Origin: a virus
DNA: 42,149 nt
IMG/VR virus record: IMGVR_UViG_3300006108_000610
Location: 1-42,149 of that record
Reading direction: 5' to 3' (one strand)
Program-made: the position numbers and the translations under genes
The notes under the pieces: model-generated
The model's database searches: none
What the model saw: only the letters and a program-made list of their open reading frames with translations
Told to the model about the DNA's origin: nothing
Part shown: piece by piece, positions 1 to 42,149 of the stretch
Layout of the letters: each line of letters begins with the position of its first letter
How positions within the stretch are numbered: position 1 is the stretch's first letter

Positions 1-1
1 T

Positions 2-286
2 TTAACTGATGTTTGGGAGAAAAAGCAGAAATCATTGACTAACCTTGCTGGAATTTATTATAAAGAAGCGATTGAACTTGGCATTGCCAAAGAACAATGT
101 AGAGCAATTCTACCAGAAGGACTCACTACAACCCGTCTATATATGTCAGGAACACTTCGTTCATGGATTCATTATATTGATGTTCGTGCTACAGAAGGCA
201 CACAGAAAGAACACCGTGAAGTTGCTTTGTCTGCACAGAAAGGGATCCTTGATCATTTTCCATCACTAACTGAGTATTGGTCATGA
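2..286 (+). CDS. thyX: Flavin-dependent thymidylate synthase ThyX, C-terminal part
   Basis: Partial gene: the reading frame is open from the left edge, so the N-terminus is missing and only about 94 residues are seen. ThyX makes dTMP from dUMP using methylene-tetrahydrofolate and FAD. The visible part carries the family's C-terminal pattern: an arginine-leucine-proline segment (CRAILPEGL), then TTTRLYMSGTLRSW and a conserved arginine in the IHYIDVRAT segment. The RHR motif would lie upstream of the window. The stop overlaps the next start by ATGA. With the reductase downstream it forms a nucleotide-supply block. Identification is confident despite the truncation. Confidence 0.9.
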   Translation, partial: LTDVWEKKQKSLTNLAGIYYKEAIELGIAKEQCRAILPEGLTTTRLYMSGTLRSWIHYIDVRATEGTQKEHREVALSAQKGILDHFPSLTEYWS

Positions 287-597
287 GCAAAATAGTATTA
301 GTTGAAACTGTATCAACATTTCGTCATGTGTATGCTATCGAGCTTAAAGATAATGAGCCGAATGAATATGCTCTGGATGATGTAGTATCAGATACATATC
401 CTGATGGTGGTCTTGAAGATTTCGCACAGGAACATATATCTGCAGATATTTTCTCACATAGAGTCATTTCAGAAGAAGAATATATAAGGATATTCGATGA
501 GATGAATGATTATCTTATCGGATGGTCTCCAGAACAAAAAAAGAAATTCATATATAAGCAACATCATGGCGAAAATTGCAAGAAAAGAGGTAAGTAA
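283..597 (+). CDS. Conserved phage protein of unknown function (104 aa)
   Basis: Small acidic protein lying between thyX and the ribonucleotide reductase. I chose the ATG at 283 because it overlaps the thyX stop (ATGA); a TTG six bases upstream is in frame but less likely. It begins MSKIVLVETVSTFRH, resembling a short protein often found beside nucleotide-metabolism genes in T4-like phages. No catalytic motif, signal peptide or membrane segment is visible, and the C-terminus is lysine-rich. Its stop is directly followed by the next ATG, so it is co-transcribed with the reductase. Function unknown. Confidence 0.8.
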   Translation: MSKIVLVETVSTFRHVYAIELKDNEPNEYALDDVVSDTYPDGGLEDFAQEHISADIFSHRVISEEEYIRIFDEMNDYLIGWSPEQKKKFIYKQHHGENCKKRGK

Positions 598-2484
598 ATG
601 TCCGAAATGAACGTATATCAAAGTTTTATCCACAAGAGCCGTTATGCAAGATTTTTGCCAGAAAAGAATCGAAGAGAACATTGGAACGAAACAGTTCAAC
701 GTTATGTTGATTATATGTTTGACAAAGTAAAGATAGATGATGAAAAGTTAAAGAAAGAAGTCTACGAAGCAATTTATAATCTAGAAGTTATGCCAAGTAT
801 GCGGGCTTTAATGACCGCTGGTAAAGCATTAGACAGAGACAATGTCGCTGGATATAATTGCTCTTATTTGCCTGTAGATGATCCAAAATCTTTTGACGAA
901 GCTATGTGCATTCTTATGAATGGAACAGGCGTTGGGTTTTCTGTAGAAAGACAATATGTTAACAAGTTACCAGAAATACCTGATGAATTATATGAGTGCG
1001 ACACAGTAATTACTGTCAGAGATAGCAAAGAAGGTTGGTCTAAAGCTCTACGTATGCTTATTTCACTTTTATATGCTGGAGAAATACCAAAGTGGAATCT
1101 AACCAATTTAAGACCAGCTGGCGCTCAGTTAAAAACTTTTGGAGGAAGATCAAGTGGTCCAGAACCACTAAACGAATTATTTAAATTCGTTGTAAAGGTT
1201 TTTAAAAATGCACATGGTAGAAAATTAACTTCACTAGAATGTCACGATTTAATGTGCAAAATTGCGGAGGTCGTAGTTGTTGGTGGCGTTCGCCGTTCAG
1301 CAATGATCTCTCTTTCTAATCTATCTGATGATCGTATGCGTCATGCAAAAGCAGGACAATGGTGGGAAGCAAATGTTCAAAGAGCTCTTTCAAACAACTC
1401 GGCAGTCTATACTGAAAAGCCAGAAGTCGGACAGTTCATGTCAGAATGGCTTTCTATCTATGAATCGAAGTCAGGCGAAAGAGGAATCTTCAGTAGAGAC
1501 GCATCTAAACGAGTGGCTGCTAAGTCTGGAAGAAGAGATGCTACTCATGAATTTGGAACTAACCCCTGTTCTGAGATTATCCTGCGTCCATATCAATTTT
1601 GTAATCTCACAGAAGTTGTTATACGAAGCGACGATGATGAAAAGAGCCTTGCAAGAAAGATTAGAGTGGCAACGATTCTTGGAACCTTTCAAAGTACTAT
1701 GACACACTTCCCATATCTCCGTAAGATATGGCAAAAGAATACAGAGGAAGAAAGACTCCTTGGTGTTTCATTCACTGGCATTTATGATTGTCCGTTGATG
1801 AATGATCCAGATGACCCTGAACTTCCGAAGCGTTTAGATAAACTAAAACAAGTTGCTGTTGATACTAATAAAGAATGGAGTGAGAAACTTGGAATCAATC
1901 AAGCAGCTGCTATCACCTGTGTTAAACCATCCGGAACTGTTAGTCAACTTGTTCTTAGTCCTTCCGGTATTCATCCAGGCCACGACCATTATTATATTCG
2001 TCGTGTACGCTCTGACAATAAAGATCCGCTTACTAAACATCTTATTGACTCTGGCGTTCCTCATGAGCCAGATGTTACTAAGCCTCATGCTACTACTGTG
2101 TTTTCATTTCCGATGATGCTTCCAAAAGAATCAGTAACACGTAATGATGTCGACGCTATTAAACATCTTGATCTCTGGTTAATGTATCAGCGTCATTGGT
2201 GCGAGCATAAACCATCAGTTACAATTAACGTAAAGGAAGAGGAATGGCCAAAGGTCGGTGCATGGGTTTATGATCACTTCGACGAGATGTCTGGTGTATC
2301 TTTCTTACCTTACGATGGTGGTTCGTATCGTCAAGCACCATACGAGACTATAAATAAGGACGAATACGAAAAACTGATTAAAGAAATCCCAACAACCGTC
2401 GACTGGGATATTCTGGTTGAGAATGATGATAATGTTGAAGGCGTACAACAACTTGCTTGTAGCGCTGGAAACTGCGATATCTAA
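598..2484 (+). CDS. nrdJ: Adenosylcobalamin-dependent (class II) ribonucleotide reductase
   Basis: Converts ribonucleotides to deoxyribonucleotides for phage DNA synthesis, with adenosylcobalamin as radical source. It resembles the monomeric Lactobacillus-type triphosphate reductase but is shorter (628 residues against about 739). Visible active-site elements are C88 (NCSYLP), the NPCSEI motif with thiyl-radical C324 and E326, and C335 (FCNLTE). The 11-residue gap between the last two cysteines matches the known enzyme. The C-terminus ends in a CX4C pair (C621, C626), the tail that re-reduces the active site. It works without oxygen or an NrdB partner but needs host B12. It follows thyX in the same operon. 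Confidence 0.93.
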   Translation: MSEMNVYQSFIHKSRYARFLPEKNRREHWNETVQRYVDYMFDKVKIDDEKLKKEVYEAIYNLEVMPSMRALMTAGKALDRDNVAGYNCSYLPVDDPKSFDEAMCILMNGTGVGFSVERQYVNKLPEIPDELYECDTVITVRDSKEGWSKALRMLISLLYAGEIPKWNLTNLRPAGAQLKTFGGRSSGPEPLNELFKFVVKVFKNAHGRKLTSLECHDLMCKIAEVVVVGGVRRSAMISLSNLSDDRMRHAKAGQWWEANVQRALSNNSAVYTEKPEVGQFMSEWLSIYESKSGERGIFSRDASKRVAAKSGRRDATHEFGTNPCSEIILRPYQFCNLTEVVIRSDDDEKSLARKIRVATILGTFQSTMTHFPYLRKIWQKNTEEERLLGVSFTGIYDCPLMNDPDDPELPKRLDKLKQVAVDTNKEWSEKLGINQAAAITCVKPSGTVSQLVLSPSGIHPGHDHYYIRRVRSDNKDPLTKHLIDSGVPHEPDVTKPHATTVFSFPMMLPKESVTRNDVDAIKHLDLWLMYQRHWCEHKPSVTINVKEEEWPKVGAWVYDHFDEMSGVSFLPYDGGSYRQAPYETINKDEYEKLIKEIPTTVDWDILVENDDNVEGVQQLACSAGNCDI

Positions 2485-2508
2485 CGATTACGGTTACTGT
2501 GGGATCTC

Positions 2509-2527
2509 GCGACCTACATTTATTTAG
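2509..2527 (-). promoter_or_regulatory. Orphan late-promoter-like box facing the reductase gene
   Basis: Read on the minus strand this is CTAAATAAATGTAGGTCGC, close to the box at 3569-3589 that precedes an endonuclease gene (shared part TAAATAAA, then GTAG, A/G, TCGC). It would point back into the end of nrdJ, where no minus-strand gene exists. It may be a relic of a lost homing-endonuclease cassette, or a chance match. Confidence 0.3.
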
Positions 2528-2556
2528 TTGAAGAATAAGTCTAAGGAGAATAACAA

Positions 2557-2766
2557 ATGAACGATACGATGAAACTAGTATTAACAGTATTTGCAGCAGT
2601 TGTGCTTGCAGGAGTAGCTTACAAACTAAAAGATTATAACTTCCAACCATACATCGATGCTGCAAGAGCAAAGTTCAATGAATGGTATGAGTGGGTTGCT
2701 TCTCTCTATACTTACGTAAAGCCATGGTTTGACTGGGTTCAGTCTTGGTTCAATAAGGCTTCGTAA
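2557..2766 (+). CDS. Small membrane-anchored protein (69 aa)
   Basis: Starts after a clear ribosome site (aaggag). Residues about 5-22 form one hydrophobic helix (KLVLTVFAAVVLAGVAY). The rest is amphipathic and rich in Trp, Tyr and Phe (YEWVASLYTYVKPWFDW), suggesting a membrane-surface helix. There is no clear cleavage site, so I read it as an N-terminal anchor. Its stop overlaps the next start (TAATG). Function is unknown; an effect on the host membrane is conceivable but unsupported. Confidence 0.7.
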   Translation: MNDTMKLVLTVFAAVVLAGVAYKLKDYNFQPYIDAARAKFNEWYEWVASLYTYVKPWFDWVQSWFNKAS

Positions 2767-2951
2767 TGAGAGTCGATGCGGAGTTATTCGATATATGTAA
2801 AGAGTTTATAAAAGATAATAAGATATCCTCTGATGAAGATATCTATGATTCTGATATCGAAGCACAAACATTACAACTTCTTGAACAAATCTGTGACTTA
2901 ATCGGTTACTATGATTATGAAGAAGAGGAAGAAGAGGACTATGAGGACTAA
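2766..2951 (+). CDS. Very acidic small protein (61 aa)
   Basis: Coupled to the preceding membrane protein through TAATG. The C-terminus is a run of Glu, Asp and Tyr (YDYEEEEEEDYED), giving a strongly negative charge, as in small phage proteins that mimic DNA or bind host proteins. No known domain was recognised. It ends one base before the stop codon of the converging endonuclease gene. Confidence 0.65.
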   Translation: MRVDAELFDICKEFIKDNKISSDEDIYDSDIEAQTLQLLEQICDLIGYYDYEEEEEEDYED

Positions 2952-3521
2952 CTAAGGAGATCCAGATTTTTTCTTGTATGGTCCTCTTTTGCGACCTGTC
3001 AGGGTTCTGGATCTCTTCTCGTTGCTTTCGGCAGATTGTTTTCTGCCTGTCATAGCAGCAGATTGTTTTTGTTTTTGATCTTCTGATTTAGGTTTATCTT
3101 TTAGGGCAGCGCCGATAGCTAATCTATGCGCTAAAGATTTTGGTTTGCCTTTATTGCCAGAAGCATTATTGTTGCCGACCATAGCTTTAGCGGTACCAGG
3201 TTTTGCTACTGACGCTGCCTCTATAGAGATAGCAATATTATCAGTTTGGTTCAGAAAATCTTCTCTGACCACAACCTTTATTCTGCGTAAAACTTTTGTC
3301 TCCCAGTTTCTGGCTGCATCCTCTGTCAGAAAGGTTCTGCGGATCTGAACAACGTCTGGTTCACCATACGTTTCACGAGCACTTTTGACGAGTTTGGAAG
3401 AAGTGAAATAGAATGTCCATAAATCGGAAGGTTGACATCCCTTGGCGTATCTGACGCCGTAATACCATATATTATGTTCTGACCATCCAATAAGATAGGT
3501 ATATGGAATATAAATAATCAT
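2952..3521 (-). CDS. GIY-YIG homing endonuclease
   Basis: Free-standing endonuclease gene inserted against the direction of its neighbours. The N-terminus has a GIY-YIG variant (TYLIGW ... WYYGVRY) and a later catalytic-type glutamate in the segment NWETKVLRR. The C-terminal half is basic and repetitive (NNNASGNKGKPKS, then KPKSEDQKQK, TGRKQSAES, TGRKRGPYKKK), typical of NUMOD3-like DNA-binding repeats. I start at the ATG at 3521, which follows GGAGG with 8 bases spacing; an upstream GTG at 3536 would overlap that site. A perfect T4-type late promoter lies 60 bases upstream. The target is probably near nrdJ. Cleavage activity is inferred. Confidence 0.8.
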   Translation of the reverse strand: MIIYIPYTYLIGWSEHNIWYYGVRYAKGCQPSDLWTFYFTSSKLVKSARETYGEPDVVQIRRTFLTEDAARNWETKVLRRIKVVVREDFLNQTDNIAISIEAASVAKPGTAKAMVGNNNASGNKGKPKSLAHRLAIGAALKDKPKSEDQKQKQSAAMTGRKQSAESNEKRSRTLTGRKRGPYKKKSGSP

Positions 3522-3568
3522 ATGCTGATCCTCCACACAGGGTTAGAGTAGATGAGAGTCCCCACTCT

Positions 3569-3589
3569 GCGATCTACGTTTTATTTATA
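3569..3589 (-). promoter_or_regulatory. T4-type late promoter for the endonuclease gene
   Basis: Minus-strand TATAAATA at 3589-3582 is the exact T4 late promoter sequence, followed by AACGTAGATCGC in the presumed initial transcribed region. It would be read by gp55 with the sliding clamp, both encoded in this window. Confidence 0.65.
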
Positions 3590-3603
3590 TTTTAGGATAT
3601 CTT

Positions 3604-4059
3604 ATGACTTGGATTTATGAAAACACCACGATGGAGGTAATACCCGAAAAGGTTATCGGATTCGTCTATATAATAGAGAATCTCCGAACCAATAAAAAGT
3701 ATATTGGTAAGAAGAACTTTTATTTCTCTAAGACCAAACAGGTTAAGGGAAAAAAGAAAAGATATAAAGCAGAGTCCGACTGGCAGGACTACTATGGTTC
3801 CAATGAAGAACTAAACGAACATGTCAACATATTTGGTAAAGATGCTTTCAAGAGGGAGATACTACGTCTTTGTTCTTCTAAAGGAGAGATGTCATACTTT
3901 GAAACCAAATACCAATTTGAAAACAATGTCTTAGAATCAGATAACTGGTATAATAATTGGATCTCCTGTAAGATACATACAAAACACTTGACTTTTCTGA
4001 AAAACAATATTATAATAGATAATATAAAAGGAGTGCAAGTTGATAAATCTGGATCTTGA
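3604..4059 (+). CDS. GIY-YIG domain protein, Seg-like
   Basis: 151 residues with the GIY-YIG core as VYIIENLRTNKKYIGKKN and a conserved block SDWQDYYGSNEELN. A glutamate in SYFETKYQF is in the expected catalytic position. Proteins of this length and pattern are common in T4-like phages and are usually annotated as endonucleases. It lacks the NUMOD repeats of the homing enzymes at 2952 and 16656, so it may be a resident phage gene rather than an invader. A strong promoter for the next gene is embedded in its last 70 bases. Confidence 0.7.
   Translation: MTWIYENTTMEVIPEKVIGFVYIIENLRTNKKYIGKKNFYFSKTKQVKGKKKRYKAESDWQDYYGSNEELNEHVNIFGKDAFKREILRLCSSKGEMSYFETKYQFENNVLESDNWYNNWISCKIHTKHLTFLKNNIIIDNIKGVQVDKSGS
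3988..4016 (+). promoter_or_regulatory. Sigma70-type promoter
   Basis: TTGACT at 3988-3993 and TATAAT at 4011-4016 with a 17-base spacer: a near-perfect host-type promoter. The start would be near 4023, just before the ribosome site (aaaggag) of the gene at 4040. It probably drives early expression of that gene, the tRNA and the oxygenase. Confidence 0.85.
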
Positions 4060-4501
4060 AGAAGTAAAAGTATTCATTAAGAATACTTCAGAAACAACTA
4101 AGATCTATATTGGTTCAGACTCTGCTCGTTATCTTGATAAGAATAATATATGGCATGCTGAGTATGCCACTGTTGTCGTAGTCCATTACAATGGTAATAG
4201 AGGTTGTAAGATATTTGGTCAACTAACTAATGAAAGAGACTACGACCAAAAGAAAGACCGTCCAAGAGTTCGTTTGATGAATGAGGTAATGAAGACTGCG
4301 CAAATGTATGTCGATCTTGAAGAAGCAATAGGAGACCGACATGTTGAGATACATCTCGATATTAACCCTGACGAGAAGTTTGGTTCTTCTTGTGTTATTA
4401 GTGAAGCTGTGGGTTATATCAAAGGATTCTGCAATGTTATTCCATTCGTCAAGCCGAAGGCATTTGCAGCATCAATTGCAGCGGATCGCTTCCTGGCGTA
4501 G
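4040..4501 (+). CDS. RNase H-like nuclease-fold protein (DUF458/YkuK type)
   Basis: Starts with TTG at 4040 after aaaggagtgcaag; the strong promoter and ribosome site just upstream decide this start. The protein has an early acidic strand motif IGSDSAR, then ATVVVVHYNGNRG and HLDINPDEKFGSS, the arrangement of the RNase H-like family that includes Bacillus YkuK. Members have conserved acidic residues for metal binding but no firmly assigned role. It overlaps the end of the GIY-YIG gene by 20 bases and is followed after 7 bases by a tRNA, so the two are probably co-transcribed. Confidence 0.75.
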   Translation: MINLDLEEVKVFIKNTSETTKIYIGSDSARYLDKNNIWHAEYATVVVVHYNGNRGCKIFGQLTNERDYDQKKDRPRVRLMNEVMKTAQMYVDLEEAIGDRHVEIHLDINPDEKFGSSCVISEAVGYIKGFCNVIPFVKPKAFAASIAADRFLA

Positions 4502-4508
4502 ATAATAA

Positions 4509-4585
4509 GCTCCAGTAGAACAATTGGTTAGTTCCCGCTGCTCATAACAGCGTGGTTGTAGGTTCGAGTCCTGCCTGGAGCACCA
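4509..4585 (+). tRNA. tRNA with anticodon CAT (Met, or Ile read through lysidine)
   Basis: 77 bases folding as a cloverleaf: a perfect 7-bp acceptor stem (GCTCCAG with CTGGAGC), D stem GAAC/GTTC, anticodon stem CGCTG/CAGCG with loop CTCATAA, a T loop containing TTCGAGT, and an encoded CCA end. The CAT anticodon means methionine, or isoleucine if C34 is converted to lysidine; the sequence alone does not decide. Confidence 0.92.
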
Positions 4586-4599
4586 TTAATGGATTTGAT

Positions 4600-5127
4600 A
4601 TGAATAATATTCACGTATATGATGATTTGTTTTCTTTTGAAGAAAGAACAAGATTCTATCGGTTTATAACAAGATCCTTTTATAAGATAAATGGTTTTGA
4701 TACAGATACATCCAGTAGTCATAATCAGATATTTGCATCCTTCAATAATGATGATCTAAATAAATTTGGTATCTGTAATACAGAAGCATTTAAAAAATTA
4801 GACATCATTCATTCTTTATCTAAAAGAACTATCAAACAAATAAGAGTTAATTGCTCCACACCTACTGAAGAGTGTAATTTTCATACTGATGAGATAAAAG
4901 GTGGAGTTACTTTTCTTTATTACGTTAATTTGAATTGGAGACCAGAGTGGTTGGGATATACTATCTTTGGATCCGATAACCTGAAAGAAGTAATTCATAC
5001 TTCTTTCTACGTACCAGGAAGAGTTATTATATTCGACGGATCAATACCGCATATGGTAATACCGCCGAGCGTATATGCAAGAGGACATAGATTAACTTTT
5101 GCTATTCAATATACGCCTCTTCCATAA
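4600..5127 (+). CDS. 2OG-Fe(II) oxygenase, prolyl hydroxylase-like
   Basis: About 175 residues with the ligands of a 2-oxoglutarate iron dioxygenase: H95 and D97 in FHTDE, H151 in IPHMV and R164 in GHRLTF for 2-oxoglutarate. The strands between them (GVTFLYYVN, RVIIFDG) fit the double-stranded beta-helix. I start at the ATG at 4600; a longer frame begins inside the tRNA at 4552 and is not credible. The substrate is unknown; such proteins are frequent in T4-like phages. It follows the tRNA after 14 bases. Confidence 0.82.
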   Translation: MNNIHVYDDLFSFEERTRFYRFITRSFYKINGFDTDTSSSHNQIFASFNNDDLNKFGICNTEAFKKLDIIHSLSKRTIKQIRVNCSTPTEECNFHTDEIKGGVTFLYYVNLNWRPEWLGYTIFGSDNLKEVIHTSFYVPGRVIIFDGSIPHMVIPPSVYARGHRLTFAIQYTPLP

Positions 5128-5142
5128 TTAAAAGGAAAATAA

Positions 5143-5523
5143 ATGAAGTATATGATAGCCCTTGTGGCAATGTTATTTGCCACATCTGCTAAAGCAGATT
5201 TCATTGAAGATTTGTTTGGCAACAACCAACCCGATCTAAGTGGGTATACCGCCAGCCTTCACAACGCATCGTGGTATAATGACAGAAACGGAAGAACAGC
5301 TTCCGGTAAGAGAGTTACCTATGGTATCGCTCATAAAACACTTCCTTTCGGAACACAGGTTCATCTACATTGCCCTGCCACTGGCAGATCAGTAGTGGCC
5401 ACTGTTACCGATAGAGGACCATACATTCGTGGTCGAAACATTGATGTAAACCAAAACGTAGCCTCGGCTCTTGGTTTCAAGCATAATGGAACTGCTCGTA
5501 TTGAAATGCGAGTATTAAATTAA
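5143..5523 (+). CDS. RlpA-like double-psi beta-barrel protein, exported
   Basis: 126 residues with a signal peptide (MKYMIALVAMLFATSAKA, cleavage likely after residue 18) and one RlpA-type barrel: SWYNDRNGRTASGKR, then AHKTLPFGT and TDRGPYIRGRNIDV. RlpA proteins are lytic transglycosylases acting on denuded glycan strands. The aspartate of DRGPY (D90) is present, but the glutamate normally found after the TASG segment is lysine here (K56), so catalysis may be lost or altered. It may act on host peptidoglycan in the periplasm, for lysis or exclusion. A hairpin terminator follows directly. Confidence 0.85.
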   Translation: MKYMIALVAMLFATSAKADFIEDLFGNNQPDLSGYTASLHNASWYNDRNGRTASGKRVTYGIAHKTLPFGTQVHLHCPATGRSVVATVTDRGPYIRGRNIDVNQNVASALGFKHNGTARIEMRVLN

Positions 5524-5531
5524 TAACAATT

Positions 5532-5552
5532 CAGGGGGCTTTATGCCCCCTG
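5532..5552 (+). terminator. Rho-independent-type hairpin
   Basis: Perfect 8-bp stem (cagggggc/gccccctg) with a 5-base loop, 9 bases after the RlpA stop. The following run (ttcaatat) is only moderately T-rich, so termination may be partial and allow read-through into the protease gene. Confidence 0.7.
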
Positions 5553-5558
5553 TTCAAT

Positions 5559-6137
5559 ATGGAGATTGATGTGCATACAAAAGATGAAGATAAGACAATA
5601 ACAATTCCAGATATTGAAGACCATCACTATTATATTTTCTCATCAAACTTCGATCAGACTTCAACTTCAGATGCAATGAGATTTATTATTGCTCGTAATC
5701 TGATTGAAAAAAGCAAACCAAAATATATGAAAATGATTATCAACTCTCCTGGTGGAGAAGTTGCTTCTGCCTTTGCTCTTATTGATACAATGAAAGGTTC
5801 CAAGATTCCGGTGTATACATATGGTATGGGTGAAATTGCTTCTTGTGGTCTACTTACGTTTATGGCGGGAGAAAAAGGAAAGAGGTTCATTACTAGAAAT
5901 ACCGCTATCTTGTCTCACCAATTCTCCTGGGGTTCTATTGGCAAAGAGCATGAGCTCATGGCATCTGTAAAAGAATTCACCAATACCAGTCGTAGGATTA
6001 TTGAGCATTATAAGCGTTGCACTGGACAGACAGAATCAACAATCAAAAAGTATTTACTACCTGCTGACGACATTTGGCTTACTCCGAGGGAGGCAATAAG
6101 ATATGGTATCGCAGATCAAATCGTGGATTTTTATTGA
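5559..6137 (+). CDS. ClpP-like serine protease
   Basis: 192 residues with a full ClpP-type triad: S95 in EIASCG, H120 in ILSHQF and an aspartate at 171 in the DDIWLTPREA segment. The Ser-to-His distance of 25 residues equals that of E. coli ClpP. The substrate-binding glycine motif INSPGGEVAS is also present. In phages such proteins serve as prohead proteases or partner host ClpX-type ATPases; here it lies away from any visible capsid gene, so a regulatory role is more likely, by inference. The start at 5559 has a poor ribosome site because it sits right after the terminator hairpin. Confidence 0.85.
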   Translation: MEIDVHTKDEDKTITIPDIEDHHYYIFSSNFDQTSTSDAMRFIIARNLIEKSKPKYMKMIINSPGGEVASAFALIDTMKGSKIPVYTYGMGEIASCGLLTFMAGEKGKRFITRNTAILSHQFSWGSIGKEHELMASVKEFTNTSRRIIEHYKRCTGQTESTIKKYLLPADDIWLTPREAIRYGIADQIVDFY

Positions 6138-6345
6138 GTGGATCGCAACAGTAACACTTATAGCTGGTGTTGCTCTCACTTCATTTAATATCTATCCTCT
6201 TAATGTATATGTTTCTACTATAGGTAATGGTCTATGGTTAGCAATAGCATTTCATTGGGAAAAGAAATCACTAATAACAATCCAGGTGTTTGTCATCGGG
6301 ATATATATTATGGGTATGGGCAAACATTTAATAGAAGGTATATAA
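6103..6345 (+). CDS. Small multi-pass membrane protein (80 aa)
   Basis: Overlaps the protease gene by 35 bases; the ribosome site (gggagg) lies inside that gene. Two or three hydrophobic stretches are visible (IEWIATVTLIAGVALTSF, TIGNGLWLAIAFHW, TIQVFVIGIYIMG). It resembles small membrane proteins seen in many marine and soil phages without known function. A holin-like role cannot be excluded, but no lysin gene is adjacent. Confidence 0.7.
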   Translation: MVSQIKSWIFIEWIATVTLIAGVALTSFNIYPLNVYVSTIGNGLWLAIAFHWEKKSLITIQVFVIGIYIMGMGKHLIEGI

Positions 6346-6346
6346 T

Positions 6347-7051
6347 ATGGCAATGATTCGTTTTTCTACCGAAGAAGTCTTTGGTGTTGATTCTCAAGAA
6401 TATGAGATTCTTTATAATGGAGTGAAGGCAGTTACTACAGAAACTCCAGGCGCTGTTGTTGAAATCGGAACACGTCGTGGTGGTTCTGCTAAGATGATCA
6501 TCGATGCTCTGCAGGAAACTAATAATACAGATCGTTCGATGTTCTGTATTGATCCATATGGTAACATTGAGATTGAGTGCACTAATCTTAATATGACTAT
6601 TCATAATCCTGATCGTAAGATTGAAGGAGATAAGCAGTCAAAAGAGATTACATCTCCGCAGCGTTTTGATTACGATAACTCTATGCGTAACCGTACTATT
6701 CCTTCTTTATATTTCTGTGCTTATGATGCTGGTTTGAACTTCACATTCTTTTGTTTAGAGGATACTGAGTTCTTCAAGCGTTATGCTGATGGCGTTCCAG
6801 TATATGATGAGTATAAGGTTCTTGAGAATGAGTATGCGTTCGTTTTCTTTGATGGTCCTCACGACAATGGTGCCCTTGAAAGAGAACTCGAGTTCTTCAC
6901 TCCTCGTGCAGTAGTTGGGTCGGTGTTCGTTTTCGATGACATCTGGATGTATGACCACGATCCTATCGTAGAGCAGAAGTGGTTATTCGCTAACGGATTT
7001 GAGTTACTGAAACGTGGGCAGATTAAGGCTTCGTATATCAAGACCAAATAA
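6347..7051 (+). CDS. Class I SAM-dependent methyltransferase-like protein
   Basis: 234 residues. Motif I for S-adenosylmethionine binding is seen as VVEIGTRRGGSAKM, the acidic end of strand 2 as FCIDPYG, and a later FVFFDGPHDN with FVFDDIW matching the Methyltransf_24/TylF-like group, which often methylates sugars or small molecules. The gene starts 2 bases after the preceding stop. A hairpin enclosing a late promoter follows, so this gene probably ends a transcription unit. The substrate is unknown. Confidence 0.75.
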   Translation: MAMIRFSTEEVFGVDSQEYEILYNGVKAVTTETPGAVVEIGTRRGGSAKMIIDALQETNNTDRSMFCIDPYGNIEIECTNLNMTIHNPDRKIEGDKQSKEITSPQRFDYDNSMRNRTIPSLYFCAYDAGLNFTFFCLEDTEFFKRYADGVPVYDEYKVLENEYAFVFFDGPHDNGALERELEFFTPRAVVGSVFVFDDIWMYDHDPIVEQKWLFANGFELLKRGQIKASYIKTK

Positions 7052-7058
7052 GAGGTAT

Positions 7059-7095
7059 CCCTGGATTATAAATAGAATAAAACAATAATCCAGGG
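7059..7095 (+). promoter_or_regulatory. Hairpin with a late promoter in its loop
   Basis: A perfect 10-base inverted repeat (ccctggatta at 7059-7068, taatccaggg at 7086-7095) encloses 17 bases. TATAAATA, the exact T4 late promoter, is at 7067-7074 and overlaps the end of the left arm. The right arm falls at the start of the late transcript. It could end upstream transcription and start late transcription of the gene at 7104. Confidence 0.65.
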
Positions 7096-7103
7096 AATCT
7101 ATC

Positions 7104-7832
7104 ATGCAAAGATTTAACGAATATCTCGAAGAGATGAAGATTAGCCTTCAGTATCATGATAAGCTGAATCCAGATCTTTGGGACGGAGATAAGTTAAAGC
7201 CAGAAGTTCGTAAGGCTCTTATTCGTTTTGGAGAGACTTGGGCTAACTTTGCTAAGATACCTAAGAGCATGATCCAGGATATAGTTATGACTGGTGGTAA
7301 TGCTAACTATAACTATACTTCTAAATCAGATATTGACGTTCATCTTATTGTCAAAAGAAATATGTTATTCTCCAACCCAACATATGTTGAAGAATATCTG
7401 CAGGATAAGAAGTCTCTCTGGACATTAACTCATAATATTACAGTATATGGATATCCATTAGAACCTTATGCTCAGGATGATTCTATTACTTACCCTAAGT
7501 ATCAAGGAGTTTATTCTCTAATGAAAGATAACTGGGTTGTGAAGCCAATAAGAACAAAATATGACTTCACTAATGATAAGATTCTGAAGCAGAAAGTAAG
7601 AAGTTTTATGCACGCCATTGATTCTATGATAAAGAATAAGATGGGTGCTGCACCAATTAAGAACCTAAAGGCCAGATTCAGAGATATGAGATCTGCATCT
7701 ATTCAAAAGTATGGTGAGTTTGGTAGAGAGAACTTAGTATTCAAAGAACTACGTAACAGAGGTTATCTGGATAAGATGACCAAATATGAGAAATCTCTCA
7801 AAGATCAAGACTTGACTTTGAGGAAAGAATAA
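7104..7832 (+). CDS. Nucleotidyltransferase-fold protein (Pol beta superfamily)
   Basis: 242 residues. The segment from residue 63 holds the nucleotidyltransferase signature: GG at 64-65, then SDIDVHL with the metal-binding aspartates D76 and D78. Similar proteins are conserved in T4-like phages of cyanobacteria and alphaproteobacteria without known function. The remainder is helical and basic (KMGAAPIKNLKARFRDMRSA), so an RNA or protein substrate is possible. Late timing is suggested by TATAAATA 30 bases upstream, unlike most neighbours. The stop lies within the early promoter of the next gene. Confidence 0.75.
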   Translation: MQRFNEYLEEMKISLQYHDKLNPDLWDGDKLKPEVRKALIRFGETWANFAKIPKSMIQDIVMTGGNANYNYTSKSDIDVHLIVKRNMLFSNPTYVEEYLQDKKSLWTLTHNITVYGYPLEPYAQDDSITYPKYQGVYSLMKDNWVVKPIRTKYDFTNDKILKQKVRSFMHAIDSMIKNKMGAAPIKNLKARFRDMRSASIQKYGEFGRENLVFKELRNRGYLDKMTKYEKSLKDQDLTLRKE

Positions 7833-7840
7833 TATATAAT
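7812..7840 (+). promoter_or_regulatory. Sigma70-type promoter
   Basis: TTGACT at 7812-7817 and TATAAT at 7835-7840 with a 17-base spacer, overlapping the end of the previous coding sequence. It matches the promoter at 3988-4016 and should drive the short gene at 7860 and glutaredoxin. Confidence 0.85.
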
Positions 7841-7859
7841 ATGAATATAGGAGTATAAC

Positions 7860-7976
7860 ATGAACTACAGCGAACTTGAAACACTTGTGAATTACGAACT
7901 TCATATCCTTGGGTATGACCACACAAACCCAGAACACGTAGATGCTTATTGGGAGGTAATGCTTTCAGATGATTGA
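7860..7976 (+). CDS. Tiny conserved-looking protein (38 aa)
   Basis: A 38-codon frame beginning MNYSELETLVNYEL and ending EVMLSDD, placed directly after a strong promoter and a ribosome site (taggagtataac). It overlaps the glutaredoxin start by 8 bases, so it may be a leader peptide that couples translation. It is acidic and probably helical. No function recognised. Confidence 0.6.
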   Translation: MNYSELETLVNYELHILGYDHTNPEHVDAYWEVMLSDD

Positions 7977-8238
7977 GATCTATTCAAAACCAAATTGTTC
8001 TTTCTGCGATCAAGCAAAGATGCTGCTTCGTATGAAAGGACATGACTTTATTGAGTATAAGTTAAATGAAGACTTTACTCGAGAAATACTACTCGACAAG
8101 TTTCCTGAAGCTAAGACCTATCCTATTATCGTTATTGATGGTTTCAATATCGGTGGATACGATCAGCTAAAAGAACATTTTAACCACATGAGCAGCACAG
8201 CTAAACTTCTTGTTGAAGACAACTATTACGGAGCCTAA
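7969..8238 (+). CDS. grx: Glutaredoxin
   Basis: 89 residues with thioredoxin fold. The redox motif CSFC is at residues 10-13 after IEIYSKPN; the cis-proline segment is TYPIIVID and the glycine pair motif is GGYD. It would supply electrons to the class II ribonucleotide reductase of this phage or to other thiol enzymes, as phage glutaredoxins do. The start overlaps the 38-codon gene and ribosome-site bases lie inside it (gggaggtaatg). The final residues extend a little beyond a minimal glutaredoxin. Confidence 0.92.
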   Translation: MIEIYSKPNCSFCDQAKMLLRMKGHDFIEYKLNEDFTREILLDKFPEAKTYPIIVIDGFNIGGYDQLKEHFNHMSSTAKLLVEDNYYGA

Positions 8239-8239
8239 T

Positions 8240-8542
8240 ATGAGTGAATTTTATGATGACGATCAACCTAATCCGTATGATCGTGATACTTTGTTGAGTG
8301 AACTTCGTCGTTATGCAGTTGAAGTAACTTTCCGTAAGACTAATGGCGAGCAGCGTCGTATGCGTTGTTCGCTTCGTCAAGATCTATTACCAGAAACATA
8401 TCCTGCTGAGATCAAAGAAGAAAAGAAATACCACGCTCAGAATCCAAACGTACTTGCAGTATGGGATCTTGAGAAGGGCGGATGGCGTTCGTTTCGTATG
8501 GACTCTATTCAGTACGTTCAAATCCTGGATGCGTATCAATAA
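8240..8542 (+). CDS. SH3-like beta-barrel protein (WYL_2/DUF2693 type)
   Basis: 100 residues from the ATG at 8240, which follows ggagcctaat; an in-frame start at 8210 lies inside glutaredoxin. The core pattern (VTFRKTNGEQRRMRCSLRQDLLP ... LAVWDLEKGGWRSFRMDSI) matches a small beta-barrel domain common in phages, thought to bind nucleic acid or regulate. No catalytic residues. It is in the same operon as glutaredoxin. Confidence 0.75.
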   Translation: MSEFYDDDQPNPYDRDTLLSELRRYAVEVTFRKTNGEQRRMRCSLRQDLLPETYPAEIKEEKKYHAQNPNVLAVWDLEKGGWRSFRMDSIQYVQILDAYQ

Positions 8543-8548
8543 TAAATA
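8541..8548 (+). promoter_or_regulatory. Possible late promoter (AATAAATA)
   Basis: AATAAATA overlaps the stop of the preceding gene, 33 bases before the decarboxylase start. It differs from the T4 late consensus at one position. Weak evidence on its own; similar boxes elsewhere in the window precede isolated genes. Confidence 0.3.
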
Positions 8549-8580
8549 AGACACTATTGCTCGCACCTATGGAGAAAGAA

Positions 8581-8943
8581 ATGAGCGAAGAGAAATACTG
8601 GGGCAGACAACTTATTATTAATGCCGGAGACTGTGATCCCGAAGCTATCAGAAGCAAAGAAACAATCTATAACTTTTGTAAAGCTCTTTTAAAGAAAATT
8701 GACATGGTTCCTTATGGCGAACCACAGATTGTTCATTTTGGAACAGGTGATAAGGCAGGATATACTCTTGTCCAACTTATCGAAACTTCTAATATCTGTG
8801 CTCATTTCGCAGAAGAGACTAATGATATGTATCTTGATGTCTTTTCTTGTAAGCCTTTTCCACAACATCCTGTTGCTGAATTGGTAAGAGAATATTTCAA
8901 ATGTAATAGATTACGTTATAATCATTTTGACCGACAGGCATAA
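8581..8943 (+). CDS. speD: S-adenosylmethionine decarboxylase proenzyme-like protein
   Basis: 120 residues starting at the ATG at 8581 (site ggagaaagaa). It resembles class 1B AdoMet decarboxylases: an N-terminal GRQLIINAGDCD strand, then S70 in IETSNICAH, H75, and C90 in LDVFSCK. The spacing of these three residues (+5, +15) equals that of the bacterial pyruvoyl-forming serine, histidine and cysteine (63, 68, 83 in Thermotoga). The residue after the serine is Asn instead of His. The enzyme makes decarboxylated SAM for spermidine, useful for DNA packing or as a source of aminopropyl groups. Moderately short but apparently intact. Confidence 0.78.
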   Translation: MSEEKYWGRQLIINAGDCDPEAIRSKETIYNFCKALLKKIDMVPYGEPQIVHFGTGDKAGYTLVQLIETSNICAHFAEETNDMYLDVFSCKPFPQHPVAELVREYFKCNRLRYNHFDRQA

Positions 8944-8958
8944 AAGTAAGGATATATT

Positions 8959-9798
8959 ATGAGTGAATTGATTTGGTCAGACTTCGATATTAATTCAGAA
9001 AACTCTCAAAAGATGATTAAAGCAAAGCAGGTCAATGGCCCAGACTATTGGCCTACTATGCGAGAAGTTTTCAAGTATGATTGTAACCATCTACCGTTGC
9101 CACGATTTCGTTTGTGGGCTTCTTGTTGGAATGTTCCATTCATTACTCAGTATAGAACTTCAAGATTCTTAGGTGAAGCATTCTATCATGCAGCACGCGA
9201 TCCTGCAATTGCTTCTGCTCTTGAAGAAAACTGGATAGGTGCTCCTGATCATATAAGAGATGCTCTACGAGTAGCATCTGACTTCGATACATCTATGCAG
9301 CGTATTCAAGATGTCGCTCATCTTTGTATTACTGGCTTTGCTCATGAACTCAAGAACTATAAATCAATTGTAGAAATTGGTGCTGGTTATGGAGATATGT
9401 GTTCGGTAGTTCATGACATGGGTTTCAGAGGCGAATATACTATCGTTGATATTCCAGAGACTCAGCCTCTTCAAAATTATTATCTTGGTAAGCAAGAAAT
9501 TGAACCTAAGTGGTCATTTGAAGACGATAATGTAACACATGCTGATCTTGTTATTGCTACTTGGTCATTGTCAGAGACTCCAGTTGAGTATAGAAATAAG
9601 TTGATGCCTAAGATTGAGAAGTCAAAGAACTGGCTTATCCTCGCTCAGTCTGCTATCTTTGGCGAAGCAGTGAACGATGATTACTTTAATAAGTTCTTTG
9701 CTGATAAGAATGTTGAGACCATTCCTCTTGTTAGTAGTGGCTTAGATAAATGGGATGGAGGCAATACATATTATGTCGTCAGAGAAAAGCAGAAATAA
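8959..9798 (+). CDS. Putative sugar O-methyltransferase
   Basis: 279 residues. The N-terminal half is helical (YWPTMREVFKY, WNVPFITQYRT); the C-terminal half is a SAM-binding fold with motif I IVEIGAGYGDM and an acidic strand YTIVDIPETQ. The DIPETQ signature and the LVIATWSLSETP segment match the putative sugar O-methyltransferase group found in polysaccharide gene clusters. It is first in a continuous sugar operon (8959-14626) and overlaps the next gene by 26 bases. It may methylate a heptose or other sugar made by the downstream enzymes. The substrate is inference. Confidence 0.75.
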   Translation: MSELIWSDFDINSENSQKMIKAKQVNGPDYWPTMREVFKYDCNHLPLPRFRLWASCWNVPFITQYRTSRFLGEAFYHAARDPAIASALEENWIGAPDHIRDALRVASDFDTSMQRIQDVAHLCITGFAHELKNYKSIVEIGAGYGDMCSVVHDMGFRGEYTIVDIPETQPLQNYYLGKQEIEPKWSFEDDNVTHADLVIATWSLSETPVEYRNKLMPKIEKSKNWLILAQSAIFGEAVNDDYFNKFFADKNVETIPLVSSGLDKWDGGNTYYVVREKQK

Positions 9799-10234
9799 AG
9801 TTACCATCGGTATTACATTCGGAGCATTTGAGCTCTGCCATGCTGGTCATGTCGCCATGCTTAATGAATGTAAGAAGCAATGTCATTGGTTGATAGTAGG
9901 ATTACAAACAGATCCTACTATTGATCGTCCAGGTGTAAAGAACAAACCTATACAGACTACATATGAAAGGTGGATGCAACTTCAAGCATTGAAAGCAGTT
10001 GATGAAGTTATTCCATATGACACTGAAGAAGACCTTCTGAATATGTTATCAATGCTTCATATTGATAAGAGATTCATTGGTTCAGATTATAAAGATGTAG
10101 AAATAAACGGTGCTGATATTTGCAGAGCAAAAAACATAGAAGTAGTGTATATCGAAAGACTACATACATATTCATCGAGCGAATTAAGAAGAAGGTTGAA
10201 TAATGCAAATACTGGAAATGGTAAGACAAGCTGA
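9773..10234 (+). CDS. Cytidylyltransferase-family nucleotidyltransferase (HldE-C/TagD-like)
   Basis: 153 residues from the ATG at 9773, preceded by ggagg inside the upstream gene. Motifs of the HxGH nucleotidyltransferases are clear: TFGAFELCHAGHV (HAGH at 23-26), the middle VGLQTDPTIDR with an ERWMQLQAL segment, then IGSDY and the end motif YSSSELRRR. The family includes heptose-1-phosphate adenylyltransferase and glycerol-3-phosphate cytidylyltransferase. Among genes for a heptose isomerase, kinase and phosphatase, activation of heptose 1-phosphate to an NDP-heptose is the most economical reading. The nucleotide cannot be decided here. Overlaps both neighbours. Confidence 0.82.
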   Translation: MSSEKSRNKVTIGITFGAFELCHAGHVAMLNECKKQCHWLIVGLQTDPTIDRPGVKNKPIQTTYERWMQLQALKAVDEVIPYDTEEDLLNMLSMLHIDKRFIGSDYKDVEINGADICRAKNIEVVYIERLHTYSSSELRRRLNNANTGNGKTS

Positions 10235-10757
10235 ACGTGTTATCGGAGAATTAGTCGCATTCGTTCCTCCAGAAGGAGATGGACTATATCTTGAATTTGG
10301 TGTTGCTTCAGGAACGACCATTCATAGAATAGCTGTTACAACTAAGAATAAAGTATATGGGTTTGATTCTTTTCAAGGATTACCTGAAGACTGGGAAGGA
10401 TATATAGAAGTAAAGGGTGCATATGCCTGTGATATTCCTACAGGATTACCCGAAAACGTAGAACTGGTAGTTGGATTATTTGAAGACACATTACCAAAGT
10501 TCTTAAAGAAACATAAAGAAAACGTAACATTCCTCCATATTGATTGCGATATCTATTCTTCAACTAAATGTATATTTGACAATTTGAAAAAGAGAATTGT
10601 TCCAGGAACAGTTATTGCTTTTGATGAGTTGTATGGTTATCCTAATTGGGAACAACACGAGTATAGAGCATTTAAAGAGTTCCTTGCAGAAACTAAGTAT
10701 AATGTTGAATGCATCGGTAAGTTCGGTGCACATCAGGCGGCGTTTAAAATTCTATAG
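10203..10757 (+). CDS. TylF-type SAM-dependent methyltransferase
   Basis: 184 residues. Motif I is LYLEFGVASGTTIHRI, followed by VYGFDSFQGLPEDW, a signature of the TylF/macrocin O-methyltransferase group, and metal-site-like IDCDIYSS and AFDELYG. Members methylate hydroxyls of sugars in antibiotics and capsules. It overlaps the preceding nucleotidyltransferase by 32 bases and precedes the isomerase gene by 14, where the start is marked by aggattatatattatg. A role in decorating the heptose product is inference. Confidence 0.8.
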   Translation: MQILEMVRQAERVIGELVAFVPPEGDGLYLEFGVASGTTIHRIAVTTKNKVYGFDSFQGLPEDWEGYIEVKGAYACDIPTGLPENVELVVGLFEDTLPKFLKKHKENVTFLHIDCDIYSSTKCIFDNLKKRIVPGTVIAFDELYGYPNWEQHEYRAFKEFLAETKYNVECIGKFGAHQAAFKIL

Positions 10758-10771
10758 AAGGATTATATATT

Positions 10772-11356
10772 ATGAGTCATACGGATGAATATTTCAATGA
10801 GGTAGTAAGTATTGCACAATCAATCGACACACAAAAGATCGAGATCATGGCGAGAGTCCTTGATGATATTCGGAAAAGTGGTGGCCGTGTATTTGTTCTT
10901 GGGGTGGGTGGGTCTGCTGGTAACGCTTCCCATATGGTTAACGACCTTAGAAAACTATGTAACATCCAATCATATTGCCCTACCGACAATGTTCCGGAAC
11001 TTACCGCACGAACAAACGATGAGGGATTCGATACTATCTTTGAGGAATACTTAAAGGTAAGTAACTTCGGTCACAAAGATGCATTGTTCATTCTTTCTGT
11101 TGGTGGCGGTAACAAAGCTAAGAACGTATCTGTAAGTCTTTGTAAGGCAATTGATCTTGCTACAAAAGAAGGCGCTCATGTCCTTGGTATCGTTGGTAAG
11201 ACAGACGGTTACACTTATACGATGGGTAACTGTGTGATCGCTGTTCCTAAAGTAAACGATTCTCGTATCACTCCACATTCAGAAGCATTCCAAGCAGTTG
11301 TTTGGCATTGTCTTGTTTCTAATCCTATTCTTCAGAAGAGGGAGACTAAGTGGTGA
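10772..11356 (+). CDS. gmhA: Phosphoheptose isomerase-like SIS protein
   Basis: 194 residues of the sugar isomerase (SIS) fold: FVLGVGGSAGNASHM, then PTDNVPELTARTNDEG, FILSVGGGNKAKNVS and the end RITPHSEAFQAVVWH. This pattern matches the capsule-cluster branch of sedoheptulose-7-phosphate isomerases. In the classical E. coli enzyme the catalytic pair is Glu and His; the Glu position here is Asp (NDL) and the His position is shifted, so a variant active site is possible. The expected reaction is sedoheptulose 7-phosphate to D-glycero-D-manno-heptose 7-phosphate. The stop overlaps the next gene's start. Confidence 0.8.
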   Translation: MSHTDEYFNEVVSIAQSIDTQKIEIMARVLDDIRKSGGRVFVLGVGGSAGNASHMVNDLRKLCNIQSYCPTDNVPELTARTNDEGFDTIFEEYLKVSNFGHKDALFILSVGGGNKAKNVSVSLCKAIDLATKEGAHVLGIVGKTDGYTYTMGNCVIAVPKVNDSRITPHSEAFQAVVWHCLVSNPILQKRETKW

Positions 11357-11892
11357 AGGCAATCTTTTTAGATCGCGATGGAACTATTAATACACTTATT
11401 CGTGATAGAGAAAATCCAAAGCATGTATGTCCATGGGATTATTCAGAGTTCAGATATATTGATGGTGTGAAAGAAGCAGTTGACTCTTTCCGTGCATGCG
11501 GTTATAATATTCATGTTGTTACTAATCAACCAGACATTGACGATGGTTATACAACTGAAGAAACTATGAATAAGATCCATGAGGATATTGCTAACTATCT
11601 TCATGTAGATTCTATTCAAGCTGCAAGAACTCGTGGCACTGATACATATAAACCAAATCCAGGTATGATTAATAATGTATGTAAAGACTTTGGTGTTAAT
11701 AGAGAAAAGTCTTGGATGATCGGTGATACTTGGAGAGATGTTGTCTCTGGTCATCGTGCTGGTGTGAAGACTATATATCTTGGTGGTGCTTATCTTCCTC
11801 CAGAAGAATATAAAGATATCCAACCAACTCATATAGCAATTGATCTAAAAGAAGCTGCATTGATTATTCAACAGATTGAAGGTGGCAGATGA
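11350..11892 (+). CDS. gmhB: Heptose 1,7-bisphosphate phosphatase-like HAD enzyme
   Basis: 180 residues with all HAD motifs: FLDRDGTIN (nucleophile and acid aspartates), HVVTNQPDI for motif II, a YKPNPGM lysine and IGDTWRDV for motif IV. DRDGTIN is the hallmark of the histidinol/heptose-bisphosphate phosphatase branch. It would remove the C7 phosphate from heptose 1,7-bisphosphate. The start is GTG at 11350 or 11353; the second gives a GTGA overlap with the isomerase stop, and both share ggag as ribosome site. It overlaps the next gene by ATGA. Confidence 0.86.
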   Translation: MVKAIFLDRDGTINTLIRDRENPKHVCPWDYSEFRYIDGVKEAVDSFRACGYNIHVVTNQPDIDDGYTTEETMNKIHEDIANYLHVDSIQAARTRGTDTYKPNPGMINNVCKDFGVNREKSWMIGDTWRDVVSGHRAGVKTIYLGGAYLPPEEYKDIQPTHIAIDLKEAALIIQQIEGGR

Positions 11893-12620
11893 ATATAGAA
11901 ATTTATGCTGATGGCGCTGACTATAAAGGTATTATGGAAGCAGCCAAAAATGATAGGATCACTGGTTTCACTACTAACCCAACATTGATGAAAGCTGCAG
12001 GTGTAACTGATTACCAAAAGTTCGCTGTTGGTATTATTCAAGAGCTTGCACATTTCAGACCAGACACTAATATCTCTCTTGAAGTATTTGCTGATGATAC
12101 TGAGTCAATGTATCTTCAGGCAAAGAAGATCAAGTCATGGGGAGATGCTGCTGGTTACGATGTGTTCGTTAAGATACCTGTAATGAATACAAAAGGCGAG
12201 CATAACTACGGACTGGTTGAGAAGTTATCGGCAGAAGGCGTTAAGGTAAATGTTACTGCTATATTCACACCAGAGCAAACACATAGAGTCCTACAAGCAT
12301 TAGATACTGTCACACCAGCTATTGTTTCTATCTTTGCTGGTCGTATTGCTGATGCTGGTGTTGATCCTGAGTGGAAAGTAACTGAGTGTATGCGAAAGAA
12401 CTTTGAGCACCCAAGACCACATGCTAAGTTTCTTTGGGCGTCAACAAGAGAAGTATTTAACCTAATCCAAGCTGAACGTGTTGGTTGTGATATTATTACT
12501 ATGACCCATGATCAGATTAAGAAGCTAAATAATATTGGTAAAGACCTTACTGAGTTTTCCCAAGATACAGTGAAGATGTTCTACAACGATGCTCTCGCAT
12601 CTGGATATAATATTGACTAA
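11889..12620 (+). CDS. tal: Transaldolase-like protein
   Basis: 243 residues of an aldolase barrel: TGFTTNPTLM near the N-terminus, the Schiff-base lysine K95 in VFVKIPV, VNVTAIFTPEQ and SIFAGRIADAG. This matches short transaldolases (TalC/fructose-6-phosphate aldolase type) also carried by cyanophages. Transaldolase moves a three-carbon unit and can form sedoheptulose 7-phosphate from fructose 6-phosphate and erythrose 4-phosphate. Its position between the phosphatase and kinase genes suggests it feeds the heptose pathway rather than serving the host pentose cycle; that is inference. Confidence 0.88.
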   Translation: MNIEIYADGADYKGIMEAAKNDRITGFTTNPTLMKAAGVTDYQKFAVGIIQELAHFRPDTNISLEVFADDTESMYLQAKKIKSWGDAAGYDVFVKIPVMNTKGEHNYGLVEKLSAEGVKVNVTAIFTPEQTHRVLQALDTVTPAIVSIFAGRIADAGVDPEWKVTECMRKNFEHPRPHAKFLWASTREVFNLIQAERVGCDIITMTHDQIKKLNNIGKDLTEFSQDTVKMFYNDALASGYNID

Positions 12621-12629
12621 GGAGTTGTT

Positions 12630-13634
12630 ATGAAAGGGTTTGAAGAGAATGAGATCTCCATTAATGCTAATGGAGGCACTGAGATCGCCAAGCGTAAGTT
12701 GGCTTCTATTATTGATCCTGAGCTATTAGATAACTTTCAGATTATATGCTCGCGCCCACGTGAACTCGACGAAAGCAAGATTCGTGTATTCTGGTGTCAT
12801 GATCTACCAGAGGATCCAGAGTGTAAGAAGTTCCAGGATAAGAACTGGCTTGCTAAATTTCATAAGTTCGTGTTTATTTCTAACTGGCAGATGCAGCGTT
12901 ATCAGCTTATTCATGGACTACCGCAAGATCTAAAGTCTATTGTTCTTGAATCAGGTATTGAACCTGCTCCTCAGACTTGTTTAGAAAAACCAAAAGATAA
13001 GATCCGTATTGTTTATACTTCAACCCCACAACGTGGTCTTGAGTTACTGCTGCCAGTATTTGAACATTTGGCAGAAAAACATCCTAACATTCATCTTGAT
13101 GTATTCTCTTCATTTAAGATCTATGGTTGGGAAGATGCAGATAAACAGTTCGAGCCTTTATATGAGCGTGTTCGTAAACATCCTCAGATGACTTATCACG
13201 GATTCGTTCCTAATGAACAACTCAAGGAACATCTGAATAAGTCGCATATCTTTGCTTATCCTTCTATCTGGACAGAGACTTCATGTCGTGCGATGCTTGA
13301 GGCAATGTCAGCTGGTCTGCTTTGTGTTCATCCTAATACAGCTGCTCTTCCAGAATCATCTGGTGGTTTGAATATTATGTATCATGCAGATCTTACTGAT
13401 GCTAATGTTCACGCTGGTGTGTTTGCTGGTAATCTATTTGCTGCTATTAAGATGATTGAGGATAATAACGAGCAACATACTATTAACTTTAATAAAGTTT
13501 ATGTTGACTCTCGTTATAATATTGATTTTGTAAAGTCTCGCTGGGATGCTGTTCTTAATAGACTTCTTGTTGAGTATCCTGATGCTGAATCAAGAAAGTT
13601 TCCTGCGGAGATGTTTTCCTATAAGGTAGGATAA
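12630..13634 (+). CDS. Glycosyltransferase, GT4-like (GT-B fold)
   Basis: 334 residues. The N-terminal domain has FWCHDLPEDP and FVFISNWQMQRY; the C-terminal domain has the nucleotide-sugar site YTSTPQRGLELLLPVF, then FAYPSIWTETSCRAMLEAMSAG with an EX7E motif, and PNTAALPES. These are features of retaining GT4 enzymes. The likely donor is the NDP-heptose of this operon; the acceptor may be host surface glycan, a phage structural protein or modified DNA. It begins after aaggag and its end overlaps the kinase gene by one base. Confidence 0.85.
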   Translation: MKGFEENEISINANGGTEIAKRKLASIIDPELLDNFQIICSRPRELDESKIRVFWCHDLPEDPECKKFQDKNWLAKFHKFVFISNWQMQRYQLIHGLPQDLKSIVLESGIEPAPQTCLEKPKDKIRIVYTSTPQRGLELLLPVFEHLAEKHPNIHLDVFSSFKIYGWEDADKQFEPLYERVRKHPQMTYHGFVPNEQLKEHLNKSHIFAYPSIWTETSCRAMLEAMSAGLLCVHPNTAALPESSGGLNIMYHADLTDANVHAGVFAGNLFAAIKMIEDNNEQHTINFNKVYVDSRYNIDFVKSRWDAVLNRLLVEYPDAESRKFPAEMFSYKVG

Positions 13635-14626
13635 TGATTGTAACTCGAACACCACTACGTATTAGTTTCTTCTCTGGCGGTAGCGATATGCCATCTTTCT
13701 ATGAAAAGGAGGATGGTGCTGCCCTCTCTGTAACGATCAACAAGTTTATTCATGTATTCATGCATAGAGCACCTCATATGGGTGTTAAGGCAATGTATGA
13801 TTCTGTTGAAGAACTGTATGATGTCGAACAGATGCAGCACGCTATTACTCGAGAGACACTGAAGTATTTCGGCATTGAAAGAGAAGTAACTACCGCATCC
13901 ATTTCAGATATTGCTTCGAGGGGTTCTGGACTCGGTAGTTCTTCTGCTTTCACTGTTGGTCTTGTAAAAGCAATGTCTTCTTACAGCTATGATACATTCA
14001 CAAGAGATCAAATGGCAGAGGTCGCTTGTAATATTGAAATGAATAAGTGTGGTTATCCTGTAGGTAAGCAGGATCAATATGCAGCTGCATTTGGTGGATT
14101 AAATCTATTTCACTTCAAACGTAATGGCACAGTAAAGGTTGAAGAGTATAGTTTAACAAATCCTAATGTTAAAAGATTAGAACAGAACCTAATGCTTGTT
14201 TATTCTGGCAGAGGAAGAGATGCTAATAACATTCTACAGAAACAACAGAAGGCAATGTCAAACTCTGAAAAGTTTGATCTTGTAAGAAAGTCCAGAGACA
14301 AAGCATTCACTGCCAGAGATCTATTACTTGCTGGTAAGGTTGATGAGTTCGGTCGTCTTCTTCATGAAGGATGGATGGACAAGAAGAATGTATGTGCTGA
14401 TATTACTCAGGATTATTTTGATAATATATACAATACTGCTATTGACTCAGGTGCTCTCGGGGGTAAACTACTCGGAGCAGGTGGCGGTGGCTTCTTCATC
14501 TTTTATGTTCCAGAGAACCGTAGGACTTCTGTAGAAGGAGCTATCTCATCAAAACATATCGACTGTAGGATATACGATTTTGAGTTTTTCGGTACTGGAG
14601 CAAGTATCGTCTACCATCAAATTTAA
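13634..14626 (+). CDS. hddA: D-glycero-D-manno-heptose 7-phosphate kinase-like GHMP kinase
   Basis: 330 residues of the GHMP kinase family, with an HddA-like N-terminus VTRTPLRISFFSGGSDMPSF. The ATP loop is SRGSGLGSSSAFTVGL; a C-terminal glycine-rich motif is GALGGKLLGAGGGGFF. HddA phosphorylates heptose 7-phosphate at C1 with ATP, the step between the isomerase and phosphatase encoded in the same operon. Related sugar kinases for fucose share the fold, but the combination with GmhA- and GmhB-like genes favours heptose. It is the last gene of the sugar operon. Confidence 0.87.
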   Translation: MIVTRTPLRISFFSGGSDMPSFYEKEDGAALSVTINKFIHVFMHRAPHMGVKAMYDSVEELYDVEQMQHAITRETLKYFGIEREVTTASISDIASRGSGLGSSSAFTVGLVKAMSSYSYDTFTRDQMAEVACNIEMNKCGYPVGKQDQYAAAFGGLNLFHFKRNGTVKVEEYSLTNPNVKRLEQNLMLVYSGRGRDANNILQKQQKAMSNSEKFDLVRKSRDKAFTARDLLLAGKVDEFGRLLHEGWMDKKNVCADITQDYFDNIYNTAIDSGALGGKLLGAGGGGFFIFYVPENRRTSVEGAISSKHIDCRIYDFEFFGTGASIVYHQI

Positions 14627-14629
14627 GAC

Positions 14630-14658
14630 TTTACTTTTGCCCCAGGATAGGGTATTAT
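14630..14658 (+). promoter_or_regulatory. Sigma70-type promoter close to a start codon
   Basis: TTTACT at 14630-14635 and TATTAT at 14653-14658 with a 17-base spacer. Transcription would then begin at about 14665, the A of the next ATG, giving a leaderless message. An alternative -10 (TATAAT at 14656-14661) has a 20-base spacer. Confidence 0.55.
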
Positions 14659-14664
14659 AATACT

Positions 14665-15063
14665 ATGGCTAGAAAAACTTCAAACAACGTAGTAGTCTTT
14701 CCTAAGAAGTCTACAAATGCAAAAGATATCCAGAACCTGGAAGAGATCCAGTATAATCTGGAGATGATGAGGCATTATCATATTCAGGAGACTATTCTGA
14801 ATATGGCTCCTATTATTTTCAACAACTTAGATATCGCTGGCTTTGGGCTGGACGAAGAGCTTGACGGAGACGTTAAGGATGGTGCTTTCATAGTAGAAGC
14901 ATTACGCTCTCTTATGTGTAAGTACTATGGTATCTATCATCCTTTTCAGGATGTAGCAGAAAAGATCTTTTCAGAAGAAGCTGAAGAGAAAGGTGTCTTT
15001 AAGATCGTAGATAGACTTAATATAAAATTCAAGAAATCCGAATTCGGAAAAGGTGACAAGTGA
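14665..15063 (+). CDS. Conserved T4-like phage protein of unknown function (132 aa)
   Basis: Lies just upstream of rnh and overlaps it by 4 bases. The N-terminus is basic (ARKTSNNVVVFPKKS), the middle helical (EEIQYNLEMMRHYHIQETILNMAPIIF). The rest contains DGAFIVEALRSLMCKYYG. Similar proteins accompany rnh in other T4-like phages. No catalytic motif. There is no ribosome site at ordinary distance from the ATG, which agrees with a leaderless start from the promoter at 14630. A start at an internal ATG (14764, after ggag) is the alternative. Confidence 0.7.
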   Translation: MARKTSNNVVVFPKKSTNAKDIQNLEEIQYNLEMMRHYHIQETILNMAPIIFNNLDIAGFGLDEELDGDVKDGAFIVEALRSLMCKYYGIYHPFQDVAEKIFSEEAEEKGVFKIVDRLNIKFKKSEFGKGDK

Positions 15064-15917
15064 TTATCGTAGATCTAAATCAAGTAATGCTCTCCAATCT
15101 GCTAATGCAGTTGGGTAATCATACTAACGCTCAGTTAGAAGAAAACATGGTTCGCCATATGATCTTAAACTCTATCCGTTCTTATCGGGTAAAGTTCGGG
15201 GCGGAATATGGCGAGCTCGTTATCGCATGTGATAACACTAATATTTGGCGTAAGAAGGTATATCCTTATTACAAGGCCAACCGTAAGAAGAACTTAGAGA
15301 AGTCCGAGATGGACTGGAAGGCTATCTTTGATTGTCTTTCTAAGATCCGTTCTGAGTTAAAAGAATACTTTCCCTATAAAGTTATAGATGTAGAGTCTGC
15401 AGAAGCTGATGATGTTATCGGTACTCTGGTCAATAAGTTTGGTTCAGAACTAAATACGGGTGAAAAGATTCTCGTCCTTTCAGGAGATAAAGATTTTATT
15501 CAACTCCATACATACGCTAACGTATCTCAGTATGATCCTACTCGTAAGAAGTGGATAAAGAACAGTGACCCAGTTCGTTACCTCAAAGAGCATATACTAA
15601 AAGGTGATTCGGGCGATGGTGTTCCTAATGTTCTTTCTGATGATGACACCTTTGTCACAAATAAGCGACAGAAGCCTATGACAGTCAAACGTATTGAGGA
15701 GTTTCTTAAGCAGGATCCTAATCTTTATGACGGTAAAGTATTTAAGAACTGGCAACGTAACAAAGAACTTATTGATCTTACTAACACGCCAGACTATATA
15801 AAAGAGCAGGTACTTACTCAGTTTAATGAACAATCAGGTAAGAACCGTAGTAAGTTGCTAAACTATTTTATTGCTAATAAGATGAAACATCTAATAGAAC
15901 ACTTGAGTGAATTCTAA
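15060..15917 (+). CDS. rnh: T4-type RNase H, 5'-3' exonuclease of the FEN family
   Basis: 285 residues. Removes RNA primers and 5' flaps during lagging-strand synthesis. Acidic metal-binding motifs of the flap endonuclease family are in order: IIVDLNQ, VIACDNTN followed by YPYYKANRKKN, SAEADDVIG, LSGDKDFIQL and GDSGDGVPN. The start is GTG at 15060, overlapping the previous stop (GTGA). As in T4 it sits near other replication accessory genes; gene 32 and 59 homologues are not next to it here. Confidence 0.93.
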   Translation: MIIVDLNQVMLSNLLMQLGNHTNAQLEENMVRHMILNSIRSYRVKFGAEYGELVIACDNTNIWRKKVYPYYKANRKKNLEKSEMDWKAIFDCLSKIRSELKEYFPYKVIDVESAEADDVIGTLVNKFGSELNTGEKILVLSGDKDFIQLHTYANVSQYDPTRKKWIKNSDPVRYLKEHILKGDSGDGVPNVLSDDDTFVTNKRQKPMTVKRIEEFLKQDPNLYDGKVFKNWQRNKELIDLTNTPDYIKEQVLTQFNEQSGKNRSKLLNYFIANKMKHLIEHLSEF

Positions 15918-15927
15918 GGAGAGATAA

Positions 15928-16392
15928 ATGCAAATCGGATTATGTGAGTTTTTGACTAAGGTATCTAAACTAAAGAGAACACAAGAAAAGATCGATGCAT
16001 TGAAAGCCAATGACTCATTGCCACTGCGTGTTATTCTGCAGTGTGCTTTCGATCCTAATGTAAAGTTTATTCTCCCTGAAGGAGAGCCTCCATACAAGCC
16101 AAACGAGTTACTGGATCAGCAACACATTCTTGTTAAGGAATGTGAGAAGCTGAGATATTTCGTTCAAGGATTCCACGACATGCTTCCTCAAGCAAAGAGA
16201 GAGATGATGTTCGTTGAGATGCTTGAGCGTGTGGATCCTGAAGACGCCAAGTTAATGGTTGCCATTAAGGATAAGAAGCTGCCCATGAAGGGCATTACTA
16301 TTGACCACGTAACACAGGCATTGCCTGGTTTGATTCCCTCACTGGAGAAGAAAGAAGTAAATGAGCAAGTCAGCACTGAAGAAGTTTCGTAA
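15928..16392 (+). CDS. Conserved T4-like phage protein of unknown function (154 aa)
   Basis: Follows rnh after 10 bases with ribosome site aaggaga. It begins MQIGLCEFLTKVSKLK and is largely helical, with a central LPLRVILQCAFDPNVKFILP segment and a C-terminal ITIDHVTQALPGLIP. Proteins of this type sit downstream of rnh in several T4-like phages of cyanobacteria and alphaproteobacteria; a replication or transcription role is likely from location only. It overlaps the next gene by 32 bases. Confidence 0.75.
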   Translation: MQIGLCEFLTKVSKLKRTQEKIDALKANDSLPLRVILQCAFDPNVKFILPEGEPPYKPNELLDQQHILVKECEKLRYFVQGFHDMLPQAKREMMFVEMLERVDPEDAKLMVAIKDKKLPMKGITIDHVTQALPGLIPSLEKKEVNEQVSTEEVS

Positions 16393-16561
16393 GAACGATT
16401 ACTCGGATCGTGATGAGTTTCATGATGATCCTTTTGAACGTGAACAGAAGCGTAACTCTAAGAAAGTAGAGCGTGCACTCCGCACAAAAGATATCTCTGC
16501 TCTTGTTGAAGACGATCAAGATATCGACGATATGATTGAAGGCAACAACTGGAGATTCTAA
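16361..16561 (+). CDS. Small charged protein (66 aa)
   Basis: Begins MSKSALKKFRKNDYSDRDEF inside the preceding gene. It is very rich in charged residues and ends with an acidic helix and aromatic tail (DDQDIDDMIEGNNWRF). Size and position near rnh make a gp33-like late co-activator conceivable, but no sequence feature proves it. The stop overlaps the next ATG (TAATG). Confidence 0.6.
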   Translation: MSKSALKKFRKNDYSDRDEFHDDPFEREQKRNSKKVERALRTKDISALVEDDQDIDDMIEGNNWRF

Positions 16562-16656
16562 TGAAAACGTATCTTGATTCTACGACTATCAAGAAAGTAT
16601 ATTTGGATTCAACAACTATCAAGAAAAGATATCTTGATTCAACGAGTACGAAATAA
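16561..16656 (+). CDS. 31-residue protein made of three tandem repeats
   Basis: A short frame, MKT followed by YLDSTTIKKV, YLDSTTIKKR and YLDSTSTK. It starts inside the stop of the previous gene (TAATG) after ggag with correct spacing, and its own stop overlaps the ATG of the endonuclease gene in the same way. Synonymous differences between repeats suggest the protein repeat is under some constraint. Lys-, Ser- and Thr-rich; function unknown. Confidence 0.55.
   Translation: MKTYLDSTTIKKVYLDSTTIKKRYLDSTSTK
16570..16653 (+). repeat. Three tandem 30-base repeats
   Basis: Units begin at 16570, 16600 and 16630; the last is cut short at 24 bases by the stop. The first two share most bases, and substitutions are mostly at third codon positions. 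The array lies directly before a homing endonuclease gene. Confidence 0.85.
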
Positions 16657-17225
16657 TGCCAGAGGCTTTTGTGTATATGTGGGAAGATATTCAAAAGAAT
16701 ATGTTCTATATTGGTTCTCATAAAGGTTCAATAAATGATGGATACATATGTTCGCAGCCTCTTATGAATGAAGAGTATAATAACAGACCTTTTGATTTTG
16801 TTAGAACCATATTGGATACAGGAACAACTGAATCTATGAGAAAGTTCGAATCAGATCTGTTACATTATTATAATGCTGCATTAAATCCTATGTTCTACAA
16901 TAAACATAATGGAGGAGATAAATTCATATGTACTGGTCATTCTCCTGAAACTATTGATAAGATGAGAAAAGCGAAATCTGGCAAAAACAATCCTATGTAT
17001 GGAAAGAAACGCCCAGATACCTCTGAGATCAATAAACAAAGAAAAGGATATAAAATAAAGAATCCTAGAACTGCCGAAGCTAATGAGAAAATGATTAAAA
17101 CTAAAATACTAAATGGCACTATAAGTAATGTCGGTAAGGGTACTAGAGAGTCTGCTCTAAAAGCGTGGGAAAAAAGAAGAGCTAATGGTACTGATAAATG
17201 GGGAAATAAAAATGCCGACGTATAA
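16656..17225 (+). CDS. GIY-YIG homing endonuclease with NUMOD3 repeat
   Basis: 189 residues. The GIY-YIG core is FVYMWEDIQKNMFYIGSHKG; the catalytic-type glutamate is in RKFESDLL. The C-terminal part holds a NUMOD3 DNA-binding motif (KSGKNNPMYGKKRP) and basic helices (ALKAWEKRRANG). It sits between T4-like core genes in the same direction, starting by TAATG coupling and ending 14 bases inside the next gene, so it is neatly spliced into the operon. It probably cleaves phages lacking the insert; activity is inferred. Confidence 0.88.
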   Translation: MPEAFVYMWEDIQKNMFYIGSHKGSINDGYICSQPLMNEEYNNRPFDFVRTILDTGTTESMRKFESDLLHYYNAALNPMFYNKHNGGDKFICTGHSPETIDKMRKAKSGKNNPMYGKKRPDTSEINKQRKGYKIKNPRTAEANEKMIKTKILNGTISNVGKGTRESALKAWEKRRANGTDKWGNKNADV

Positions 17226-17454
17226 GTTTATGAACAATGACACTGGCGAAGAATACATGGAGTTCATGAGTATCTCTGCTCTGGACACTTATCTTGAAGA
17301 CAATAAGAATATCACTCAACTCGTAAATGGCGCACCTATGATCCATTCTGGCAGAGGTATGGGAAAACCAGATGCAGGTTTTCGAGACTTACTGAAGCAT
17401 ATGAAGAAGGGAAACCAAAAGGGTATTAGTAGGAGCACCATCAACACATTCTAA
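17212..17454 (+). CDS. Conserved phage protein resembling FmdB-like small proteins, without cysteines
   Basis: 80 residues from the ATG at 17212, inside the end of the endonuclease gene. The start MPTYKFMNNDTGEEYMEFM resembles the N-terminus of FmdB-type zinc ribbons, but the usual cysteines are absent. The end KPDAGFRDLLKHMKKGN and a Ser/Thr-rich tail recall a small protein found before phoH in T4-like cyanophages. Function unknown. Its original ribosome site is probably supplied or displaced by the inserted endonuclease gene. Confidence 0.72.
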   Translation: MPTYKFMNNDTGEEYMEFMSISALDTYLEDNKNITQLVNGAPMIHSGRGMGKPDAGFRDLLKHMKKGNQKGISRSTINTF

Positions 17455-17463
17455 GGAAATATA

Positions 17464-18216
17464 ATGGAAGAAGAAACAAGAAGACTTACGAGAAAAGAAA
17501 GACGACTTCTTCGACAAGGAAAGACCCCACCAAAGGAAAACTATCAAGAGAAACTAAACTTTAATCTAAAACATTTTGATCCACTGACATCAAATCAGAA
17601 AGCAACATTTGATGCTTTCGGTAAAGACCGTAACCTAATGCTGCATGGAATTGCAGGCACAGGTAAGTCTTTCTTGTCGCTCTACCTATCATTAAAGGAG
17701 ATTCTGAACAACTCAGACAAATATAAGAAGGTAGTGATCGTTAGATCCGTTGTCCCTACGAGAGATATGGGATTTCTTCCAGGTAATAATAAAGAAAAGA
17801 CTAAGGTGTATGAAGCACCGTATTATGCCATCTGCACAGAACTATTCGGCAGATCGGATTCATATGAATACCTCAAACAAAAGAACATGATTGAGTTCAT
17901 GTCTACTTCATTTATCAGAGGTATCACCCTAAATAATTGCATAGTATTAGTTGATGAAATGCAGAATGCTACTCTTCATGAGTTGGATTCTGTAATTACA
18001 CGTATTGGTCATAACTGTAAGGTTGTGTTTTCTGGAGACTTCAGACAGTCCGACTTTACAAGAGAGCACGAGCGAAATGGTTTGACAGACTTCATGAGAG
18101 TTGTTCGTAGTATGAAGTCATTTTCATTTGTTGAATTCAATGCTGAAGACATTGTGCGTAGTTCTCTAGTGAAAGAGTATATCATAATGAAAGATAAACT
18201 TCGAGTAACAGCATAG
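17464..18216 (+). CDS. phoH: PhoH-like ATPase
   Basis: 250 residues. Walker A is GIAGTGKS at 62-69 and Walker B is IVLVDEMQNA; a later sensor-like segment is VVFSGDFRQSDF. These features match the PhoH family, related to the ATPase half of superfamily I helicases and common in T4-like phages. The N-terminus is a basic helix (LTRKERRLLRQGK), which may bind nucleic acid. Host PhoH responds to phosphate starvation or acts in RNA metabolism; the phage role is not known. It starts after aaggaaat. Confidence 0.92.
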   Translation: MEEETRRLTRKERRLLRQGKTPPKENYQEKLNFNLKHFDPLTSNQKATFDAFGKDRNLMLHGIAGTGKSFLSLYLSLKEILNNSDKYKKVVIVRSVVPTRDMGFLPGNNKEKTKVYEAPYYAICTELFGRSDSYEYLKQKNMIEFMSTSFIRGITLNNCIVLVDEMQNATLHELDSVITRIGHNCKVVFSGDFRQSDFTREHERNGLTDFMRVVRSMKSFSFVEFNAEDIVRSSLVKEYIIMKDKLRVTA

Positions 18217-18224
18217 GAGATATA

Positions 18225-18926
18225 ATGTCACAGCAAATCTACATAGGAAACTACTGGCCATTCTTTTTCACTGGCCTACGTCAGTTTCAATATTCAACAA
18301 AAGATGGTACAGTAGCTCCATACACTACTAACTTCTATTATGATCCTAACCGTAACTCTATGGCTCAGGAAAATTATGCAGCTGATGGAACCTTTCTGAA
18401 TAAATGGTTCATGCAAATCAGAACTGCATTTGGTGTTGCTGAATGGCGTGACGATTACCCACCAGATAAAGATAATCCATCAGGAAAGATCATTGTTATG
18501 GATCCTCCTATTGGTTGGGGTAATGTTGAGAATGTTCCTGGTAACTACTACAATAAAGTAGAGACTGATCCTTGGCAGTGTCAGCCGTTCACTATTGCTG
18601 AAGCAGAACAGACAGTTGTTTACGAGGAGTCGCTTCCTACATTTACTACTTGGCATGGAGATACTTTCAACAACGTATTAGTATTCTCTTATGCTCAGAA
18701 GTGGGGTAAGTCTATATCTGGTGCTCGTTATTGGATGGCCGAGAACATTGGTCCAGTTGGTGTTGCATTCATCATCCAGAATCCAGATGGCACATTCACC
18801 ACTTGGGAACGTAGCGATGCCAAAGTTGTCGAGTTCAACGAACAACAGAAAAATGAAATGCTTATGAAGAATGCTTCTAAAGAAGTAATCAAAACAAGTG
18901 TCGTTAATCACTTGATGAAAAAATAA
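18225..18926 (+). CDS. Unrecognised protein (233 aa), Trp- and Tyr-rich
   Basis: Starts 8 bases after phoH with ribosome site aggagat. The N-terminus (YIGNYWPFFFTGLRQFQYS) and many Trp, Pro and Gly residues (WRDDYPPDKDNPSG, DPPIGWGNVENVPGNYY) suggest a beta-rich, perhaps carbohydrate- or protein-binding fold. The last 30 residues are a helix rich in Lys and Met. No signal peptide or catalytic motif. It lies between phoH and an exonuclease gene, so it is probably expressed early with them. Function not recognised. Confidence 0.65.
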   Translation: MSQQIYIGNYWPFFFTGLRQFQYSTKDGTVAPYTTNFYYDPNRNSMAQENYAADGTFLNKWFMQIRTAFGVAEWRDDYPPDKDNPSGKIIVMDPPIGWGNVENVPGNYYNKVETDPWQCQPFTIAEAEQTVVYEESLPTFTTWHGDTFNNVLVFSYAQKWGKSISGARYWMAENIGPVGVAFIIQNPDGTFTTWERSDAKVVEFNEQQKNEMLMKNASKEVIKTSVVNHLMKK

Positions 18927-18943
18927 TATGAAACGGATATATT

Positions 18944-19600
18944 ATGAGAAAAGTGTTTAAGCATAATTTCGTACCAGAAGTAGAATTAACAACGGAGAAC
19001 ATAGACGGCAAACGATACTATGTTCTCCCAACTGGCGAGAAGTTTCGATCAGTTACTACTGTTCTTGGTGACAAATTAGATAAAACTGCACTACTTGAAT
19101 GGAAGAAGAAAGTCGGTGAAGAACAAGCCCAAAAGATTTCTACACAAGCTGCTCGTAGAGGTACAGCAGTCCATACTCTCTGTGAAAAATATGTTCTTAA
19201 TGAATCTGAGTATCTTAAAGATGCTCTTCCTTCGAACATTGACTCCTTTAATGGTATCCGTTCTTTGCTTGATAAGCATGTGGATAATATCCTGGGTGTT
19301 GAACTTCCTCTCCATTCTATCGCATTAAAGACTGCAGGACGTTGTGATCTTATTGCTGAGTTTGATGGAGTTCCTTCTATTATTGACTTCAAGACTTCTC
19401 GTAAGACAAAGAAAGAAGAATGGATCCTTAGCTACAAGTTGCAAACAGCATGTTATGCGATGATGTTTTCTTGGATATATAAAATTAATATACCACAAAC
19501 AGTAATAATGATAGCTGTAGATCACGAAGAACCACAGCTATTTAAATTCAATACAAAAGATTATGTTAATGAAGTATTAAGAATATTCAGAGATGAATAA
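18944..19600 (+). CDS. PD-(D/E)XK exonuclease, MGME1/RecB-like
   Basis: 218 residues. The nuclease core is seen as H77 in RRGTAVHTLCE, D135 in AGRCDLIAEF, then D148 and K150 in SIIDFKTSRK, and the Q167/Y171 motif in SYKLQTACYA. This order (H, D, DxK, QxxxY) is that of RecB-like nucleases such as mitochondrial MGME1; T4-like phages carry similar enzymes for recombination or DNA processing. Its start is marked by cggatatattatg. The end overlaps the converging endonuclease-like gene by 24 bases. Confidence 0.88.
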   Translation: MRKVFKHNFVPEVELTTENIDGKRYYVLPTGEKFRSVTTVLGDKLDKTALLEWKKKVGEEQAQKISTQAARRGTAVHTLCEKYVLNESEYLKDALPSNIDSFNGIRSLLDKHVDNILGVELPLHSIALKTAGRCDLIAEFDGVPSIIDFKTSRKTKKEEWILSYKLQTACYAMMFSWIYKINIPQTVIMIAVDHEEPQLFKFNTKDYVNEVLRIFRDE

Positions 19601-20059
19601 TTTACAATTCTTGAAATGACTTTTAAATATACCAGGAGCTCTCCCATTCTTACCACAGTGCGGACATTCTCTTAATATCTGAGATTGATGTTTACCTTCT
19701 GCCAACAGTTTCTTATGCATAGCAGAACCTTTTTCTCCTGCAAATGGGTTAAGACCTTCTGTTAACCTCTTTTCATAATAAGAACCTCCCTTCATAAAAG
19801 GATGAGTTTTATTTTCTACTCTTCTTAGATTTTCTTTTCTGGCTCTTTCTGTACCGCCATTTGCTTTTAATAAATGATGCTCGCCTTCTTCTACAAGAAT
19901 TTTATTCACAGAAGACATCATTGCTGAATGCCCTGTGTTTCTAACATCTTGTATTACTGGAGGATGTTCTTCTAACAGTTGTTCTATTTTAGGATATTCT
20001 GATATATCTATTGTGGGTGTTATGTCCAGAGCAATAGCGAAAGGATCATAAATAGTCAT
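19577..20059 (-). CDS. Zinc-finger, NUMOD-like homing-endonuclease relative
   Basis: 160 residues, opposite in direction to the upstream operon. The middle has repeated NUMOD-like motifs (ENKTHPFMKGGS, LTEGLNPFAGEKGSAMHKK), preceded by GEHHLLKANGGTERARKENLRR. The end has a C2HC-type zinc finger (ECPHCGKNGRAPGIFKSHFKNC region). The segment GEHHLLKANGG could be the tail of an HNH-type site, but no complete catalytic domain is visible. It may be a DNA-binding remnant or a very short nuclease. It has a late-type promoter 60 bases upstream and a strong ribosome site (aaggagg). Confidence 0.7.
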   Translation of the reverse strand: MTIYDPFAIALDITPTIDISEYPKIEQLLEEHPPVIQDVRNTGHSAMMSSVNKILVEEGEHHLLKANGGTERARKENLRRVENKTHPFMKGGSYYEKRLTEGLNPFAGEKGSAMHKKLLAEGKHQSQILRECPHCGKNGRAPGIFKSHFKNCKLFISEYS

Positions 20060-20118
20060 GCTGTGCCTCCTTGTTAGGTATAGAGCCTGTGGATCTTGCC
20101 GGATCGCGACAGGTATTT

Positions 20119-20126
20119 CTATTTAG
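20119..20126 (-). promoter_or_regulatory. Late-type promoter (CTAAATAG)
   Basis: Minus-strand CTAAATAG, 60 bases before the gene ending at 19577, followed by aaatacctgtcgcga. The GTCGCGA part recalls the boxes at 2509-2527 and 3569-3589. The intergenic stretch 20060-20189 holds only this box and the hairpin at 20141. Confidence 0.45.
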
Positions 20127-20140
20127 TCTTTATGTGCGAA

Positions 20141-20165
20141 AAAAGGGAGCTCAAGGCTCCCTTTT
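20141..20165 (-). terminator. Bidirectional hairpin terminator
   Basis: Perfect 10-bp stem (aaaagggagc/gctccctttt) with a 5-base loop. On the minus strand it is followed by a run of six T (from 20144 downward), ending the transcript of the gene at 20190-20468. The plus side also has a T-rich flank. Confidence 0.88.
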
Positions 20166-20189
20166 CTTTTACTTAAATTTTAATTAGTA

Positions 20190-20468
20190 TTAAAGACCCC
20201 AGAAACCCAGACCAAGAAGACCACGACGACCAGCCGGAGCAATATCAACAGATAGATCATTACCGTTCTCTATGTCAGCATCAACATCCATGCCAGGAGG
20301 AGCAGTAACCAGAGTACCGTGTGGAGTTACAACAGTCATTGGTGAGAAAATATACATAGTCTTACCATCTTTAACAACCTTAGTCATCTGAATATGGCTA
20401 TGTGAATGAGCCATAGCTGATCCAGCGAGACCAAGCGAAATTACTGCTGCAAGAAAGATCTTGTTCAT
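20190..20468 (-). CDS. Small exported protein (92 aa)
   Basis: Signal peptide MNKIFLAAVISLGLAGSAMA, cleavage likely before HSHSH. The mature part has a His-rich N-terminus (HSHSHIQM), then a beta-rich domain (TMYIFSPMTVVTPHGTLVTAPPG) and a hydrophobic Gly/Leu tail (GLLGLGFWGL). The HSHSH end could bind metal. It starts after aaggac and ends before a strong terminator. It belongs to a run of small envelope-directed genes in 20190-23448. Function unknown. Confidence 0.72.
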   Translation of the reverse strand: MNKIFLAAVISLGLAGSAMAHSHSHIQMTKVVKDGKTMYIFSPMTVVTPHGTLVTAPPGMDVDADIENGNDLSVDIAPAGRRGLLGLGFWGL

Positions 20469-20489
20469 TAGTTTGTCCTTTACTGTTAG

Positions 20490-20606
20490 TTAATGAGCGC
20501 CCGATGAATACTGAACGAACGCTGATATAAAGATACCTGCTGCCACATATGCCAGAAAAGCAAGAGCAACATATAATTTACTTGGCAACTTAGGTTCTTT
20601 ATCCAT
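20490..20606 (-). CDS. Tiny single-pass membrane protein (38 aa)
   Basis: Starts MDKEPKLPSK, then a transmembrane helix (LYVALAFLAYVAAGIFISAF), and ends VQYSSGAH. The ribosome site is gaggg, 6 bases before the ATG. The topology fits a small inner-membrane protein. It lies between an unrecognised 311-residue protein and an exported protein. A CATAAATA box at 20626-20619 is too close to the start to be a useful promoter. Confidence 0.62.
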   Translation of the reverse strand: MDKEPKLPSKLYVALAFLAYVAAGIFISAFVQYSSGAH

Positions 20607-20620
20607 GACATACCCTCTAT

Positions 20621-21556
20621 TTATGCTATCTTCATTTGTTTCTTTGTCTGTTGTATGTATTGTTCTCTTATCTGTTCACCAATATCAATCATACAACAAT
20701 CTCCGCAGTTTCTACCAGAAACAACATAATTTAAAACAATGTGTTTCATATTAACAAATGGATCTTCAGATATATAAAACTCTGAAGTATCAACTCCAAA
20801 CTTTTTCAGTAAGTGTGCTGAACCCATAACATACGGTAGGAATGCACTAAAAGGAATATTATGAAATCTACAGAATTCTTTATATTTATCTGGATATCCT
20901 TTAGCTAAACTATGTAGAACAGAGTATATTGTTCCAAGTTTATTGTCAAGTCGTTTTGACATAAATATATCCCCAACATCTGTAACAAGGCCATTGTAAG
21001 ATATATCTTCTATAGAATTCTTATCCCAAACAAAATTCCAATTGCTATTGATCATATACTCGAGCAAATCGTATAATTCTTTTGGGTCACCAACATCTTT
21101 ATACTTAACACGTTTGCATTTATAATTTAAGATGAAATAATACTGGCCGTTCTCTTTATCATAATTAACAGCCTTAATAACCTCAGCTGAAGATCTTTCG
21201 AATTCCTCTGAGTTTTCAATGATGGATAATTCTTTAACGCCACAAGATCCAATAAAGTCTGTAAAAGTAGGTTGATATACTTCTTGAAAAAGACCAGACT
21301 TACCAGCAAAACAATCTTTGCTGACTAATGGTCCAAGATAAAAGATATTCAATTTATCATCAAGAATAGTATAACCATCTAATTGTTTCGTATCTGTGAT
21401 TGGAGGAAGAACATGACACTTATAGGTCGCACCAAGTCCTTTATAAAAGAGCTTGTCTCCTTTAGTAACCCTACCTGAAATAAATTCAAGATTGTCGTTG
21501 ATCTCTAACTTATCGACGACAACACCATTCTTATCATGAATAGGAACAATTGTCAT
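20621..21556 (-). CDS. Unrecognised protein (311 aa)
   Basis: No family recognised. The N-terminal third looks beta-rich and may hold a small barrel (VVVDKLEINDNLEFISGRVTKGDKLFY). The middle and C-terminal parts are helical, with a HNIPFSAFLPYVMGSAHLLKKFG segment and a near-terminal cysteine cluster (GRNCGDCCMIDIGEQ) that could bind metal. It begins by TAATG overlap with the oxygenase gene upstream, suggesting the two products act together. No signal or membrane segment. Confidence 0.6.
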   Translation of the reverse strand: MTIVPIHDKNGVVVDKLEINDNLEFISGRVTKGDKLFYKGLGATYKCHVLPPITDTKQLDGYTILDDKLNIFYLGPLVSKDCFAGKSGLFQEVYQPTFTDFIGSCGVKELSIIENSEEFERSSAEVIKAVNYDKENGQYYFILNYKCKRVKYKDVGDPKELYDLLEYMINSNWNFVWDKNSIEDISYNGLVTDVGDIFMSKRLDNKLGTIYSVLHSLAKGYPDKYKEFCRFHNIPFSAFLPYVMGSAHLLKKFGVDTSEFYISEDPFVNMKHIVLNYVVSGRNCGDCCMIDIGEQIREQYIQQTKKQMKIA

Positions 21557-22116
21557 TACATAGACTTTTCATTTAGATGCATGTATGAAGAAAGCAAGAA
21601 CTTCTCTCCTTTAATAACTGGATAACCAATATGTGGGAACATCCAGAATGGAGGAAATATAAGGAGCTTACCTTTTTCTGGTTTTACTTTCAATCCAATA
21701 CTTGTTATCTCAGTCTCTCCACCTTCTTCAACATCATTAAGATACCAGAAGAAAATAAGAAATCGTCTTGCTGAATCAAGAGTCTTGACATCAACATGTT
21801 CGTCAAATCTATCCTTGCCACCAGCAGAATAATGTTTAACTCTGAAACTCTCAAAGTTGAACTTATCTGGCCAGAACTTACTCTCTGGAACATCTTTCTT
21901 ATATTGATCAAGTGCTGCAAGAGCATGATCAACCAAATACTTATGTAGATTTAGATTGATGTTTCTATTAGAAGTAAAGTCAAATTGATCCATATTAGGA
22001 TAACCGTTCTGGTCATATCTATTATGGATATCTTTGGTCTTTTCGTATATCTGGATCAACTGATCGCACACTTGATGTGGCAAGCTGTTATGGTATGTGC
22101 GAACAAATCTATCCAT
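21556..22116 (-). CDS. 2OG-Fe(II) oxygenase, prolyl 4-hydroxylase-like
   Basis: 186 residues. Iron ligands H107 and D109 lie in DEHVDV and H162 in FPHIGYPV; K172 (GEKFLLSSY) is in the place where this family has Arg or Lys for 2-oxoglutarate. The pattern FFWYLNDVEEGGETE is characteristic of the prolyl 4-hydroxylase alpha-like branch found in T4-like phages. Protein hydroxylation is the usual inference, with unknown target. It is translationally coupled to the unrecognised downstream gene. Confidence 0.85.
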   Translation of the reverse strand: MDRFVRTYHNSLPHQVCDQLIQIYEKTKDIHNRYDQNGYPNMDQFDFTSNRNINLNLHKYLVDHALAALDQYKKDVPESKFWPDKFNFESFRVKHYSAGGKDRFDEHVDVKTLDSARRFLIFFWYLNDVEEGGETEITSIGLKVKPEKGKLLIFPPFWMFPHIGYPVIKGEKFLLSSYMHLNEKSM

Positions 22117-22127
22117 AATATACTCAA

Positions 22128-22442
22128 TTAGCAGTTAGGAACGTACTGAAATCCTGTAGGAGAGAAAGGATAAGGAACTGCACGCATCGGGCAATCATAT
22201 ATCGGTCCAGGAACAGCATAAGGAGCAGGACGTTGTGGACGAGGAGCAGGAATTGGAACAGCAACTGGCTGCTCTACAACTACAGCCTGTGGAGGAGGAC
22301 AAGGAGGACCAAAGATACTGTCAAGAACAGACGTCAGAGGATCCATATATCCGCATGTAAATCCACCGTAAGAGTCCCACCAAGCATATGAAGGACTAAC
22401 TGAACCGAGGATAAGAACTGAAGCAAGTAGAATCTTTTTCAT
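22128..22442 (-). CDS. Exported proline-rich protein (104 aa)
   Basis: Signal peptide MKKILLASVLILGSVSPSYA, then a WWDSYGGFTCGY segment, a Pro-rich linker (PCPPPQ, PIPAPRPQRPAPYAVPGP) and a C-terminal part with two cysteines (YDCPMRAVPYPF, VPNC). Four cysteines in the mature part could form disulphides in the periplasm. A sigma70-type promoter and a CTAAATAA box lie directly upstream. Similar Pro-rich secreted proteins appear in rhizobial phages; role unknown. Confidence 0.7.
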   Translation of the reverse strand: MKKILLASVLILGSVSPSYAWWDSYGGFTCGYMDPLTSVLDSIFGPPCPPPQAVVVEQPVAVPIPAPRPQRPAPYAVPGPIYDCPMRAVPYPFSPTGFQYVPNC

Positions 22443-22457
22443 ATCACACTCCTATTA

Positions 22458-22745
22458 TTATTTAGTATACCTCGGTTCTGGATAAAAGTCAAGTTTATCT
22501 CTCTCAATAGTATGACCAGGTAGAGTTACGGCAGGAGCAGGATGTCCACCATAACGAGTAAGTATGAACATGAAGAATCCAAAGAAGATAATAACCATGA
22601 CAATATTAACAAATGTGCCATAGGTCATATCCCATAACATATCTTTCTTAATAGGACATGGGTTATTACGGCAACCAAAAGGATAGTTGCTTGTAACACG
22701 TGTGCATTTAGGACAACGATAGAAATTTGCTCTGAACTCTTCCAT
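22458..22745 (-). CDS. Zinc-ribbon membrane protein (95 aa)
   Basis: I start at the ATG at 22745, which follows aggattatatt; an in-frame start upstream lies in a hairpin. Residues about 10-30 form a zinc-ribbon-like cluster (CPKCTRVTSNYPFGC, then CP), followed by a transmembrane helix (FVNIVMVIIFFGFFMFIL) and a short Pro-rich tail (GGHPAPAVTLPGH). It is probably cytoplasmic-side metal-binding with an anchor. Function unknown. Confidence 0.68.
   Translation of the reverse strand: MEEFRANFYRCPKCTRVTSNYPFGCRNNPCPIKKDMLWDMTYGTFVNIVMVIIFFGFFMFILTRYGGHPAPAVTLPGHTIERDKLDFYPEPRYTK
22464..22492 (-). promoter_or_regulatory. Sigma70-type promoter overlapped by a late box
   Basis: On the minus strand TTGACT (22492-22487), 17 bases, TATACT (22469-22464). 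The next bases give CTAAATAA, resembling a late promoter. The target is the proline-rich protein gene starting at 22442. Confidence 0.6.
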
Positions 22746-22758
22746 AATATAATCCTGT

Positions 22759-22782
22759 AATGGGGGACTATAGTCCCCCATT
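22759..22782 (-). terminator. Perfect 24-base palindrome
   Basis: Twelve bases (aatgggggacta) and their exact complement, placed between the stop of the gene at 22788 and the ribosome site of the gene at 22745. There is no T run on the minus strand, so it may act as an RNA-stabilising or processing hairpin, or as an operator, rather than a classical terminator. Confidence 0.6.
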
Positions 22783-22787
22783 ATTGT

Positions 22788-23003
22788 TTAGTAGAGTTTT
22801 GGTAGATGAATATCCATCACACCAAGAACAGGTATAATAACACGATCGTATGCAACGATCAGAGTAATCAAAACAAGTATAACATGTATAATTTTTCTGA
22901 GCATTTCACCAACAGGCATAACATCAAGCATAGATTGAACTGCCCAAAATACCACACCAATAATAAGAGCCATAACCAATGCTAATATTAGTGTGTTTAC
23001 CAT
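22788..23003 (-). CDS. Small two-helix membrane protein, holin-like size (71 aa)
   Basis: Starts at the ATG at 23003 after aagga. Two transmembrane helices (TLILALVMALIIGVVFWAV and IIHVILVLITLIVAYDRVIIPVL) are joined by a short segment with charged residues. Length and topology fit small holins, which open the inner membrane for lysis. No endolysin gene is adjacent, although an RlpA-like exported protein is encoded at 5143. Holin is only a suggestion. Confidence 0.6.
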   Translation of the reverse strand: MVNTLILALVMALIIGVVFWAVQSMLDVMPVGEMLRKIIHVILVLITLIVAYDRVIIPVLGVMDIHLPKLY

Positions 23004-23037
23004 TGTAGTATCCTTCGTTAGATTAACATAGCGAAAG

Positions 23038-23448
23038 TCACCAGCCGAAGATATCGTCTTCTTCGTAAACTCGAGCACCTGGTGAATTCTTAATAGTAAT
23101 GTTCTTCTGAACACGAGTAGGAGCAGGCTGAACGTAGACAGGTGCTACTGCTGCAGGAACTCGATAATAGCGAGGAGCATAAGGAGTATAATACACTGGT
23201 GGAGCATAATAGCCATACCCACCATAACCGTATCCGCCATAACCATAACCACCACCAGCGATGGCTCCACCAATCAGGCCACCCAATAGTCCAGCACCAA
23301 GGCCAATACCTAGTGCAGCACCACCGTATCCCCAGCCACCGCCATAACCGTATCCACCACCCCATCCACCATACCAAGCATTGGCAGGTGCGACAGAAGC
23401 TGTGGTGAGTGCAGTACTAAGAAGAGCAACTGCGATAATCTTTTTCAT
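23038..23448 (-). CDS. Exported Gly/Tyr-rich repeat protein (136 aa)
   Basis: Starts at the ATG at 23448 after ggag; an in-frame upstream start has no site. Signal peptide MKKIIAVALLSTALTTASVAPANA, then low-complexity YGG repeats (WYGGWGGGYGYGGGW), a hydrophobic Gly-rich stretch able to span a membrane (ALGIGLGAGLLGGLIGGAIAGG), more YGGYG repeats, and a Tyr/Pro-rich tail (YYAPPVYYTPYAPRYY). The hydrophobic stretch resembles a glycine-zipper motif. Similar proteins occur in rhizobial genomes. It may form a surface or envelope layer; function unknown. A sigma70-type promoter is upstream. Confidence 0.72.
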   Translation of the reverse strand: MKKIIAVALLSTALTTASVAPANAWYGGWGGGYGYGGGWGYGGAALGIGLGAGLLGGLIGGAIAGGGYGYGGYGYGGYGYYAPPVYYTPYAPRYYRVPAAVAPVYVQPAPTRVQKNITIKNSPGARVYEEDDIFGW

Positions 23449-23494
23449 TTGTCTTACTCCAATTTTGAAGACGTTATATTTAGTCAGTATCATC

Positions 23495-23523
23495 ATTATA
23501 ACTTAACGTAAGAACAAAGTAAA
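23495..23523 (-). promoter_or_regulatory. Sigma70-type promoter
   Basis: On the minus strand TTTACT (23523-23518), 17 bases, TATAAT (23500-23495), upstream of the YGG-protein gene. A CTAAATAT box lies between it and the gene (about 23483-23476), again suggesting double early and late control. Confidence 0.75.
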
Positions 23524-23530
23524 GTCTTTT

Positions 23531-23761
23531 TTAATCTAAGATAGGATAATCATCGTCATTATGAATACACCAAACAAGACCAGGGGCAGGTGTTTCTACA
23601 ATCTTTGGTATTCTAAATGTAGATACTCCATTACCACCATATGTGACACCTATAAGAGAATACAATCGAGTATAATTTTCAATAAGTAGTTCTCTACCAT
23701 CGCAAGGAATCATACCTTCGACTGGTCTCTTAAAAGATAAAAGAATAATTTCTCCAAGCAT
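23531..23761 (-). CDS. Tail-collar domain protein (76 aa)
   Basis: Starts at the ATG at 23761 after agaggaaag; the longer frame runs into the tRNA gene. The segment PCDGRELLIENYTRLYSLIG followed by TYGGNGVSTFRIPKI is the phage tail collar (microcystin-dependent protein) domain, normally part of long tail fibres. Here it is nearly the whole protein, with a short C-terminal tail. It may be a stand-alone fibre tip, chaperone or fragment; such short collar proteins occur in other T4-like phages. Confidence 0.78.
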   Translation of the reverse strand: MLGEIILLSFKRPVEGMIPCDGRELLIENYTRLYSLIGVTYGGNGVSTFRIPKIVETPAPGLVWCIHNDDDYPILD

Positions 23762-23780
23762 ATCTTTCCTCTTAAATAAT

Positions 23781-23855
23781 TGGAGGTCCGTCCCAGAATT
23801 GAACTGGGTTCTCAAGGATTTGCAGTCCCGTGCCTTACCGTCCGACCCACGAACC
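23781..23855 (-). tRNA. tRNA-Cys (GCA)
   Basis: 75 bases on the minus strand: acceptor stem GGTTCGT with ACGGACC, anticodon loop CTGCAAA (anticodon GCA), T arm CCCAG-TTCAATT-CTGGG, U discriminator typical of cysteine tRNAs, and an encoded CCA end. The lower part of the anticodon stem has a mismatch, so the match is slightly imperfect. Confidence 0.93.
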
Positions 23856-23858
23856 AAG

Positions 23859-23886
23859 AAAAAAGGCGGCCATTAAGACCGCCCTT
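23859..23886 (-). terminator. Hairpin terminator
   Basis: On the minus strand aaggg-cggtc, a short loop, then ggccgcc followed by TTTTTT: a stem with one bulge and a good T run. It closes the transcript of the helix-turn-helix gene just before the tRNA. Confidence 0.8.
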
Positions 23887-23889
23887 GTA

Positions 23890-24153
23890 TTAGAGGCCAG
23901 CGGCCAATGCTCGATAACCAGCAGCAATCAGTGTACGGCTTGGCTTACCTGCACGATACTTACCAACAGTTTCACCTTTGGAGTTCTTACGCTCATTAAG
24001 ATAGATAGCATAACCCATACGACGGATCTGATAAACAGCATCATGAGGATTAGCAATACCATAGCGTGAAGTAATCTGAGCAGCAGTCAATTGCTCACCA
24101 CGCTCAACAAGTGCCTCAAACAACTTCTCAACCTTAGTTACAGTAGTAGTCAT
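23890..24153 (-). CDS. Helix-turn-helix DNA-binding protein (87 aa)
   Basis: Starts at the ATG at 24153 after ggagaaaa. It begins with VEKLFEALVERGEQLTAAQITSRYGIANPHDAVYQIRRMG, the pattern of a winged helix-turn-helix in which the recognition helix is the HDAVYQIRR part. The C-terminal half has a basic stretch (NERKNSKGETVGKYRAGKPSR). Such proteins are frequent in phages and are thought to bind DNA or assist replication. Role not known. Confidence 0.8.
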   Translation of the reverse strand: MTTTVTKVEKLFEALVERGEQLTAAQITSRYGIANPHDAVYQIRRMGYAIYLNERKNSKGETVGKYRAGKPSRTLIAAGYRALAAGL

Positions 24154-24169
24154 TGTATATTTTTCTCCA

Positions 24170-24343
24170 TTACATAATATCGACCAAACGGCCATCATTG
24201 TCAACTGCACGGATTCTCGCATTAGGAAAATTCCATCTCAGTTGTTGCATCGCCTGTCTATACAACAGGGATTGATTAGGAGTAATAGTATATGTTCTCC
24301 AGTTACCAGTCTCATCCATAAGCTGAATCTGAACATTATCCAT
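24170..24343 (-). CDS. Small conserved-type phage protein (57 aa)
   Basis: I choose the ATG at 24343, which has a consensus ribosome site (aggagg) 5 bases upstream; an in-frame ATG at 24382 lacks one. The sequence MDNVQIQLMDETGNWRTY, then NQSLLYRQAMQQLRW, then ARIRAVDNDGRLVDIM suggests a small alpha/beta domain. No function recognised. Confidence 0.68.
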   Translation of the reverse strand: MDNVQIQLMDETGNWRTYTITPNQSLLYRQAMQQLRWNFPNARIRAVDNDGRLVDIM

Positions 24344-24381
24344 TTGAACCTCCTGAATAGTATACGGTGGAATATATTCCA

Positions 24382-24570
24382 TTACGTACGATCCATTTTA
24401 ACTGCTTCTTGAATTAAAGTCAATAACTCTTTTTCGTCTTTACAGAGGATCTTAGCAGTCGCCCAATCCTCATTCTTATCTTGACCACCGATCTCGACCA
24501 TAAAACCATTGTCATAGATATTTATAGTGAAAGAGTCGTTTACCTTTACCATCTTATTGGCAATCTTCAT
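24382..24570 (-). CDS. Small protein of unknown function (62 aa)
   Basis: Starts after gaggag. Predicted to have a beta-meander (VKVNDSFTINIYDNGFMVEIGG) and a C-terminal helix (KELLTLIQEAVKM). It is acidic overall. Part of a leftward operon with the 138-residue-class gene at 24574 and the helix-turn-helix gene. Confidence 0.65.
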   Translation of the reverse strand: MKIANKMVKVNDSFTINIYDNGFMVEIGGQDKNEDWATAKILCKDEKELLTLIQEAVKMDRT

Positions 24571-24573
24571 TAT

Positions 24574-24978
24574 TTATCTCCTCGATAATGTTCCAACTGT
24601 CTTTAGATCGTCTTTTGGTGATAATAACTGATATCCACCCTTATTATAAAGGGGCATAGCACGAGATGCTTTTTCTAAGACTGCATCTTGCACATGTTTA
24701 GGCTCTTTATGTAAGTTAGTCATAATATCAGTCTTAGCTGTAGATCCAGCAATAAACTCTTTATTGTCATACTCTTTGGTTGACCTATCAACTTTTAGAC
24801 TATTAGTATACCTCTGTTTCCAGGATTTGTCAACTTCTTTTTTTGATTTTATCTGAGAAAGATGTAGACCCTTGGAAATCAGCCACTTATCGTGGGCTGT
24901 GAGTATATCTTTATTCTTTTTCTTTCGTTTACTTTTACCTACATCGTTGAAATATACTGGTAAAAGATGCATAGACAT
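24574..24978 (-). CDS. Conserved T4-like phage protein of unknown function (134 aa)
   Basis: Starts at the ATG at 24978 after gggggtg. Begins MSMHLLPVYFNDVGKSKRKKKN, followed by a basic region (DKSWKQRYTNSLKVDR) and a C-terminal GYQLLSPKDDLKTVGTLSRR. The strong positive charge suggests nucleic-acid binding. It is first behind a well-matched promoter at 25001-25029, so it is probably an early gene. Confidence 0.7.
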   Translation of the reverse strand: MSMHLLPVYFNDVGKSKRKKKNKDILTAHDKWLISKGLHLSQIKSKKEVDKSWKQRYTNSLKVDRSTKEYDNKEFIAGSTAKTDIMTNLHKEPKHVQDAVLEKASRAMPLYNKGGYQLLSPKDDLKTVGTLSRR

Positions 24979-25000
24979 GGTCACCCCCAATCCTCATTTC

Positions 25001-25029
25001 ATTATAACCTATAATGATTAAGAAGTAAA
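25001..25029 (-). promoter_or_regulatory. Sigma70-type promoter
   Basis: On the minus strand TTTACT (25029-25024), 17 bases, TATAAT (25006-25001), about 23 bases before the start at 24978. It matches the other early-type promoters of the window. Confidence 0.8.
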
Positions 25030-25052
25030 GCACAAAATGGGGTGTAGGAACA

Positions 25053-25241
25053 TTAAATTTTGTTAATGTTCTGAAAAGCATCCTTTAGTGTTTCAACAAG
25101 AGGATCATAATGCTCTTTTTTATAATGTGCTGCATATCTATGATTCTCGAAGTCCAACTCTTTGAGCATCATATATCTGGTATCTATAATTCTTTCGAGT
25201 AACTCAACTATCTTTTCTGCTTCAGACGATGTCTTTGTCAT
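25053..25241 (-). CDS. Small helical protein (62 aa)
   Basis: Predicted all-helical (EAEKIVELLERIIDTRYMMLKELD, then HYDPLVETLKDAFQNINKI), possibly a coiled coil. It overlaps the end of the preceding gene by 20 bases, with a weak ribosome site. Function unknown. Confidence 0.62.
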   Translation of the reverse strand: MTKTSSEAEKIVELLERIIDTRYMMLKELDFENHRYAAHYKKEHYDPLVETLKDAFQNINKI

Positions 25242-25578
25242 CTATTGTATCCCTTTTATTCTCGACAAGGATATAACGAGCCTCTTTGGACAACTCCATA
25301 TGAGCCTCAAGAATATTACGAACATCTTGAATCATCTCAACAACGCCACGAATAGTATTATGAACAGCCTTATCATTATGACCTTCTTCAAGATCAATAA
25401 GAGCAGCATCAAGGTTCATGTCTGCAGAATACTCAACTTGCCATTTGTATTGCTCGCCAGTCTTAGGATCGACTTCAGCCCTAAGATCTGGATTAGGGAA
25501 CAGAATATTTCTAATCTGTTCGAGCTTTTCTTCTGCAGGTGTAGTAGGTTTTCTTTCAACAGTCCATAATCCAAACAT
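25222..25578 (-). CDS. Phage protein of unknown function (118 aa)
   Basis: Starts after aaaggaaaatatatt. The first half holds FGLWTVERKPTTPAEEKLEQIRNILFPNPDLR; the second half is helical (HNDKAVHNTIRGVVEMIQDVRNIL). The mix resembles small T4-like phage proteins near regA and gene 43, but I do not recognise a family. Acidic; cytoplasmic. Confidence 0.65.
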   Translation of the reverse strand: MFGLWTVERKPTTPAEEKLEQIRNILFPNPDLRAEVDPKTGEQYKWQVEYSADMNLDAALIDLEEGHNDKAVHNTIRGVVEMIQDVRNILEAHMELSKEARYILVENKRDTIDDKDIV

Positions 25579-25617
25579 AATATATTTTCCTTTTTCAAGT
25601 TTTTTCGGGCTACTTTA

Positions 25618-25625
25618 TATAAATA
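25618..25625 (+). promoter_or_regulatory. T4-type late promoter for the HNH gene
   Basis: Exact TATAAATA on the plus strand, 20 bases before the HNH endonuclease start, with aaggag in between. It gives the inserted gene its own late expression inside a leftward operon. Confidence 0.7.
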
Positions 25626-25645
25626 AGAATAACAAGGAGACAAAT

Positions 25646-26254
25646 ATGTTTAATGAATCCAAGTATACTCAATGGTATTTATTGATAGTGAATAACGCCA
25701 AAAAAGAGAATCGCCAAAAACATTCAAGATATTTAGAAGATCACCACATAACGCCAAAATGTATGGGTGGATCTGACGATCGTGATAATATGATACTCCT
25801 TACATTAAGAGAACATTTTATTTGTCATTTGTTACTACCAAAAATGGTCAATAATGAAAACCACAAAACCAGACTACTTTTTGCTTTAAGTTATTTCAAA
25901 AAGTGTTTTACTTCTCATATGTATGAACAATACAGAATCAAACACTCTCAGGCTATGTCATCAATGGTATGGATAAATGACGGTAACAAAAGCAAAAGAA
26001 TACACCCAGAAGAGATGGATCTACATTTAGAATGGAACATAGGTAGGCTATATCACCCAAGAAGCAAAAAAATGTCTCAAGAAGCAAAAGACCGTATAAG
26101 CAAAGCAAACACTGGTAGATTAATGGGATCTACTAATCATGCAGCGAGAACTATCATTTTTCAAGGAGAGACTTATTCAACCTTATTAGAAGCAATAGAA
26201 AAAACTGGTCTTAGTAAGTATCTCCTAAAGAAAAACGGTGCTCTCTTTATCTAG
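25646..26254 (+). CDS. HNH homing endonuclease
   Basis: 202 residues on the strand opposite to the replication operon, starting at the ATG at 25646 after aaggag. The HNH core is YLEDHHITPKCMGG (H33, H34), RDNMILL (N48) and LREHFICHLLLP (H57, H61). The C-terminal part has NUMOD-like and helix-turn-helix DNA-binding segments (SQEAKDRISKANTGRLMG, YSTLLEAIEKTGLSKYLLKK). It converges on regA with an 8-base overlap. It separates regA from whatever lies beyond; in T4 that neighbour is DNA polymerase gene 43. Confidence 0.88.
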   Translation: MFNESKYTQWYLLIVNNAKKENRQKHSRYLEDHHITPKCMGGSDDRDNMILLTLREHFICHLLLPKMVNNENHKTRLLFALSYFKKCFTSHMYEQYRIKHSQAMSSMVWINDGNKSKRIHPEEMDLHLEWNIGRLYHPRSKKMSQEAKDRISKANTGRLMGSTNHAARTIIFQGETYSTLLEAIEKTGLSKYLLKKNGALFI

Positions 26255-26654
26255 GCTTTTTCGACCTACCCATATTATACTTTGCCTCAAGCAACCAATC
26301 ATTCTTTTCTTTATGATTGATAATCTTGATCTGGCTCATTGAAGCAACAGGCTCTTCAATAACAGTGGGTTCAACCACTTTCAATAAACCCCAATCAGAC
26401 AGGAGACCGACAACTTTATTACGGCGACCCTTATCCTCATCGGAGAAGTTAGATGGCTTACCATCGAGAGCGAACATTTCCTTGAAATGAACGATGTAGT
26501 ATCTGCCCTGCTTATGTAGAATATGACAGGATTGATACAGTTTCTTTTCTTTACGAGAGGCAACTCCGATACGAGTCAGAGTTTCTTTGATCTTCAGAAA
26601 GTCTTCTTCTTCAGCTATACGTACCTCTACTAGCGTATCGAGCAATTCATTCAT
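26247..26654 (-). CDS. regA: RegA translational repressor
   Basis: 135 residues. RegA binds ribosome sites of phage early mRNAs and blocks translation. The pattern LVEVRIAEEEDFLKIKETLTRIG near the start, then YQSCHILHKQGRYYIVHFKEMFALDG, matches T4 RegA, as does the order 45-44-62-regA. It is slightly longer than T4 RegA (122). It overlaps the gp62 stop by 4 bases (ATGA). The last ten codons are overlapped by the inserted HNH gene coming from the other side. Confidence 0.92.
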   Translation of the reverse strand: MNELLDTLVEVRIAEEEDFLKIKETLTRIGVASRKEKKLYQSCHILHKQGRYYIVHFKEMFALDGKPSNFSDEDKGRRNKVVGLLSDWGLLKVVEPTVIEEPVASMSQIKIINHKEKNDWLLEAKYNMGRSKKPR

Positions 26655-27109
26655 GAGACTCCACCTTTTTCTTGTTTTTGCTTAATATATTCAATTTGCT
26701 CCGCTGAGAGGATTTTAATAGCCTCTTTTGCACGCAGCCGATTATATTTATAATAAGCAGAAACTAAGGAGATTAGAGCCTGTTCTCGTTCTCTTTCCTT
26801 CTTTTCCTCTTTTGATTCTGGTTTGGTATACCGAGAGCCTTTTCGAAGAGCTCCAAATAGATAATCATAATGCATCTGGTCTGTGATATCATAGTTGATA
26901 TTCATCTCGTTTGCATACTTGACAGAATCCCAATGGGTTGACAACATATTGTTGATTCTCCATTTGGAATAATCACCATCAATATCTACCTTGGATGTCT
27001 TTTTGTTGATGGAGTTTTCAAACCTCCAATCATATCTTTTCTTTTCTGCTTTCTGCTCTACCTTTGGCTCTACCCTTTCCTGCATCGTTACATCGAGAAA
27101 CTTACTCAT
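26651..27109 (-). CDS. 62: Clamp loader small subunit gp62
   Basis: 152 residues. Small subunit of the clamp loader that, with gp44, opens the gp45 ring. The segment HWDSVKYANEMN and ITDQMHYDYLFGALRKGSR matches the conserved core of T4 gp62; the C-terminal half is a basic helix (EEKKEREREQALISLVSAYYKY). The N-terminus is low-complexity and Lys/Glu-rich. It starts by TAATG coupling to gp44 and is shorter than T4 gp62 (187). Confidence 0.9.
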   Translation of the reverse strand: MSKFLDVTMQERVEPKVEQKAEKKRYDWRFENSINKKTSKVDIDGDYSKWRINNMLSTHWDSVKYANEMNINYDITDQMHYDYLFGALRKGSRYTKPESKEEKKEREREQALISLVSAYYKYNRLRAKEAIKILSAEQIEYIKQKQEKGGVS

Positions 27110-28047
27110 TACTTGAACTCACATGTTGCCATAACATCGACCAAGAATGCGAGGAAGTTAATCTCAGGATTTGCAGCGAATGCATTTTGATATTGATATT
27201 TTGCGAGAAGCAATACTAACTCAGGAGCGGTCTGTGGAGTCATAATCTCAGAAGAAATCTCATAGAACTGATTGAACAGAGCATAAGCATCTGAGTCCAT
27301 ATTATTCTTAACCCACTTACGACATTCTGTATAATTGCTGTCCTTCATGAATCCAACAAGTTCTTTGATAGTGGCTTCTGTCATATTAGCCAGAATACCA
27401 GAATCAATCTTACCTGTAGACGAATATCTCTGAAGTTCGTTTAGAACTCGTCTCCAATCAGGGAAGTGCTTATTAATAACTTCAGCTACAACCTTCTGAT
27501 CAAATTGGATATTCTCTTTGTCAAGAATAACTGTAACACGCTTAAAGAACTGAGAAGCAAGTTTAGCTGTCGCCTTCTTGCTAATCTTAAAGTCAATTAC
27601 TGAGCATCGAGAGTGTAAAGGGTCGATGATACGGTTCTTGAAGTTGCATGTAAGTATGAAGCCACAGTTTCTGGAGAACTCTTCCATGAAATTACGAAGA
27701 GCGGGTTGAGTAGAATTGGCATTAAGATAGTCCGCTTCATCCAGGATGACATATTTTCTTCCACCCGAAAGTGATACGGATGACGCGAAGTTGAGAATTT
27801 CGTTGCGTAACGTGTCAATATTACCATTCATAGATCCATTAATGACGATATAATCACAACCAAGTTGTTCAAGCATGGCTCTGGCTACGGTCGTCTTTCC
27901 TACGCCAGCTGATCCTGATAAGATTAGATTTGGAATATTGCCCTGCTCTACAAACTTCTGAAAAGTTTCTTTCAGATCGCATGGAAGAATAGTATCAGAT
28001 ATTGTCTTAGGGCGATATTTCTCTACCCAGAGATATTCTTCATTCAT
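27109..28047 (-). CDS. 44: Clamp loader ATPase subunit gp44
   Basis: 312 residues of the AAA+ family. Walker A is GSAGVGKT at 45-52, Walker B VILDEADYLN, and the arginine-finger SRC motif is seen as LHSRCSVIDF. It forms the ATP-driven part of the phage clamp loader. Length is close to T4 gp44 (319). It is coupled to the upstream small zinc-binding gene by TAATG and to gp62 downstream in the same way, which keeps the subunits in proportion. Confidence 0.96.
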   Translation of the reverse strand: MNEEYLWVEKYRPKTISDTILPCDLKETFQKFVEQGNIPNLILSGSAGVGKTTVARAMLEQLGCDYIVINGSMNGNIDTLRNEILNFASSVSLSGGRKYVILDEADYLNANSTQPALRNFMEEFSRNCGFILTCNFKNRIIDPLHSRCSVIDFKISKKATAKLASQFFKRVTVILDKENIQFDQKVVAEVINKHFPDWRRVLNELQRYSSTGKIDSGILANMTEATIKELVGFMKDSNYTECRKWVKNNMDSDAYALFNQFYEISSEIMTPQTAPELVLLLAKYQYQNAFAANPEINFLAFLVDVMATCEFK

Positions 28048-28301
28048 TATGCATTCTCCATTGCTTTGAGCTCTGATTCAATCTTTAACATCTTAATACC
28101 AAAGAATTTATCACCTTTGAATCTTTCCCAACAATGAATGCATTGGTTTCTTACTTGCTCCTTATTTTTTCTCTTTGAACAAGATTCTACATAAAATTCA
28201 TGTTTATACTTTACTTTTTTACAAGTATTACATTCTTTAGTTGCAACTTCTTCTCCAAACAAAGTTGCTATAACAAGACCACTTGGAAGTTGTCTTTTCA
28301 T
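28047..28301 (-). CDS. Zinc-binding small protein, HNH/endonuclease VII-like
   Basis: 84 residues; I start at the ATG at 28301 after ggag, though an ATG at 28316 is possible. Two CX2C pairs (CNTC and CIHC) about 30 residues apart frame a basic stretch (KHEFYVESCSKRKNKEQVRN). This is the zinc core found in endonuclease VII-like and HNH phage proteins, but the catalytic His/Asn set is not complete. It sits between the clamp and clamp loader genes. A regulatory or structural zinc protein is as likely as a nuclease. Confidence 0.68.
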   Translation of the reverse strand: MKRQLPSGLVIATLFGEEVATKECNTCKKVKYKHEFYVESCSKRKNKEQVRNQCIHCWERFKGDKFFGIKMLKIESELKAMENA

Positions 28302-28330
28302 CACATTCTCCATCATAATATAGAAAAGAA

Positions 28331-28351
28331 AGGAGGAGATTAACTCCTCCT
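28331..28351 (-). terminator. Hairpin terminator after the clamp gene
   Basis: Perfect 8-bp stem (aggaggag/ctcctcct) with a 5-base loop, 3 bases after the clamp stop. On the minus strand it is followed by ttcttttct. It may lower expression of genes 44 and 62 relative to the clamp. Confidence 0.8.
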
Positions 28352-28354
28352 CTA

Positions 28355-29014
28355 TCAGAACTGAGAGTTAGACTCAACAGCAATAAAGTACTCGACTTCA
28401 GTATCTACACCAACGAAATGCGAGATTCCGCGAGCAGAGATAGTTACCTCATAAGTTCCTGGGATAATCTTAATGTTTTCAGCCTTAAACACAGCCTTAA
28501 ACACCTTATCAGTCTGACCGATACCTACTGACCAATCATTGCTGGTTGGATTCTTAGAATCAGTTGCGACAAGAGAAACTGTCTTACCATCACCAACTAC
28601 AGCAATCTCAGGAAGCTGAAGAACACCTGCAGCCTTTTCAACTGCAATTAGATCTTCATTCTTAAGAGTGAAAGTAGCATCAACTGAAGGCAAAGAGATC
28701 TCTTTCTCTGGAGCCTTAGTAACGGTGCTCTCGTCAGCATAAGTGAAGTGGCTCTTACGGTTATCTTCAGTAATAGCAACAGACTTATCAGAGAACTTCA
28801 ACTCTGGATCGCGGAAAGTCGAGAGGAGAGCAATGAACTGATCAAGATTATATACGGCAAAACGCTGACCGAACTTTGTAGGAACAGTTGCCTTGGCCAT
28901 AATAGTCTTAGTCGGGGAGATAGTCTTCAGAACATTACCCTCCTGAACGACGATCGAAGGGTTGATCTTCGAGAAATTCTTCAGGACATTCACAGTATTT
29001 GTATCAATCTTCAT
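28355..29014 (-). CDS. 45: DNA polymerase sliding clamp gp45
   Basis: 219 residues from the ATG at 29014, after aaggaag. A trimeric ring that tethers DNA polymerase and, in T4, activates late transcription with gp55 and gp33. Recognised by position (45-44-62-regA order), length (T4 228) and pattern: MKIDTNTVNVLKNFSKINPSIVV at the start, FAVYNLDQFIALLS and VGIGQTDKVFKAVFKAENIKIIPG. The start MKIDTNTV lies behind the ribosome site; a longer in-frame start is ignored. Confidence 0.93.
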   Translation of the reverse strand: MKIDTNTVNVLKNFSKINPSIVVQEGNVLKTISPTKTIMAKATVPTKFGQRFAVYNLDQFIALLSTFRDPELKFSDKSVAITEDNRKSHFTYADESTVTKAPEKEISLPSVDATFTLKNEDLIAVEKAAGVLQLPEIAVVGDGKTVSLVATDSKNPTSNDWSVGIGQTDKVFKAVFKAENIKIIPGTYEVTISARGISHFVGVDTEVEYFIAVESNSQF

Positions 29015-29031
29015 AATATAACTTCCTTTCT

Positions 29032-29943
29032 TCACTTACGTTTCGCTGCTACTTTTTTAACTTTGTTAGTCGAATGAAACTTCTTATCTTGGTTTTTTTT
29101 ATTGCCTAATGCACCTGGATCAGCTGTAGCCGAAGCACCGATAGAAGCAAGATCAGCTAATGAACCACCAAAGATATAAGTGCCAACATGTTGCATCTTC
29201 ATCCATGGACAGAACCAAGTCTTAAGTTCGATCTCTTGAGCTTTCTGACAGAACCAATAATCCTCTGAAAGATAACGGTTGGACTTCTCACAAACCTCAG
29301 CCTGGAAGAACATTAGAATCTTACGAGAACCATCGAAGTGTTCAGTACGAACATGATCAGGAGTATACAGATAACGATCCTTGTAAGAATCATAGAACTT
29401 CTGCATAGCCTTCTTAGATACCATCATGAAGCCAGTACCAATCTCAAGAACCTCTACTGGTTGATTAAGAGGAATAGACGTCTGTCCACCTTTTGGATTA
29501 AACACATAATCACCGACAAAGTTCTCAAGAACATTAGGATCCTTATCTGCGATACCCTTATCTACTGCCAGCTTAATCTTTTCCCAAGAGATACATTTCT
29601 TAGGATAAGGACCACCGATAATATCATACTTCTCATCTTGAGCTTGAAGAGCCATCATAGCAATAATGTCATGTGGATTAAATCCAATGTCCGAGTCGAT
29701 AAACATCAGATGCTCTGCCTCTGAACGCATGAACTCATCGCAGCAATAGTTACGTGCGCGAGTAATCAGAGACTCATTAAACAGATAATAGAACTGGAGA
29801 GGAATACCATACTGAGCACAAAGAGCAGCTAAGTCAGCTGTCGATTTAGCAAACATACCTGCGCACTGACCACCATACATTGGCGTCGCAATAAACAACT
29901 TACGCTTGCGAAGCTCTTCAATCGGAATTTGAATTTGTTCCAT
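29032..29943 (-). CDS. GT-A-like glycosyltransferase
   Basis: 303 residues. The N-terminal domain begins LFIATPMYGGQCAG, carries RARNYCCDEFMRSEAEHLMFIDSD with the metal-binding DSD at 83-85, and later MQHVGTY; this is the pattern of GT-A glycosyltransferases found in T4-like phages. The C-terminus is Lys-rich (KNQDKKFHSTNKVKKVAAKRK) and could bind DNA. It follows the hypermodification genes in the same direction and could put a sugar on a hydroxylated base; the acceptor is unproven. Starts after aaaggtga. Confidence 0.75.
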   Translation of the reverse strand: MEQIQIPIEELRKRKLFIATPMYGGQCAGMFAKSTADLAALCAQYGIPLQFYYLFNESLITRARNYCCDEFMRSEAEHLMFIDSDIGFNPHDIIAMMALQAQDEKYDIIGGPYPKKCISWEKIKLAVDKGIADKDPNVLENFVGDYVFNPKGGQTSIPLNQPVEVLEIGTGFMMVSKKAMQKFYDSYKDRYLYTPDHVRTEHFDGSRKILMFFQAEVCEKSNRYLSEDYWFCQKAQEIELKTWFCPWMKMQHVGTYIFGGSLADLASIGASATADPGALGNKKNQDKKFHSTNKVKKVAAKRK

Positions 29944-29959
29944 ACTATAGTCACCTTTC

Positions 29960-30187
29960 TTATGCTAAAATATAATTCGAATACTTACAGGAATTACAAT
30001 GAACTTTTTTCTGGGCTGGGTGAGTCGTTAGAATAACTCCTGGATTAGTTTCTATTAACTCATCTCCACAATCTGGGCACTGAACACCAGTACCAACTCT
30101 TTCTAATATTCTGAACTTATCTTTATTATGCTCTTCTAATGACTTCGACATTACCTTTTCAAAGAACTTCTTAGTATATGTTGTCAT
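29960..30187 (-). CDS. Zinc-ribbon protein (75 aa)
   Basis: A basic helical N-terminus (YTKKFFEKVMSKSLEEHNKDKF) and a zinc ribbon with CPDC and CNSC pairs 22 residues apart. It starts after aagga within the end of the upstream gene. It might guide DNA or protein recognition for its operon partners. Function not known. Confidence 0.7.
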   Translation of the reverse strand: MTTYTKKFFEKVMSKSLEEHNKDKFRILERVGTGVQCPDCGDELIETNPGVILTTHPAQKKVHCNSCKYSNYILA

Positions 30188-30570
30188 TTCGAATCCTTAT
30201 AATGGTCAACATAAAGACACATCAATACATAATGAAGAGTCTTCATAAGATCATCCTTATTAGATCCCTTCTTCTTACCATAACGCCACAGATACTTTAG
30301 AGCGGTGTTACGGAATGTAGGCATAGAATCACCAAGAGCAATCCAGGCGTCGAAACATTCAACTGCTTCTTCTTCTGTCTTATAGTGCTGATTGTATGTC
30401 TTATCTATATATGCTTGGAAGTCGGAGATAATCTTATTTTCGGCATATTTATATTTTGGAGATTGATCAACCATCACCGTTTTATATGGTGTTCCATTTT
30501 CAAAAGTATATGTTGCTCTATGGTCTCCAAGACCTCCAGTTGAAGTATACATTGTATTTCCGTATTCCAT
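30184..30570 (-). CDS. DUF3310-like nucleotide-kinase-like protein
   Basis: 128 residues starting at the second of two adjacent ATGs (30570), behind ggagg. The C-terminal pattern (ECFDAWIALGDSMPTFRNTALKYLWRYGKKKGSNKDDLMKTLHYV) matches the small phage domain that ends with LKYLWRYGKK and a DL(M/K)K helix, often annotated DUF3310. Its N-terminus differs (GGLGDHRATYTFENGTPY). It overlaps the kinase gene by one base. Role unknown. Confidence 0.75.
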   Translation of the reverse strand: MEYGNTMYTSTGGLGDHRATYTFENGTPYKTVMVDQSPKYKYAENKIISDFQAYIDKTYNQHYKTEEEAVECFDAWIALGDSMPTFRNTALKYLWRYGKKKGSNKDDLMKTLHYVLMCLYVDHYKDSK

Positions 30571-31106
30571 CATGCCTCCAATCTATTCATAATATAGTCT
30601 ACTATAATTTCTTGATCTTGTAAAGTATTATTTTTAAATTTAGATGTATTAAACATCAGTGTCATATTAGAAAGAATATTAGCGATCTTAGATTCTCTAC
30701 CACGGAGCCATGTTTCATTCTGATTAGATCCACGCTCCTTATAACGATCCTCACGAATAGACTTATCTGTCTCGAGATATAGAATATCAGTGTCGTAGTT
30801 CTCAACACAATGTTCAAGAAAAGAGGCAGTGAAGAGGCGATCGCCTTCAAATAGAACAACAGCGTCGCTCGGAAGGGTAGCTAAGAACTTCACTGCCTCT
30901 GGCTGGACGGCCATAGACATCCTGTCAGTACCAGAGAATGTCTCGCCATCTTCATATTTGCCCAAAACGTAATAATTACTGCACTGTAAATATGGAACTA
31001 ATTTGAAATTAGTATATTGTTCTTTCCAATCTAACTTAGAAAGAATCTGTTTCATCAATGTGGACTTACCAGCGCCTGGTTCACCACCGATAGCGATTAC
31101 TCTCAT
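30570..31106 (-). CDS. P-loop kinase, candidate DNA-base (5-hydroxymethyluracil) kinase
   Basis: 178 residues. Walker A is GEPGAGKST at 8-16 after MRVIAIG; an acidic strand VVLFEGDRLF and a lid-like segment DRYKERGSNQNETWLRGRESK follow. This resembles the P-loop kinases that phosphorylate 5-hydroxymethyl-dU in DNA of hypermodified phages. Closely spaced with a JBP/TET-like dioxygenase and a pyrophosphorylase-like gene, that assignment is plausible. It could instead be a small-molecule kinase, for example for inositol phosphate or a nucleotide. Overlaps both neighbours by 4 bases or fewer. Confidence 0.68.
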   Translation of the reverse strand: MRVIAIGGEPGAGKSTLMKQILSKLDWKEQYTNFKLVPYLQCSNYYVLGKYEDGETFSGTDRMSMAVQPEAVKFLATLPSDAVVLFEGDRLFTASFLEHCVENYDTDILYLETDKSIREDRYKERGSNQNETWLRGRESKIANILSNMTLMFNTSKFKNNTLQDQEIIVDYIMNRLEA

Positions 31107-31483
31107 TTACGTCTCACATTCTCTTTGTTAACAAGATCTGAAACAACATGAACAATACGGATGTCAGGGATTAATCTCTTAATCTCTGCTATCTGAACTT
31201 CATCATCTTCAAAATGAACTCCGTGTTCATATCCTTTTTGTTTTAACTGAATTATTGTTCTTGCTTTATGTATACCAGAAGACTCTCTTGACTTCTCATC
31301 AAATTTCTCTGGGTTGAAATATACTTTATTCTTAATACCCTTGCGATTCAACATCGCAAGAGTTTCTTCTGTCTCTTCGTAGCTTCTGCCTGTAATGATG
31401 ATATCGATGGGACCTGGATAGATCCCATCGTGTTCTTCTAAGAAGATAACACCATCAATATCGAAAGTGTTAATCTTACGCAT
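31103..31483 (-). CDS. Small HAD-superfamily phosphatase
   Basis: 126 residues. Motif I is FDIDGVIF (D8, D10), motif II IIITGRS, a lysine in GIHKARTI, and motif IV HFEDDEVQ (91-95). No cap domain, so it probably acts on an accessible or macromolecular substrate. It overlaps the inositol-phosphate synthase gene by 8 bases, and removal of the phosphate from inositol 1-phosphate is an attractive guess. Other HAD proteins of this size occur in phages as 5'-nucleotidase or polynucleotide phosphatase-like enzymes. Confidence 0.78.
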   Translation of the reverse strand: MRKINTFDIDGVIFLEEHDGIYPGPIDIIITGRSYEETEETLAMLNRKGIKNKVYFNPEKFDEKSRESSGIHKARTIIQLKQKGYEHGVHFEDDEVQIAEIKRLIPDIRIVHVVSDLVNKENVRRK

Positions 31484-32603
31484 AGTAGTTCTTAGCCTTT
31501 AGAGCGTTTGTGTCACGTTCAGCGAAAGCAGCACATTCAGCTTTAGCATCTGAATATTGCATCTGCTGCGGAGGAGTCTTCTGAGTCCAAGCAGAAGGAC
31601 CACGGAGAGCACCAACGATACCCATCTCCTTAGCAACCTTCAGATAACGGATAGCATCAATAACAACGCCAGCAGAATTCTCTGAATCTTGAACAGAGAG
31701 TTTAGCATCAATTGTAATAGGAGCATCACCGAAACCACGGAGACGGATGTTAAGATAAGCAACCTTGTTATCTTTTAGATAAGGAATAAAGGTTGACGGA
31801 CCAGCGAACAATGCTTCTGAATCAATAGGAATACCACGGAGATCATTCTGAGCACGAATAACATTCTCTTTTGACTTCTTCTTAGAAGCAAGACGGCTCT
31901 GAACCATCATGTTATTGAAGTCAGAGTTACCGCCAACATTCAGCTGCTGATGGAAGTCTACAATAGCACCACGATCAAATGCAAGCTCTTGAAGAACCTG
32001 CGAGAGAATAGAAGCACCAACCTGCGAACGCATGTCATCGCCAACGATAGGCAGACCTGCGTCAATGAACTTCTTCTCCCATTTAGGATCAGAAGCGATG
32101 AAGACAGGAATACAATTTAAGAAAGATACACCAGCGTCGATAGCACACTGAGCATAGAACTCTGTTGCTTCTTGCGAACCGACTGGTAGATAATTAATAA
32201 GGATCTCTGCACGAGATTCTTTCAGAGCAGCGACAACGTCAACTGCTTCTTCATTAGAAACACGGAAACCATATTTCTCTGGTTGAGACTGCATATACTC
32301 AGAAACACCATCAAGCACAGGACCCATCTGAACGATTGGACCATCTGGAACATCATCACAGAATACACGAGCACAGTTTGGCTTTGCGAAAATAGCTTCG
32401 CCAAGAGGACGGCCAACCTTACGACGATCAACGTCGAATGCTGCTACAACTTTAATATCGGAAGGATGATAACCACCGATACGTGAAAACATAATACCAG
32501 GAATGTTCTCTTCGTCGTGATCTTTGTAATACTCAAGACCTTGATAGAGAGACGACAGACAGTTACCAACGCCAACAACGGCGACACGAATTTTCTTAGA
32601 CAT
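31476..32603 (-). CDS. ino1: Myo-inositol-1-phosphate synthase
   Basis: 375 residues, closely resembling the actinobacterial and archaeal-type enzyme. The NAD site is VAVVGVGNCLSSLYQGLEYY; then VVAAFDVDRRKVG, INYLPVGSQEATEFYAQCAIDAG, NCIPVFIASDP, GDDMRSQVGASI, QLNVGGNSDFNNM and LRLRGFGDAP-like IRLRGFGDAPI, GVVIDAIRYLK. It converts glucose 6-phosphate to inositol 1-phosphate with internal NAD. Inositol synthesis is uncommon in bacteria other than actinobacteria and rare in phages. It lies in an operon with a JBP/TET-like dioxygenase, kinase and HAD phosphatase, so inositol may be a group added to DNA. It starts after aaaggagaaaa. Confidence 0.94.
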   Translation of the reverse strand: MSKKIRVAVVGVGNCLSSLYQGLEYYKDHDEENIPGIMFSRIGGYHPSDIKVVAAFDVDRRKVGRPLGEAIFAKPNCARVFCDDVPDGPIVQMGPVLDGVSEYMQSQPEKYGFRVSNEEAVDVVAALKESRAEILINYLPVGSQEATEFYAQCAIDAGVSFLNCIPVFIASDPKWEKKFIDAGLPIVGDDMRSQVGASILSQVLQELAFDRGAIVDFHQQLNVGGNSDFNNMMVQSRLASKKKSKENVIRAQNDLRGIPIDSEALFAGPSTFIPYLKDNKVAYLNIRLRGFGDAPITIDAKLSVQDSENSAGVVIDAIRYLKVAKEMGIVGALRGPSAWTQKTPPQQMQYSDAKAECAAFAERDTNALKAKNYYA

Positions 32604-32685
32604 TTTTTCTCCTTTATGTCAGTTTTTTAACGAGAGAGGTCTTGACTGGAGTAAGAGTAGCTCTCGGTGCTTTCACACAATTATT

Positions 32686-32714
32686 ATATTACTATGAACA
32701 ATAAGAAAAGTCAA
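32686..32714 (-). promoter_or_regulatory. Sigma70-type promoter for the inositol synthase operon
   Basis: On the minus strand TTGACT (32714-32709), 17 bases, TAATAT (32691-32686), overlapping the end of the upstream gene. The remaining 80 bases to the start at 32603 form a leader in which I see no other element. Confidence 0.55.
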
Positions 32715-33960
32715 CTGCTTTATCACTCCAAGCAGGATGATCTTTTGGTTTAAATTTTAGATAGTTTACAGGATTATACTTCTTACATAACACCTTTCTT
32801 TTCTTGACATCAAAAGATTGCTCCCATTCGCTTTTCATAGTATGAGCAGCTGTAGGTATAATCTTAGGAAGCTCTAACAACTCATGAGCGTTTAACTCAT
32901 CCTTATAAAGATGATGAGTATTAAGATTAAGACCTGTATTCACCATTACCTTAAAGTAGTCTGGATGAAAACCATAGTCCGTAACATTTTTACCTTTCGT
33001 CATAAACCCAACAACATATGGAGTCCAATCAACCTTACCTGGACCATCATAATCTTTCCAAAGATCTAATAACTTATCATACATCTCTACCAATTCATTA
33101 GTAGTCCAGAATGTAAACTCCTTAATCTTAGGACCATAGGCAGTCTTACGAAACTCACACTCAACTGATTCGATATTGTATATGTCAACGTGAAAAGGCA
33201 TTCTCCTATTCATTTCTTCCATAAGATGAATAGTATTCTTTTCCATTAACTGCTTATCTGCTTTGGTTGGTTCATAGGTCTTAACTTCAAGAACATGACC
33301 GTACTCGTCAGTAATTTTCTGCTTACGAGCAATATCAATTCTATTGAAAAGATAACAAATAGAATCATACTGAGACCAAGTAGCATTATCATATAACTGC
33401 TGATCCCAATGATCAATATCCCAATCAAACAATTCATAAAGAGTCTGTTGAGCGAGCCAAGCAGTCATTCTGCCCATTGAATAGAATTCTTGTAAGCAGT
33501 TATTTAAAGAGAAGTAGTTCTTTTCTCTTGAACCAGCATTAGCAGCATTACCAAGATACTCATATAGGCTACCTTTGCCTATACGCTTTTTCATATCAAT
33601 AACAAACTGTGGAAACTTACGAACATTCCACTTAGTATCATTACCGAATTTCATTCTACGCCAATTCTTATTATGCCAATCAATTAACTGATCGTCAGAC
33701 ATATTCCAAAGATCTAACTGCATAGCAATCATTGACCAATGGTTACGGTAAGACTGACCGAAATACATAGCATAAAGAGCTTTCTGCTCATTATCATAAT
33801 TGGAGTAATCACATATTACTTTACCAACGTGGTGGTGATCGAGATCGCCTTCAACAAAACGAACATGCGTAACACGAGCGAACGCTTCAATTCTATTTTC
33901 AGGCAATCTCCAATCTACATAACCAGGAAGATCTCTAACCTTAACATAATCTAAATTCAT
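32692..33960 (-). CDS. Candidate thymine pyrophosphorylase/transferase-like protein (aGPT-Pplase clade)
   Basis: 422 residues, mostly helical, rich in Trp, Tyr and Asp. The region YFGQSYRNHWSMIAMQ, then FGNDTKWNVRKFPQF and FYSMGRMTAWLAQQTLYEL with a following WSQYDSICYLFNR resembles the alpha-glutamyl/putrescinyl thymine pyrophosphorylase proteins, a DNA-glycosylase-related fold used by phages to replace an activated base group by an amino acid or polyamine. I cannot confirm the family without a profile search. It overlaps the dioxygenase gene by ATGA and probably acts on its product. Confidence 0.55.
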   Translation of the reverse strand: MNLDYVKVRDLPGYVDWRLPENRIEAFARVTHVRFVEGDLDHHHVGKVICDYSNYDNEQKALYAMYFGQSYRNHWSMIAMQLDLWNMSDDQLIDWHNKNWRRMKFGNDTKWNVRKFPQFVIDMKKRIGKGSLYEYLGNAANAGSREKNYFSLNNCLQEFYSMGRMTAWLAQQTLYELFDWDIDHWDQQLYDNATWSQYDSICYLFNRIDIARKQKITDEYGHVLEVKTYEPTKADKQLMEKNTIHLMEEMNRRMPFHVDIYNIESVECEFRKTAYGPKIKEFTFWTTNELVEMYDKLLDLWKDYDGPGKVDWTPYVVGFMTKGKNVTDYGFHPDYFKVMVNTGLNLNTHHLYKDELNAHELLELPKIIPTAAHTMKSEWEQSFDVKKRKVLCKKYNPVNYLKFKPKDHPAWSDKAVDFSYCS

Positions 33961-35330
33961 CCGAAAAATGACTCCAGGTTTGCTTCTTCAGCTTTGCCAT
34001 AAGGATCCTTCATACCATGCGCATGAAGATAATCATACCACTCTTTACTTTCCCACATACCAGGAGACACGCCATTCCACAATGGGCGTTGAAGATGATG
34101 AGATTTATTCAATCTACGTTCATCAACAAACTGTCTACGTAGAACTTCATACTCATAAGATTTTAACTCTAACATCTTTTCACGGAAGTAACAAACTACC
34201 GAGATTCTTTCGCAATTAGGATTATCAGGGCTATTAAGTATAATAGGAGTATTACCATGTATGATTTCATGGTTATTAACGAGAAGAAGATCGCCAGGAC
34301 GGACGTTAACAGCAACACGATATTCAGGAAATATAAGATAACCACCAGTGTATTCTCCTGTTCCTAAGACAAGTAGATTAGAAAGACCAGAATCAAGATC
34401 TCCGGCATCTCTATGAGCAGCTGTACGGAAAGTCTTATTCACTGTAATAGTTGTGAACACAGTTTCCGGTACAAGAAATCTTGGATCCATTTTATCCGCA
34501 GCTGCCTTCTGATTAGCCCAACGCCATGGCAACAGTTCTTTGAAACCTCTGTTAAGAGATTGTAAGAATGGATACGATTTAGCAAATAGTTCTGGATTTT
34601 TTTCAGTATAAGCAGTAGCACGACCATAAGGAATACGAGGATAACGGTCATACCAACCAGCAACACCAGAGAATACTGACTTAGCATAGTTAGTTGTTGA
34701 TGCCCACTTCTCAGCTACCTTTATAGCTTCTGCACGGATATCCTCTTTTGGCTTATTAGATAAACCATCAACCCATTTATCAAACCATCCATGATACTCA
34801 GGATATACTTTAGTTACCTCTGAACGTAACCAAACAGTTCCTCTTGTTTCATCTGCTGGTTTGAACTTAGGATCGGCGTATTTTGCACGGATCTTTTCAA
34901 TTGAGTTATCATTAAACAGAGATGCTCCGTCATCCATAAGAAACTCAAGAATCTCATGTTGATAAGGCGAAACCCAATCTCTACCACCTCTGCCTTCACA
35001 TGCTAACATTGGCCCACGAGGACCAGCAGCAAGACCACGATTCTGCGATTCGGTTGCAGCTTCTCTTAAGCCAACATATGCTTCTTCACATTCTTCTTTT
35101 GTAAAGTAGTTCTTACGTAACTTAAATGCGATACGAAGTTCATCATTACCCTTATCGCAGTCTTCACACTCTTTGGAGCCACAATCTGCCTTTGTTGCAA
35201 CATCACATAATGGAGGCATATAACAATCACAATCCTCCTCAATCAACTTATCATAATGACTTTCATCAAGAAAAGTTCCAAGAAGATGTTCACAATCTAA
35301 TTTTTCACGAGCAACAATACGTCTTACCAT
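33957..35330 (-). CDS. JBP/TET-like 2OG-Fe(II) dioxygenase, candidate DNA base hydroxylase
   Basis: 457 residues starting at the ATG at 35330, 6 bases after ggagg; an in-frame ATG at 35348 would lie at the transcript end. The C-terminal domain has HRD at 306-308 (AAHRDAGDLDSGLSNLLVLG), GGYLIFPEYRVAV, PGDLLLVNNHEIIHGN (H358) and R375 in CERISVV, the order and spacing of JBP1/TET enzymes that oxidise thymine or 5-methylcytosine in DNA. The N-terminus has seven cysteines (DCDCYMPPLCD, ADCGSKECEDCD) that may bind zinc. A consensus promoter lies upstream. The base modified is unknown. Confidence 0.82.
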   Translation of the reverse strand: MVRRIVAREKLDCEHLLGTFLDESHYDKLIEEDCDCYMPPLCDVATKADCGSKECEDCDKGNDELRIAFKLRKNYFTKEECEEAYVGLREAATESQNRGLAAGPRGPMLACEGRGGRDWVSPYQHEILEFLMDDGASLFNDNSIEKIRAKYADPKFKPADETRGTVWLRSEVTKVYPEYHGWFDKWVDGLSNKPKEDIRAEAIKVAEKWASTTNYAKSVFSGVAGWYDRYPRIPYGRATAYTEKNPELFAKSYPFLQSLNRGFKELLPWRWANQKAAADKMDPRFLVPETVFTTITVNKTFRTAAHRDAGDLDSGLSNLLVLGTGEYTGGYLIFPEYRVAVNVRPGDLLLVNNHEIIHGNTPIILNSPDNPNCERISVVCYFREKMLELKSYEYEVLRRQFVDERRLNKSHHLQRPLWNGVSPGMWESKEWYDYLHAHGMKDPYGKAEEANLESFFG

Positions 35331-35357
35331 CACGGCCTCCAAATACATTCATCATAT

Positions 35358-35385
35358 ATTATATAGTAAATTATCAAATTGTCAA
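35358..35385 (-). promoter_or_regulatory. Consensus sigma70 promoter
   Basis: On the minus strand TTGACA (35385-35380), 16 bases, TATAAT (35363-35358): both boxes match the consensus exactly. Transcription should start near 35351, just before the ribosome site of the dioxygenase gene. Strongest promoter seen in the window. Confidence 0.9.
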
Positions 35386-35748
35386 GATCTTTTTTATGTC
35401 AGGAGGAGTCCATCCCTCTGGCTTGAGGATCTTTCCATCTTCACGGCGAATGGGTTTACCATCTACTAGTTTTGCCAGGTTTGAGGCGTGTACTTCATCG
35501 AATACTCTGTCGAGTGGGATGCCATAAGATGCAGCAGTCCCACAAGCAATGTAAATAATATCAGCCAGTTCTTTCGCAAGATTTTCCAGATCATTTTTCT
35601 CTTCACTCTCAAAGTATTCTTTCATCTCTTCAAGCATAAGATCCATACGTAACTTACGTTCACGAATATTAGGAAACTTTGGTTCAACACCAATATTCTG
35701 TCCAACAGCTGTCTGAAACTCTTTCACATCTTGATACATATTACCCAT
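35374..35748 (-). CDS. mazG: MazG-like nucleotide pyrophosphohydrolase
   Basis: 124 residues from the ATG at 35748, after ggag in the end of the preceding gene. The metal-binding pattern is LMLEEMKEYFES (EExxE) and ELADIIYIACG (ExxD), followed by GIPLDRVFDEVHASNLAKL and DGKPIRREDGKILKPEGW, typical of phage MazG proteins. These cleave NTPs or dNTPs, and in phages may lower alarmone-type signals or clear unwanted nucleotides. Its 3' end contains the dioxygenase promoter. Confidence 0.9.
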   Translation of the reverse strand: MGNMYQDVKEFQTAVGQNIGVEPKFPNIRERKLRMDLMLEEMKEYFESEEKNDLENLAKELADIIYIACGTAASYGIPLDRVFDEVHASNLAKLVDGKPIRREDGKILKPEGWTPPDIKKILTI

Positions 35749-36304
35749 TAATCCACTCCGGTGGTTCGCGATTAGTCCATTTATGAAGATGAGTCTTACC
35801 CATCTTATAATAATTACGATAGTTGTTGACAGGATCAGAACCAATAACGTATTCTTCTGCCATACAAGAAGGCATCTTTGTCATATCAAACTCTTCTAAC
35901 TTCTTTGGAGGAGAAGCGAGCATATAGGATATCTCACCATAACATTTATGATGTTTGTCGTAGCGATGAGTATACTCTGCCATAAGAGCAAAGAAATGAT
36001 CTACGAGCCAATTATAATTCTCGACACTTGAACGAGCCCATATAGCACTCGGATGATTAATGTGCGTAGCTGAGTATATAACTTCTTCACGTGCGTCATC
36101 TAATAACCACCATTTCTTTTTCTTAGTTTTAACGGTTCCGTCATCTTTAAGGATGTCTACTTCTAACAGTATCTCTCTACCATCGAGGAGACGGTGAGCA
36201 GTCGATAGTAATTGTGCGGACTCGAGGATCATCTTAACTACGTGACGATCCACCATCCACTCGGCGGCTTCAACAGGATTTTCAGAAAGATAAAAGATAT
36301 TCAA
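35741..36304 (-). CDS. Conserved phage protein of unknown function (187 aa)
   Basis: TTG start at 36304, fixed by aagga 8 bases upstream and by overlap with the small gene before it. The sequence MNIFYLSENPVEAAEWMVDRHVVKMILESAQLLSTAHRLLDG, then HPSAIWARSSVENYNWL, then EYTHRYDKHHKCYGEI and YRNYYKMGKTHLHKW belongs to a family seen in many phages, in some annotations called pyrimidine-dimer glycosylase-like. The His/Lys-rich DRHVVKM motif could be catalytic. I do not assign a function. Confidence 0.72.
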   Translation of the reverse strand: MNIFYLSENPVEAAEWMVDRHVVKMILESAQLLSTAHRLLDGREILLEVDILKDDGTVKTKKKKWWLLDDAREEVIYSATHINHPSAIWARSSVENYNWLVDHFFALMAEYTHRYDKHHKCYGEISYMLASPPKKLEEFDMTKMPSCMAEEYVIGSDPVNNYRNYYKMGKTHLHKWTNREPPEWING

Positions 36305-36438
36305 TTGTCGTATTCCTTAAACAACTTGAATATAGTATAACCTACAATTAGGTAAAAGGCAAGCCAAATCCACGAAGAGATGTATTCTAATCTCTCGTCG
36401 AAGTGTTTATTCAACATATCAAATTCAAAGTATCTCAT
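36301..36438 (-). CDS. Small membrane protein (45 aa)
   Basis: Frame of 45 codons between peptide deformylase and the next gene, overlapping both (ATGA at its start, TTGA at its end). It begins MRYFEFDMLNKHFDERLEY, has one transmembrane helix (ISSWIWLAFYLIVGYTIFKLF) and ends KEYDN. The tight coupling on both sides supports it as a real gene. Function unknown. Confidence 0.65.
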   Translation of the reverse strand: MRYFEFDMLNKHFDERLEYISSWIWLAFYLIVGYTIFKLFKEYDN

Positions 36439-36902
36439 TTCTTCCATTTCCTAAATGCTTGATCTCTATGATACTTGTTTGCCTTATCATAGAATCTTTC
36501 GCCTTCAAGATGTTCGTATTCGTGCTGAAATATTCTTGCTGTAAGACCAGTGAACTGCTTGGTCATTGTTTCTCCGTTAGGAGCTTGAAATCTAACACGA
36601 ACATGCTGAGATCTTTTTACTTTAATAAGAAGTCCTGGATAAGAAAGGCATCCTTCCTCTAACAGAACCTCTGCTTCAGATGGCTGAATAATCTTAGGAT
36701 TAAAACATACAAAGTTCTCTGGTTCTCCTCGCATAGCAAAGATACGATATGGTGTTCCTACTTGGTTTGCTGCAACACCAAGAGCACTTCTATCATACAT
36801 AAATTTTACGAGATTCTGTGCATATTGAATAGGATCGAATGGAGGATCTTTGAAGTCAAACTCTTCACATTGTTCCAATAGATAGGTATCATTTAGTTCC
36901 AT
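36435..36902 (-). CDS. def: Peptide deformylase
   Basis: 155 residues with the three deformylase motifs: GVAANQVG (Q47), EEGCLSYPG (C85) and QHEYEHLEG (H127, E128, H131) for the metal. It removes the N-formyl group from new proteins. Phage deformylases are common in T4-like phages of cyanobacteria and alphaproteobacteria and may favour rapid processing of phage proteins. The C-terminus is short and basic (YHRDQAFRKWKK). It overlaps the small membrane gene by 4 bases. Confidence 0.95.
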   Translation of the reverse strand: MELNDTYLLEQCEEFDFKDPPFDPIQYAQNLVKFMYDRSALGVAANQVGTPYRIFAMRGEPENFVCFNPKIIQPSEAEVLLEEGCLSYPGLLIKVKRSQHVRVRFQAPNGETMTKQFTGLTARIFQHEYEHLEGERFYDKANKYHRDQAFRKWKK

Positions 36903-36905
36903 AAT

Positions 36906-38612
36906 TTACTCCTGAATAGAAGAGAAATTCTTGTGCTTAATAAACTTGACTACGTTAGAGAACTTCTCGTTCATATGTTCTTTATGAGATATAACAATAA
37001 TATTAGAATCCTTAGCAACATCTCTAATGATATTCATAAGATAATCAGTTGCTGTAATATCGAGAGACGAATCAAATACTTCATCCATAATAAGGAGATT
37101 AGTGCTCACAGAGTTACGGAGTTTGGCGATTGCTCTCCAAGTGAATAGAAGAGCCAGATCTATCTTTTGTTTCTCGCCCTCAGAGAATGAAGCATAAGAA
37201 AAATCATCTCTAAAACGACTCTTGATGGTTTCGCTGAACTCTTCATTCAATTCAAACTGAACAAAGAAGTCCATAGCTGACAGATACTTGTTAATAAACT
37301 TGTTAATGATAGGGATATATTGCTTAATAATCTTAGATTTAATACCACTGTCCTTTAATAGATTAGTAACTGCAGTAAGAATATGTTTGTCTTCAACTAA
37401 TACATTATACTTACCAGATATATCATCGAGCTCTTTTTCAAACTCAGCAATCTTATTGTCTTTCTTATCTTCATTTACAGTAGATAGACCAGTAATGTCT
37501 TTCTCCAGTTGAGAGATATAATTCTCAAGAGAGCGTATATTTGTAGTCGCCTCTATCTTTTTCATATTAAGATCTTGAATCTTATTCTGAATCTCAAGAA
37601 TATCATCTAACTGTTTCTTGACAGTATCATATTCGGTAGCCAGCTTATCTAAACCCTCATTCAATTCAGCAATCTTATCATTATTGCCTGTTACAATAGA
37701 ATTCTTATGTTCAACAGTAATAACCTGCAGACATGTCGGGCAGTTATCATTGTCATTAAAGAAACCATTGTTCTCGTTCAGGTTGTGCACTTTTGCTTCG
37801 ATCTGATGCTTGATCTGCTTGAGCTTATCTATCTTTCTCTTAATTGAATCAGACTGTTCTGTCTTTGTTGTTAGCTTATTAATATCTTTATTAATAGCTT
37901 CATATTCAATTTTAAACTTGGCTACCTTTTCATTAGTATCTTTAATTAGATTGTTCTTTTCTTCTATTAGTTTCTCATTATTAGAGTTCATTTCCTTGAT
38001 ATGTTCAAGAGTCATATCAATCTTAGACTGTAGAATCTTTTTATCATTATATGTGTTATTAATAAGTTCTCCGTTAGAAAGAACCTTATCTTTTAATAGA
38101 GAATTCATTGTAGTGAATATCTGAAGATCAAGAATATCTTCAATGACCTCTCTACGCTGACCAACTGGCAGCTGCATAAACGGCTGAAATGTAGCTGAAC
38201 CAAGAATAACAACCTGACAGAATGACTTTAGATTAACCTTGAGTATCTGTTTTTCCAGAACCTCCTGGTAGTCTCTCATTTCTGCTGATTGATTAAGTAA
38301 CTTATCGTTCTGATAAACCTCAAACACATTTGGTTTAATACCACGAACAATCTTATAATTAACAGTTCCTATAGAGAACTCCACCTCTACAATACAATTC
38401 TTTTTAGTAATAGTATTAACTAACTGGCCCTTGGATATCTTACGAAACGGTTTGCCGAATAAACCAAATGTGACTGCATCAAGGATAGTAGACTTACCAG
38501 CGCCATTCTGGCCAATGATAAGAGTCATATCCTTTTCACAAAGACTCATTTCTGTAAAGATATTACCAGTAGATAGAAAGTTTTTCCAACGTATTTTCTT
38601 GAATAGAATCAT
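36906..38612 (-). CDS. 46: Recombination nuclease ATPase subunit gp46 (Rad50/SbcC-like)
   Basis: 568 residues. Walker A is GQNGAGKST at 34-42, then a Q-loop region (VVILGSATFQPF), two long coiled-coil arms on each side of a zinc-hook CPTC near the middle, a signature-like SFSEGEKQKIDLA and Walker B LLIMDEVFDS, and a terminal VISHKEH. With gp47 it resects DNA ends for recombination-dependent replication. Length is close to T4 gp46 (560). It starts after aggaagtaa. Confidence 0.95.
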   Translation of the reverse strand: MILFKKIRWKNFLSTGNIFTEMSLCEKDMTLIIGQNGAGKSTILDAVTFGLFGKPFRKISKGQLVNTITKKNCIVEVEFSIGTVNYKIVRGIKPNVFEVYQNDKLLNQSAEMRDYQEVLEKQILKVNLKSFCQVVILGSATFQPFMQLPVGQRREVIEDILDLQIFTTMNSLLKDKVLSNGELINNTYNDKKILQSKIDMTLEHIKEMNSNNEKLIEEKNNLIKDTNEKVAKFKIEYEAINKDINKLTTKTEQSDSIKRKIDKLKQIKHQIEAKVHNLNENNGFFNDNDNCPTCLQVITVEHKNSIVTGNNDKIAELNEGLDKLATEYDTVKKQLDDILEIQNKIQDLNMKKIEATTNIRSLENYISQLEKDITGLSTVNEDKKDNKIAEFEKELDDISGKYNVLVEDKHILTAVTNLLKDSGIKSKIIKQYIPIINKFINKYLSAMDFFVQFELNEEFSETIKSRFRDDFSYASFSEGEKQKIDLALLFTWRAIAKLRNSVSTNLLIMDEVFDSSLDITATDYLMNIIRDVAKDSNIIVISHKEHMNEKFSNVVKFIKHKNFSSIQE

Positions 38613-38614
38613 AT

Positions 38615-38974
38615 TTACTTCCTGAATAATGTAACATATACATAATCTTTAGCTATTTTATAATTAAACACTGTATGATATACAAAATCACGACAGAATC
38701 TATATAAATCTTTATTGGATTCTCCTGTTAATATATCTTTTGGCTTTTTCTTTTTCTTTTTGTGTTTCTTAGACAATAGATTTTTATCATCTATCATATT
38801 TTCAAAAAAGTCAATTCTTCTTTTATTGGCTTCAAGAAACATATCTATGAGAGGATCATATCTCATTATTTTCTTTGCTTTTTTTATTTTTCTTTTTATA
38901 TAATAAGCCACTTGTAATTGGTCTAATATTATCTGATCATGCTCGCTTATGTCATTCGATTGAGAGCGCTTCAT
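38615..38974 (-). CDS. Lys-rich protein between gp46 and gp47 (119 aa)
   Basis: Starts at the ATG at 38974 within the end of gp47. Helical and very basic, with a polylysine stretch (KKHKKKKKKPKDIL). Other parts (EHDQIILDQLQVAYYIKRKIKKAKKI, LYRFCRDFVYHTVFNYKIAKD) are helical. T4 also has small genes at this position, but no similarity is evident. Possibly nucleic-acid binding; function unknown. Confidence 0.62.
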   Translation of the reverse strand: MKRSQSNDISEHDQIILDQLQVAYYIKRKIKKAKKIMRYDPLIDMFLEANKRRIDFFENMIDDKNLLSKKHKKKKKKPKDILTGESNKDLYRFCRDFVYHTVFNYKIAKDYVYVTLFRK

Positions 38975-40010
38975 GATAAAGCTCGACAATTTTAGATTCA
39001 AGTTTCGCTTTATCAACGCCTTTAGTCTCCGCTGTTCTAATATACTTCTTGAAGATATCTAAAGTAGACTCAGCTTCATCAATAAGATCCTCTTCTTCTT
39101 CGAGGTTCAAATTTAGATGATCTTCAACAATTTGAATATCTACAGGATTCTGTTTCTCTAGATTGTCAATGAATGTTTCAAACCACGCAGGATTATTCTT
39201 TTCTTGAATGATTACTTTTATTATCTTACCGGCATATTCTTTATAATCAATCTCAGTCTCTAAGAAACGCTGGTCACCGTCATTATACCAGATTTTCTTA
39301 AACATTGTAATAGGATTCTGAATAAAAGTTATTTCCCTCGTCTCTGTATCAAACGTATGGAACCCTCGAGGATCGTTATAATCAGACCAAGTAAACTCAG
39401 CATGGCTCCCGAGATAATGAATATTCCCACTGTAAGAACGATGGTGATAATGGCCACTGCAAACGATATCGAATCTAGAAAAAAGGTTCGGATCATCTCC
39501 GTGGCTGACGATAGAACCTTTATACATCTCGAATCCCTGCAACTCCAAGTGTCCGAAGCAAATTTGCGCATCTGTTTCCTTTATTAACTTTAAAGCATGT
39601 TCACGGTTTTCATCGTTAATCCAAGGCATCAAAAGGAGTTTAAGCCCATCGATTGTTATTTCTGTTGCCTCTTCATATATATTTATCGGATAGCGATTAA
39701 ACAGTTCGGTGAAAGAAGATATCTTATTTGTATTCTTATGCATCACATCGTGGTTACCCAAGATCTGATGCCACTCAATGTTACGCTCTAATGCTGGCTC
39801 AATAAAGTCCTTACGGAGCCGATACGCTGTATTAATGTTAATGAACTTACGTCTATCTACGATATCGCCCAGGTGGATGATTGTTTTGATATTATGCTCG
39901 TCCAGATATGGAAAGAACACTTCATCATAGATTCTTTTAGAATAATCATGAAAGGCCAGAGAATCGTTTCTTGCCCCAGCATGGGTATCAGTTATCAGTG
40001 CTATCTTCAT
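38952..40010 (-). CDS. 47: Recombination nuclease subunit gp47 (Mre11/SbcD-like)
   Basis: 352 residues. The metallophosphoesterase motifs are complete: DTHAG at residues 8-12, GDIVDRR, GNHDV, GHLEL and GHYHHRS. It forms the nuclease of the gp46/gp47 complex. Length agrees with T4 gp47 (339). It overlaps gp55 by 23 bases at its start and the Lys-rich gene at its end, so all are co-transcribed. Confidence 0.95.
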   Translation of the reverse strand: MKIALITDTHAGARNDSLAFHDYSKRIYDEVFFPYLDEHNIKTIIHLGDIVDRRKFININTAYRLRKDFIEPALERNIEWHQILGNHDVMHKNTNKISSFTELFNRYPINIYEEATEITIDGLKLLLMPWINDENREHALKLIKETDAQICFGHLELQGFEMYKGSIVSHGDDPNLFSRFDIVCSGHYHHRSYSGNIHYLGSHAEFTWSDYNDPRGFHTFDTETREITFIQNPITMFKKIWYNDGDQRFLETEIDYKEYAGKIIKVIIQEKNNPAWFETFIDNLEKQNPVDIQIVEDHLNLNLEEEEDLIDEAESTLDIFKKYIRTAETKGVDKAKLESKIVELYHEALSIE

Positions 40011-40530
40011 TCTCTACCTCTGAAAATTTCTCTACTCCTACAAGTTTACTATCTTTTTTAGACTTTGTCAACTTATTTTCATATGAGCGAACAACTTCAG
40101 AGGAATACTCATTAGCCTTCAAATGCACTGCATAGTTCACATCTTCAATTAATTCAGAAAAGATATGAGAGTTTTCAAAGTTCTTATGCTTAATATAAGT
40201 CTGTTTCTTCTCTTTCTGAATGCGACGGAGAAAAGCATTCCAGGCGATCTGAGTGAAATATGCGAATGGATTATTAGTTTTGTCAGGATCAAACTTGTCG
40301 ACAGCAGCGATGCAGTCCATAATACCATCTGATACCATATCAGACTTATAGGTATAACCAGAAAAGTTTGGTTTCTTGGCCAGGTTATTACAGATCAAAA
40401 GAATTGACTCTCCAATATACTTTGGAACAATCGGTTTTTCGACATCCTTTTCAACTGCCTCTTTGACTTCATTCTTGTAATGAATCATAGCGCCATAGAG
40501 AGTCTTGTTATTGATATAATTCTTTGCCAT
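39988..40530 (-). CDS. 55: Late transcription sigma factor gp55
   Basis: 180 residues. gp55 directs host RNA polymerase to TATAAATA late promoters together with the sliding clamp. The sigma region 2-like part is SDMVSDGIMDCIAAVDKFDPDKTNNPFAYFTQIAWNAFLRRIQKEKKQ, strongly conserved in T4-like phages. Length agrees with T4 gp55 (185). The C-terminus (VGVEKFSEVENEDSTDN) would carry the clamp-binding end. Exact late boxes elsewhere in the window are its likely targets. Confidence 0.94.
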   Translation of the reverse strand: MAKNYINNKTLYGAMIHYKNEVKEAVEKDVEKPIVPKYIGESILLICNNLAKKPNFSGYTYKSDMVSDGIMDCIAAVDKFDPDKTNNPFAYFTQIAWNAFLRRIQKEKKQTYIKHKNFENSHIFSELIEDVNYAVHLKANEYSSEVVRSYENKLTKSKKDSKLVGVEKFSEVENEDSTDN

Positions 40531-40541
40531 AATAAATTCCT

Positions 40542-41156
40542 TTAGTAGACTATGCTCTGTGCATGATACTTATATGTACCCTTCATCATAATATTAAATG
40601 CTACTGATATTCTTTCTTCTTCAGATTGACCAGCAAAAACATCATGTGGAAGCCATGAAGGAAACATTAGCATTTCTCCTGTAGTTGGATGTAATTCATA
40701 TATACCCATATTAGCGTCGTTAACTCTTTCGTATTCTGGATTAATAATGTTCTTAGCTGGCCTTGGATCCATTAATCTTAATTTACCGCAATTCTTTGGA
40801 GCTTTTGCATAGAAAACACCAGAAAAGAAAGAATTCTGATGTATATGAGTGGAAAGACTATAGTTAGATGTTGTTATATAAGACCACATAGAAGTAATAT
40901 AATGACGGTCTCTCTTTACTGCATAGAAGTCGAAAGCAAAAGCAGATTCTTCTATAATCATCTTACACAACTCAGAGAATTCTGTTAGCTCATGTAGATT
41001 ATCATCAGTAACGAAATTATTATCATCACCTCTGTAGAATGTTCCTTTTCTAAGGTCTCTTATGTTTCTAGCAGCGTCTTCAATTCTATTACATAAACTT
41101 ATATCTTTCACAAAACTCCTATGAATAAATGTAGGAAACAAGGCTATAGTGTTCAT
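40542..41156 (-). CDS. 2OG-Fe(II) oxygenase-like protein
   Basis: 204 residues. It has the pattern of the cyanophage-type oxygenases: LSTHIHQNSFFSGVFYAKAP (H104, H106), GKLRLMDPRP, GEMLMFPSWLPHDVFAG (H171) and ERISVAFN (R182). The iron ligands fit HxN/H ... H rather than the usual HxD, so activity is uncertain. T4-like phages often carry this gene beside uvsW or gp55. It overlaps uvsW by 4 bases. Substrate unknown. Confidence 0.78.
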   Translation of the reverse strand: MNTIALFPTFIHRSFVKDISLCNRIEDAARNIRDLRKGTFYRGDDNNFVTDDNLHELTEFSELCKMIIEESAFAFDFYAVKRDRHYITSMWSYITTSNYSLSTHIHQNSFFSGVFYAKAPKNCGKLRLMDPRPAKNIINPEYERVNDANMGIYELHPTTGEMLMFPSWLPHDVFAGQSEEERISVAFNIMMKGTYKYHAQSIVY

Positions 41157-42149
41157 ATCTTTAATTCTACCTTATAGATCTTATATCTAAATTTTTCCTC
41201 ATTATATATTTTAACTCGTTCCATGAAATGTGTCAAGGTAAAATTACGTTTTGCCTTGTAGGTAAGATCATCTGCTATGTCGTAGAGAGTAGCAGCATCT
41301 TTTGTATCAGATTTACGTAGTCCACGACCAATTGACTGGAGATTCCGAACCCGAGACTTACTTGGGCTAGCAAATATAATACTATGCAGGTTCTTAATAT
41401 TGACTCCGGTAGAAAAAGTACCAAAAGAAGCGACAATAATAGCATTGGACTCATTTTCAACTATCCTTCTTATCTCTTCACGATCATCTCCGTCCACACC
41501 TCCGTGAACAAAGAATATTTTACGATCTCCAGCTTCTGCTGAGATTTCATCATATAATATCTTACCATGTTTCTCTACGAATTGGAATAACAATAGTGTA
41601 TTACCATCAAGAGATAATGCAAGGTTCTTGATAAACTTGTTACGCTTCTCATTACGAACAAGATAATCAATCTCAGATTGATAGTTACCCGAACGAGCAA
41701 TCATCTTTCTAATTTCTTCAGGATAATTCAATACAATGGCTTTGATATTAAAGTCAGCCAAATGTTTCTTTTCAATTAACTCTGCAGTTGATATTACTTT
41801 TCTTACTGGTCCGAAGAGTCCTTCAAGGACGAGGCGGTGGGTTTCAGTACCATCCAATGTTCCGGTAAATCCAAAACGATAGCGGCATCCGGACATCTTA
41901 TCAAGTATAGAAGTAAGAGATTTTGCTTTGAAGAGATGAGCTTCGTCTCCGATGATAACATCAAAGTTTGCAAAGAATTCTTTAGGTAACTTGTATATGC
42001 TTTGCCAAGTGCTGATTGTGACTGGTCTTGTTGTTCCCTTATCCTGTCCAGCGAACACACGATGAACAAACTTATCGGAGTTAAAACCATAGTCAGCAAA
42101 ATCATTGGCAAGCTGACTAACAAGAGAAGTAGTTGGAACAATAATAAGA
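41153..42149 (-). CDS. uvsW: UvsW DNA/RNA helicase, 5' end outside the window
   Basis: Partial: the frame continues to the right edge, so about 331 C-terminal residues are seen. Superfamily 2 helicase motifs are present: IVPTTSLVSQLANDF (Ia), IIGDEAHLF (II), FGFTGTLDG (III), IVASFGTFSTGVN (V) and NLQSIGRGLRK (VI). UvsW unwinds R-loops and branched DNA and helps switch from origin- to recombination-dependent replication. A GTG at 42058 is an internal codon, not the start. Confidence 0.93.
   Translation of the reverse strand, partial: LIIVPTTSLVSQLANDFADYGFNSDKFVHRVFAGQDKGTTRPVTISTWQSIYKLPKEFFANFDVIIGDEAHLFKAKSLTSILDKMSGCRYRFGFTGTLDGTETHRLVLEGLFGPVRKVISTAELIEKKHLADFNIKAIVLNYPEEIRKMIARSGNYQSEIDYLVRNEKRNKFIKNLALSLDGNTLLLFQFVEKHGKILYDEISAEAGDRKIFFVHGGVDGDDREEIRRIVENESNAIIVASFGTFSTGVNIKNLHSIIFASPSKSRVRNLQSIGRGLRKSDTKDAATLYDIADDLTYKAKRNFTLTHFMERVKIYNEEKFRYKIYKVELKI

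Follow-up and report, generated by a model that had tools for sequence, protein, structure and literature searches.

A widespread T4-like phage lineage, represented here by a freshwater member, carries, near-fixed, a complete-looking heptose gene set grouped around a GT4 glycosyltransferase. We read this set as an NDP-heptose factory that decorates hydroxymethylated phage DNA, an explanation to which we assign a probability of about 0.5. Its enzymatic part is the firmest: judged from the families of its members, the cassette is probably a phage NDP-heptose pathway. DNA as the acceptor has roughly even odds. The explanation draws on computed family-level gene identities, a fixed gene order, purifying selection, a split in the GT4 tree, the co-occurrence of GT4 with a second, GT-A-type glycosyltransferase-like protein, and the presence of TET or gp42-like enzymes.

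Organization and conservation of the locus

The window, that is, the whole 42,149-nt stretch analysed, contains a contiguous cassette at 9773-14626, entirely on the + strand, whose genes mostly overlap by a few bases or are separated by gaps of less than 15 bases. The cassette and its neighbours are as follows.

8482-8943, +, S-adenosylmethionine decarboxylase (PF02675), the usual left neighbour of the locus
8959-9798, NanM-like methyltransferase, present in only some relatives
9773-10234, +, HldE C-domain/cytidylyltransferase-like nucleotidyltransferase (Pfam CTP_transf_like, NCBIfam rfaE_dom_II, phrog_7878)
10203-10757, +, TylF/Methyltransf_24-type methyltransferase, an optional accessory (profile matches)
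10772-11356, +, SIS isomerase of a divergent GmhA-like subfamily (profiles, AlphaFold model, PDB matches)
11350-11892, +, HAD phosphatase, GmhB/HisB type (profiles; HAD motifs retained in relatives)
11889-12620, +, transaldolase, TIGR02134 (curated cut-off exceeded)
12630-13634, +, GT4, a retaining GT-B glycosyltransferase with an EX7E motif (Glycos_transf_1 profile)
13634-14626, +, HddA-like GHMP sugar kinase (HddA profile, PDB matches)
14665-15063, +, small conserved protein, fixed right border of the locus
15060-15917, +, T4-type RNase H (rnh), fixed right border of the locus

A sequence-only reading of this DNA had placed the isomerase, kinase, phosphatase, nucleotidyltransferase, transaldolase and GT4 side by side in one direction, and all six are present at the coordinates it gave. 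Of 53 distinct viral contigs related to the window, picked by one gene (the isomerase) and for having enough flank, 51 carry all of these core genes in the same order and on the same strand. The set can thus not be called unusual on phages, as that reading had it. The S-adenosylmethionine decarboxylase lies upstream in 42 of the 43 contigs with enough flank, and in dozens of viral contigs the cassette is flanked by T4-type rnh and phoH. Median dN/dS values of 0.06-0.20 for the cassette genes indicate purifying selection. Both methyltransferases occur in only some relatives, that at 10203-10757 being missing from many, so methylation is optional. The firm earlier claim that they belong to the set is not supported. 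Nine long relatives were found to hold no NDP-sugar epimerase, and we therefore propose no HldD step.

Assignment of the sugar enzymes

The GmhA, GmhB, HddA and HldE assignments are best-family matches, with scores under the curated equivalog cut-offs. The kinase scores 155 bits with HddA (cut-off 600), with the next NCBIfam family at 68 bits, and its top PDB matches are 3K85 (E=3.5e-40), WcbL 4UT4 (~1e-35) and 4N3O; its closest characterised relatives are heptokinases, to which it is strongly similar along its full length, and it is presumably a heptose-7-phosphate 1-kinase. The isomerase, a presumed sedoheptulose-7-phosphate isomerase, reaches 45 bits with the GmhA profile, below the equivalog cut-off of 209-265, yet GmhA is still its best match both by sequence and by fold, as a search with its AlphaFold model (pLDDT 83) ranks GmhA structures first in the PDB. 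At the positions that we take to form the GmhA active site, the histidines are retained and two residues are apparently altered, Glu to Asp and Gln to Glu.

The HAD protein scores 87 bits with HisB and GmhB, the two being near equal and the GmhB equivalog cut-off lying above at 178; it is presumed to be the heptose-1,7-bisphosphate 7-phosphatase. The transaldolase exceeds the curated cut-off of TIGR02134 (286.6 against 281.95 bits) and has Phe instead of Tyr in its SxFxGR segment, as in transaldolases and unlike fructose-6-phosphate aldolase; it presumably makes sedoheptulose 7-phosphate. For the nucleotidyltransferase, presumably acting on heptose 1-phosphate, the top NCBIfam match in the profile search is rfaE_dom_II, with 82.6 bits against a cut-off of 181.5. 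Its RxHxYSSS motif is retained by most relatives, among which YSSS, FSSS and YSST variants occur, and the STTR5 motif (F/L)XXGRSTT ('GRSTT') was not found in the window protein or its relatives.

The bacterial relatives of the sugar genes help to define the feedstock. In 19 of 20 bacterial loci the same isomerase subfamily is paired with the same transaldolase, which supports sedoheptulose 7-phosphate as the starting material. Together with the nearest relatives of the kinase and the GmhA-first fold ranking of the isomerase, this pairing supports the earlier proposal of an NDP-heptose pathway.

Origin of the cassette

Loci of SAR11, Kiritimatiellae and other bacteria with SIS, HAD, transaldolase and kinase genes resemble the phage set in families and often in order, but several have a fused nucleotidyltransferase-kinase, none has a phage-type GT4 adjoining, and the phage genes fall in clades of their own. 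In trees the isomerase, transaldolase and kinase each form one single phage clade, and a recent transfer from SAR11 was rejected on these grounds. A DNA-level search of phage records gave matches to fragments of only 60-90 bases. The nearest cultured relatives by gp46 are DLP6, Melnitz and cyanophages, at 46-49% identity. The T4 late-promoter motif TATAAATA shows no clear enrichment, and sigma-70-like sites occur at chance level only.

GT4 as the anchor of exchangeable cassettes

With rnh as bait, GT4 was found in 58 of 61 cases, accompanied by varying sugar genes: the heptose set, an epimerase only, or none. In the GT4 tree, a split with 100/95 support separates the sequences that go with heptose cassettes from those that go with an epimerase or with no sugar genes. 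Since the tree divides by cassette type, GT4 probably uses the product of its cassette, and in the window it quite likely uses that of the NDP-heptose pathway. GT4 is the conserved anchor of a constant transferase locus that appears to swap sugar-supply cassettes over evolution.

Its model (pLDDT 90) has a GT-B fold and matches the GT4 family, with E216 and E224 of the EX7E motif invariant. By fold it is closest to generic GT4 enzymes, among them transferases that act on proteins or teichoic acid, and these matches do not discriminate the acceptor; neither sequence nor fold similarity singles out the T4 DNA glucosyltransferases alpha-GT and beta-GT.

Putative DNA-modification genes in the window

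Evidence on the acceptor comes from genes elsewhere in the window.

28355-29035, -, sliding clamp (gp45; phrog_223), marking the replisome operon
29032-29943, -, GT-A-type glycosyltransferase-like protein (phrog_1574) adjoining the sliding clamp gene; DxD and SEDY motifs conserved
30570-31106, -, P-loop kinase-like protein of the TET gene cluster
31476-32603, -, myo-inositol-1-phosphate synthase-like protein of the TET gene cluster (PF01658, 76 bits)
32692-33960, -, ADDT (amino acid:DNA transferase) family protein (PF18724, 40.9 bits, cut-off 26.2)
33957-35348, -, TET/JBP-type 2OG-Fe dioxygenase (PF12851)

The TET/JBP protein scores 84.2 bits against a cut-off of 34.9, and its HxD...H...R residues are intact and invariant in 11 sequences; it presumably hydroxylates 5-methylpyrimidines in DNA. 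TET is present in the window and 13 other GT4-bearing records, and most GT4 genomes carry it; three GT4 records without TET have a T4 gp42-like dCMP hydroxymethylase. No thymidylate-synthase-type hydroxymethylase was found in type A genomes, which at first argued against a DNA acceptor, until TET was found. A C5-cytosine methyltransferase was not found in the TET-bearing genomes tested, and the TET substrate may be host 5mC or thymine. The ADDT protein possibly serves further DNA hypermodification, and together with the inositol synthase gene it could point to a different modification of the TET product.

The GT-A protein, which has only weak Pfam matches, is a candidate partner of GT4. In four cultured phages its gene is a neighbour of gp46/gp45. 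Among complete cultured T4-like genomes, all those matched by GT4 also have a GT-A match, with identities of at least 43%. GT-A is also present in 15 of 17 long viral contigs carrying GT4, and three T4-like phages without GT4 lack GT-A too; these are raw counts, uncorrected for the relatedness of the genomes. Membership of GT-A in the TAGT family was rejected for want of a significant match to T6 TAGT, and neither GT-A nor GT4 significantly matches T4 alpha-GT or beta-GT. In three cultured relatives, Sinorhizobium phiM12, Rhizobium RHph_I1_18 and Ochrobactrum OC, GT4 and GT-A are present and TET was not found; the first two have only an ordinary thymidylate synthase, and OC has neither enzyme.

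Proposed pathway and its acceptor

We propose that the transaldolase would supply sedoheptulose 7-phosphate, which the SIS isomerase would convert to D-glycero-D-manno-heptose 7-phosphate. The HddA-like kinase would then place a phosphate on C1, the HAD enzyme would take off the 7-phosphate, and the nucleotidyltransferase would yield NDP-D,D-heptose, from which GT4 would transfer the heptose. The acceptor would most likely be a pyrimidine of the phage DNA itself, hydroxymethylated through the TET/JBP dioxygenase or, in some relatives, through the gp42-type dCMP hydroxymethylase. The GT-A protein beside the sliding clamp may belong to this pathway too and perhaps attaches the second sugar where a disaccharide is formed. 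Such a sugar could shield DNA against restriction or CRISPR, and by exchanging cassettes the lineage could switch from one sugar to another. In this full form, with D,D-heptose made from sedoheptulose 7-phosphate, attached to TET- or gp42-hydroxylated bases, possibly within a two-sugar modification, and cassettes swapped over evolution, the proposal is slightly more tentative than its core.

The sequence-only reading had left the host surface, the virion and DNA open as targets. TET/JBP, GT-A by the clamp and the gp42-type enzyme of relatives point to hydroxymethylated phage DNA as the target, with D,D-heptose as the sugar added, though they do not amount to proof. Against DNA stand the three cultured relatives with GT4 and GT-A in which TET was not found, the failure to find a C5-cytosine methyltransferase in the TET-bearing genomes tested, the ADDT and inositol synthase genes of the window, the lack of a match of GT4 or GT-A to a proven DNA glycosyltransferase, and the arrangement in pelagiphage HTVC027P described below. 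Less likely, GT4 heptosylates host lipopolysaccharide or capsule during infection, blocking superinfection or the binding of progeny to debris: WaaG is among its fold neighbours, bacterial relatives of the sugar genes sit in loci holding other polysaccharide genes, and LPS-type genes of pelagimyophages have been interpreted in this way (PMC7029224). However, GT4 is kept across phages whose hosts are unrelated and differ in their surfaces, at a constant place near rnh and phoH, and it tracks the GT-A of the replisome operon; in the nine long relatives no NDP-sugar epimerase was found, and a GT2 in only one.

It is more doubtful that GT4 attaches heptose to a protein of the capsid or tail. The protein O-glycosyltransferases SdgB and GtfA are among its best fold matches, and in pelagiphage HTVC027P, which lacks TET, the genes for GT4 and a GT-A-like protein adjoin each other close to those of the tail, but in T4-like members the genes sit beside those for nucleotide metabolism and replication, not structural ones. 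Equally doubtful is that the divergent isomerase, HAD protein and nucleotidyltransferase have some other sugar phosphate as their substrate. The sub-cut-off scores of these three and of the kinase, the two apparent GmhA active-site changes and the missing STTR5 motif would fit a different activated sugar, whereas the full-length resemblance of the kinase to heptokinases, the isomerase fold and the transaldolase association fit sedoheptulose 7-phosphate. Bacterial contamination or a recent chance insertion with no phage function, which the bacterial relatives of the genes might suggest, is refuted in practice by the rnh and phoH flanks in dozens of independent viral contigs, the single phage clades and the purifying selection.

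Comparison with known systems

Heptosylation of phage DNA would resemble the T-even system (T4 gp42 with alpha-GT and beta-GT; in T6 a second transferase, TAGT), which is likewise T4-like, has genes in the replication region and uses two glycosyltransferases. A hydroxymethylated base as acceptor, proposed here, is a further parallel, and some relatives share the gp42-type enzyme, but the tests made here show no homology of GT4 and GT-A to alpha-GT, beta-GT or TAGT, and in the window lineage the sugar would be phage-made and base oxidation mostly due to TET. RB69 encodes candidate proteins, one of them of SIS type, for supplying the sugar with which its DNA is arabinosylated (PMC6024577), and so likewise devotes phage genes to an unusual DNA sugar; it differs in using arabinose rather than heptose, another transferase, and gp42 rather than TET.

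With the bacterial GDP-D,D-heptose pathway (GmhA-HddA-GmhB-HddC) the phage set shares the families of isomerase, GHMP heptokinase and phosphatase, but an HldE-C-type nucleotidyltransferase replaces HddC, a transaldolase is added, and the isomerase subfamily is divergent. Virus-encoded NDP-heptose enzymes have already been reported, with their viral role stated to be unsolved (PMC11573728); the window differs in lacking the STTR5 motif, and a role and acceptor are proposed here. Caulobacter phage Cr30 shares GT4 (43%), kinase (37-40%), TET (46%), GT-A (55%) and an isomerase with the window, but its locus has no transaldolase and has an epimerase gene upstream.

Significance

If the proposal is correct, heptose on DNA would be a new modification, adding a seven-carbon sugar to those known on phage DNA. 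It would give a role to the previously reported viral heptose enzymes and tie the TET/JBP enzymes of phages to one particular sugar acting downstream of them. It would also show a modular design, a fixed transferase with exchangeable sugar-supply cassettes, as an arms race with modification-dependent restriction would lead one to expect. Cr30, a cultured phage of the laboratory bacterium Caulobacter crescentus, allows a direct test, since it has homologues of GT4, kinase, TET and GT-A as well as an isomerase.

The window and its predicted heptose cassette

The 42 kb record comes from an uncultivated virus and encodes a T4-type clamp, clamp loader, gp46/gp47 and RNase H, as well as a ribonucleotide reductase. 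The sequence-only reading had placed six core genes and a methyltransferase at 9773-14626; all were found there on the + strand in the order claimed, mostly overlapping at their ends or nearly abutting their neighbours. The principal features are:

9773-14626 (+), core cassette: nucleotidyltransferase, SIS isomerase, HAD phosphatase, transaldolase, GT4, HddA-like kinase
12630-13634 (+), GT4, an EX7E glycosyltransferase
15060-15917 (+), rnh, T4-type RNase H
29032-35348 (-), hypermodification-type cluster between gp46 and gp45 (sliding clamp)
29032-29943 (-), GT-A-type protein
32692-33960 (-), ADDT, amino acid:DNA transferase family
33957-35348 (-), TET/JBP, candidate DNA-base dioxygenase

Homing-endonuclease-like ORFs lie at 2952-3536, 3604-4059, 16656-17225 (GIY-YIG-like on inspection by eye) and 25418-26254, and three more 2OG-Fe(II) oxygenase-type proteins, one of them FlmC-like, at 4552-5127, 21556-22116 and 40542-41156.

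Predicted pathway

By sequence, the nearest relatives of the kinase are clearly D-glycero-D-manno-heptose kinases; it scores 155 bits with HddA versus 68 with the next-best family, and its structural relatives in the PDB are 3K85, 4UT4 and 4N3O. The putative isomerase is a divergent relative of GmhA (45 bits against that profile, with GmhA structures as top fold-search matches). Both active-site histidines are kept, while the Glu of GmhA is replaced by Asp and its Gln by Glu, at positions whose roles we take to be those in the GmhA literature. The transaldolase scores above the TIGR02134 cut-off and retains Phe in the segment bearing Tyr in fructose-6-phosphate aldolase, a difference that tells the two enzymes apart. 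The HAD protein falls between HisB and GmhB by profile. The nucleotidyltransferase has the HldE C-domain as its nearest profile, whereas its best PDB matches are ethanolamine-phosphate and glycerol-3-phosphate cytidylyltransferases, and it lacks the STTR5 motif typical of promiscuous heptose nucleotidyltransferases (PMC11573728); no particular nucleotide is therefore assigned to it. Nine long relatives were examined for an NDP-sugar epimerase (PF01370) and none turned up, which makes D,D-heptose the most likely product.

Close relatives of the isomerase adjoin a transaldolase of the same type in 19 of 20 bacterial loci (from Nitrospira, Verrucomicrobia, Kiritimatiellae, Lentisphaerae, Firestonebacteria and SAR11 genomes), a pairing that supports the supply of sedoheptulose 7-phosphate by the transaldolase to the isomerase. 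These loci often add a HAD protein together with either an HddA-like kinase or a nucleotidyltransferase-kinase fusion, and other polysaccharide genes surround the sets in those inspected. Such isomerase-transaldolase heptose-type sets occur in 14 of 297 SAR11-order genomes (for example, loci L188-L200).

Conservation among viruses

Virus-encoded heptose enzymes have been reported, their role unsolved (PMC11573728). Searches with the kinase and isomerase gave 102 distinct viral contigs. All six core genes are ordered on a single strand in 51 of the 53 with enough flank, a proportion conditional on selection by possession of a cassette gene; rnh comes after the kinase, no more than 2.5 kb away, in 51 of the 53, and AdoMet decarboxylase lies upstream in 42/43 contigs. 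Median dN/dS is 0.06-0.20 for cassette genes versus 0.05 for rnh. In the trees of the isomerase, the transaldolase and the kinase, the phage sequences fall in a single clade with strong support: an old acquisition followed by common descent, not a late capture from a host.

Neighbouring rnh served as a second, less biased bait. Among 61 loci from its best 80 matches, GT4 lies upstream of rnh in 58 and a heptokinase is present in only 38. The gene sets around GT4 are:

Type A, the window's own set
Type B, kinase and canonical GmhA-like isomerase, without transaldolase, with or without epimerase
Type C, epimerase alone
Type D, sugar-nucleotide pathway not recognised

One type D locus (L210) retains only HAD beside GT4 (2512-4058); this HAD is 94% identical to full-cassette relatives, which suggests that the remaining sugar genes were lost recently. 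The GT4 tree has two sides (split support 100/95): all rows with a heptose cassette (types A, B and K) stand on one, accompanied by three of type D, and the opposite side has types C and D only. GT4 subtype thus tracks cassette type, suggesting that GT4 uses the cassette's product. T4-like phages of Caulobacter, Stenotrophomonas, Sinorhizobium, Rhizobium and Ochrobactrum carry GT4 homologues (35-44%); phiM12 and RHph_I1_18 retain its position upstream of rnh and phoH.

The acceptor

The minus-strand cluster encodes TET/JBP (84 bits, intact catalytic residues), ADDT, inositol-phosphate synthase-like, HAD-like and P-loop kinase proteins, and GT-A, with conserved DxD and SEDY motifs. GT-A also adjoins gp46 and/or gp45 in DLP6, Cr30, phiM12 and OC. 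All complete cultured T4-like genomes with GT4 have GT-A at at least 43% identity, as do 15/17 long GT4-bearing viral contigs (the two exceptions are 79 and 100 kb long); three T4-like phages that lack GT4 also lack GT-A. Another 13 GT4-bearing records have TET, Cr30 and DLP6 among them, and three TET-less GT4-bearing contigs encode a close homologue of gp42, the T4 dCMP hydroxymethylase, with Asp where thymidylate synthase has Asn. In these contigs (G315-G317; loci L276-L278) the gp42-type gene adjoins a dCMP-deaminase-like ORF. In DLP6, a fused nucleotidyltransferase/APH-type kinase directly upstream of TET (L290:1710-3401) is a possible donor-making gene.

Identification of GT-A with TAGT, the second DNA glycosyltransferase of T6, was rejected on comparison with that family. 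ADDT and inositol synthase may give the same base a different modification; homologues of both were undetected in contig G002, and G004 has only a weak ADDT match. The synthase (31476-32603) is 63-65% identical to those of Stenotrophomonas T4-like phages such as Moby and IME-SM1, in which GT4 and GT-A have no match. Other points weigh against a DNA acceptor, and the host surface or the virion is a possible heptose target. GT4 fold matches do not indicate DNA, neither TET nor a gp42-type enzyme was found in phiM12, RHph_I1_18 or OC, all with both transferases, and the TET-bearing genomes tested yielded no C5-cytosine methyltransferase. In the non-T4-like pelagiphage HTVC027P (L161, 5983-7825), where TET was not found, adjacent GT4 and GT-A-like genes lie near tail genes.

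No report of heptose on DNA was found in the open-access collection searched, which covers a minority of subscription papers. RB69, a T4-like phage, carries candidate genes for an unusual DNA sugar (PMC6024577), and two T6 transferases can assemble a disaccharide on DNA (PMC13216743). The window's system would work like phage DNA glycosylation; membership is not claimed, because neither GT4 nor GT-A is homologous, by the tests used, to a proven DNA glycosyltransferase. We prefer DNA over host surface and virion as the likeliest acceptor, mainly because one GT4/GT-A lineage carries two predicted ways to hydroxymethylate a base, TET and the gp42-type enzyme.

Follow-up and report, generated by a model that had tools for sequence, protein, structure and literature searches.

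A viral operon that may build an inositol-bearing thymine derivative in DNA

Organization of the locus

We analyzed a stretch of bacteriophage DNA of 42,149 nucleotides (here called the window), the whole of IMG/VR record IMGVR_UViG_3300006108_000610; this 42-kb record is probably a fragment. Its minus strand carries a leftward operon of five genes, all open reading frames, at positions 30570 to 35348, encoding a TET/JBP-type dioxygenase, an ADDT-family transferase, an inositol-3-phosphate synthase (IPS), a HAD phosphatase, and a P-loop kinase. Adjacent genes overlap by 4 to 8 bp, with the sole exception of an 88-bp gap between the transferase and IPS genes; apart from this gap, the overlapping leftward set described in the initial annotation is confirmed. 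Chance or artifact can be ruled out as an explanation of the set, since four of the five proteins pass curated Pfam cut-offs and the genes recur together in Caulobacter phage Cr30 and in many contigs.

Directly upstream of the operon is a sigma-70-like promoter match on the minus strand (35358..35385; TTGACA-16-TATAAT, 12/12 positions). We rejected the idea of a conserved operon promoter: matches of at least 10/12 occur in 21 of 71 distinct TET upstream regions, and eight control genes gave values from 6/48 to 19/36. At the other end, a DUF3310-like gene (30184..30573, minus strand; phrog_480, 2.2e-22) lies outside the pathway, at the edge of the swappable slot described below, and is the first gene of a conserved downstream flank that recurs beside differing cassettes. 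A hydroxymethyltransferase had been reported as missing, which holds for the window (PF00303, 0/1). On the plus strand, positions 9755..14626 hold a nucleotide-heptose synthesis set with a GT-B glycosyltransferase (Pfam CTP_transf_like, SIS_2, HAD, TAL_FSA, Glycos_transf_1, and GHMP kinase; HddA model NF049969, 3.3e-45, yet under its cut-off). This set is a possible source of a further sugar, and any connection to the operon is conjectural. The window also contains a gene for SAM decarboxylase, a polyamine enzyme.

Enzyme families and conserved residues

The dioxygenase (33957..35348, minus strand; 463 amino acids) matches Tet_JBP at 7.7e-24 (84.2 bits; Pfam cut-off, 34.9), which bears out its proposed assignment to the JBP/TET type of 2-oxoglutarate/Fe(II) enzymes. 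The ligands proposed at the outset also fare well: H312, D314, and H364 are invariant in 23 aligned dioxygenases, R381 is nearly so (at least 90%), and in a profile match to human TET2 (7.4e-5) these four residues align with the HxD...H...R residues that we take to be the TET2 ligands. Because the methionine kept in 23/23 aligned rows is residue 7, translation probably starts at 35330. Family membership thus rests on the profile and the ligand residues, from which oxidation of a pyrimidine 5-methyl group, predicted to be that of thymine in DNA, is inferred.

The transferase (32692..33960, minus strand) matches the ADDT profile at 2.5e-10 (40.9 bits; Pfam cut-off, 26.2); its profile found no credible match by sequence among solved structures. 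The nearest fold in the PDB to its AlphaFold2 model (pLDDT 89) is the 5-PmdU glycinyltransferase PUGT of phage PaMx11 (8z2m; Foldseek E value 1.1e-2, probability 1.00), with a VIA Z score of 15.3 (rmsd 3.4 over 246 residues) against 9.7 for the next family. Foldseek E values for this model and for the HAD model are not below 0.001; the VIA lists, which are only a second look, leave room for other folds. Placement of this helical protein in the transferase group is nevertheless upheld by the ADDT profile and by a 5-phosphomethyl-dU glycinyltransferase as the best fold match. The profile outcome that would have refuted the initial annotation, a dioxygenase outside JBP/TET and a helical protein outside the thymine-transferase group, did not occur, as both Tet_JBP and ADDT matched. 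The predicted role of the protein is replacement of the phosphate on 5-phosphomethyluracil in DNA.

The kinase (30570..31106, minus strand) matches Ploopntkinase3 (PF18751) at 2.3e-13 (50.5 bits; cut-off, 27), and G8, P10, G13, K14, and 13 other positions are invariant in 21 aligned rows. The P-loop domain proposed for it is therefore present, whereas the helical domain of 5-hmdU kinases is not: HMUDK_hel, which M6-type 5-hmdU kinases presumably carry, to judge from the family name, had no match in the kinase protein or elsewhere in the window (0/1). The predicted kinase of 5-hydroxymethyl groups in DNA may thus work like the M6-type 5-hmdU DNA kinase, but it is not filed in that family.

The Ino1-type IPS (31476..32603, minus strand) matches Inos-1-P_synth at 2.9e-21 (76.1 bits; Pfam cut-off, 27). 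It retains the NVGGNxDFxNM, SKKxSK, and FGDxP...DSxNSAGV stretches of Mycobacterium tuberculosis INO1 (1gr0), with which GVGNC also aligns; the NAD-binding and lysine-rich active-site stretches are both present, the choice of catalytic lysine being our assumption. Its product could be some other cyclitol that is then attached to DNA, given that the second-best solved relative (6k96; 5.7e-61, 210 bits) makes a five-membered cyclitol phosphate and that the match to the mycothiol_INO1 equivalog TIGR03450 (376.9 bits) stays under the cut-off of 638, so that IPS is not filed as a mycothiol-pathway enzyme. We think this very improbable; INO1 is much closer (2.1e-107, 363 bits), and the conserved stretches are kept.

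The small cap-less HAD protein (31103..31483, minus strand) passes no Pfam cut-off (Acid_phosphat_B, 0.0095) and has no credible sequence match among solved structures (best E value, 0.28), while matching the polynucleotide kinase family phrog_415 at 5e-11. Its model (pLDDT 94) has a clear HAD fold that most resembles the phosphatase domains of Pnkp (Z 12.9; rmsd 2.1, 110 residues), and D8, D10, K73, E92, D93, and D94 are invariant in 34 rows, with T31 nearly so. Among the best 80 of 366 relatives used for HAD-led searches, IPS occurs in 78/80 loci and within 300 bp in 70. Specificity for inositol phosphate is accordingly a prediction, inferred from the pairing with IPS.

Cassette swapping beside the dioxygenase

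The slot beside the dioxygenase in related phages is a swappable cassette, and kinase and transferase are gained and lost together. In 75 closed TET loci, both genes were found in 47, neither in 25, the kinase only in 2, and the transferase only in 1, so that the kinase accompanies the transferase in 47/48 cases. These counts take one locus per contig, with duplicates identified by hand, and consider the whole locus; they leave out the 28/103 loci with an unclosed cassette and, where they derive from the TET scan, describe its best 80 of 266 relatives. After removal of near-copies, the same four classes numbered 25, 10, 1, and 1 (n = 37), with 9 and 10 changes on the TET tree. Cassettes of TAGT (TET-associated glycosyltransferase) alone lack kinase and transferase anywhere in the locus (20/20). 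Cr30 and two contigs have both genes, but outside the strict slot. A phylogeny-aware test on strongly supported branches yielded four independent pairs (mean of 3.5 agreeing, 0 disagreeing, median p 0.125); this is too few for significance, and the counts rest on related phages. The co-occurrence (47 both and 25 neither of 75) is consistent with the order suggested initially, in which hydroxylation is followed by phosphorylation and replacement.

IPS tracks the transferase as well. A single branch (support 100/96) separates IPS-linked transferases (n = 21) from the others (n = 13), even though the IPS side includes sequences that are only ∼20% identical to one another; a long-branch warning applies to the group of Cr30 beside that of the window. 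Transferase-led scans recovered IPS in the same locus in 23/24 cases (18/19, 3/3, and 2/2), and the sole miss ends inside the transferase.

These patterns bear on whether the operon performs an ordinary thymine hypermodification with an amino acid or polyamine as the nucleophile, in the style of PaMx11, ViI, and phiW-14, while IPS and HAD serve a host lipid, surface polymer, or osmolyte. The solved relative of the transferase is by its title a glycinyltransferase, and its other characterized relatives presumably also transfer amino acids or amines, which counts against inositol; the SAM decarboxylase gene in the window would fit a polyamine. A bacterial precedent for the second half of this alternative exists in a Coriobacteriales contig, where an IPS-HAD pair (73% and 55% identical) lies amid cell-surface-polymer genes, so that the pair is not DNA-specific. 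Against it, IPS follows one side of the transferase tree, is found in nearly every transferase-led locus, and, together with HAD, lies beside two further base chemistries that use this slot (below). We regard this alternative as unlikely.

IPS-HAD pairs beside other base-modification genes

Among 74 distinct IPS genes (near-copies merged, genome-contig loci excluded), 34 lie beside TET/ADDT/kinase genes, 25 beside HMUDK_hel or c22 (in 9 cases a C5-methylase is present as well), 9 beside QueC and FolE (7-deazaguanine), and 6 beside no such set in view. Two of the last six have a kinase, one has a ThyA-family gene, one shares its left flank with a 7-deazaguanine locus, and in two the sequence stops just behind HAD. 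All three IPS-HAD-associated types occur in the same slot before the DUF3310/clamp genes (the window; L223 and L049; L056). Inositol synthesis does lie inside the set, as initially noted, but it is not peculiar to the window: it recurs with several base-modification systems.

The 7-deazaguanine groups, of which 8/9 contain HAD and in none of which ADDT or a kinase of the Ploopntkinase3 family was seen, also help to weigh a different role for HAD. Its fold is modeled as nearest to a nucleic-acid phosphatase, and its substrate could be DNA; HAD might, for example, clear unused 5-phosphomethyl groups, or inositol might be joined as its phosphate, with a phosphodiester link or host-derived inositol as the consequence. 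The Pnkp-like model and the phrog_415 match speak for such a role. It is hard to reconcile with the near-constant presence of IPS in the HAD-led loci, with HAD in 7-deazaguanine groups in which neither ADDT nor the kinase was seen, and with HAD in the bacterial surface-polymer cluster, and we consider it distinctly unlikely.

A wider reading takes inositol to be a common constituent of phage DNA in general, with a mobile IPS-HAD pair delivering it in free form to at least three unrelated chemistries interchanging in one slot. These would act on thymine (TET/kinase/transferase), on cytosine (an HMUDK_hel-like protein together with a C5-methylase), and on 7-deazaguanine, and whole families of environmental T4-like phages would have inositol-decorated, partly glycosylated or methylated genomes. 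We advance this only tentatively, with somewhat less than even confidence.

Identity of the modified base

No C5-methylase (PF00145) was found in any of the 18 TET-bearing records or in the window (0/1), although the same search did recover it from the L030 and L223 records and from 10/14 control genomes. Thymine is therefore the likely modified base, an inference subject to two cautions: the majority of the TET-bearing records may be incomplete, and methylation by the host is not ruled out. Alternatively, the dioxygenase could oxidize 5-methylcytosine produced by a methylase of the host or by a phage methylase that went unseen, with kinase and transferase acting on 5-hydroxymethylcytosine. 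Other viruses have TET enzymes whose substrate is 5-methylcytosine, and in the Methylophilales phage Melnitz a C5-methylase adjoins TET and a 34% identical kinase within ∼4 kb, so enzymes of this kinase family are not confined to thymine. Besides the missing methylase, however, the transferase has the fold of a 5-phosphomethyl-deoxyuridine enzyme, and in L066/L068 a ThyA-family protein takes the place of TET, adjoining a 54% identical transferase, IPS, and HAD (TET was not found in the 39.8-kb record of L068). Modification of cytosine by this operon thus seems to us quite improbable. Cr30 itself carries a ThyA-family gene, labeled thymidylate synthase by annotation alone, which counts against the pathway favored below.

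Proposed pathway

Enzyme family, fold, ligand residues, co-occurrence, and cassette swapping were computed here; from them we infer the following order of steps. The TET/JBP enzyme would hydroxylate the thymine methyl group in replicated DNA to give 5-hydroxymethyluracil, and the P-loop kinase would phosphorylate the new hydroxyl, creating a leaving group. IPS would convert glucose-6-phosphate to inositol-3-phosphate, from which the HAD phosphatase would release free myo-inositol. The ADDT-family protein is predicted to swap the phosphate of 5-PmdU for inositol, a hydroxyl of which would displace it to leave 5-(inositolyloxymethyl)uracil in DNA; both this activity and the nucleophile are inferred. 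Glycosyltransferases and FkbM methyltransferases would probably add further decoration in some relatives. It is very likely that the five-gene set remodels a DNA base and attaches a bulky group to it, and the neighboring genes point to inositol as that group. We favor, with a little better than even confidence, the reading that the operon is a thymine-hypermodification pathway ending in an inositol-bearing base. There is no direct chemistry and there are no nucleoside data from any of these phages, which weighs against it.

Inositol as the appended group appears to be new. We know of no report of inositol as part of DNA, and we did not find inositol combined with this chemistry in the literature, a search that did not cover key papers of the field and does not show absence from print. 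An O-linked precedent exists in ViI, whose DNA contains 5-(2-aminoethoxy)methyl-dU according to the available text of one report (PMC6449724). Protection from restriction is an inferred purpose. Phage DLP6, whose TET is 52% identical to that of the window, has restriction-resistant DNA according to a table in the accessible part of a review (PMC8228603); this resistance cannot be attributed to the pathway because ADDT had no match in the DLP6 genome and the available text of the original paper does not state the digestion result.

If correct, the prediction adds a new class of DNA base, recognized from recurrent gene pairing, with inositol on thymine and perhaps on two other bases. It also points to a hotspot at which T4-like phages exchange whole base-modification pathways, tying gene content to chemistry and to defense against host restriction.

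Comparison with known systems

PaMx11 (gp46/PUGT, 8z2m) has the transferase fold in common with the window, and the leaving-group chemistry is predicted to be alike; its system, we assume, also has a kinase partner. The window transferase is only 10% identical to PUGT, and the window differs in having TET/JBP, IPS, HAD, and a kinase without the helical domain, whereas PaMx11, as we understand it, uses a hydroxymethylated nucleotide pool rather than TET/JBP hydroxylation in DNA. We know of no inositol synthase in the M6, ViI, or phiW-14 systems. As far as the available text of two reports goes, these phages share with the window operon a route in which 5hmdU in DNA is phosphorylated by a DNA kinase and then acted on by transferases, and they differ in that 5hmdU is thought to be incorporated during replication and the appended groups carry amines (PMC6449724, PMC5977210).

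The Stenotrophomonas Menderavirus phages (Moby, IME-SM1, and Ps15) encode an IPS 63 to 65% identical in 16 records, and the HAD of Moby and IME-SM1 is 53 to 54% identical to that of the window; the IPS-HAD pair of Moby lies in a GTP cyclohydrolase/QueC/Tgt/QueE cluster, not beside TET. In the accessible portion of their paper, the authors of Ps15 treat que as a queuosine/7-deazaguanine gene set and presume IPS to be bacterial (PMC9025141). In Mycobacterium phage LilMcDreamy, genes 2 to 5 form a run ahead of the terminase that contains ADDT, Ploopntkinase3, and a weak TET match under the cut-off; unlike the window, this run includes an Asp/Arg-hydroxylase-like gene and no IPS-HAD. The class of pathway is not new: TET/JBP-based phage hypermodification systems were reportedly predicted by Iyer and colleagues in 2013, who are said to have had a TET/JBP-made hydroxymethylpyrimidine start a complex modification, as proposed here. 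No inositol synthase is known to us in their systems.

Caulobacter phage Cr30 shares the set within 9 kb (TET, 46%; transferase, 28%; IPS, 50%; HAD, 53%; kinase, 35% identical), with a TAGT-like glycosyltransferase (28% to a TAGT representative) and a dATP/dGTP pyrophosphohydrolase as extra genes within it. Public annotations of its pathway genes, SNF2 repair protein and terminase small subunit among them, mask the pathway. As a cultured phage of Caulobacter crescentus, Cr30 offers a system in which the prediction is testable.

Gene content of the operon

The window is an entire IMG/VR record (42,149 bases) from a T4-like phage; it carries T4-like families for a late sigma factor, a UvsW-type helicase, and a clamp-loader, and the order of its clamp and gp46/gp47-like genes is shared with the T4-like phage DLP6. 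On the minus strand (30570-35348), genes for a dioxygenase, a helical protein, an inositol-phosphate synthase, a small HAD protein, and a P-loop kinase form one unit, with overlaps of 4 to 8 bases at every junction but the one preceding the synthase, where 88 bases intervene. Four of the five proteins pass curated Pfam cut-offs (Tet_JBP; ADDT, for amino acid:DNA transferase; Inos-1-P_synth; and Ploopntkinase3), which bears out the initial annotation in its calls of a JBP/TET-type dioxygenase, a pyrophosphorylase/transferase-like helical protein, and an inositol-phosphate synthase. Its P-loop kinase call is likewise supported, the Ploopntkinase3 match being clear of the cut-off, but the protein lacks the helical domain that gives the 5-hmdU kinase family its name, and we therefore describe it as working like a 5-hmdU kinase rather than as being one. 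The ligand residues of the dioxygenase recur across 23 aligned family rows (H312, D314, and H364 invariant, R381 nearly so), and TET2 aligns with the family profile at all four positions. Two more window genes match PHROG 2OG-Fe(II) oxygenase families (40542-41156 and 21556-22116, both minus strand). In public records of Cr30 (a cultured Caulobacter phage with the same gene set), DLP6, S-CBWM1, and mycobacteriophages, the dioxygenase is annotated "SNF2 DNA repair protein" and the kinase "terminase small subunit" or "adenylate kinase."

A structure model of the helical protein, built from 33 window and contig sequences (mean pLDDT, 89), has as its top solved match 8z2m, the 5-phosphomethyl-2'-deoxyuridine glycinyltransferase of Pseudomonas phage PaMx11 (Foldseek E = 1.1e-2, probability 1.00, following row 0.04; VIA Z = 15.3, rmsd 3.4 over 246 residues, next family Z = 9.7). 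Seven predicted viral proteins match the model with E ≤ 0.001; the two with names are both ADDT-domain proteins, and the other five are unnamed. Given this fold match and the ADDT-domain viral matches, the helical protein is predicted, with high probability, to be a transferase that replaces the phosphate on a DNA 5-phosphomethyl pyrimidine with another group.

Inositol genes and their association with DNA modification

The nearest solved relative of the synthase is Mycobacterium tuberculosis INO1 (2.1e-107), whose conserved stretches it keeps, followed by the five-membered-cyclitol synthase 6k96 (5.7e-61); its score does not reach the equivalog threshold set for the mycothiol-pathway synthase. 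Among loci of the best 80 of 366 HAD relatives, 78 contain the synthase, 70 of them within 300 bases; in the remaining two (L192 and L217), the HAD gene lies near the start of the available stretch, and the synthase may lie beyond it. The HAD gene is in turn present in the locus for 71 of 74 distinct synthases. This mutual co-occurrence identifies synthase and HAD as one functional unit, most simply an inositol supply. Against the inositol reading, the HAD model (a minimal HAD phosphatase; pLDDT, 94) is nearest in fold to a nucleic-acid phosphatase, namely, Pnkp phosphatase domains (Z = 12.9). A Coriobacteriales contig (L230, 6847-8369) carries a similar pair (synthase 73%, HAD 55% identical) amid ABC exporter, glycerophosphotransferase, and glycosyltransferase genes; there the pair probably serves surface polymers, as it might in a phage too. 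One further contig (L059, around 8001-9212; also sampled as L150 and L216) shows a synthase reading frame broken into several parts, which suggests a frameshift or an interruption.

The inositol synthase follows the transferase branch. Transferase-led scans of three branches found it in 23 of 24 loci, the 24th ending within the transferase. A tree of transferases (n = 34) is split by one branch (support, 100/96) into 21 that are synthase adjacent and 13 without synthase, and the synthase side includes proteins ∼20% identical to that of the window. The tree drew the tool's long-branch warning between the groups of Cr30 and the window, and part of its sample came via the synthase scan, biasing it toward the association; the transferase-led scans are free of this bias, although many of the contigs are the same.

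Inositol genes also accompany DNA modification in general. After near-copies were merged (145 synthase-bearing loci to 74), 34 loci have TET/ADDT/kinase genes (one also a helical-domain protein), 25 have a 5-hmdU-kinase-helical-domain protein and/or c22, a recurring family of unknown function (with a C5-cytosine methylase too in 9), 9 have QueC and FolE genes, and 6 have no modification genes in view. Because one PHROGs family (17781) covers both, c22 and the helical-domain protein are probably partners. Three types occupy the same slot in related phage backbones: TET in the window, methylase in contigs L223 and L049, and 7-deazaguanine in L056. Only 18 of 50,697 phage records contain the synthase, all Cr30 or Stenotrophomonas phages, and in the two examined, Cr30 and the Menderavirus phage Moby, it sits in DNA-modification clusters. 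An IPS-HAD-HMUDK_hel-c22-C5-methylase cassette, found in L223, L049, and L231 to L234 and placed in the TET-cassette slot in the first two, is apparently a second, uncharacterized inositol-linked modification cassette.

A swappable cassette beside the dioxygenase

Relatives differ in the entire set of genes that separates the dioxygenase from the DUF3310/clamp flank. Of the 75 closed cassettes, 20 hold nothing but a TET-associated glycosyltransferase (TAGT). In others, the kinase is accompanied either by an aGPT-Pplase3-like protein or by an amidotransferase-GNAT set and a different ADDT branch; a further type, that of the window, is ADDT-synthase-HAD-kinase, to which some relatives add an FkbM methyltransferase or GT-B glycosyltransferase. 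Kinase and transferase occur together: in 75 closed TET loci (one per contig, genes scored across the whole locus rather than the strict slot), both are present in 47, neither in 25, kinase only in 2, and transferase only in 1, and merging near-copies (n = 37) leaves 25 with both, 10 with neither, and exceptions of 1 and 1. On the dioxygenase tree, the two traits change 9 and 10 times; strongly supported branches alone give four independent pairs, agreeing 3.5 on average and opposing 0, too few for significance. The 20 TAGT-only loci all lack both kinase and transferase, as direct use of a sugar nucleotide would predict.

Contig L081 (3080-8038) and its relatives carry a TET-amidotransferase-c6-GNAT-c12-ADDT-kinase cassette (c6 and c12 being recurring families), another hypermodification set with its own ADDT branch, of which we know no earlier description. 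A glycosyltransferase-like gene (phrog_1574; window 29032-29943, minus strand) adjoins the clamp gene in relatives with differing cassettes. Elsewhere, the window encodes a nucleotide-heptose synthesis set (9755-14626, plus strand: nucleotidyltransferase, SIS isomerase, HAD phosphatase, transaldolase, GT-B, and GHMP/HddA-like kinase) with O-methyltransferase-like neighbors; the GHMP/HddA-like kinase is present in 9 of 25 records searched, including Cr30, and in S-CBWM1 the second gene after TET encodes a phosphoheptose isomerase.

Target base and proposed pathway

The C5-methylase family PF00145 is absent from the window and all 18 TET-bearing records searched (10 plus 8; 4 are complete named phages, and most others may be fragments); of 14 control genomes, 10 gave a match in the same search, as did the records of contigs L030 and L223. 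Loci L066 and L068 have a ThyA-family protein and a P-loop protein near a transferase (54% identical), synthase, and HAD, and the 39.8-kb record of L068 has no TET match. The missing PF00145 and the ThyA-family protein both favor a 5-hydroxymethyluracil route. PF00303 itself turned up in 1 of 10 TET records searched; the record is that of Cr30, and the gene there carries the annotation thymidylate synthase. Counter to a strict rule, Melnitz phages carry a C5-methylase beside TET and a related kinase.

The most likely overall mechanism is thymine hydroxylation, phosphorylation, and phosphate displacement by inositol. Thymine in DNA would first be hydroxylated, the resulting hydroxyl would be phosphorylated, and the phosphate would then be displaced by a hydroxyl of inositol supplied by the synthase and HAD; inositol as the nucleophile is our inference. 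The benefit is probably restriction resistance, since DLP6, which has the dioxygenase, and Smp14, grouped with Menderavirus phages, are both listed with restriction-resistant DNA in the available part of one source (PMC8228603). DLP6 has no ADDT match, and the original DLP6 paper, in the text available, does not state a digestion outcome; its resistance therefore speaks at most for the dioxygenase.

Kinase-transferase chemistry is already known, and TET/JBP-initiated hypermodification in phages was reportedly predicted in 2013. In the literature searched, we found no publication joining inositol to TET/JBP or kinase-transferase hypermodification; an inositol-bearing base is an uncommon prediction and quick to test. 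The proposed phosphorylation and displacement steps are not without precedent: according to the portions of the sources available, a DNA kinase in 5hmdU phages phosphorylates 5hmdU in DNA, which transferases then modify (PMC6449724), and a pyrophosphorylated intermediate accumulates in a phiW-14 mutant (PMC5977210). The O-linked base of ViI, as described in the available part of the former source, provides an O-linked precedent among 5hmdU phages (PMC6449724).
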